A DNA stretch of 32,840 nt from Chloroflexota bacterium (GTDB taxonomy: Bacteria; Chloroflexota; UBA5177). The stretch is from contig JAICWV010000023.1 of assembly GCA_025966365.1 (NCBI GenBank), positions 1 to 32,840 on the forward strand, read 5' to 3'. The translations under genes and the position numbers were made by a program. Within the stretch, counting starts at the first letter, position 1, and each line of letters starts with the position of its first letter. Below the pieces are notes generated by a model. It was given only the letters and a program-made list of their open reading frames with translations, was not told the origin of the DNA and searched no databases. Below are positions 1 through 32,840 of the stretch, piece after piece.

Positions 1-140
1 AAGTTCCGCTTCTCCGCCAACCCCTGATCCGCCAGCACTTTGGTGATCGCGGCCGTTAGCGTCGTCTTCCCGTGGTCGATGTGGCCGATCGTTCCCACGT
101 TCAAATGCGGCTTGTTGCGCTCGAATTTTGCCTTTGCCAT
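1..140 (-). CDS. tuf: Elongation factor Tu, N-terminal fragment (cut by window edge)
   Basis: The first 46 residues of EF-Tu, the GTPase that delivers aminoacyl-tRNA to the ribosomal A site, read leftwards off the window. The start ATG is at 138-140. The protein opens [20 protein letters not shown] and carries the G1 P-loop GHIDHGKT at residues 19-26, the EF-Tu signature (often GHVDHGKT elsewhere). tRNA-Thr lies 42 nt upstream on the same strand and tRNA-Tyr beyond it. This recalls the well-known tRNA-tufB arrangement of enterobacteria. A promoter at 287-316 probably drives tRNA-Thr plus tuf. The rest of the gene lies outside the window, so intactness cannot be judged. Confidence 0.96.
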
Positions 141-182
141 TCCGTCTTGTCTCCTTGTCGATGGCAGGAAATGCCGGTCATG

Positions 183-257
183 TGGAGCTCCAGGTCAGGA
201 TCGAACTGACGACCTCGTTCTTACCAAGAACGCGCTCTACCACTGAGCTACTGGAGC
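183..257 (-). tRNA. tRNA-Thr (anticodon GGT)
   Basis: On the minus strand a full cloverleaf folds: acceptor stem GCTCCAG/CTGGAGC, D stem GCTC/GAGC, anticodon stem CGTTC/GAACG with loop TTGGTAA (anticodon GGT), T stem GTCAG/CTGAC with loop TTCGATC, discriminator T and an encoded CCA. It sits just upstream of tuf and can be co-transcribed with it. A second threonine tRNA with anticodon TGT is at 23919-23993. Confidence 0.97.
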
Positions 258-281
258 ACAAAAATGGCCGCGCCGCGGCCA
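258..281 (-). terminator. Hairpin plus U5 between tRNA-Tyr and tRNA-Thr
   Basis: Arms TGGCCGCG and CGCGGCCA at 265-272 and 274-281 form a GC-rich hairpin (7 bp with a 3-nt loop in practice). On the minus strand it is followed directly by TTTTTGT, which is the intrinsic terminator pattern. It lies between tRNA-Tyr and tRNA-Thr and overlaps the predicted start of transcription from the 287-316 promoter, so it would stop read-through from tRNA-Tyr rather than the new transcript. Confidence 0.6.
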
Positions 282-286
282 GTCAA

Positions 287-316
287 AGTGTATCAACCGG
301 TCCGAAAAGGTGTCAA
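287..316 (-). promoter_or_regulatory. Sigma-70-type promoter for tRNA-Thr and tuf
   Basis: On the minus strand a perfect -35 TTGACA (311-316) is followed after 18 bp by a -10 TACACT (287-292). The expected start is near 280, about 23 bp before tRNA-Thr. Position and quality suit a highly expressed tRNA-tuf unit. Confidence 0.65.
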
Positions 317-435
317 CGAAGGGTGGGCTGTGAGCTTTGAGAGATACGGGATGCGAGACAGGGGCTGAGTCGTATAGAGTACAGCGGCTCCGCCGATTTC
401 GGCCGTGTCCGCGACCCTCACAACTCACAGCTCCA

Positions 436-520
436 TGGTGGAGGGGGAGGGATTCGAACCCCCGAAGCTTTGCGCAGCTGATTTACAGTCAGCCCCCTTT
501 GGCCGCTTGGGTACCCCTCC
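436..520 (-). tRNA. tRNA-Tyr (anticodon GTA)
   Basis: The minus strand gives acceptor stem GGAGGGG/CCCCTCC, an anticodon arm CTGACTGTAAATCAG with anticodon GTA, a long variable arm (class II, as expected for bacterial tRNA-Tyr), T arm GGGGGTTCGAATCCCTC, discriminator A and encoded CCA. Length is 85 nt. It lies divergent from the prepilin peptidase, only 32 bp away. Confidence 0.97.
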
Positions 521-536
521 ACGCGCAGCGCGTTCA

Positions 537-542
537 AGTATA
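537..542 (-). promoter_or_regulatory. -10 element TATACT upstream of tRNA-Tyr
   Basis: TATACT on the minus strand ends 16 bp before the tRNA-Tyr 5' end, the right place for a start near 530. The -35 is weak (around ATGAGC at 17 bp). The same TATACT hexamer heads the rpsA and M23-peptidase promoters in this window, which supports the call. Confidence 0.45.
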
Positions 543-552
543 CAAGAGAGAT

Positions 553-1236
553 ATGCCAGCTCATTCTCCCCTCGTCGCCGCCGCTCTGGCCGTTCTTGGC
601 CTGGTTGTCGGCAGCCTGATTGCCTATGCCGGACCGCGCTTCTCTCGCATGCGCATTCCCGAGGCGCCGGTTTCCCCGGCCGGGGTGCTGGTGCCCGTCG
701 CCGGTCCGCTCATCTGGCGTTGGCGGCCGTTCACGACCATCGGACTGGAGATTCTGACCGCTGCCCTCTTCGCCGGACTGTATCTCCATTACGGCCCATC
801 CGCGCGTCTGCCCATCGCCGCGGCCGCAACGGCGCTTTTGCTGCTGATTGCCTCCATCGATATCGAGCACCGGTTGGTGCTCAACTTCCTGTCGTTGCCG
901 GGGACGATCGCCATGCTCGCCCTCTCGCCGCTCTGGCCGGGCCTGGGACTGGAAAGCGCGGCCCTGGGAGCGGTGGGCGGCCTTCTGATCTTCCTGGTCT
1001 TGCAGGTCATCGGGCGCGGGGCTCTGGGAGCCGGAGATACGAAGCTTGCCCTGCTGATCGGCGCCATGCGCGGCATGCCCGGCGTCTTGAACGCGCTCTT
1101 TTTCGGGGTCGTTCTCGGTGGAGTAGGTGCCCTGGTCTACCTGATTGTTCTCAGGCGAGGGCGCAAGGAGTACATGCCCTATGGCCCCTACCTGGCCGCG
1201 GGCGCGATCATCTCCTTCTTCTTCGTGTCCCCATAA
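553..1236 (+). CDS. Prepilin peptidase (A24 family, TadV/CpaA/PilD type)
   Basis: A 227-residue polytopic membrane aspartic protease expected to remove the leader of Flp pilin at the cytoplasmic membrane face. The two catalytic aspartates are visible: D103 in SIDIEHRLVLN and D162 in GAGDTKL (the GxGD motif). The N-terminal part (LGLVVGSLIAYAGPRFSRMR, residues 15-34) resembles the methylase half of PilD-type enzymes but has no cysteine tetrad. ATG 553 is chosen because upstream in-frame codons run through tRNA-Tyr, and AAGAGAG lies 5 nt before it. The gene is on the opposite strand to the rest of the pilus locus and converges on cpaE with a 108-nt gap. TadV is usually shorter, so this is the mid-length form. 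Confidence 0.93.
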   Translation: MPAHSPLVAAALAVLGLVVGSLIAYAGPRFSRMRIPEAPVSPAGVLVPVAGPLIWRWRPFTTIGLEILTAALFAGLYLHYGPSARLPIAAAATALLLLIASIDIEHRLVLNFLSLPGTIAMLALSPLWPGLGLESAALGAVGGLLIFLVLQVIGRGALGAGDTKLALLIGAMRGMPGVLNALFFGVVLGGVGALVYLIVLRRGRKEYMPYGPYLAAGAIISFFFVSP

Positions 1237-1344
1237 GCGGTTAATGGACCGGCCCATCTTCGACACTGCGGAACTGCCGCTGCCTACGAACGGGTGGAGG
1301 TGAAGAGCGTCGAAACCTGCGGGCCGGCGAGGTTGTGAGTGGTG

Positions 1345-2628
1345 TTAGGCGCGGCCGCCGCGGAAGAGGCGGGAGCGTATTCCCTGGATCCCCTGGGCCG
1401 GCTCCGGGACCTGCTCTACTTCTTCCGGCTGGCAGAGCGTGCGGGCCAGGTCCACAATGGCACGCGCGGCCGGGGGAGGATTCTGCGCCGATGTGGCCGG
1501 CATGCCCTGATTGGCCGCAGCCATGAATATGGGTCCGGCATAGGGAATCTGGAAGAGCTTGGTCTGCAAGCTGTTTTCGATCTGGTCCTTTGACAGCCCG
1601 GCCCGGGGAATGATGCCGTTCAGGACGAAGCGCGCGCGAGACTCGGGAATGCGAACCGCGCTCAAAATGCGCTTGGTGGCCACTGCCGACTTCAACGAAG
1701 CCATGTCGGCGGCCAGCGGCACGACGATCGTGGTTGCCATCTCCAGGGCGATGAGGGTGGTTTCTGAGAACGTGGAGGCGGTGTCGACCACGATGTAGTC
1801 GAAGGCCTGCTGTGAGAGGCTCAGCGTCAAGCGCACGGTATCGGCGCGAACCATCTCGGCGTCTTCAGGCGCCATGGGTGCGGCGAGGATGTTGATGCCG
1901 CTGCGGTGCTGCACGAAGTACTGATTGAGGACCTGGGGCGTGGCATCGGCGGTCTTGGATTTGGCCCAGTCCAGGATGGTCGACGTCGGAACGATGTCGA
2001 GCAAGAGCGCGTCGTGTCCCTGCTCGAAGGAGAGATCGATCAGCGCCACGCGCGCGGATGGAGCCAGACGCTTGATGGCAACCGCCAGATTCACGGCCAG
2101 GGTGGTGGTGCCCACCCCGCCCTTCAGACTGAATACGGTGACAATCTCGCCCTGGTGGGCGCGCTGGTGCGTGGCCGGCGCCTGCGTGCCACTGTGCGTG
2201 AGCCTGCCTGCGCTGTGCCTGGTGATCAGCCCCCGGATCGCCGCGACCAGCTTCGGCGGATCTTGCGGCTTGACGAAGTACTCGTTGGCCCCGGCGCCGA
2301 ATCCGGCCTCGTAATCTTCCGGCGTGGAGCGAACCGTGAGCATGATGATGGGCAGGTTTTCCCAGCCCTCCCGCTCGCGGATTTGCCGGACGAGATCGTA
2401 CCCGTCCATCCCCGGGAGCAGCGCTTCGGTGAGGACGAGATCCACCGGATTGGTCCGGAGGATATCGAGCGCTTCTTCGGCCCGGAGAGCCAGGAGCACG
2501 GTGTAGCCCTGCTCTTCGAGGAGCGCGCGCATCTCCGGTCCGGAGGTGGGGCTGTCGTCAACGATCAGAATTGTTTCTTGCACGGTGGCATGTCCATTAA
2601 CAGTGGTATGGGTTCGGGATTGTAGCAC
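1345..2628 (-). CDS. cpaE: CpaE/TadZ-like ATPase with N-terminal receiver-like domain
   Basis: A 427-residue protein predicted to localise the Tad pilus machine. Residues 18-130 form a response-regulator receiver fold (ILIVDDSPT; conserved K120 in YFVKP). The phospho-acceptor position is Glu68 (DLVLTEALLPGMDG) instead of Asp, so it is a pseudo-receiver or phosphomimetic. Residues 161-400 form a MinD/ParA-type ATPase with deviant Walker A KGGVGTTT (169-176), where the usual second lysine is Thr, as is common in CpaE. Walker B-like ALIDLS and VVDTAS follow. The start is GTG at 2626-2628, 20 nt after the tadC stop; GTG at residue 16 is an alternative. It is the last gene of the cpaB-cpaF-tadB-tadC-cpaE operon. 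No terminator was seen after it. Confidence 0.9.
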   Translation of the reverse strand: MLQSRTHTTVNGHATVQETILIVDDSPTSGPEMRALLEEQGYTVLLALRAEEALDILRTNPVDLVLTEALLPGMDGYDLVRQIREREGWENLPIIMLTVRSTPEDYEAGFGAGANEYFVKPQDPPKLVAAIRGLITRHSAGRLTHSGTQAPATHQRAHQGEIVTVFSLKGGVGTTTLAVNLAVAIKRLAPSARVALIDLSFEQGHDALLLDIVPTSTILDWAKSKTADATPQVLNQYFVQHRSGINILAAPMAPEDAEMVRADTVRLTLSLSQQAFDYIVVDTASTFSETTLIALEMATTIVVPLAADMASLKSAVATKRILSAVRIPESRARFVLNGIIPRAGLSKDQIENSLQTKLFQIPYAGPIFMAAANQGMPATSAQNPPPAARAIVDLARTLCQPEEVEQVPEPAQGIQGIRSRLFRGGRA

Positions 2629-2648
2629 CCGGTTCTCGGGGCAGGGAC

Positions 2649-3563
2649 TTAGTGGAAGAACATGAGTCTCGGCACCGCCGGTCCCAGGATGACGATGAAG
2701 AGCGCCGGGAACATGAGGAAGATCAGCGGGAACAGCATCTTGATCGGAGCCTTCCGCGCTTTTTCCTCAGCTCGCTGGCGCCGCTTGATACGAAGCTCTT
2801 CCGACTGGGACCGGAGGACCTCGGCCACACCGATACCCAGCTGGTCCGCCTGAATCATGGCGGCGACAAAGTTGGAGAGGTCTTCGACGCCGGTGCGCAG
2901 TGCCAGATCTTTAAAGGCATCGCGCCGCCCCTTGCCCGCCGCCACCTCGTTCCGGAAGCGGTCGAACTCGGAGGTAAGGGCGTTGTGCTTGCGGCTTGAA
3001 AGCGTGTTCAGGGCGCCGATAAAGCCCTGTCCAGCTTCGACGCTGATTGCCAGGATGTCGATGGCATCGGGGAGAAACTTCTGGATCTCCTCCTGGCGGC
3101 TCTTGATCTTGCGGCTGAGCCAGAGGTCGGGCAGGAAAAACCCGCCGACCACGCCGATGCCGATGAGCACGACGAATTTGATGAAGTCCACGTGGAAGAT
3201 GAAGGTCATGAACAGGAAGACGGCGATGCCCAGAGCGATGGCTGCCATGCCCTTGATCCCGAGAAAATCCTGAACCGTCAGGTCATTGGGGTTGCCGGCC
3301 ATGGCCAGCTTGGATTGTGCCTTTTCCACGGTTCCGACCGGTGTGAACTGACGCACTCGCAGCGCGATGCTGCGCCGGACCGGTCCCAGGATGCGCTCGC
3401 TTCGAGGCATCTGCAGCTCGAGCTCGGTGAGGGACGATGCGGGCCGCAGCTCGAACCGCTGCAGGCGGGTCAGTAGGGTTCCCTCGAGCTGGCGCACGGT
3501 GATAGCGCCGTAGAGGGCCAGGCCTCCGCCCGCCGCGATTCCAAGGATGAGAATGAGCATCAT
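2649..3563 (-). CDS. tadC: TadC, T2SS-F family pilus platform protein
   Basis: A 304-residue inner-membrane platform protein of the Tad pilus. It has an N-terminal membrane segment (residues 2-22), a central pair of hydrophobic segments (about 103-150) and a C-terminal one (about 276-300). The cytoplasmic T2SSF helical domain lies between (QKFLPDAIDILAISVEAGQG, then FDRFRNEVAAGKGRRDAF and VAAMIQADQLGIGVAEVL). The EAGQG and ADQLGIGVAEVLR motifs are typical of TadC. It follows tadB by 3 nt, so the two are translationally linked, and presumably pairs with TadB around the CpaF ATPase. Confidence 0.92.
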   Translation of the reverse strand: MMLILILGIAAGGGLALYGAITVRQLEGTLLTRLQRFELRPASSLTELELQMPRSERILGPVRRSIALRVRQFTPVGTVEKAQSKLAMAGNPNDLTVQDFLGIKGMAAIALGIAVFLFMTFIFHVDFIKFVVLIGIGVVGGFFLPDLWLSRKIKSRQEEIQKFLPDAIDILAISVEAGQGFIGALNTLSSRKHNALTSEFDRFRNEVAAGKGRRDAFKDLALRTGVEDLSNFVAAMIQADQLGIGVAEVLRSQSEELRIKRRQRAEEKARKAPIKMLFPLIFLMFPALFIVILGPAVPRLMFFH

Positions 3564-3566
3564 GAT

Positions 3567-4535
3567 CTACACCTCGATGTCGGCGATGCGGTTGAGGAAG
3601 AAGAAGCCAACGGCCAGCATGACCAGGGCGCCGCCCACCATGAAGTTTCCGAGCGTCGTCGTATACAGCATGGACTCGTAGGGGCCGTCGAGCAGGTTAA
3701 TGACGATGGCCACGCCAATCGGCAGGGCGGTGATGATGTACGAGGAGTAGCGCGCCTGCGCGGTCAGCGTGCGGACGTCTCGCTGAAAGCGGACGCGCCC
3801 GCGAATAGTGTTGGAGATGACCAGGAGAATCTCTGCAAGATTGCCGCCGATCTGACGCTGGACATTGATCGCTACCACCATGAGCTCGAGGTCCTCGCTG
3901 GGAATGCGCTCGACCAGATGCTCGAGGGCGACCTCGAGTGGAAGACCGAGCTTCACCTCGGCCACAACCCTCTCAAACTCTTCGCAGGCGGGCGCCGGGC
4001 CCTCGGTCGAGACCAGCTCGAAGGCCTGCATGATGCTGAAGCCGGCCTTCATACTGTTGGCCATCATCTGCGCCATGTCGGCCAGCTGTTCGAGGAAGGC
4101 CTTGCGTCGCTTCATGGATCGTCGGCGGATGTAGAGCCACGGCGCTGCTGCGCCCAGGACGCCCAGAGCCAGGAGGCCGAGGACTCCCTTGATCACGAGG
4201 CCGAGGGCCATGGCCCCAATCAGAATCGCGAAGGCCAGGGTCAGGAACTCCGCCGGGGTCATCCGAATCTGGGTCCGGTCGAGGCGCTCGTACACCGCCT
4301 GTGCCAGCCGGCCGCGTCCGACGATGCGCTCCACCTGCTTGGTGACGGCGCTGCTGGAGCGGCGAGGCCCGGCAACATCGCCCACTGACACGGTCATGGG
4401 ATTGACTTCCGTCCCCGGAAGCAAGCCGAAGCGGCCCATGCGCGTATCGAGAACAGAGCCGGTGCGCGACGACCGGAGGACGTACCAGGCCACCCCGGCG
4501 ACGGCAAAGACGACAATCAACAGGACAAAACTCAT
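3567..4535 (-). CDS. tadB: TadB, T2SS-F family pilus platform protein
   Basis: A 322-residue membrane platform protein. It has an N-terminal segment at 2-20, a double hydrophobic region near 95-135, the T2SSF domain at about 150-260 (LADMAQMMANSMKAGFSIMQAFE, with motif MKAGFSIMQA, and VVAINVQRQIGGNLAEIL) and two C-terminal segments (about 265-285 and 296-316). INVQRQIGGNLAEIL is characteristic of TadB. ATG 4533-4535 lies 15 nt after the cpaF stop. Together with TadC it converts CpaF ATP hydrolysis into pilin extraction or assembly. Confidence 0.92.
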   Translation of the reverse strand: MSFVLLIVVFAVAGVAWYVLRSSRTGSVLDTRMGRFGLLPGTEVNPMTVSVGDVAGPRRSSSAVTKQVERIVGRGRLAQAVYERLDRTQIRMTPAEFLTLAFAILIGAMALGLVIKGVLGLLALGVLGAAAPWLYIRRRSMKRRKAFLEQLADMAQMMANSMKAGFSIMQAFELVSTEGPAPACEEFERVVAEVKLGLPLEVALEHLVERIPSEDLELMVVAINVQRQIGGNLAEILLVISNTIRGRVRFQRDVRTLTAQARYSSYIITALPIGVAIVINLLDGPYESMLYTTTLGNFMVGGALVMLAVGFFFLNRIADIEV

Positions 4536-4550
4536 AGGGATTCTTTCTCG

Positions 4551-5987
4551 CTATGCATTCAGCAGAACGCGCCCGAAGACGCTGAGCGGCAACTTGACGC
4601 CCATCTGCTCGAACTGCTCGTAACACTTCGGCCGGACGCCCATGGCCTTGTACTGCCCTATCACCTTTCCCCCCTCGTAGCCGGTCTGCTCGAAGCGGAA
4701 GATGTCGTCAAGGATGATGGTATCGCCCTCCATCCCCTGGACTTCGCTGATGGCAGTAATTTTCCTGGTGCCGTCCTGCAGGCGCTCCTGCTGGACGATC
4801 AGGTTGATGGCCTTGGCAATCTGCTCCCGGATGGCGCGCACGGGAAGATCCATGCCCGCCATCAGCACCATGGTCTCGATGCGAGAGAGATTCTCGCGCG
4901 GGCTGTTGGCGTGGGCAGTGGTCAGGGAGCCGTCGTGGCCGGTGTTCATGGCCTGGAGCATGTCCAGCGCTTCCCCGGACCGTACCTCGCCCACGATGAT
5001 CCGGTCGGGCCGCATGCGAAGGCTGTTCCGCACCAGATCGCGAATGGTTACCTCGCCCTTGTGGTCGATATTGGACGGGCGGGATTCGAGCGTCAGCACG
5101 TGCCGCTGGACCAGCTGGAGCTCGGCGGCGTCTTCGATGGTGACGATGCGGTCGTCGTCCGGAATGAAGGAGGAGAGCACGTTGAGCAGCGTTGTTTTTC
5201 CGGAGCCGGTGCCGCCGGACACGATGATGTTGAGCCGTGCTCGAACCGCCGCGGAGAGAAACTGGGCCATGTCGTCGGTCAGCGATCCGAGCCGGATGAG
5301 GTCCTCGACCGCCAGCGGCTGCCGCGGGAAGCGGCGAATGGTCAGGATCGGCCCGACCAGTGACAGCGGCGGGATGATGGCGTTGACGCGGCTTCCGTCG
5401 GGGAGACGGGCGTCCACCATGGGAGATGCCTCGTCCACGCGCCTGCCCAGAGGCGCCACGATCTTGTCGATCACGCGCATGACGTGGTGGTCATCGTCGA
5501 AGGTGACGTCGCTTATCGTCAGCTTGCCGGCCCGCTCGACGAACACCTGATCCGGGCCATTGACCATCACTTCGGTGACGGACTCATCGTCCAGCAACGG
5601 CTGAATCGGGCCGAAGCCGAGGACTTCGTGGGTGATGGTATCGAGGACGCGCATGTAATCCACGCGGGCCGGCTGGATGCCGTCCTCGGCCAGCGCTTCG
5701 TCAAGCATGGAGATGATCTCGGTCTGCACCGCTTCGCGATCGTCCAGCTTGAGATGGCGGTTTGACTCGCGCAGGAGGGACGTGATCACGCGCTCGCGGA
5801 CGTGGCGGAACGGATCGAAGCGAGCCTCACCCACACTGAATCGGCGAACCGTCAGTGGCTGTTCCTCCGTCTCCGGCTTGACCAGCGTCAGCTCCGGAGC
5901 TGCTGAGGTCAGAGCGTCATCCTGCAGGACGTCGGTCTCGACGTCCGGCTGAACCGGTGTGGTGGCTATGCGATCGAGCAGTCCCAT
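4551..5987 (-). CDS. cpaF: CpaF/TadA secretion ATPase
   Basis: A 478-residue hexameric traffic ATPase of the T2SS-E family that powers Flp pilus assembly from the cytoplasmic side. It shows an N-terminal domain (about 60-210, with DYMRVLDTITHEVLGFGPIQ and VMVNGPDQVFV), Walker A GGTGSGKTT (258-266), an Asp box VTIEDAAELQL (282-292), Walker B RIIVGEVR (329-336) and a His box TTAHANS (356-362). Length matches the family. An acidic and Thr-rich N-terminal extension of about 50 residues precedes the fold. ATG at 5985-5987 has GAGGG about 8 nt upstream. cpaB ends 16 nt upstream and tadB starts 15 nt downstream, so it sits mid-operon. Confidence 0.96.
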   Translation of the reverse strand: MGLLDRIATTPVQPDVETDVLQDDALTSAAPELTLVKPETEEQPLTVRRFSVGEARFDPFRHVRERVITSLLRESNRHLKLDDREAVQTEIISMLDEALAEDGIQPARVDYMRVLDTITHEVLGFGPIQPLLDDESVTEVMVNGPDQVFVERAGKLTISDVTFDDDHHVMRVIDKIVAPLGRRVDEASPMVDARLPDGSRVNAIIPPLSLVGPILTIRRFPRQPLAVEDLIRLGSLTDDMAQFLSAAVRARLNIIVSGGTGSGKTTLLNVLSSFIPDDDRIVTIEDAAELQLVQRHVLTLESRPSNIDHKGEVTIRDLVRNSLRMRPDRIIVGEVRSGEALDMLQAMNTGHDGSLTTAHANSPRENLSRIETMVLMAGMDLPVRAIREQIAKAINLIVQQERLQDGTRKITAISEVQGMEGDTIILDDIFRFEQTGYEGGKVIGQYKAMGVRPKCYEQFEQMGVKLPLSVFGRVLLNA

Positions 5988-6003
5988 GGAAACATCCCTC
6001 CCC

Positions 6004-6876
6004 TTAGTAGCCTGGGTTTGTCCTGAACGGATTTGACATTTTGACGAACAGCCACCTGTTGGTAACCGGCAGGGTGCGGAAGTGGGGGATCGACGGCTCT
6101 TTCGCCGACGGCAGAACCGCGCTGAGCTGCCAGCCGAAGTCCTTGAGGTGCTGGATTACCAGCGCTTCCTGCAATTTAGCCAGGACGAGCAGGGTCCCGC
6201 CGCCCACCGGTGCCGCGGTGCTGGCAGTGCCGGATGCTGCCGACGCGGCGGGCGGTCCTCCGACACTGATGACCTTGAGGTTGTTCAAAACGTACTGCGT
6301 TTGGGGCGGAGCGGTGGTCGGTACTCCCTGGCCTCCGCCGGTGTAGCTTGCGATCAGGTCCACGGCATCGCCGGCGGTGATGCTGCCAAGTACGGAGTTG
6401 ACGTCACTCAGGCTGATGGCGATGCCCACGTAGCCGAGCGGAATGGCAAATGATGGGCCCTGGGCCTGACGGTACTGGCCGAGCGTCGAGAACATTCCGC
6501 TCACGATGGGAACACTCTGGTAGATCGTTTGCGTGGTGGTGATCGTCCCGGCGCAGGCAGCGGTGATATTACGAACACAGCCCGCACTGGTGGCCACGCT
6601 GGCAATTTGCTTGACGCTACTGTAGGCGCCGAACGGAACCAGCGTCGCCGGGAACTGCTTCACACCGAAGTAGGTGGTCAGTGGCTGACCTGCTCGAAAC
6701 GATGTGCCCTGCGGAATGGTCTGCAATGCGACCACAACCGGGGTGGTCTTCTGGGGCGCGGTAGTTCCGCTCCCCCCGCCGCCCCGCGAGCTGAGGATAA
6801 AGAAGAGCAGCAACACAACGATGATGACGATGACGCCGATGATGACAAGCTGCCGGCCGTTTTCTCTTTGAATCAT
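6004..6876 (-). CDS. cpaB: CpaB/RcpC-like Flp pilus accessory protein (SAF domain)
   Basis: A 290-residue protein anchored by one N-terminal transmembrane segment (residues 10-28), then a Gly-rich spacer and a SAF-type domain (PVVVALQTIPQGTSFRAGQ, 46-64). A C-terminal RcpC-like domain follows (SFAIPLGYVGIAISLSDVN and GSITAGDAVDLIASY). In diderms RcpC meets the secretin; no secretin gene is present here, so it may contact peptidoglycan or the pilus base. C100 and C108 flank a small insert and could form a disulfide. ATG 6874-6876 has TAGGA 5 nt upstream. It heads the minus-strand cpaB-cpaE operon, separated from flp by a terminator. Confidence 0.85.
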   Translation of the reverse strand: MIQRENGRQLVIIGVIVIIVVLLLFFILSSRGGGGSGTTAPQKTTPVVVALQTIPQGTSFRAGQPLTTYFGVKQFPATLVPFGAYSSVKQIASVATSAGCVRNITAACAGTITTTQTIYQSVPIVSGMFSTLGQYRQAQGPSFAIPLGYVGIAISLSDVNSVLGSITAGDAVDLIASYTGGGQGVPTTAPPQTQYVLNNLKVISVGGPPAASAASGTASTAAPVGGGTLLVLAKLQEALVIQHLKDFGWQLSAVLPSAKEPSIPHFRTLPVTNRWLFVKMSNPFRTNPGY

Positions 6877-7072
6877 GCGGTCCTATCTCGAAACAGAATT
6901 TCAGTCACGTCGCGTGGGGGCTCCCCGTGACCATGTGGCTATTCTGGGACATCCGGATACGTGCTTGCCACGTCAATCTCGTCTGCTGCCCCTGTCGGCA
7001 CTGTAGCCGTATTGGCGTCCTCGATGAAGGGCCTATCGTCCCGCAGTTCTCGGGTCAATCGTCCTCTCCCAG
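6877..7072. other. Intergenic leader upstream of cpaB
   Basis: About 200 bases between the flp terminator and cpaB with no supportable gene. It must hold the promoter of the cpaB-cpaE operon; no convincing -35/-10 pair was found. TTGACG occurs on the minus strand but lacks a -10 at the right distance. An inverted repeat GTCACG (6904-6909) / CGTGAC (6926-6931), with a G-run facing a C-run inside, could form a 5' UTR hairpin. Confidence 0.4.
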
Positions 7073-7110
7073 ATAAGCGAAAAGGAGCGCCGGAGATCTC
7101 CGGCGCTCCT
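7073..7110 (-). terminator. Intrinsic terminator of flp
   Basis: A perfect 28-bp palindrome at 7083-7110 gives a 12-bp stem (5' arm AGGAGCGCCGGA) with a GATC loop. On the minus strand it is followed by TTTCGCTTATCT. It begins 20 nt after the flp stop codon and would limit read-through into cpaB, letting pilin be made in excess of the assembly proteins. Confidence 0.8.
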
Positions 7111-7129
7111 CGTGGTTGCTCGCGTTCGC

Positions 7130-7330
7130 TTAGGCGCTCTTGAGCGCGTTGGCGACATCCTGGAAGGTGTTCTGGATGTACGGGCCGATGGCGAGGATCA
7201 TGACAATAGCCACGATCGAGATCAGCGCTGCCAGCAGCGCGTACTCAATCATGTCCTGTCCTTCCTCATCCCGGCCCAGCGTCGCCAGCACGTTGCGCAG
7301 CCACATCTGAACGGTTGTCACGCTAGTCAT
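7130..7330 (-). CDS. flp: Flp-type major pilin precursor
   Basis: A 66-residue prepilin. The Flp cleavage motif is intact: G24|QDMIEY with E29 and Y30 at +5 and +6 of the mature protein, followed by a hydrophobic helix (ALLAALISIVAIVMILAIG, 31-49) and a short polar tail ending NALKSA. The leader (24 residues) is long but polar, ending GRDEEG. ATG 7328-7330 is chosen because GGAAAGAGAG lies just upstream and the length then matches the Flp family. Processing is expected from the prepilin peptidase at 553-1236. It is monocistronic, with its own terminator and a structured 5' region. Confidence 0.95.
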   Translation of the reverse strand: MTSVTTVQMWLRNVLATLGRDEEGQDMIEYALLAALISIVAIVMILAIGPYIQNTFQDVANALKSA

Positions 7331-7348
7331 TTCTCTCTCTCTTTCCTG

Positions 7349-7406
7349 CCTTACCTTGAATAAGGTTCTCGACTCTGAGTCGCCGGCAAGGCGCAATGCG
7401 TGCGCC
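7349..7406 (-). promoter_or_regulatory. Structured 5' leader of flp (candidate cis-regulatory RNA)
   Basis: Three small hairpins can be drawn in the flp leader: ACCTT/AAGGT (7353-7366), the 13-base palindrome CGACTCTGAGTCG (7370-7382) and GGCGCA/TGCGCC (7390-7406). A competing 7-bp helix pairs CCTTGCC with GGTAAGG (7385-7391 with 7349-7355). It shares bases with two of the hairpins and ends close to the Shine-Dalgarno. It does not match the c-di-GMP-I consensus. Function is inference. Confidence 0.35.
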
Positions 7407-7533
7407 TCCGAACGATCTCTAGGGGAAACAATACCCGGATACGCCATTCCGGCATATGGGCCAAACGGTCAGAATTGCTGGAAAAAGGAGTACTTCGTTA
7501 TTGGTCACTACGTAAAGTAATCGAAGAGCTACC

Positions 7534-9033
7534 TCATCCCCCCCGCCGCGTGTAGAGGATGGACTCCGCGTCTCGATAGGCGAGCCGCCAATGCGAGTCG
7601 AGTGCCAGGACCTGTGCCAGCGGGGCCGTGCGCTCGACGAGCACATTCTGGATGCGGTAGTGGTTCAACGTGGCCCGCCAGCCGGGCTGCGCGTCGTACA
7701 TGGTGACATATCCCGTCAAGATTCGATTGTTGAAGAGGGTATCGGCTCGCGAGTCCATGTAGTCTCGGTAGACCGGAAAGAGATGCCACAGTAGGTACCC
7801 GCCCCAGGAGTACGACACGAAGACGCGTGGCGGCAGACGGTGGTGCTGCATGAAGCGGATGGCGCCGACAGGGTATTGGGTCCGCTCCGTTCGGGCGAGC
7901 GCTTTACCGTTGATGTACCGCGCGCCCACCGAGCCGTACACAATCAGCACCAGAATGATGAGAATCAGGTTGATGCGCGCCTTGGCCGGCGTGATCGGGC
8001 GAGTGCGGCCGGCCGCTGCGGCGATTTGGGGCCAGAGTGTCGGACCGACCAGCGAAAGGGAGAAGGCCACTAGCGGCGAGACGACCACGGCCCACACGGG
8101 AACGTTTCGCACCTGGCTGAGTGCCAGATGTGTGAACCCAACCATGATCAGTACCGACGTCCAGTTGATCCGGGGACGCACGATCGCCAGCGATGCCATC
8201 AGGGCCAGGAGAAGGGCCTCAAAGATCATCATGACCGGAAGATGGAAGTTGGGGGACGCGCTCTCCTCGATGATGTTGGTGTAGGCGTTGGGCAGCACGA
8301 AGGCGAGTGGGTATAGCAGGAGCCGGTACGTGTTCGGGTTCACCACCGTGATGATGAAGCTGGCAATGAGCGCGAGCCCGAGATCGCGCAGCTGCAGTCC
8401 GGTGAGGCTACCCCTGCCCGAAACCACGTTTAGCCACTCTCCGACGAGATAGGCGCCGATCAGGACCAGTCCCAGGACAAAACCGCCATGGAGATTGGCC
8501 CAGATCAGCATCAACAGAGGCAGCGCCAACAACAGACGCCGGCTGGGACGCCGCGTGTAGCGATCCAGGATCAGGCAGTATACCGCCAGAAACAGGAGCG
8601 AGATCATCTGAATGCGCGGTCCCCAGCTGCCGGTGGAGCACATGAACGCCGCGGCCGTGACGAAGATCGCCAGCATGGGATGGATGCCCTTGCCCCGCAT
8701 GACCGCATAGACCACTGCGAATGTAGTAGTGATGACGAGGGCAAAGAACACGATCAGCCCCCAGAGTCCGGCCAGAGCATACAGGCCGTAAAGGAGGACT
8801 TCCGCCAGCCACTCGTGATCGGTCCAGGAATGGCCGCGGAAGCTGAAAGTCATATAGTCCCGGGTGGGGACCGAGCCCGAGTGCAGGATGTCATGGCCCA
8901 CCTTGAGGTGCCACCACAGGTCCGTATCCAGACGTGGGATGAGCGCGACCAGCAGGCAGGCCCCAAGCACGAAGACGACGGCGACGGTAGCGACTGATGG
9001 CGCCAGTCGCGTCAGGCCCCGGCTAGACTGCAC
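7534..9033 (-). CDS. Polytopic membrane protein, GT-C-like glycosyltransferase candidate
   Basis: A 499-residue protein with roughly ten hydrophobic segments and a soluble C-terminal part (about 395-499). After the first membrane helix it carries acidic motifs D36-x-D38-WWHLKVG and WTDHEWLAEVLL (70-81). This layout, with acidic residues in the first outer loop, is typical of GT-C enzymes that use lipid-phosphate sugars. The exact family is not certain. GTG at 9031-9033 is the start, with GGAGAGG just upstream inside the preceding gene; the two genes overlap by 11 nt. It is the last gene of a four-gene minus-strand glycosyltransferase operon. Donor and acceptor cannot be read from the sequence. 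Confidence 0.7.
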   Translation of the reverse strand: MQSSRGLTRLAPSVATVAVVFVLGACLLVALIPRLDTDLWWHLKVGHDILHSGSVPTRDYMTFSFRGHSWTDHEWLAEVLLYGLYALAGLWGLIVFFALVITTTFAVVYAVMRGKGIHPMLAIFVTAAAFMCSTGSWGPRIQMISLLFLAVYCLILDRYTRRPSRRLLLALPLLMLIWANLHGGFVLGLVLIGAYLVGEWLNVVSGRGSLTGLQLRDLGLALIASFIITVVNPNTYRLLLYPLAFVLPNAYTNIIEESASPNFHLPVMMIFEALLLALMASLAIVRPRINWTSVLIMVGFTHLALSQVRNVPVWAVVVSPLVAFSLSLVGPTLWPQIAAAAGRTRPITPAKARINLILIILVLIVYGSVGARYINGKALARTERTQYPVGAIRFMQHHRLPPRVFVSYSWGGYLLWHLFPVYRDYMDSRADTLFNNRILTGYVTMYDAQPGWRATLNHYRIQNVLVERTAPLAQVLALDSHWRLAYRDAESILYTRRGG

Positions 9034-10261
9034 GCGACCTCTCCGGGAGCGGTCTCAGAGCGAGCGCGAACCACGCCGCCAGGCCACCCATGGCCAGGAT
9101 GATCAGCTGAACATGCACGATGCCGGCCAGGACAAGGCCAAAGATGGCCAGGGCGTACAGGCTGCCGAGAGCGTACGGCAGCCATGAGGGACCGGAAGCG
9201 CGCGCCTGCAGCGCGATTCCGACCGGAATTAGCAGGAGCACCAGGTCATGAATGAGGACGTGGGGGCTTATCAGGAGACCGACGAGGATCGCCAGGGCAA
9301 AGGGAGGCGCCAGGCCGGGCGAGCGCCGGGCCAGCACGGCAAGAACGGCGAGGCCGGCCAGCGCCAGTACGGCGAGCACGGCAAGAGCAGCCCCAGACGG
9401 CAGGAGATCGCGAAGTGGACCCGCCAGACTGGCCGTCTTCTCCGGCCCGTAGCCGAATTGCGTCGTCCATCCCGTGGCGCGCCGCAACGTCTGGACATAC
9501 GCGGTGTTGATGTGGGCTCCCATAAACACCATGGGCAGGAGCGTGAAGAGGAGCGTAGCGCCCGCAAAGGAGAGGATCGGTCGCCAGCGCCCGCGAGCCA
9601 GAAGGACCACGAGGCACGGCAGTACGTATGTCGGCTTGATCATGGCCACTGCCAGTAAGACGCCGGCGAGCATGTCCAGCCGACGCTCGAGACTGAGCAG
9701 GGCACCGCCCAGCAATGCCAGGAGGAGGAACGACACCTGGCCCTGCAGCAGGCCGATAAAGGTGGGGATGAAGGTCCAGGCGCCGAGCCACAGAATGGCG
9801 GCGCCGGCCACCGCGAGCCGGGCGCGCCGCTGGACGATGACCAGAGCCAGGCAGAGCCACACCGCGTTGAGCGTTGCCCAGAACGCGTAGGCCGGGACCA
9901 GGCCGATCAGTCCCAGCGGGGCAATGGCGGCGGCAAAGTACGGCGGGTAGACGTAGGGAAGCACGCCGTAGGTGAGGTGGTACGGCGCGATGGCGTGCCG
10001 CTCCACGGCGCTGAGGGCGCCGAAGTTGTAGAGCGAGGCCCCGTGACCGTCGACCACCATGCGCGCAGCGCTGAAGTACGTAATAAAGTCCGTCTTCTGG
10101 GGCGGAATGTTTCCGGAAAAGAGCGTGAGAGCATACGCACCGAGGAGACCGAGTCCGAAAGCGAGGAAGACAGCCGCCACGGCCCGGTCCCGAAATCGGC
10201 TGGGCACAGCGACAGCCGCCAGCGTCACGCTCGTCCCCCTCGTCGATCTACGCACGGGCAC
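9023..10261 (-). CDS. GT87-family (DUF2029) membrane glycosyltransferase
   Basis: A 412-residue polytopic protein. The GT87 hallmark follows the first helix: KTDFITYFSAARMVVDGHGA (57-76), with D58 the likely catalytic acid, then YPPYFAAAIAPLG. Later comes the family pattern of a Gln/Arg-rich loop and KPTYVLPCLVVLLA. Characterised GT87 members are polyprenyl-phosphate mannose-dependent mannosyltransferases (mycobacterial PimE), so a lipid-linked donor is inferred. The start taken is GTG 10259-10261; GTG at 10226-10228, with GAGGGGG six bases upstream, is an alternative that trims 11 residues. It starts 18 nt after the upstream gene ends and overlaps the downstream gene. Confidence 0.82.
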   Translation of the reverse strand: MPVRRSTRGTSVTLAAVAVPSRFRDRAVAAVFLAFGLGLLGAYALTLFSGNIPPQKTDFITYFSAARMVVDGHGASLYNFGALSAVERHAIAPYHLTYGVLPYVYPPYFAAAIAPLGLIGLVPAYAFWATLNAVWLCLALVIVQRRARLAVAGAAILWLGAWTFIPTFIGLLQGQVSFLLLALLGGALLSLERRLDMLAGVLLAVAMIKPTYVLPCLVVLLARGRWRPILSFAGATLLFTLLPMVFMGAHINTAYVQTLRRATGWTTQFGYGPEKTASLAGPLRDLLPSGAALAVLAVLALAGLAVLAVLARRSPGLAPPFALAILVGLLISPHVLIHDLVLLLIPVGIALQARASGPSWLPYALGSLYALAIFGLVLAGIVHVQLIILAMGGLAAWFALALRPLPERSRAV

Positions 10262-10279
10262 CCGGCACCCGGCCCCAGC

Positions 10280-11818
10280 TCAGGCCGTGGCAGCGAACGA
10301 CCCCTGTGGCTCAACGTGCGCCTGCGCCGGCACGTGCTTGTAGACCCAGATGATGCGTACGACCAGAGCCGCGATGATGACGGCCATGGGCAGGAAGGCG
10401 AGGGGGCCGCTGAGCCCGAGCAGGGATCCCCACGCGAGCGCCAGCTTGCCTTTGGTCAGGTTCGGGAGCACCTGGTGATAGAAGGGGAAGTGGTCGGCAT
10501 AGGGGAAGCCGCCCGACCAGCCGGAAATCACGACCAGTGCCATGGAGAGCACGGAGAGGGCGCCGAGGACCGCGAACGCCACCCGGTAGGCGGCGGTGCG
10601 CAGACCGAGCGCGATCGGCAGCATCATGAAAGGAAGGAGCGGGACCAGATGGCGGGAGGCAACGCTCCAGCCGCCGGACCAGCCGTTGACGTCTTGAGGG
10701 CGTGACGCGTCCATGAGGAAGTACAGCGCGATGGCGACCCCGCACAGTACTGTCTCGGCACGCAGGTCACGCCGCTTCCCCATCAGGACGAGGCCGGGCA
10801 CTACCAGGAGAAGCACGGGGCAGAGCGTGAGAATGCCGCGGTACGTGCCGAAAGTGATTTCCCACAGGGAGTTCCACGTCGGCGGTTGGATCCCGTAGGA
10901 GAGGGGATCGCCCAGGCCCAGGATGCCGGAGCTGATGTGGTGGTGGTACAGGGACGACTGCACGTGCATGTATCCGGTGGCCAGCGGGCTGCCAAAGGCA
11001 ACGGTGTTATAGGCAAGCTCGGCCACGATGCAGGGGACGGTGCCGAGCGCCACGGTGGCGAGCGCTTGGATGCGGCTGCGCGCGATGGCGGCGAGGTACA
11101 CCACGATGCACAGGAACAGGACGACCGTCGGGTACTCACTGATCACGGCGAACGAGCCGAGGAGGCCGGCCGCGGCCAGCTGCCAGTCGCGCCGTCGCGT
11201 CGCCGGACGCCTGGCGTAGAGGAAGAAGAGCATGAAGGCGGAGAAGAGGGCAATGGCACAGATCTGATGACTGAAGTACCACATGGAGTAGGGATAGGCC
11301 GTGGTTCCCAGGGCATAGGCGCCGGTTGCAACCATAGCCCACCCGATGGAGATGAAGCGGGCCAGGAAGAGCCAGAGGAGAACGGCGAAGAGCGCGGACG
11401 GAAGGATTAGCAGGACGTAGGTGATGGCATAGCGAAGGTACGCTGTGCTGCGGGGGAGGGTATATCCGTGGCGGCCCACGGCGCCATAGGGCTCGGCCCG
11501 CTGGTGCAGAAGCGCCTCGGCGAGAGCGTACACGGGCACGGCGATCAAGGAAAGACCGGGCGCCTTATCGCTGTAGTAGTGGCCGTGCCAGAAAGACTCG
11601 TCGCCCAGCCGCCGGGCGTAGCGGTCGATCGTGACCGTGTGATGGTCCACGATGCTGAAGGCGACGTACAGGTGGCTTTCAGTATTGAAGTTGGGCGTAG
11701 CCGGAATCACGTAGGCATAGGCCACCACGATAAGCCAGAACAGGGCGATGCCCAGGCGCTGGTTCCGGGTGCTCGGCTTGCGCTTCGAGCGATCAAAACG
11801 GTCTCGGAAGCTCATCAT
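10280..11818 (-). CDS. GT-C-type polytopic membrane protein (glycosyltransferase candidate)
   Basis: A 512-residue protein with about eleven hydrophobic segments. After the first helix lies NFNTESHLYVAFSIVDHHTV (43-62) with an acidic residue in the first loop, then YYSDKAPGLSLIAVPVYALA, a motif pair recurring in GT39-like/GT-C proteins of Chloroflexota and Actinobacteria as I recall them. Sugar specificity is unknown. It starts ATGATG at 11813-11818; AGGAG lies 13 nt upstream, a little far. It is preceded by a 51-nt gap after the GT87 gene at 11870 and followed by another GT87 gene, which suggests one operon. Assignment to an exact CAZy family is not possible by eye. Confidence 0.7.
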   Translation of the reverse strand: MMSFRDRFDRSKRKPSTRNQRLGIALFWLIVVAYAYVIPATPNFNTESHLYVAFSIVDHHTVTIDRYARRLGDESFWHGHYYSDKAPGLSLIAVPVYALAEALLHQRAEPYGAVGRHGYTLPRSTAYLRYAITYVLLILPSALFAVLLWLFLARFISIGWAMVATGAYALGTTAYPYSMWYFSHQICAIALFSAFMLFFLYARRPATRRRDWQLAAAGLLGSFAVISEYPTVVLFLCIVVYLAAIARSRIQALATVALGTVPCIVAELAYNTVAFGSPLATGYMHVQSSLYHHHISSGILGLGDPLSYGIQPPTWNSLWEITFGTYRGILTLCPVLLLVVPGLVLMGKRRDLRAETVLCGVAIALYFLMDASRPQDVNGWSGGWSVASRHLVPLLPFMMLPIALGLRTAAYRVAFAVLGALSVLSMALVVISGWSGGFPYADHFPFYHQVLPNLTKGKLALAWGSLLGLSGPLAFLPMAVIIAALVVRIIWVYKHVPAQAHVEPQGSFAATA

Positions 11819-11869
11819 ATCGGCGGGGTTTCTCCTGGATTGAGCGCTGGAGTGGGTGCGGGCGGCGGA

Positions 11870-13078
11870 TTAGGCCGACGTGCCGTAGCTCTTCGCCGCA
11901 GCCACGTGTTGGACAGACTGCCGGCCTCGAAGCGGCCACGGAATCAGCGACGCGGCCAGCACGACGAACAGAAGACACGGTGCGATGATGTGGTCGGCGC
12001 CAGTCTGAACCGGTGCGGTCAGGGTAACCGCGTAAAGAATAATCACTGCCCGCGCTCGATCGCCAGGGAGCCTGCTGGCGAGGAAGGAAAGCACAACGGG
12101 CGCCAGAAATATGTAGTCGTAATAGTGGTCATACGGAGCCACGGCAAACCACAGCAGCCAGAGCCAGGCGATCTGCCGCACGCTGATCGGACGGACTCCC
12201 CAGTAGCGCCGCAAGGCGAGGAGCGTGGCAGCTCCGGCCACGACCACCAGAGCGGCCGCAATCACCATGGAGACACGGGCAGGCAGATAGGGCTCGTAGA
12301 GGACGTTAAGCGAGGCGAAGAGCGTCTGGAAGCGCAGCGTGTCGGTAAACGAGTGAAAAGCCTCCAGCCACCAGAGAAGGGTTATCGGTCCCGCGGTGAC
12401 GGCGCTGGCAACCAGAATCCCCCCGGCCCCGAGTGCGAAGCCGGCCAGTGACCGCAGCCAGGAGGCACTGTGGAAGAGAAGGACGAGCCCTGCCAGCGGC
12501 AGCGCCAGCTGTGGCTTGCAGATGGCCATGGAGAGAAGACATCCAGCCAGAAGAGGATGCCGCCGCGCCAGAAGGAGCCCCAGGCTACAGGCGGCAAACA
12601 CCAACACACCCAGATTGGCGATAAAGATGTAGTACGTCATGGGCGGCAACGCCAGGCCGATCAGAATCGGCAGGACCACCCTGCGGCGGCCGAAGGCTGC
12701 AAGTGACGCCCACAGCCCGACGATTGCCGAAAGTGCGAAGACCACCTCGAGGACCGCGCTGCCGAGGGCGAGAGAGCGTCCTCCCAGCGGCTCCATGGCC
12801 CAGAAGAACACGGGGGGCTCGGCAACCCTGGCCAGCTGTTTCCCGCGGGTGTGCTCGCTCAGTCCGACCATCTTGCGTTTGCCCTCCCACACCAAGTGCC
12901 AGTCGTACGGGTTGTCGCCGCGGTGCAGCACCTGCGCGGCGCTGATGTAGTCGGACGCGTCCTTGGCCACGGTGTTTTTGGGCCCGTTCAGGCTCACCAT
13001 GACCAGGAGCCAGACCCAGAAGAGGAGCAAAGAGCACAGCGGAACCAGGGCCAACTTGGTCCGCAGCGATGAAGTCAT
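11870..13078 (-). CDS. GT87-family (DUF2029) membrane glycosyltransferase, second copy
   Basis: A 402-residue polytopic protein. The first outer loop has KDASDYISAAQVLHRGDNPYD (D43 the likely catalytic acid), then EPPVFFWAMEPLG. It continues with the GT87 pattern of an Asn in a membrane helix (IANLGVLVFAACSLGLLLAR) and AGCLLSMAICKPQLALPLAG. It differs clearly from the GT87 protein at 9023-10261, so a separate linkage is likely. ATG 13076-13078 has no strong Shine-Dalgarno. It is the first gene of the minus-strand glycosyltransferase operon; the promoter must lie in 13079-13279, which also carries a repeated GAAAGGAGTAC element. Confidence 0.8.
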   Translation of the reverse strand: MTSSLRTKLALVPLCSLLLFWVWLLVMVSLNGPKNTVAKDASDYISAAQVLHRGDNPYDWHLVWEGKRKMVGLSEHTRGKQLARVAEPPVFFWAMEPLGGRSLALGSAVLEVVFALSAIVGLWASLAAFGRRRVVLPILIGLALPPMTYYIFIANLGVLVFAACSLGLLLARRHPLLAGCLLSMAICKPQLALPLAGLVLLFHSASWLRSLAGFALGAGGILVASAVTAGPITLLWWLEAFHSFTDTLRFQTLFASLNVLYEPYLPARVSMVIAAALVVVAGAATLLALRRYWGVRPISVRQIAWLWLLWFAVAPYDHYYDYIFLAPVVLSFLASRLPGDRARAVIILYAVTLTAPVQTGADHIIAPCLLFVVLAASLIPWPLRGRQSVQHVAAAKSYGTSA

Positions 13079-13190
13079 GTGGCAACTCTACGGGAGGCCG
13101 CGGACCGCTGTCTATGGCTCTTTGGTGGACACTTTCTACCCACTCAGTTCCTGCTCTCGCCCGCGTAACCAGTGTTCGTACTTCCTGTAT

Positions 13191-13225
13191 GAAAGGAGTA
13201 CTCCCCAGGTAGACGAAAGGAGTAC
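13191..13225. repeat. Direct repeat GAAAGGAGTAC x2
   Basis: GAAAGGAGTAC occurs at 13191-13201 and 13215-13225, 24 bp start to start, with a diverged inverted copy GTACTTCC just before the first. A near match (AAAAAGGAGTAC, 7482-7493) lies upstream of flp. The 201-bp gap 13079-13279 separates divergent genes, so these could be regulator sites. No binding protein can be named. Confidence 0.35.
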
Positions 13226-13279
13226 GTTGGCGCGGAACTTGCACTGGCTGACGGCAGAAAGGTTCCGGTGGGAAGGCAA

Positions 13280-13660
13280 ATGATTAGAACGGCAAATCAC
13301 CCAGCAGCTGATGTATCGCAACGTCGCCAGACACGCTGGCACTCGTTTCAAGTTGTTTTTGCGCTCGCGTATGCGGGCATCGTGCTTGATATCGTCACCA
13401 CGGCTATCGGCATCGCCAAAGTCGGGTTTTCGTACGAACGGAATCCAATGACGGCAGCGCTCATCCACGATCTGACGTGGGTCGGTGTCCTGATCTTTCT
13501 GTCCGCGTTCGCGGCTCTCTGCTATGTCTCGGTACGGATCGTGTGTTTCCGGATGTCGCCGAAAGTCACCGCGGTTCTCACCGCTCTGCTCGGCGTGGGC
13601 GCGCTCGCTCGCTGGACCATGGCGGCCGGCGCTGTCCTGTTCATCATGCAGACGCATTGA
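13280..13660 (+). CDS. Small membrane protein, DUF5658-like
   Basis: A 126-residue protein with three to four hydrophobic segments. The stretch YAGIVLDIVTTAIGIAKVGF followed by SYERNPM matches the DUF5658-type pattern (LD..TT......G..E.NP) as I recall it; function is unknown. ATG 13280 is preferred over the in-frame GTG at 13268 because GGGAAGG lies just upstream of the ATG. It stands alone on plus between minus-strand glycosyltransferases, ending 17 nt before the convergent PIG-V-like gene. Its placement suggests an envelope role, but that is inference only. Confidence 0.7.
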   Translation: MIRTANHPAADVSQRRQTRWHSFQVVFALAYAGIVLDIVTTAIGIAKVGFSYERNPMTAALIHDLTWVGVLIFLSAFAALCYVSVRIVCFRMSPKVTAVLTALLGVGALARWTMAAGAVLFIMQTH

Positions 13661-13677
13661 GCGGGAGCCCAGCGTTT

Positions 13678-14814
13678 TCAGAAGACGGCGTAGCCCCCGG
13701 CAAAGAGGGCGACCGTGAGGACCAGCAGGGCGAGAGATAGGCAGAAAATCGCGGCCTGGACGGGGCGGTTTCCGATGAGCGCCCAGGCCGCGAAGACCGG
13801 ATAGAGGACGATCACGTAGCGCTCCATGCTCACAAGGCCGTGTATCAGGGGAAGCGCCACGCCGGCGCCAACATAGACGGCGTAGGCGGGACCGATGATG
13901 CGCCACACTAGAATCGCCGAGAGCAGGAAGAGGATGGCTGCCGCGGCATCGATGCGATCGAACGGCGACAGCTGGGTGTGAAACTGGGAGCCGAGCGTGG
14001 ACATGATGCCGCCGTGGGGTGGCACCCAGCCGGCGCTGTGGTAGATGGTGAAGGCCAGAGGGTTTCCGACCGCGGCCCACAGATAGCCGACAAAGGCGAG
14101 GAACGGTAAGAGTGAGACCGCGGTGATGGCGGCCTGCCGTTTACCGGCAGTGTGAAGGGCATACACCACCAGTGCGGCGATCACGGCAAGGCCGACCGGT
14201 CGGGTGATGCCGGCCAGTCCGGCCACGGCCGCCGCCCAGCCCCAGTGACGCCGTTCGGCCAGGAGGAACGTTCCGGACGCCAGTGCCAGGAAGAGTGATT
14301 CCGCATAGGGCGCGGCAAAGAAGAGGGCAAAGGGAAAGACAGACAGGAGGAGAATTGTCCGCAGCGCGACGTCGCTCCCCCAGCGGCTGACGGCCCAGAC
14401 CCAGATGATGAGGATGGCGGCGGCGAAGGCGAGATTGGCGATTAGCCAGGCTGCGATCCAGGGACTGCCCAGCGTAAGAGGCTGCAGCGCCCGGATGAGG
14501 AGCGGATACAGCGGGAAGAAGTTGGTATTGCTCTGCGCCTGACCGGACAGATGGTATCCATGCTCCGCCACGTCGACATACCAGCGGGCATCGAAGCGAA
14601 ACCAGTTGGATGCCCACGGTCCGAGTCGGGCCAGCGGATCGTCGGCAGGTAGCACGGACGGGTATTTGTTGCTCGGAGGCAGGAGCACCGATCCGAAGCG
14701 CACCAGGAGGAGCAGCAGGATGCGGCCGGCAATGAAGACGGCTGCCGGTGCCTGCAAATCGCGAATGCTCCGCCCTGCCGCGCCTCGAGCCCGTATGTCC
14801 ACCTCTCGAATCAC
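13678..14814 (-). CDS. PIG-V-like mannosyltransferase, membrane
   Basis: A 378-residue polytopic protein resembling the bacterial PIG-V/GT76-like group. Key motif after the first helix: WFRFDARWYVDVAEHGYHLS (FDARWY, with the acidic residue in the first loop), then NTNFFPLYPLLIRAL and FAAPYAESLFLALASGTFLL and AGITRPVGL. Eukaryotic PIG-V adds the second mannose of GPI from dolichol-phosphate mannose; bacterial relatives are taken to use polyprenyl-phosphate sugars. GTG 14812-14814 is preferred, with GGAGG 5 nt upstream; GTG 14818-14820 would abut that Shine-Dalgarno. Divergent from the GT2 gene, which probably makes its donor. Confidence 0.82.
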   Translation of the reverse strand: MIREVDIRARGAAGRSIRDLQAPAAVFIAGRILLLLLVRFGSVLLPPSNKYPSVLPADDPLARLGPWASNWFRFDARWYVDVAEHGYHLSGQAQSNTNFFPLYPLLIRALQPLTLGSPWIAAWLIANLAFAAAILIIWVWAVSRWGSDVALRTILLLSVFPFALFFAAPYAESLFLALASGTFLLAERRHWGWAAAVAGLAGITRPVGLAVIAALVVYALHTAGKRQAAITAVSLLPFLAFVGYLWAAVGNPLAFTIYHSAGWVPPHGGIMSTLGSQFHTQLSPFDRIDAAAAILFLLSAILVWRIIGPAYAVYVGAGVALPLIHGLVSMERYVIVLYPVFAAWALIGNRPVQAAIFCLSLALLVLTVALFAGGYAVF

Positions 14815-14833
14815 CGTCACCTCCGGTTGGCGA

Positions 14834-14861
14834 TTGCCATCTGTACCGACTAAGGTATACC
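14834..14861 (+). promoter_or_regulatory. Promoter of the GT2 gene
   Basis: TTGCCA (14834-14839), 16-bp spacer, TATACC (14856-14861). The expected start is about 14867-14869, only 2-4 bases before the ATG at 14871, and no Shine-Dalgarno is present. This predicts a leaderless mRNA. Confidence 0.5.
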
Positions 14862-14870
14862 GTCGCCTAC

Positions 14871-15581
14871 ATGAAACTCTCTGTCGTCATTCCCACATAT
14901 AACGAAGAGCGCACGCTGACGGAGGTCATCGAGGCCGTCCGATCGGTTGATCTGACGTCACTCGATGAGGCGATTGAGCGCGAGCTGATCGTGATTGACG
15001 ACGGCTCCTCCGACCGGACGCCTGCTGTCCTGGCCGCGTACGCGGAGTGCCCCGATGTGCAGGTCCTGAGACACGACGTCAACCGCGGGAAGGGTGCGGC
15101 GATTCAGACCGGATTCCGTGCCGTGACCGGCGATGTGGTGATCATCCAGGATGCCGATCTGGAATACGATCCGGCCGAGTATCCGCGGCTGCTGGAGCCG
15201 ATCGTGTCGGGCCGCGCGGATGTCGTCTACGGCTCGCGCCTCTCCGGCGGGCGTCCCCAGCGCGTGTACCTCTTCTGGCACCTGGTGGGAAACCGGGTTC
15301 TGACGTTGCTCACGAACCTTCTCTTTAACTCCACCCTCACCGACATGGAGACTGGCTACAAAGTGTTTCGGCGGGAGGTGATTGAGAGCATGCATCTTCG
15401 GGCAAACGATTTTCGCATCGAACCGGAGATGACGGCGCACGTGCTCAAGATTCCGGGACTGCGGGTCTACGAGATGCCGATTGCCTACTACGGGCGGACG
15501 TACGACGAGGGGAAGAAGATCACCTGGCGTGACGGGCTGGGGGCGATCACGACCCTTCTCCGCTGCCGCTTCCTGGAATAG
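14871..15581 (+). CDS. GT2 glycosyltransferase, polyprenyl-phosphate mannose/glucose synthase-like
   Basis: A 236-residue cytoplasmic-face enzyme of the DPM1 type that transfers a sugar from a nucleotide donor to polyprenyl phosphate. GT-A features: SVVIPTYNEERTL (4-16), LIVIDDGSSDRT, RGKGAAIQTGF, the metal-binding DAD in IIQDADLEYDP, GSRLSGG and TDMETGYKVFRREV. There are no C-terminal membrane helices, so it is the soluble short form. A promoter immediately precedes the ATG and there is no Shine-Dalgarno, so a leaderless message is likely. Its product would supply the PIG-V-like and GT87 enzymes around it. It converges on the DUF192 gene 25 nt downstream. Confidence 0.93.
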   Translation: MKLSVVIPTYNEERTLTEVIEAVRSVDLTSLDEAIERELIVIDDGSSDRTPAVLAAYAECPDVQVLRHDVNRGKGAAIQTGFRAVTGDVVIIQDADLEYDPAEYPRLLEPIVSGRADVVYGSRLSGGRPQRVYLFWHLVGNRVLTLLTNLLFNSTLTDMETGYKVFRREVIESMHLRANDFRIEPEMTAHVLKIPGLRVYEMPIAYYGRTYDEGKKITWRDGLGAITTLLRCRFLE

Positions 15582-15606
15582 TTCCGACGTGGCCCTTCGC
15601 CCCGGT

Positions 15607-15969
15607 TCAGCCTGCTTCGGCGAGGGTCACGGTGTCGCCCATCTGCGTCTGCGTGCGGGAGATGGTGCCCACCGGTAGCTCGACCACCAACTTCGAGGCG
15701 CGCACGATCTTGCTCGCCTTCCACGGCCGCAGATCCTCGATCAGGTGTACGACCCGGCTCTCGGAGTCCAGAAACACAACGTCGATGGGAAAGCGCATGA
15801 AGAAGGAGACGACACCGCTGCACGGCTCGATGATCAACCCCCCGTCAGACGGCAGTCCTTTCTTTCCCATGAGTCCAAGGCCGCGGGAAACCGGGTTCCG
15901 TACCCGGCCGCTGTGCTCGGCGAGCACCGTGCCGCGGGTCTCATTCGAAACGCGATAGCCTCCTGTCAT
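15607..15969 (-). CDS. DUF192 family protein
   Basis: A 120-residue protein with the DUF192 pattern: RGLGLMGKKGLPSDGGLIIE, then SFFMRFPIDVVFLDSESRVV, RPWKASKIVRASKLVVELPVG and a final GDTVTL strand. The family is a small beta fold often secreted; its function is unknown. No signal peptide is seen here. The ATG at 15967-15969 overlaps the stop of the large M23 gene (ATGA), so translation is coupled and the two products may act together at the cell surface. The GT2 gene converges from the other side. Confidence 0.88.
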   Translation of the reverse strand: MTGGYRVSNETRGTVLAEHSGRVRNPVSRGLGLMGKKGLPSDGGLIIEPCSGVVSFFMRFPIDVVFLDSESRVVHLIEDLRPWKASKIVRASKLVVELPVGTISRTQTQMGDTVTLAEAG

Positions 15970-18900
15970 CGGCGGCCTCCTGCGGCGCACGACGTGCAGG
16001 GAACAGAGGTGCGCACGCTGCGCTCGAAAAGAACGGAGCCGGCACCGACGACCGCCACCGTCGCCTTGCGCGAGGTCGAGACCAGGGAGGTTCTGGCGAC
16101 ACCGTCCGCGCTGAGGCGAACGCGTCGCTGGTCGACCCTGCCGCCTGCCACCGTCCACGTCAGCGTCGCCCCCCTGGTGCCCGGAGCGTCGATCTGGAGC
16201 TCGTGTTTGGGGCGGAGCACAGTCAGCTGAAGCTGGGGAACGCGGACCGAGATGTTGCCGCTCGCGTCACCAATCTGGACAACCATGCCCGGCTCTATAT
16301 GCACGCGGCGATTATGACTGTCCAGCAGGTGCGTTGAAAAGGCGCCCGTGAGCGGATCGGAGGTGAGCCGCGCGGTCGCGAGTACCTTTCCCTTTCCGGA
16401 CACGGCGCGGATGCGTATCGCGCTTCCTCTGATCGTCTGGCCGGTGACGCGATTGGAATGTTCGTGAACAATGATGCCGCGTACCCGCTGGGAGGTGACG
16501 AAACCACTGCCGTTCGGGCTTTGCACCTCGGCGGTCGCGCTGTCCCCGATGCCGATTTTCGGGCCAGGGATGGAGAGAGACGCGTGGCCCGAGACGCCGG
16601 TCGCCAGTGCCCTCTGCCAGGGATTGGCCGGGCGGTTCCAGCGCACATTGACAGTGGCGTGGGGCGGCCCGGTCACTTCCAGGCTGGAAGCCCCGGAGCT
16701 GAGTGTCAATGCGAGCCTGGGCACAGCTGCTCGATAGCGGTGCCACTGCGTTCCGATGCTCACGTCGTCGCCCGGACTCAGGGGCACCGGATTTCCCGCC
16801 CGAACCAGAGCCACCCGGAAACTTCCGTCCGGCGCCGGGCTCAGCGACCGGGAGTACACCTCCCGGCCATGACGCCACACCTGCAGCGTTGAGCCGCGGC
16901 CGGCGATCCAGCCCGTGACACTGCTTCCGGCCAGATCGACCACCATGCCGGGGACATAGCCCGCCGCCGATTCCTGGTCGCCGCCTGCATCGACGGTCGA
17001 GGCGATGGCGAGGGCCCCGGCACCCAGGGGCTCCGGAAGCGAGACATGAAATCGGCCGGTGGTGTCCGTGCTGGAGATGATCTGCTGCACCGGCCCGCCG
17101 CCGGCCGGTATGACGGTGATGGGGACGCTCGATCCGGGCCGCGTTCGCCCGCTCAGCGACCGCGCATGGGCGTGCATCGAGAACGCGGCTACTGTCACCG
17201 ACGCCTGCCGTCCTCCGCTTCGTACCTCGACGACATCACCCGCGCGCACCGCAACCGGATCGCCGTTGCTGTTGTGAAGCATCACGACGAAGCCGCCGGT
17301 CTGGGGATCGGACGTCGTCTGGGCGGCCCCCGGCGCACGGCCCTGGCGGTTCACGGACACCGTAACGTTCTGTCCCGGGAGTGCGTACCCGGCCACCAGG
17401 GCGTGGCCGTTGACCGCCGTCACGAGCGGACGCCAGGCGTGAAGCGCTGATCGGAAGCCTACCGGCCAGAGCGAGGGGGCTTGCTGTTTGCCGAGCTGAA
17501 TCAGGACACTGTGTGCGAGACCGGTCTGTGCCGCGGTCAGGTCGTCCGGAGAGACCCCGGAGAGCGACGCGACGCCCGGGAGCGCTTCCAGCGTGGCCGA
17601 ATCGGCCGTGCCTCGTACCCACACGGCCGCAGCCGCGGGAATGATCTGATACCCACTGATCAGCCCCTGGGCACGGAGATCATCCAGATAGGGGACAAGA
17701 AGCTCGCCTTCCTGGGTGATGGCTGATTCCGTTCGCGCCAGAGCGGGGCCCGCGGTCAGCCCTGCGGACGGGGACGGGTCGGGAAGCGTCAGGAGAAGAA
17801 GACGGTCCACCGGAGGCAGCGAGCGGCTCCGGGTGGAAAGTGCCGGGAGCTTGAGGTGTAAACCGGCCGGGAAGGTGGGCCAGCCCGGCGGCGGGTTCAG
17901 AAGCAACGGATCGTGCCCGGGCAGCCAGAGGTAGGCGGCTGTCTCCCCGTTGAATGACTTCAACGGGTCGGCGCCGGATCCCGTCCACCCGTAGGGATCG
18001 GTCACATTGCAATTGTGGAAGACACTGAAGTGCAGGTGCGGGCCGGAAGAATTTCCCGTCGATCCGCTGATCCCGATCTCTTCTCCGGCCGTGACCTGGT
18101 CGCCTTTGTGGACCTCGAGAGTGCTCAGGTGGCCGTAGAGAGTGACATAGCCGTTGTGGTGGTTGATCAGGATCATCTGCCCGTATCCCTCGGATTCACT
18201 GGCTCCATTCCAGCCCGCATACGCGACCGTCCCGCCCGCAGCTGCCAGGACCCGCTGATAACTGATCCCGAAGTCGTAGCCGTTGTGCCCGTCGTAATTC
18301 ACGTATTGGCGCAGCGACGTCGACCAGTAGGCGGGGAAGAAATCGGACTCCTCGCCCTGGGAGGCGGACGCAACCAGTCCGTTGGCCAACACCATCCGTC
18401 CATCCATGGCGTAGTCGGGGTAGTCGTGGTCAACAAACGAGTTGATGGTTGCCCAGCCCCCGAATGGAGATATGAGGAACGGCTCGGCCGTGGGGTACTG
18501 CTTTTTTCCGCAGGAGAGCTGCTCCGGTGCCGAGGCGTCCGGGTTTCCGGTGCTACTGCCGAGCGAGGCGATTGACTCCGTGTTGTTGCCCGTGTCTGCC
18601 GTGTATCCCATCGGCGGGGTGGTGCCGGTGGAGGGTGCCGGCTGGGTTGTGGACGAGATGCTGCTGGAGGGGGTGACGGCCGTGGGTGCAGGAGACGGTC
18701 CCGTTGGCCCGGACGACGGCAGGGTGACCGTGGGCTGGATGGTGGCGACGAGGTGGGATGGCCTCTCACCACGCACGACCACGGGAGAGGTGTCCGGAAC
18801 AGGCTGCACCGGCGGCGCTTCCGTCGCCACCGGGATCGGGATGTCGGTGGGCGCGGACACGATGGGGGGCGGCTCGTTGGTCGGTGGCGGCTGAACGATA

Positions 18901-19007
18901 GGGGGTGGTTGTGGCGTTGATACGCCCGCCCCCGTGTCCGCCTGCACCGGCCCGCCGCCGAAGAGCACGAGAACGGTGGCAACGATGATGCAGCGTACGA
19001 CCGTCAC
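15966..19007 (-). CDS. Large secreted M23 peptidase with tandem beta-type repeats
   Basis: A 1013-residue secreted protein. GTG 19005-19007 is chosen: GGGAG lies 8 nt upstream and a signal peptide follows (VTVVRCIIVATVLVLFGGG, cut after PVQA near 23). Residues 24-160 are Pro/Thr/Ser-rich. About 235-335 is an M23/LytM zinc endopeptidase with both motifs intact: HNGYD (H241, D245) and HLHF (H324, H326), with GHLS and GISGSTGNSSGP between. About 424-491 resembles the I9 propeptide pattern of subtilases. About 531-1000 holds six divergent modules of 75-85 residues, several with T.SDP.TG.F and PG..V. The tail has PCTSC. Likely acts on peptidoglycan or as an adhesive wall protein. DUF192 is coupled downstream. 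Confidence 0.88.
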   Translation of the reverse strand: MTVVRCIIVATVLVLFGGGPVQADTGAGVSTPQPPPIVQPPPTNEPPPIVSAPTDIPIPVATEAPPVQPVPDTSPVVVRGERPSHLVATIQPTVTLPSSGPTGPSPAPTAVTPSSSISSTTQPAPSTGTTPPMGYTADTGNNTESIASLGSSTGNPDASAPEQLSCGKKQYPTAEPFLISPFGGWATINSFVDHDYPDYAMDGRMVLANGLVASASQGEESDFFPAYWSTSLRQYVNYDGHNGYDFGISYQRVLAAAGGTVAYAGWNGASESEGYGQMILINHHNGYVTLYGHLSTLEVHKGDQVTAGEEIGISGSTGNSSGPHLHFSVFHNCNVTDPYGWTGSGADPLKSFNGETAAYLWLPGHDPLLLNPPPGWPTFPAGLHLKLPALSTRSRSLPPVDRLLLLTLPDPSPSAGLTAGPALARTESAITQEGELLVPYLDDLRAQGLISGYQIIPAAAAVWVRGTADSATLEALPGVASLSGVSPDDLTAAQTGLAHSVLIQLGKQQAPSLWPVGFRSALHAWRPLVTAVNGHALVAGYALPGQNVTVSVNRQGRAPGAAQTTSDPQTGGFVVMLHNSNGDPVAVRAGDVVEVRSGGRQASVTVAAFSMHAHARSLSGRTRPGSSVPITVIPAGGGPVQQIISSTDTTGRFHVSLPEPLGAGALAIASTVDAGGDQESAAGYVPGMVVDLAGSSVTGWIAGRGSTLQVWRHGREVYSRSLSPAPDGSFRVALVRAGNPVPLSPGDDVSIGTQWHRYRAAVPRLALTLSSGASSLEVTGPPHATVNVRWNRPANPWQRALATGVSGHASLSIPGPKIGIGDSATAEVQSPNGSGFVTSQRVRGIIVHEHSNRVTGQTIRGSAIRIRAVSGKGKVLATARLTSDPLTGAFSTHLLDSHNRRVHIEPGMVVQIGDASGNISVRVPQLQLTVLRPKHELQIDAPGTRGATLTWTVAGGRVDQRRVRLSADGVARTSLVSTSRKATVAVVGAGSVLFERSVRTSVPCTSCAAGGRR

Positions 19008-19037
19008 GCCACAGACTCCCGCAAAATCACAGCACCG

Positions 19038-19043
19038 AGTATA
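19038..19043 (-). promoter_or_regulatory. Extended -10 promoter of the M23 gene
   Basis: TGCTATACT on the minus strand is an extended -10 (TGn plus TATACT); no good -35 is seen. The expected start is near 19031, leaving a 23-24 nt leader with GGGAG before the GTG. TATACTCGG here matches the rpsA promoter. Confidence 0.5.
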
Positions 19044-19087
19044 GCAGCCTCCCGGCGGCCCGCATCTGCACCCCAGATGAAGTGAGG

Positions 19088-19114
19088 GTGAACGCCCGAT
19101 GAGCGGGCGTTCAC
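19088..19114. promoter_or_regulatory. 27-bp dyad between divergent secreted-protein genes (candidate operator)
   Basis: Perfect 11-bp arms GTGAACGCCCG and CGGGCGTTCAC around ATGAG. It lies about 45 bp upstream of the M23 -10 and 8 bp upstream of the -35 of the plus-strand gene, the usual place for a regulator controlling both. No U-run follows on either strand, which argues against a terminator. Confidence 0.45.
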
Positions 19115-19121
19115 GAAATGG

Positions 19122-19150
19122 TTGCGAGAAATTCATATTCGGGGTAAGAT
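19122..19150 (+). promoter_or_regulatory. Candidate promoter of the Pro-Thr secreted protein gene
   Basis: TTGCGA (19122-19127), 17-bp spacer, TAAGAT (19145-19150); the start would be near 19157. It leaves a leader of about 95 nt before the GTG at 19253 with no clear Shine-Dalgarno. A moderate match only. Confidence 0.35.
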
Positions 19151-19252
19151 CGCTGTGAGTTCGTCTCCGTCCCCGCCTAAAGAGAAGACTCGCATTCCCT
19201 TTGCGGGAGCACGCTTCTGGCTGTCTCTGTCTCTCGTCGGCGCACATTCCGC

Positions 19253-21811
19253 GTGCTGACCACTATCTTTCTCATACTCTGTGTCGTCACGGGATTCGTG
19301 CCGGCTCAGCATTCGGCATCCGCGGCGGTGATAACCAAGAGCGATGGCGGGTGGTCCGGGACTGCATTGCTGCAGGTACGCGAGACGCACGCCCAGCCAC
19401 GGCAGGTGAACAACCCGACGTCGTCCTGTCTTCCCGGCGTGGCCATCGCCACTCCGACCCTCACGCCGTCGCCCACGCCGACGCCGATCCCCACGCGCAC
19501 CGGGACGCCCACTCCCGGCCCAAGCCCCACGCCGACGCCGGTCCCCACCATTCCCGGTGGGTTCACGCCCACGCCGACCGTGGTTCCAATCCAGACTCAG
19601 TGCGCAGTGAGCGCGCAGCCGCCCCTGGCATTTAACGAGCTCGGCAATCAGCACACCTTCACCTTCCTCTGCGGCAATGCGGTGACCCTGCTTCCCGGAC
19701 CCACCGCGAATCCCGCGCCGAGCACCGGGTGCTTCGATGTGCAGGCATCGGTGGTGGATATATCGGAAGGCGTGGACGTTCCCATTAGCGCGGCGTCGTG
19801 TGGCCCGTTTTCGGCAGCGATATCAACGACCGCCAGCTGCGCGGGTACGTATAACCCCATCTGCGCGGCCGGAACTACGGCGAGTAACGGCACGTGCCTG
19901 CCAGTTTGCCCGACGGGCGCGGTCATCCTCGGCACGACGTGCACGGTGCAGCCGGTAAACGGGGCATGTCCTTCGGGGTCGTCACCGGTCACGAACTCAT
20001 CCGGCGGTATTGCCTACTGCACGGTGCCGGCCAACAGCACGCCGACAATAAATAACGAAGTAACCGTCACCTTCAGTAGCGGCGCGCCGCACGCTTTCCT
20101 GGTTCAATTCACCGGTTTCCTCCCGACACGCGCGGATGGAACGTGTCCGCAGGGCACGACCTTTGTTGCATCCGCGCTCCTCGCTTCGGCGTCGAATACA
20201 TCACCGGGGTACAGCGGCCCCGCCTGCGCCTTTACCGTTGGCGCCGAAAAGAAGTATCTGGAAGCGAATGACCTCACGATTCACCCTCAGGGAGCCTGTG
20301 GCGCCGTGGTCGGCCCTGGCGAGTTCGGATTGCAAGAGGCCGCCCCCTGTTTCTTCACGGTTTCCGCGGCGGGACAGGTCATCCTCAAGTCGGGAGTCAA
20401 TTGTGCTGATGGATCGGAGCCCGCCACGGGCACGGATGCCACGGGCGCCGGATTCCCTACCGGCTCGACCTTCAGCTGTTCCGGTGGTGTGCTTGCGGTC
20501 GTCAATATCCCCATGTCCAATGTGCCCATTCGGGTGACCGCCACCAACGGCTTTTTCAGTCCCATCTGTTTTCCGCCAGAGCGTCTGGTGACCCCGACTG
20601 CCACGCCAGAACCCGGCACGGCGACGGAAACGCCGACAGCCACTCCGTCGGCCACCGACACACCGACGATCGTACCGTCGCCCACGCCGCTCGGCACGCC
20701 TCCACCGTTCTACTCCGAGACCCCCCTCTGCGGCCCGCCCGGCGTCTCGTTCCTGGACACGTTTACCACCTCGGCCAACCCGACACCCCCGATCGTCACG
20801 TACTCGGTGGCCCCCACCAGCGCCGTGGTGACCGAGGGCGGTGACGCGACAATCCGCGGCGTGTTTGTGGTCGACGGGAGCGCGATCTCCGGCGTCGATA
20901 TGTTCGTCACCGTCCACTACCCGGGCGGCGATCGGTTCTGCAGCGCCCTGACTCTCGGAGATGGCACCGCGGAGTGCTCCACCAACACCGATTCCACACC
21001 CCCGGGCACCAAGGTCGCGGTGGATGTGCAGTTCCAGTACGACTGTGCCGAGTTCACCGCCAGCACCAGCTTCGTGGTCGGCGGGCCGGGCACGCCCACG
21101 CCGGTTGCGGCCCCGCGGGGCACCGTGAACCAGGCCCGGGGCCCGACGGGAATCTGCGTGGTCCGTAGCGGCTACGGCGATCTCGTGGTCGAGGCATCGG
21201 CACGATCGACCACCAACACCCAGCCGCCGCTTTCATCCGGTCCGTTCACGTTGGGCGCGTTCGGCGTGCCCACGGCCACTCCGGCTCCTACCGCCACCGA
21301 AACGCTGGTGCCGACCAACACGCCGGTTCCGACCGCCACCAATACGCCGGTTCCCATCGCCGAGATGGCGACGCCGACCGAGACTCCTCCGCCAACCGAC
21401 ACAGCAACCCCCGCGCCGCCCACGGCCACCCCCGCTCCCACTTCGGCCCCTCGCCTTACCTGGGAAATCAACGCCGCCCGCGTGCAGAAGAAGGGGAGCC
21501 TGGCGAATATGAAGGGGATGAAAACCGTTCACCGCGGCCAGACGGTGTGGCTCTTCGTGTATTACACCGTGACTCGCGCGCCCAAGAAAATGTCGTTCTA
21601 CTCCACCTACGCCGTATTCCACGGTTCCTCGAGGGTGCGGAGTAAGACGTACAAGGGCACGCAGAACAAGAATGGGACCGGCCGTTTCGGCCGATATGAC
21701 GACTGGACCGCGCTGCGCACACAGCCGCTCGGTCGCTATACATTCAAGGCGAGCCTTCAGTTCGGCAAGAAGAAGAAGACCGCTACCTGGACGTTCAACG
21801 TCGTCCGCTAG
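19253..21811 (+). CDS. Large secreted protein with Pro-Thr linkers
   Basis: An 852-residue secreted protein of unknown function. GTG 19253 starts a signal peptide (TTIFLILCVVTGFVPA, cleavage after SASA near 24). Three Thr-Pro-rich linkers (about 66-111, 446-484 and 672-733, with PTATP and SPTPTP units) separate a Cys-rich globular region (about 112-440), a beta-rich domain (about 490-610, with VTEGGDATIRGVFVV), a short segment (611-671) and a basic C-terminal domain (735-852) with HRGQTVWLFVYY and repeated KKKK. The last resembles a beta-sandwich module. No catalytic motif was recognised. It has no sorting motif or membrane anchor; the basic end could bind the wall. Divergent from the M23 gene; ends 7 nt before the convergent regulator gene. 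Confidence 0.85.
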   Translation: MLTTIFLILCVVTGFVPAQHSASAAVITKSDGGWSGTALLQVRETHAQPRQVNNPTSSCLPGVAIATPTLTPSPTPTPIPTRTGTPTPGPSPTPTPVPTIPGGFTPTPTVVPIQTQCAVSAQPPLAFNELGNQHTFTFLCGNAVTLLPGPTANPAPSTGCFDVQASVVDISEGVDVPISAASCGPFSAAISTTASCAGTYNPICAAGTTASNGTCLPVCPTGAVILGTTCTVQPVNGACPSGSSPVTNSSGGIAYCTVPANSTPTINNEVTVTFSSGAPHAFLVQFTGFLPTRADGTCPQGTTFVASALLASASNTSPGYSGPACAFTVGAEKKYLEANDLTIHPQGACGAVVGPGEFGLQEAAPCFFTVSAAGQVILKSGVNCADGSEPATGTDATGAGFPTGSTFSCSGGVLAVVNIPMSNVPIRVTATNGFFSPICFPPERLVTPTATPEPGTATETPTATPSATDTPTIVPSPTPLGTPPPFYSETPLCGPPGVSFLDTFTTSANPTPPIVTYSVAPTSAVVTEGGDATIRGVFVVDGSAISGVDMFVTVHYPGGDRFCSALTLGDGTAECSTNTDSTPPGTKVAVDVQFQYDCAEFTASTSFVVGGPGTPTPVAAPRGTVNQARGPTGICVVRSGYGDLVVEASARSTTNTQPPLSSGPFTLGAFGVPTATPAPTATETLVPTNTPVPTATNTPVPIAEMATPTETPPPTDTATPAPPTATPAPTSAPRLTWEINAARVQKKGSLANMKGMKTVHRGQTVWLFVYYTVTRAPKKMSFYSTYAVFHGSSRVRSKTYKGTQNKNGTGRFGRYDDWTALRTQPLGRYTFKASLQFGKKKKTATWTFNVVR

Positions 21812-21818
21812 AGGCTCG

Positions 21819-22502
21819 CTAAAACTGAGGGCCGGTTCCCCGGTTCAGGTGGCTCACGGCTTCCACGCGGTTCCGCGCGTGCAGCTTGCGCAGGACGTTC
21901 TGCACGTGCTTCTTGACCGTCGATTCCGAGATGAACAACTTGTCGGCGATCTCTCGGTCGCGGGCACCCTGCGCGATCAGGTGCAGGATCTCGTCCTCGC
22001 GCTCCGTGAGGTTGGCCACCGCCGGCGTTTCCTGCTGCGGGGCGCCCTGTTGAATGAAACGAACCACCCGGGCAGCAATGGCCGGCGAGAGCGTCGACTC
22101 GCCGGCTGAAGTGCTGCGGATGGCGCGGATGAGGTCTTCAGGAGCAGCGTCTTTGGTCAGGAACCCTATGGCGCCGGCCTTGAGGGAGTTGAACAGGTTC
22201 TCGTCCGTGTCCGACACGGTGAGCATCACGATGCGCGATTCGGGGGACGCGTTCGCAATTTCTCCGGTCGCTGCCACGCCGCCCATCACCGGCATGTTCA
22301 CGTCCATGAGAACGACATCGGGCTTGAGCGCGCTCGCCTTGCGAACCGCCGACGCTCCGTCTTCAGCCTCGGCCACGACCTCCATGTCGGGCTCGGAATC
22401 CACGATTTCGCGGACACCACGCCGCCAGAAGACATGGTCGTCGACCAGCAGGACACGGATGGGCCCTTCCTCGCCCGGAGATTGTCGCTGTTCGTCGGTC
22501 AT
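21819..22502 (-). CDS. NarL/FixJ-family response regulator
   Basis: A 227-residue two-component regulator. The receiver (16-130) has DD21-22, phospho-acceptor D67 in VVLMDVNMP and K117 in FLTKDA. The LuxR/GerE HTH (about 163-222) has LTEREDEILHLIAQGARDRE and STVKKHVQNVLRKLHARNR. A Gln-rich linker joins them. ATG 22500-22502 has GGAGG 6 nt upstream. No histidine kinase is nearby, so the partner is elsewhere. It is the last gene of the minus-strand Hsp20-HD-regulator run, 24 nt after the HD gene. Targets are unknown; the adjacent convergent secreted protein gene is one candidate. Confidence 0.95.
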   Translation of the reverse strand: MTDEQRQSPGEEGPIRVLLVDDHVFWRRGVREIVDSEPDMEVVAEAEDGASAVRKASALKPDVVLMDVNMPVMGGVAATGEIANASPESRIVMLTVSDTDENLFNSLKAGAIGFLTKDAAPEDLIRAIRSTSAGESTLSPAIAARVVRFIQQGAPQQETPAVANLTEREDEILHLIAQGARDREIADKLFISESTVKKHVQNVLRKLHARNRVEAVSHLNRGTGPQF

Positions 22503-22526
22503 TCCATCCTCCTCATCGTCGCGGTC

Positions 22527-23390
22527 TCAGGAGAGGTTGTAGACGGGCAGGAGCCGCTTCTCGTTCTCTCCATCGATCCGCGCTTCTACTTGCACATACG
22601 GGGCAATGCCCGACGAGGTGATCTTGGGGCGCAACAGCTCGTCGAGCTGAAACAATCCAACTGAGTTGTTTAATACCACTTCTATCAGGATCGGGCGAGA
22701 CTCGCCCGACTTGATAATCACCCGCTCCACCGCCGCCGCGGAGAGGGAATGAATGTTCACCGCCCCGTGCTCGAAGGGTATCCGCGACCGACCCTGGGTC
22801 ATGTCCAGGGCGTCGCCCACCTTCACAGCACTGGCTTCGATGGTATAGGTCCGCTCGTCGGAGCGGTGGGCGATCACGGCGTGCAGCGCCTCGCTCACGA
22901 CGATCGTCCGTTGCGGCTCCTCGTAGATCGTGTCAAGGAGTCTCCGCGCGATGGGGGCGCCCAGGATCAGGCTGTAGGTCTCGTGCTCGTGCCGGTGAAT
23001 CGACATGCCGATATCGTGGAGCGCCGCTCCCAGCACGACGACGATCTCCGCATCTTCCGCGGTGAGTCCGTAATCGCTGACGATGTTGGGTTGGATGCCG
23101 CCATCCACCAGGAGCCGAAGCAGCTTGAGCGATATGTTGGCGACGATCCGGACGTGGGTCGGACCGTGATCGCTCATGCCCGAGCGGTCGACGGCATTGA
23201 TGTTCGCGCACCGCCAGAGTTGGTGGAGTGAAGTGTCGGCGTTGATGGCGTCCAGGAGCAATTGCAGCCTGGCGTTCCGCCGGGCGGGCACGTAGAACAG
23301 CGGCCGCTGCGCGCGCTCGGTTTCGCCTTCGCTCTGAGGGTAGGCGATCTCCGAGCCCTGAGCAACAACCGGCTCCGTGTCCGTCGTCAT
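22527..23390 (-). CDS. HD-domain phosphohydrolase-like protein
   Basis: A 287-residue cytoplasmic protein. The HD metal site is visible: H75 and H79 in SDHGPTHVRIV, H125-D126 in GAALHDIGMS, with H133, H136 (HRHEHE) and D193/D196 (VGDALD) as further candidates, so catalysis looks possible. The C-terminal part (about 210-287) forms an extra beta-rich region with no match I recognise. The substrate is unknown; HD proteins often hydrolyse nucleotides or cyclic dinucleotides. ATG 23388-23390 with GAGGG 4 nt upstream starts 7 nt after the Hsp20 stop. Sits between hsp20 and the response regulator gene, hinting at a stress or signalling unit. Confidence 0.85.
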   Translation of the reverse strand: MTTDTEPVVAQGSEIAYPQSEGETERAQRPLFYVPARRNARLQLLLDAINADTSLHQLWRCANINAVDRSGMSDHGPTHVRIVANISLKLLRLLVDGGIQPNIVSDYGLTAEDAEIVVVLGAALHDIGMSIHRHEHETYSLILGAPIARRLLDTIYEEPQRTIVVSEALHAVIAHRSDERTYTIEASAVKVGDALDMTQGRSRIPFEHGAVNIHSLSAAAVERVIIKSGESRPILIEVVLNNSVGLFQLDELLRPKITSSGIAPYVQVEARIDGENEKRLLPVYNLS

Positions 23391-23397
23391 CGTCCCT

Positions 23398-23883
23398 CTA
23401 GCGCTCGGGGCCGTCGTGCAGACCCTGGCGGGTCGTATGGTGGCCGCTGTGTCCCTGCTCGACGGCGATGGAGGACTCCATGTGCCGGAGAGGGATTCGA
23501 ACCGGGCGAGAGCGCATGGACTTGGGAAGGCTCAGCGCCAGAATACCGTTGCTGTGACTGGCATTTGCGTGTTCGCCGTCGACATCGACCGGCAGCTCGA
23601 TGACACGCTCGTACGGCCCATAGCTCCACTCCCGAACCAGGTAGCGGCGGGCGTCCTGTCCCGGGCCGCGCAGGGAAGCGCGCAGCGTTACCTGTTTTCC
23701 CAGGATTTCGATATCAATATTTTCGGCTTCCACGCCGGGCATGGGAGCGATGATGAGGACGTCTTCGTCGGTCTCATACACGTTGACCGGGATATGTTGC
23801 GTCCCGTCTGACGACAGTCCCTTGCCCGAAAGCTGGTCGTTCGCAAATCGCCATAGAAAGTCCGCTGGACCCCGGTCACTCAT
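23398..23883 (-). CDS. Hsp20/alpha-crystallin small heat-shock protein
   Basis: A 161-residue ATP-independent chaperone. The alpha-crystallin domain spans about 29-125 (HIPVNVYETDEDVLIIAPMP, later YGPYERVIELPVDVD and the signature SNGILALSLPKS). The C-terminal tail has VRIPL, a partial I-x-I type anchor motif, then a hydrophilic His-rich extension. ATG 23881-23883 is chosen because GGGGAGGG lies just upstream; a longer reading runs into tRNA-Thr. No promoter is seen in the 35 nt between the tRNA and the ATG, so transcription probably starts further upstream. First of the three-gene Hsp20-HD-regulator run. Confidence 0.92.
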   Translation of the reverse strand: MSDRGPADFLWRFANDQLSGKGLSSDGTQHIPVNVYETDEDVLIIAPMPGVEAENIDIEILGKQVTLRASLRGPGQDARRYLVREWSYGPYERVIELPVDVDGEHANASHSNGILALSLPKSMRSRPVRIPLRHMESSIAVEQGHSGHHTTRQGLHDGPER

Positions 23884-23918
23884 TGCCGCCCTCCCCTGGC
23901 TCGCTGAACTGGGAAGTC

Positions 23919-23993
23919 TGGAGCCGACGACCGGACTTGAACCGGTAACCCCCTGTTTACAAGACAGGCGCTCTGCCCTTGAGCTACGTCGGC
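23919..23993 (-). tRNA. tRNA-Thr (anticodon TGT)
   Basis: Minus-strand cloverleaf: acceptor GCCGACG/CGTCGGC, anticodon arm CCTGTCTTGTAAACAGG with anticodon TGT, T arm ACCGGTTCAAGTCCGGT, discriminator T and encoded CCA. TAGAAT at 24005-24010, on the rlmB stop codon, could be its -10, with a start near 23998; no -35 is seen. It could equally be excised from the rlmB transcript. Confidence 0.96.
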
Positions 23994-24007
23994 ACGTCAG
24001 GTCCATT

Positions 24008-24760
24008 CTACCCGACGCCCGGGGGGAGGAGCCCCGCGGTCAGGCGCTGGCGCACGGCCTCGAACAGCGCAACGGAGCCCGCCACCGAGGCATTGAGACT
24101 TTCGGTTGGGCCAATCATCGGCAGGCGCGCCAGAAAGTCGCAGTGCTCCCGTGTCAAGCGACGCAGACCGGATTCCTCTCCACCGACTACCAGCGCCGAC
24201 GGGACAGTCAGGTCGACATCGTAGACGAGTGTCTCTGCCTGGCCGTCCAGCCCGGTGATCCACATCCCATGTGCTCGCACCTGCTCCATGGCGCGGACAA
24301 GATTGGGCGCCTCGGCGATGAGCAGGTGGTGAACGGCACCCGCCGAGGTCTTTGCCACCGCGCCCGTCAACGGCGCCGATCGCCTCCCGGTCATGATCAC
24401 CCCGGTAACGCCGGCCGCGCTGGCGGTGCGAAGGAGGGCGCCCACGTTGTGCGGGTCCTGGACCTGATCGAGCAGCAGAAGGAGCGGGACGTGCTCCGTC
24501 TGGCCCAGCACCTGCTGAAGCGGGACCGTGAGCGGTCTGGACATGCGGGCAATCACGCCCTGGAGATTCTCGTCCGGAACCAGGCGCCCAAGCTCGTCGG
24601 CAGGAACCTCCCTCAACGGAACGCCGGCCTTCTCCGCGGTGCGGACGATCTCGTCGAGTACCGGGGCAGGGCGCCGATCGGCTGCCAGGAGGACGGAATG
24701 AACCGCCCCGGCTCGCAGGGCTTCAAGCACCGGGTGCCGTCCCCACACCCAGCCGCTCAT
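24008..24760 (-). CDS. rlmB: 23S rRNA 2'-O-methyltransferase, RlmB/TrmH (SpoU) family
   Basis: A 250-residue SPOUT methyltransferase. N-terminal L30e-like substrate-binding part (about 1-80) begins GWVWGRHPVLEALRAG. SpoU motifs: DQVQDPHNVGALLRTASAAG (98-117, N105 and R111), VVGGEESGLRRL (191-202, E195/E196) and LPMIGPTESLNASVAGSVAL (213-232). RlmB methylates the 2'-O of G2251 (E. coli numbering); TrmH-type relatives cannot be fully excluded. ATG 24758-24760 overlaps the ispF stop by one base (TAATG). It lies at the end of the clpC-radA-ispDF cluster, as relatives do in Bacillota. It ends 14 nt before tRNA-Thr. Confidence 0.93.
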   Translation of the reverse strand: MSGWVWGRHPVLEALRAGAVHSVLLAADRRPAPVLDEIVRTAEKAGVPLREVPADELGRLVPDENLQGVIARMSRPLTVPLQQVLGQTEHVPLLLLLDQVQDPHNVGALLRTASAAGVTGVIMTGRRSAPLTGAVAKTSAGAVHHLLIAEAPNLVRAMEQVRAHGMWITGLDGQAETLVYDVDLTVPSALVVGGEESGLRRLTREHCDFLARLPMIGPTESLNASVAGSVALFEAVRQRLTAGLLPPGVG

Positions 24761-25227
24761 TACCGAAGCAGGGCCACAGCGCGCGCGCTGATTGCTTCGC
24801 GCCGTCCCTCCGGACCCAGCCCCTCGTTGGTTGTGGCTTTGATGCCGATGGCGTCGGGAGCGACTCCGAGCACGGCTGATATTCTCTTCCTCATGTCGGC
24901 GATATGCGGCCCGACGCGCGGCGATTCGGCGACCACGACGAGATCAACGTTCTCGACTTCAAACCCGGCGCCCGAGATGATGTCACGCACGCGGGCCAGG
25001 AGGTCCAGACTGGCCGCACCCCGGTAGCGCTCGTCATCGGGGGGGAAGTGGTGCCCGATGTCTCCGAGAGCGGCGGCGCCAAGGAGAGCATCCATGAGCG
25101 CATGCAGCACGACATCCGCATCGGAGTGCCCCTCAAGGCCGGCTTCGGCCGGAATCTCCACGCCGCCGAGCCACAACTTGCGGCCGACTGACAATCGGTG
25201 GATGTCATATCCGATGCCGACGCGCAT
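24760..25227 (-). CDS. ispF: 2-C-methyl-D-erythritol 2,4-cyclodiphosphate synthase
   Basis: A 155-residue trimeric metalloenzyme of the MEP isoprenoid pathway; it cyclises CDP-ME 2-phosphate. Metal ligands D8, H10 (VGIGYDIHRL) and H42 (SDADVVLHALMDALLGA) are at the positions seen in E. coli. GDIGHHFPPDD, NVDLVVVAESPRVGPH and KATTNEGLGPEGR are family signatures. ATG 25225-25227 overlaps the ispD stop (TGATG), so the preceding TTG is not used. The final residues touch the rlmB start. ispD and ispF adjacency is usual and the genes are co-regulated. Products would feed the polyprenol carriers used by the glycosyltransferases. Confidence 0.97.
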   Translation of the reverse strand: MRVGIGYDIHRLSVGRKLWLGGVEIPAEAGLEGHSDADVVLHALMDALLGAAALGDIGHHFPPDDERYRGAASLDLLARVRDIISGAGFEVENVDLVVVAESPRVGPHIADMRKRISAVLGVAPDAIGIKATTNEGLGPEGRREAISARAVALLR

Positions 25228-25898
25228 CAAGCCGTCAAACGCCGGTCGATGAGTATCTCAGCGAGCGCGAGATCGTCGGATGTGGTGATCTTGATGTTCC
25301 AGGACTCGCCGGGAAATACCGCGACGATCTCGCCGGCCGCTTCCAGCGCGGCTGCATCGTCGGTGAGCGGCCGATCGCCTGCCGCTCTGTGGGAGGACAG
25401 AAGAGCCGCCGTGTCGAACACCTGTGGTGTTTGCGCGAGCCGAAGCGTGGTGCGGTCAACTGTGTTCACGATGACTCCATTATCCACGCGCTTGACGGTG
25501 TCGGGAATCGGCAGGACCGGAATTGCCCCCCGGGCCGGACCGAGATGCGACAGACCCGCGTGGAGCAACGCGGGCGAGGCAAGCGGACGGGCCGCGTCAT
25601 GCACGGCCACAGCGGAACAGCCATCGAGCGCACTGATACCGCGCAAGACTGAGTCGCGCCGCTCGGCGCCGCCCGGAACCAGTGTCAGGCCGGGAAAGGT
25701 GGGGAGTAGCGCCGTCCGCGCTCTGTCTATCATGTCGGGCCGCACCACCACCACGGTCTTGAAGGCGTGTGGAGCGAGGCTGCGCAGCGAGTGGCACAGG
25801 ATGGGCTCGCCACGCAGCGATGCCCAGACCTTGTCCGTTCCTCCCATCCTCGTGCTCCATCCAGCCGCCACGATGACCAGTCCCAGCTGCGGTATCAC
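25227..25898 (-). CDS. ispD: 2-C-methyl-D-erythritol 4-phosphate cytidylyltransferase
   Basis: A 223-residue MEP-pathway enzyme that forms CDP-ME from MEP and CTP. Nucleotidyltransferase fold: VIVAAGWSTRMGGTDKVW (9-26) is the P-loop-like region, where the usual PKqf is replaced by DKVW. AVHDAARPL, QTPQVFDTAALL, LTDDAAALEAAG and IKITTSDDLALAE are IspD signatures. The start is GTG 25896-25898, overlapping the stop of the YacL-like gene (GTGA). Slight divergence at the N-terminal motif is worth noting but all other motifs are kept. Confidence 0.95.
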   Translation of the reverse strand: MIPQLGLVIVAAGWSTRMGGTDKVWASLRGEPILCHSLRSLAPHAFKTVVVVRPDMIDRARTALLPTFPGLTLVPGGAERRDSVLRGISALDGCSAVAVHDAARPLASPALLHAGLSHLGPARGAIPVLPIPDTVKRVDNGVIVNTVDRTTLRLAQTPQVFDTAALLSSHRAAGDRPLTDDAAALEAAGEIVAVFPGESWNIKITTSDDLALAEILIDRRLTA

Positions 25899-26932
25899 TC
25901 GCGCAGTGTCCCCCTCAGCTGGGCAAAAATCATCCGTCCTGCGACCGTCTGCAAGACGCGCGTCACCACGATCTCGATTTCCTCGTGCAGGTGGGCGCGG
26001 CCGTTCTCAACCACGATCATGGTTCCATCGTCGAGGTAGCCGACGCCCTGGTTGTACTCCTTGCCCTCCTGGATGATCCGGACTGCCATCTCCTCCCCGG
26101 GGAGCACCACTGGCTTGAGAGCGTTCGCCAGCTCATTGACGTTGAGGACGGTGACGCCCTGCAGCTCAGCGACCCGGTTGAGATTGAAATCGTTGGTAAT
26201 GATGGGGCAGTCCAGCTGGCGGCCAAGCTTGACCAGCTTGCTGTCGACGTCGGGAATATCACGCGGGTCCGCGTCCGATATTTCGACCGGAGCGGTCGAT
26301 TCCTTTTGTAGCCGGTTAAGGATCTCCAGGCCTCGGCGTCCTCGGTTGCGCTTGAGCGGATCGGGCGAGTCGGCGACATGCTGCAATTCGACGAGGACAA
26401 ATCTCGGCACCAGCAGGGTTCCGCGGAGGAAGCCGGTCTGGGCCAGATCGAGGATACGGCCGTCGATGATGGAGCTGGTGTCGACCAGGATCGGTGCCGG
26501 CCCCACCTCGTCGCTATGCCCGAGCCGGCCCTGGACGAAGCCCGTGATCTCCCGTCCTCGCGTCAGAAAGAGCGAGATGCCGAGGTAGGCACACGTGACG
26601 GCGGCGATCGCCGGAAGCGTGTGGCCGAGCCAGTAGGGCAGGAATGAGAGCGGGTAGGCGAGGAGGGCAGCGACGATGAGACCGAGAATAAGACCGATAA
26701 TGCCGACAAGAAGATCCAGTAACGGGGTGCGTGCCGCCAGGTGAATAAAGAACCTGTATGGGCGTCCGATGATGATCGGCGACGCCGCCAGGCCGACGAT
26801 CGCTCCGATGATGATGCCCAGGATAGCGTTGCGAACCTGCTGCGAGCCGGACCCGAGCAGACTTCCCACCTGCCATCCCACCAGGGCGAACACCACCGTT
26901 CCGACCGCCCGAACAACGAGCCCGGATTTCAC
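25895..26932 (-). CDS. YacL-like membrane PIN/TRAM-domain protein
   Basis: A 345-residue protein with four membrane segments (about 5-25, 35-55, 70-95, 105-124), a PIN ribonuclease-like domain (148-265) and a C-terminal TRAM RNA-binding domain (about 277-340). PIN acidic residues: D151 in LVDTSSIIDGR, E182 in LVELQHVAD, D230 in DVDSKL and D248 in ITNDFNLNR. This matches YacL of Bacillota, whose gene also lies next to ispD and radA; the RNA target is unknown. GTG 26930-26932 has GGAGG 6 nt upstream. It is preceded by a 132-nt gap containing a strong hairpin and overlaps ispD by 4 nt. The usual disA gene between radA and yacL is absent. Confidence 0.93.
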   Translation of the reverse strand: MKSGLVVRAVGTVVFALVGWQVGSLLGSGSQQVRNAILGIIIGAIVGLAASPIIIGRPYRFFIHLAARTPLLDLLVGIIGLILGLIVAALLAYPLSFLPYWLGHTLPAIAAVTCAYLGISLFLTRGREITGFVQGRLGHSDEVGPAPILVDTSSIIDGRILDLAQTGFLRGTLLVPRFVLVELQHVADSPDPLKRNRGRRGLEILNRLQKESTAPVEISDADPRDIPDVDSKLVKLGRQLDCPIITNDFNLNRVAELQGVTVLNVNELANALKPVVLPGEEMAVRIIQEGKEYNQGVGYLDDGTMIVVENGRAHLHEEIEIVVTRVLQTVAGRMIFAQLRGTLRE

Positions 26933-26980
26933 GGTGTCCCTCCTCTGAAGGTGAATTGCGGTACCCAGGAAATGCGCGAA

Positions 26981-27012
26981 GGCGGCCCGGCCGATCTTGT
27001 CGGCCTGCCGCC
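26981..27012 (-). other. Strong hairpin between radA and the YacL-like gene
   Basis: Stem GGCGG/CCGCC (26981-26985 with 27008-27012) and inner stem GGCCGA/TCGGCC (26989-26994 with 27000-27005), a 5-base loop and a small internal loop. There is no U-run after it on the minus strand, so it is a possible RNA-stability or partial-termination element rather than a classical terminator. Confidence 0.45.
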
Positions 27013-27064
27013 CACCAGAGCCAAACCAACCTGGTCAGTGACTGCACGATGCTTCTCACCGCGC

Positions 27065-28435
27065 TCAGGACTTCATGCAGCCGGTCGCTTCGATCGCGTC
27101 CAGGACCGACCCCACACCGATGACCTGCCCCGCGGCCCCCTGGAGGTCCCGCAGGTTTCGCTCCGGCACGATACAGCGTTCGAACCCGAGTTTGTGGGCC
27201 TCGTTGACGCGCTGGCGAATCTGATTGACTGACCGAACCTCTCCTCCGAGTCCAACCTCGCCGATCACGGCGGTTTCACTGATTGGAGTATCGGACAGAC
27301 TGGAGGCAATAGCAAGACACGCGGCAAGATCGGAAGCCGGCTCGCTCAGCCGCATTCCCCCCACCACGTTGACGTACACATCCTGAGTACCGAGAGAGAG
27401 GCCGGCGCGCTTGCTCAAAACCGCGGTGAGCAAGATTAACCGATTCATATCCATGCCGTTTGCGGTGCGCCGGGGCAAACCGAAATGCGTCGGCGTGACC
27501 AGCGCCTGCAGCTCGACAAGGAGCGGTCGCGAGCCTTCAAGGGTCACGGCAACGACCGAGCCCGCGCTCTGGGACTCACGCTCGGAGAGAAAGGCGGCGG
27601 ACGGATTGGTGACCTCGGAAAGACCGGCGTCCTGCATGTCGAAGACGCCGACTTCATGCGTGGCGCCGAAGCGGTTTTTGACGCCTCGAAGCAGTCTGTA
27701 GGCGTGGAAGTGATCGCCTTCGAGGTAGAGGACGGTATCGACCATATGTTCGAGTACCTTGGGTCCCGCCAGGTTGCCTTCTTTGGTGACGTGTCCGACC
27801 AGGAACGTGGCAATGCCCTGCAGTTTGGCCAGACGCGTCAGCCTGGCGGTTGATTCCCGCACCTGGCCCACGCTGCCGGACGGTGACTCGAGGGCCGACG
27901 TCTGCATGGTCTGAATCGAATCCACGACGAGCAGCGCCGGGTTCAGCTCGGTGGCGAAGCCGAGGATCGCGTCCACGTCCGTCTCAGAAAGGATGTAGAG
28001 GTCGGGCGAGATCGCGGTCAGCCGCTCGGCGCGCAGCTTGACCTGCTCGGCCGATTCTTCGCCGGTGGCATACAGAACAGGACCACAGTGGGTGGCGACC
28101 AGATTGCTGACCTGCAGCAATAGCGTGGACTTGCCGATTCCGGGATCGCCGCCCAGGAGCACCAGCGAGCCGGGGACGATACCACCCCCCAGTACGCGGT
28201 TGAACTCTTCGAGGGGCACCTGAAGTCGCCGGTAGGCGATGCTCTCGACGTCGGCCAGCGGTACCGGAGCGGCAGATGACGATGCGACCCGCGGGAACCC
28301 GGATCGGGTTCCCGCGGGTCGATCGATCGTCTCTACCAGAGAATTCCAGCTCCCACACCCCGGACACCGGCCGTACCCGGTCGGATACTGCCCGCCGCAC
28401 TGCTGGCAGACGAACTTGGTATGGGTCTTCGGCAT
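27065..28435 (-). CDS. radA: DNA repair protein RadA/Sms
   Basis: A 456-residue RecA-related DNA helicase/ATPase that helps process recombination intermediates. Zinc finger C10-C13-C24-C27 (VCQQCGGQYP, GRCPGCGSW), Walker A GGDPGIGKST (95-104), Walker B LLVVDSIQTM, the RadA motif KNRFG (253-257) and a Lon-protease-like C-terminal domain (about 350-450, without the catalytic Ser of Lon). Length and domain order match the family. ATG 28433-28435 overlaps the clpC stop by one base (TGATG), with GGAAGG upstream. clpC-radA adjacency is a widely conserved arrangement. Confidence 0.97.
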   Translation of the reverse strand: MPKTHTKFVCQQCGGQYPTGYGRCPGCGSWNSLVETIDRPAGTRSGFPRVASSSAAPVPLADVESIAYRRLQVPLEEFNRVLGGGIVPGSLVLLGGDPGIGKSTLLLQVSNLVATHCGPVLYATGEESAEQVKLRAERLTAISPDLYILSETDVDAILGFATELNPALLVVDSIQTMQTSALESPSGSVGQVRESTARLTRLAKLQGIATFLVGHVTKEGNLAGPKVLEHMVDTVLYLEGDHFHAYRLLRGVKNRFGATHEVGVFDMQDAGLSEVTNPSAAFLSERESQSAGSVVAVTLEGSRPLLVELQALVTPTHFGLPRRTANGMDMNRLILLTAVLSKRAGLSLGTQDVYVNVVGGMRLSEPASDLAACLAIASSLSDTPISETAVIGEVGLGGEVRSVNQIRQRVNEAHKLGFERCIVPERNLRDLQGAAGQVIGVGSVLDAIEATGCMKS

Positions 28436-30939
28436 CAGCCTTCCGCTTCGGCGACGGTGAGTTCGCGGGTCTCCTGCCCCTCTGGGATGAGATCGATGCC
28501 CTCATCAGTACGCTCGACTACCACGCGCGAGCCGGTCGGGAACTTGCCCTGAAGCATGCCCTCGGCCAGCGGATCTTCGACCAGGTTCTGGATGGTCCGG
28601 CGCAGCGGACGCGCGCCGTAGGTGGGATCAAAGCCCTGCTCCACGAGGTAATCCTTGGCCTCCGGCGTGACGTCCAGCTCGATCTGCTGCTCGATCAGCT
28701 GCGACTTGACGCGAGCCAGCAGGAGATCGGCGATCTGATGGACTTCAGGCTGCGTCAGCGCCCTGAAGACGATGGTGGCGTCGATCCGGTTCAGGAACTC
28801 CGGCTTGAAGGTGTTTTTCAGCTCGTTCATGATTCGCTTGATCATCTCGTCGTGCTGCTGCTGGAACGCCTTCTCGTCGTCCTGGCCCGAGCGCTTCACG
28901 CTGAAGCCGATTCGCGCCTCCTGATTGAGGAGGTGGGCACCGACATTCGAGGTCATGATGATGATGGTGTTGCGGAAGTCAACTGCGCGTCCCTTGGCGT
29001 CGGTCAGGCGGCCATCTTCAAGGATCTGCAGCAGGATGTTGAACACCTCCGGATGCGCCTTCTCGATCTCGTCGAGCAGGATGACCGAGTACGATTTTCT
29101 GCGCACGGCCTCGGTCAGCTGGCCGCCTTCTTCGTAGCCGACGTACCCAGGAGGCGCGCCTACCAGCCGGGCCACCGAGTGCCGCTCCATGAACTCCGAC
29201 ATGTCGATCTTTATAAGCGCTTCCTCACTGCCGAACATGAACTCGGCGAGCGTTTTGGCCAGCTCGGACTTGCCAACGCCGGTGGGACCAAGGAAGATGA
29301 AGCTGCCGATCGGACGTCTTGGGTCTTTCAGCCCGGTTCGGGCCCGGCGCACGGCACTGGACACGGTCGAGATTGCCTCGTCCTGTCCGATGACGCGCTT
29401 GTGCAGAGCGCCCTCCATCTCCAGCAACCGCGCCGACTCCTCCTGCGCGATGCGCATGACGGGGATGCCCGTCCACATTGCGACGACCTGGGCCACATCC
29501 TCTTCACTGACCTCGAGCTGGTCGGTTGACTGCTGGGTGTGCCATCCCTGCTCCAGTTCCACGATCCGGTCGCGCAGCTTCTGCTCGTCGTCGCGCAGCT
29601 GTGCTGCCAGCTCGTACTGCTGGTCCTGAATGGCGCCGTCCTTCTTCTCCTGGATATTCTCCAGGTCCTTCATGGCGTCCTTGAGGTTCTGGGGAGCAAC
29701 CGCGCGGCGCATGCGGACACGGGACGACGCTTCATCGATCAGATCGATGGCTTTATCGGGCATGAAGCGATCGGTAATGTAGCGCTCCGCCATCTCGGCG
29801 GCCCCCTTTAGCGCGTTATCCGTGATCTTGAGCCGGTGGTGCTCCTCGAATCGCTCGCGCAGCCCGCGCAGGATCTCGATGGTTTCCTCCACGGTCGGCT
29901 CGCGAACGGTGATTGGCTGGAAGCGGCGCTCCAGCGCCGCGTCGCGCTCGATGTACTTGCGATATTCGTCGAGGGTGGTCGCGCCGATCGTCTGAATCTC
30001 ACCACGCGAGAGCGCGGGCTTCAGGATGTTGGCGGCGTCCACTGCCCCCTCGGCTGCGCCTGCTCCCACGATGGTGTGCAGCTCGTCAATAAAGAGCACG
30101 CAGTCGCCGGAGGAGCGGATCTCCTCGATGATCTTCTTCAGTCGTTCCTCGAACTCACCGCGATACTTCGTGCCGGCGACGAGAGAGCCGATGTCGAGGG
30201 TCAGGAGACGCTTGCCCAGGAGATTCTCCGGGACTTCGCCGCTGACAATTCGCTGCGCCAGGCCCTCCACGATCGCGGTCTTGCCCACCCCGGGCTCACC
30301 AATGAGGGCGGGATTGTTCTTGCGGCGGCGGGAGAGGACCTGCAGGACGCGCTCGATCTCGCCGTCGCGGCCGACGATAGGATCGAGCTGCTGGGCGCGG
30401 GCCTGAGCGGTCAGGTCGATGCCGAGCTGGTCAATGGTAGGTGTCTTGCTGCTGCGCCGCTCGCCGGCATGCGGGCCGGAGCCAGACTGCGTGAGGACTT
30501 TGATGACCTCGGAGCGAACCTTCTCCAGGTTCACGCCCAGGCTTTCAAGGACACCGGCGGCGATGCCTTCACCCTCGCGGATGAGGCCAAGAAGGAGATG
30601 CTCGGTTCCGATGTAATGATGCCCGAGCCGGCGCGCCTCGTCGACCGCAAGCTCGATGACCTTCTTGGCCCGGGGCGTGAGGCCGATCTCACCCTGCACC
30701 GTTCGCTCGCCGCGGCCGATGATGAATTCCACGGCGCTGCGAACCTTGGTCAGCTCGATGCCGAGGTTGGAGAGAACCTTGGCCGCCACACCCTCGCCCT
30801 CACGCACGAGGCCCAGCAGGAGATGCTCGGTTCCAATGTAGTTATGGTTAAAGCGCTGCGCTTCTTCCTGAGCCAGAGTCAGGACTTTGCGGGCACGCTC
30901 GGTAAATCGATCAAAGCTGTTGCTGCCGCTGTTTTGCAT
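28435..30939 (-). CDS. clpC: ATP-dependent Clp protease ATP-binding subunit ClpC
   Basis: An 834-residue AAA+ unfoldase that feeds ClpP. Two Clp-N repeats (about 10-72 and 85-147, each with HLLLGLxREGEG), D1 AAA with Walker A GEPGVGKT (214-221) and VLFIDELHT, a UVR-type middle region (about 415-460), D2 AAA with Walker A GPTGVGKS (551-558) and [10 protein letters not shown], and the ClpP-binding loop ARIGFSV. It ends in an acidic tail. All motifs are intact. The ATG at 30937-30939 has no strong Shine-Dalgarno. It follows rpsA by 64 nt without a clear promoter. No ctsR, mcsA or mcsB genes are linked, unlike Bacillus. Confidence 0.97.
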
Positions 30940-31003
30940 ATGGGTGTATCCGATCCGATGATGACGCGATGGTGGGTGCGCTGGCCGGGGACTACGACCT
31001 CGC

Positions 31004-32473
31004 CTAGTGCTGGTCGGCGGCCTGGCTGGTAGCAGAAGCTACCTCGGCGGCCTGGTCCTCGGTCTGCGGCAATTCTTCTTCGGATACAGGGGATGCATCC
31101 TCCGAAGCAACGGCCCCGTTGCTCGCCGGACTCTCGTCCTGGGCTTGGGGCTCGGACTCGACAGCAGGGCTGTCCTGCATGTCGGTAACGGCGGAAGCGG
31201 GCTGCTCCTCGCCGAAGTTTGTCTCGGCGTACGAGGCAAGTTCGGGGGCGAATGATGCGGTGTCGTCGAAGTCACCGTAGCTGCCGCCGTAATATTGCGG
31301 CTCCTGTGCCTGGCGGGCGCTGAGCCCGAGTCGGCGGCGCTGGCTATTGATGTGAATGATCTTGGCCGGAAGGACCTGGCCTTCCTGCACCACCTGGGCG
31401 GGATCGGTCACCGGCCGGTCGGTCAGCTCGCTCAGGTGGATGAGGCCTTCCAGCCCCTCGTGGACCTTGGCGAAGGCGCCAAACTTGGCGAGCTTGGTGA
31501 TGGTCGCTTCCACGACCTGGCCGATATGGTAGTCCTGCTCGACCGTGTCCCACGGATCCGGCAGGGCACGCTTCAGGCTGAGCGCGATCTTCTTGGTCTC
31601 GCGATCGACAGTCAGCACCATCACGTCGACATCCTGACCGACGCGCAGAACCTCGCTCGGGTGGTTGACCCGGTTATACGAGAGCTCGGAGACGTGGACG
31701 AGACCATCTGCTCCGCCGAGGTCCACGAAGGCGCCGAAGGTGGTGATGTTGCTGACCTGTCCGTGCCTTATCTGCCCGGGCTGGAGGTTTTCCATCAGCT
31801 CATCTTTGCGCTGGGTGCGCCGCTCTTGAACGGCGGCACGCTCGGAGAGGATGAGCCGGTTTCGATGCCGGTTGATCTCGATAACTTTGAGAGGAAGGGA
31901 GCGTCCGACCATGGCGGTCAACGTCTGGGTGACTTCCTCGTTCTCGCCCTCCTGGCGGGACACGTTGCGTAGGTCGAGCACCTGAGAGACGGGCACGAAG
32001 CCGCGAACTCCCAGGACGTCGACGATCAGGCCGCCTTTGTTGAATTCAACCACCGGCGCCTCGACGATCCCGCCATGCTGGTAGATCTCTTCAATCTCGC
32101 GCCATGCCCGCTCGATGCGAGCGCGGCGCAGGGAGAGAAGGGCATGTCCCTCTTGCCCTTCGGGCTGGATCACGACGACCAGGATGCGGTCGCCCACGTG
32201 CAGATCGGGCATGGGTTCGCCCTCGCCGGCGAGCTCGCGAGCCGGAATCAGTCCTTCCGACTTCAGGCCCACATCAACCAAGACCTCATCCTGATCGACA
32301 CGCACGACCGTGCCTTCAACGGTCTCGCCGCGATGGAGGCGACGGAAGGCATAGTCGCTTTCCCGCAGCAGATCCTCCATGCCGAGCTCCTGCTCGGGAG
32401 GTGCGTCTGCTGCGTGGGGCTGCACATCCTCCTGGCTGAAGGATGTGTCGGTTCCCCGGTGGTCGATATCCAT
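31004..32473 (-). CDS. rpsA: 30S ribosomal protein S1 homolog
   Basis: A 489-residue RNA-binding protein with four S1 (OB-fold) repeats: about 49-117, 134-210, 234-302 and 317-385 (for example [20 protein letters not shown] and [20 protein letters not shown]). It binds mRNA at the 30S subunit to help initiation. The four-repeat form plus an acidic, Gln/Ser-rich C-terminal tail (about 400-489) is usual outside Proteobacteria, where six repeats are common. ATG 32471-32473 has AAAGGAG 5 nt upstream; an earlier in-frame ATG lies in the leader. The promoter is at 32579-32607. The leader has two hairpins, one ending just upstream of the Shine-Dalgarno, which may allow autoregulation. clpC lies 64 nt downstream. 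Confidence 0.95.
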
Positions 32474-32489
32474 GATTCTCCTTTGAGCG

Positions 32490-32564
32490 CTCGGGACGTA
32501 AGATTCAGGTCTCCCGAGAGGTCCCCTATATACCATAGGCCCAGGAGATTACGCATCCCTGGGC
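32490..32564 (-). promoter_or_regulatory. Two hairpins in the rpsA leader
   Basis: GCCCAGG/CCTGGGC (32539-32545 with 32558-32564) and CTCGGGA/TCCCGAG (32490-32496 with 32512-32518) form 7-bp stems in the 5' UTR; the second ends about 7 nt before the AAAGGAG. E. coli S1 represses its own mRNA through leader structure, so a similar role is possible here. Confidence 0.4.
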
Positions 32565-32578
32565 TCTCAGGCACCCCG

Positions 32579-32607
32579 AGTATATCAAAGAAAAGACCGG
32601 TCGTAAA
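32579..32607 (-). promoter_or_regulatory. Sigma-70-type promoter of rpsA
   Basis: On the minus strand TTTACG (32602-32607), a 17-bp spacer and TATACT (32579-32584) place transcription start near 32572 and give a leader of about 98 nt before the ATG. Confidence 0.65.
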
Positions 32608-32840
32608 GGCTTCCCGACGCTTTCCTTGACATAACTGAGAGGGTCGACGGATGGCACATACGGCACAGGATGTAGTGAACGTCCTGTCTCATTGAAGGTA
32701 AAAAGAACCCGTTCTGGCAGCGGCCGATCGTCCCACCCGGGTAGACCGGGCAGTATTGTAGGTGCAGCGGCGTTTCACGACCGTGATCGGGACGGGAACG
32801 GGTGGGTCCACCGCGCTGAAAGCCACCAGAACGGGGTCGA
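32608..32840. other. Right-hand edge without a supportable gene
   Basis: About 230 bases upstream of rpsA. Short open readings exist on both strands (for example a 49-codon minus-strand frame ending at 32689) but none has recognisable motifs, and several frames are open at once as expected in GC-rich DNA. TTGACA at 32626-32631 (plus) has no matching -10. It could be the 3' end of a gene outside the window. Confidence 0.3.

Follow-up and report, generated by a model that had tools for sequence, protein, structure and literature searches.

A 1013-codon open reading frame in a 32,840-nucleotide stretch of DNA (hereafter called the window) from a metagenome-assembled Chloroflexota genome (UBA5177) of an uncultured soil bacterium was found to encode an intact M23 peptidase followed by a ferredoxin-like domain and a predicted string of six Ig-like modules. 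The protein is probably (probability approximately 0.62) a secreted zinc-dependent M23 peptidoglycan endopeptidase acting on the wall of its own cell, with a tail which is mainly a spacer or holdfast, and with a short paralogue which is fixed to the membrane. We infer that the M23 domain, once exported, would cleave peptide bonds of the producer's peptidoglycan, and that the flexible proline-, threonine- and serine-rich linker and the Ig-like string would act mainly to hold the peptidase within the wall or past it, with the shorter paralogue, whose core comprises M23, the ferredoxin-like domain and a single type-A module, held at the membrane by its C-terminal helix. The domain layout is specific to one lineage and is carried by one of only two M23 genes detected in the genome, which belongs to an uncultured class of Chloroflexota. 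With so few M23 genes, a secreted form with a long stalk and a membrane-anchored form would together provide a simple case in which to ask what determines how far wall hydrolases reach and where they are located.

Gene structure and domain organization

The long open frame is present on the minus strand only, and runs from a GTG codon at position 19007 to a TGA stop codon at 15968-15966 (Table 1). Upstream of the GTG the reading frame is open as far as an ATG at position 19247. GTG 19007 was favoured as the translation start because a GGGAG and a TATACT sequence, read by eye, lie 8 and 30 nt 5' of it, respectively, and a hydrophobic segment resembling an export signal follows directly after it. 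The ATG at 19247 was ruled out as the likelier start codon; its use would place 80 additional residues before the hydrophobic segment. The signal-peptide-like start suggests that the protein is secreted, and neither a module for wall binding nor an LPXTG signal or transmembrane helix could be recognised in this long form. The linker shares 20-32 % identity with the orthologues. These are complete in the related genomes G001 and G005, and are cut by contig ends in G002, G003 and G004, the last of which also contains a run of N.

Table 1 Features of the M23 gene and its neighbours (positions in the window; residues of the 1013-amino-acid protein)
Feature	Residues	Positions	Strand	Basis
Complete gene, predicted secreted M23 peptidase followed by a ferredoxin-like domain and six modules of Ig type	1-1013	15966..19007	-	Open frame, GTG start; aligned with 5 orthologues
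Signal-peptide-like N-terminus, hydrophobic stretch then VQA-D	1-24	18936..19007	-	Sequence reading by eye
Pro/Thr/Ser-rich linker (P 23 %, T 15 %, S 13 %)	25-160	18528..18935	-	Composition
N-terminal extension of M23 domain	165-239	18291..18515	-	58-66 % identity to orthologues
Peptidase_M23 catalytic domain (H241, D245, H324, H326)	240-338	17994..18290	-	Pfam 3.5e-28; solved M23 enzymes align; residues conserved
Predicted ferredoxin-fold ("I9-like") domain, b-a-b-b-a-b	398-485	17553..17816	-	AlphaFold model; structural neighbours
Predicted helical connector	486-526	17430..17552	-	AlphaFold; 31-73 % identity to orthologues
R1, Ig-like type A	527-609	17181..17429	-	AlphaFold strands, profile comparison
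R2, Ig-like type B (Big_6 at 613-678)	610-690	16938..17180	-	Pfam, AlphaFold, profiles
R3, Ig-like type A	691-764	16716..16937	-	AlphaFold strands, profile comparison
R4, Ig-like type B	765-845	16473..16715	-	AlphaFold strands, profile comparison
R5, Ig-like type A	846-925	16233..16472	-	Self-alignment, AlphaFold strands, profiles
R6, divergent last beta module	926-1002	16002..16232	-	AlphaFold strands
DUF192 gene, ATGA overlap with M23 stop		15607..15969	-	Pfam 4.2e-18
852-aa P/T-rich secreted-looking protein, divergent, conserved neighbour, without family		19253..21811	+	Pfam/NCBIfam, gene order of relatives

M23 domain and related enzymes

The M23 enzyme itself is ordinary. Its catalytic domain matched PF01551 with 98.1 bits, above the curated cut-off of 28.7, and occupies about a tenth of the protein (99 of 1013 residues), and the active site is intact, with both the HNGYD and the HLHF motif present, as a first-pass annotation of the window had stated. 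Residues H241, D245, H293, H324 and H326, which we take to be catalytic in M23 peptidases, are identical in all four orthologues which span the domain, the aligned row of the fifth beginning downstream of M23. The catalytic core could be aligned with those of solved peptidoglycan endopeptidases, among them LytM, lysostaphin, zoocin A, ShyA and DipM. The catalytic domain and the zinc motif are the same as in LytM, lysostaphin, ShyA and DipM, whereas the conserved N-terminal extension and the long tail are additions to the LytM type. Alignments beginning inside the extension were also obtained with other families of Chloroflexota. The partner domains LysM, SH3b and coiled coil were not seen in the Pfam scan of the protein, in which only M23 and Big_6 were matched.

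Seven M23 proteins from outside the class were scanned, six of which have fn3, FG-GAP or Golvesin_C domains after M23, the seventh being without a Pfam tail. Chloroflexota M23 proteins with fn3, Golvesin_C or FG-GAP tails show a similarity which starts in the N-terminal extension, and have a DP(Y/F/W/L)G(W/Y) sequence after HLHF and a beta tail, but the tail families differ and the ferredoxin-like domain was not recognised in them.

Repeats and fold of the C-terminal tail

The repeats in the tail are beyond chance, with a best score of 83 in local self-alignment of residues 528-1013, compared with a maximum of 58 over 100 shuffles. Module limits were placed by visual inspection of the strands in the AlphaFold model, and R1-R6 and the ferredoxin-like domain were compared as profiles in all 21 pairings. 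The pairs R1-R5 (98.5 %), R1-R3 (97.3 %), R2-R4 (95.4 %), R3-R5 (94.3 %) and R2-R5 (85.1 %) scored highest, the remaining pairs giving at most 34.5 % (at most 0.3 % for the six which involve the ferredoxin-like domain) and column-shuffled controls of the five best pairs, 20 for each, at most 1.2 %. Because the profiles link R1, R3 and R5 on the one hand and R2 and R4 on the other, the tail was described as A-B-A-B-A with a divergent sixth module. R6 had no significant profile match to R1-R5, and its assignment as a copy of type B was unsupported by the comparison.

The model of residues 527-1002, predicted with six sequences (mean pLDDT 77.3, pTM 0.54), contains strands only and is consistent with six Ig-like beta-sandwiches. 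The first-pass annotation had divided this region into six modules with a recurring T.SDP.TG.F signal: the repeats proved real and the predicted strands agree with a repeated fold, but there are two related, alternating types with R6 unmatched, and the signal is clear in R1 and R5 only, being degenerate in R2 and R3.

R2 matched Big_6 (PF17936) with 33.6 bits (cut-off 27.6), and Big_6 was found in three of six orthologues at E values up to 1. The other five modules had no separate Pfam match, and a PDB profile search with the whole tail gave no matches at E values up to 1. When compared as a tandem, the modules resembled the large adhesion extender 6xi3 (Foldseek E 4.2e-12, VIA Z 8.1) and the Bap C region (VIA Z 9.6), the Z values of single Ig modules being close to the level reached by common folds. 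Many complement and alpha-2-macroglobulin chains scored like the adhesin extenders against the tandem, and the Ig likeness is therefore one of fold class, not of family. A tandem string of sandwiches is shared with Big_6 and with the adhesin extenders (Bap C region, 6xi3), R2 being above the Big_6 cut-off; the tail differs from these in being attached to a peptidase, and in that its other modules fall below detection or cut-off.

Identity to the orthologues is 63-79 % in M23 and 32-62 % in the ferredoxin-like domain, and in the tail 28-51 % (R1), 22-32 % (R2), 21-38 % (R3), 18-26 % (R4), 20-32 % (R5) and 12-22 % (R6). This fall from M23 to R6 was read as that of an enzyme carried on a weakly constrained spacer. 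A fast-evolving binding tail would fit the decay in identity too.

Distribution, paralogue and gene neighbourhood

The contig scan gave five loci, all from metagenome assemblies, three of them labelled Chloroflexi bacterium (one being UBA5177) and two labelled Proteobacteria. The core following M23 was matched in six of 400 sampled genomes of the phylum and in six of the seven genomes of the class that were searched. The search scored the best candidates of each genome, so that distant copies may escape it, and the phylum samples (400 and 301 genomes) were evenly drawn and non-exhaustive. The combination of a ferredoxin-like domain with alternating Ig modules appears confined, in these searches, to one order-level lineage. 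It was absent from the portion of the open-licence literature covered by the search, and carries no family name in Pfam or NCBIfam; PMC10608941 has passages on UBA5177, peptidoglycan and monoderms. The earlier view that the architecture is undescribed as a family is borne out for the complete chain, which was unmatched in the searches; several further families of the phylum, however, have M23 proteins with C-terminal beta modules of variable kind.

Each of the six genomes with the core has the long protein and a shorter paralogue which shares the core. The paralogue (G000:C95 and its counterparts) shares M23, the ferredoxin-like domain and a single type-A module with the long form, but lacks R2-R6 and ends in a transmembrane-like helix, which was seen by eye in five of the six, the copy of the window genome reaching the contig end. 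Two M23 loci were found in the window genome (97 % complete), namely the long form and the paralogue. Six open frames of this genome matched Mur ligases, which is consistent with a peptidoglycan wall.

The sequence GCAGGAGG lies before the start codon of the overlapping DUF192 gene, which is likely to be translationally coupled with the M23 gene. DUF192 follows M23 in G001 and G004 and not in G005, these being the three relatives whose contig extends past the gene. The 852-aa protein has no repeats in common with the tail (best BLASTP E 1.4). G001 and G003 preserve the order ClpC, RadA, PIN/TRAM, IspD, SpoU, regulator and 852-aa protein, and gene order is partly retained in G002 (852-aa protein) and in G004 (DUF192 and glycosyltransferases, also found in G001), while the neighbours of the window genome were absent within 21.7 kb in G005. 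Neighbours were thus retained on four of the five orthologous contigs, and the conserved gene order suggests that the gene has a housekeeping role and was inherited vertically.

Function of the protein

That the gene is retained one-to-one and has housekeeping genes beside it speaks for a substrate in the wall of the producing cell itself, and an own-wall enzyme is also supported by the finding of only two M23 loci and by the presence of both M23 forms in six of the seven class genomes. That the enzyme is instead a secreted lytic weapon, or a scavenging enzyme used against other bacteria, is unlikely: the signal-peptide-like start and the long form without a recognised anchor would suit such a role, and the M23 domain resembles zoocin A and lysostaphin, but it resembles housekeeping enzymes as well, the gene is retained one-to-one across the order, its gene order amid housekeeping neighbours is conserved within the family, only two M23 genes were found in the genome, and no immunity-type gene was recognised beside the M23 gene. 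It is highly improbable that the domain is a degenerate M23 which activates another hydrolase in the fashion of EnvC or NlpD, since the full catalytic set is present and invariant in the orthologues covering the site; the weak likeness to EnvC, NlpD and ActS, found among many M23 models of NCBIfam, lies far under the cut-off.

The first-pass annotation had proposed a wall-remodelling enzyme with a long binding stalk, which would make the tail a specific ligand-binding device for wall glycan, an S-layer or a surface polymer. Ig-like folds often bind ligands, and R1, which adjoins the ferredoxin-like domain, shows moderate conservation (46-51 % identity in the family) and is present in the paralogue. 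We regard specific binding as unlikely, however, as identity in R2-R6 is low (12-38 %) and most structural neighbours are stalks, extenders or sandwiches of the complement type rather than members of one binding family. The wall-remodelling part of the proposal agrees with the intact M23 site, the export-like start, the Mur ligases and the extender-like tail, but the decay in conservation favours a spacer over binding.

Ferredoxin-like domain

The domain between M23 and the tail would, on the reading as an own-wall enzyme with a spacer, be structural. AlphaFold predicted it together with the following helices (130 residues) with a pLDDT of 77.9 and a pTM of 0.68. The predicted beta-alpha-beta-beta-alpha-beta order is that of the subtilase propeptide (inhibitor I9, PF05922), and is also common to many unrelated ferredoxin-like families. 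The first helix has 28 residues, and is shorter in I9. The domain also differs from I9 in having no sequence match, in its position C-terminal to M23, and in that no subtilase follows it in the protein (Pfam scan). Pfam I9 was absent in six orthologues at E values up to 1 and in 12 family members at E values up to 10. Comparison by hhalign with six real I9 domains from subtilases of the phylum, a seventh PF05922 match (L050) being left out because none of its frames passed the filter, gave non-significant values of 1.9, 1.2 and 4.7 %, the last with 14 sequences, although the low-scoring alignment is in register across helix 2 and strand 4. Membership in I9 was thus not established, because neither the I9 model nor the comparison with the phylum profiles gave a significant match. 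The claim of an I9-like segment in the first-pass annotation fits as to topology, but not as to sequence membership.

Among the structural neighbours listed by VIA, copper-chaperone HMA domains ranked first (Z 7.2), with an FtsEX chain at 5.7 and, at rank 47, the subtilase prodomain 8gkp_J at 5.4, all within the range of Z values that the tool calls common. Foldseek gave no match to the domain at E 0.001 or better, pro-subtilisin E being listed at E 2.2, and the three weak matches in a PDB profile search included no subtilase.

An I9 origin is possible. However, that residues 398-485 are a true I9 derivative, working in cis as a protease inhibitor which protects M23 from secreted subtilases or as a folding chaperone, seems improbable: the topology, the prodomain neighbours and the in-register alignment speak for it, whereas the lack of Pfam matches, the low profile values and the closer fold of HMA domains speak against it. 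A similar domain, at the head of Ig tandems that lack M23 in other families of the phylum (G120 and G128), scored 54 % against the real I9 domains, but only 0.8 % against the domain studied here, and so points both ways. Quite improbable, too, is that a domain derived from a subtilase propeptide was recruited, without its protease, as a fixed module joining a wall hydrolase to an Ig stalk, where it might be a protease shield or a docking site for secreted subtilases on the cell surface; I9 would then gain a role outside subtilases. On the side of an I9 derivative, the window genome also encodes a subtilase with an I9 of its own, which falls just below the Pfam cut-off.

Neighbourhood of the M23 gene

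The gene for a DUF192 protein that follows the M23 gene is also found there in two relatives (G001 and G004) and is absent from that position in a third (G005); M23 and DUF192 form a conserved pair. The 852-aa neighbour, transcribed in the opposite direction, is a P/T-rich protein with a start resembling a signal peptide and zero Pfam or NCBIfam matches, and its gene is kept adjoining M23 in G001, G002 and G003. Several membrane glycosyltransferase-like genes (GT87, PIG-V-like with a match below the cut-off, GT2) are clustered in the window at 1-15581, for which no match to any named pathway was found. Counterparts of the shorter M23 paralogue adjoin a LytB/IspH gene in G001 and G002, homologues of which are present in G000 (the window's own genome) and G003.

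Features near the M23 gene and related genes elsewhere
Feature	Location	Strand	Remark
DUF192 gene	15607-15969	-	start overlaps M23 stop codon (ATGA)
852-aa protein gene	19253-21811	+	transcribed divergently from M23 gene
Paralogous M23 gene	G000:C95, L021
I9-like + tandem Ig-like protein	L064:3265-6552	-
I9-like + tandem Ig-like protein	L065:3294-6290	+
I9-like + tandem Ig-like protein	L075
Three open frames (G127)	L066, L067, L068		1074-1419 aa

Related proteins in other genomes

Secreted-looking proteins of 999-1096 aa from other Chloroflexota families (L064, L065, L075) lack M23 but have an I9-like domain with Ig-like modules in tandem after it. Homologues occur in 4 of 301 genomes of the phylum, two of the four having a stop codon within a match. 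Two Centralia MAG records (L029, L031) titled 'Proteobacteria bacterium' were placed in the window's own family or order, and these titles look wrong. The G127 frames consist over nearly their full length of tandem Ig-like modules related to the tail of the window M23 protein, and their products are possibly giant surface stalks.
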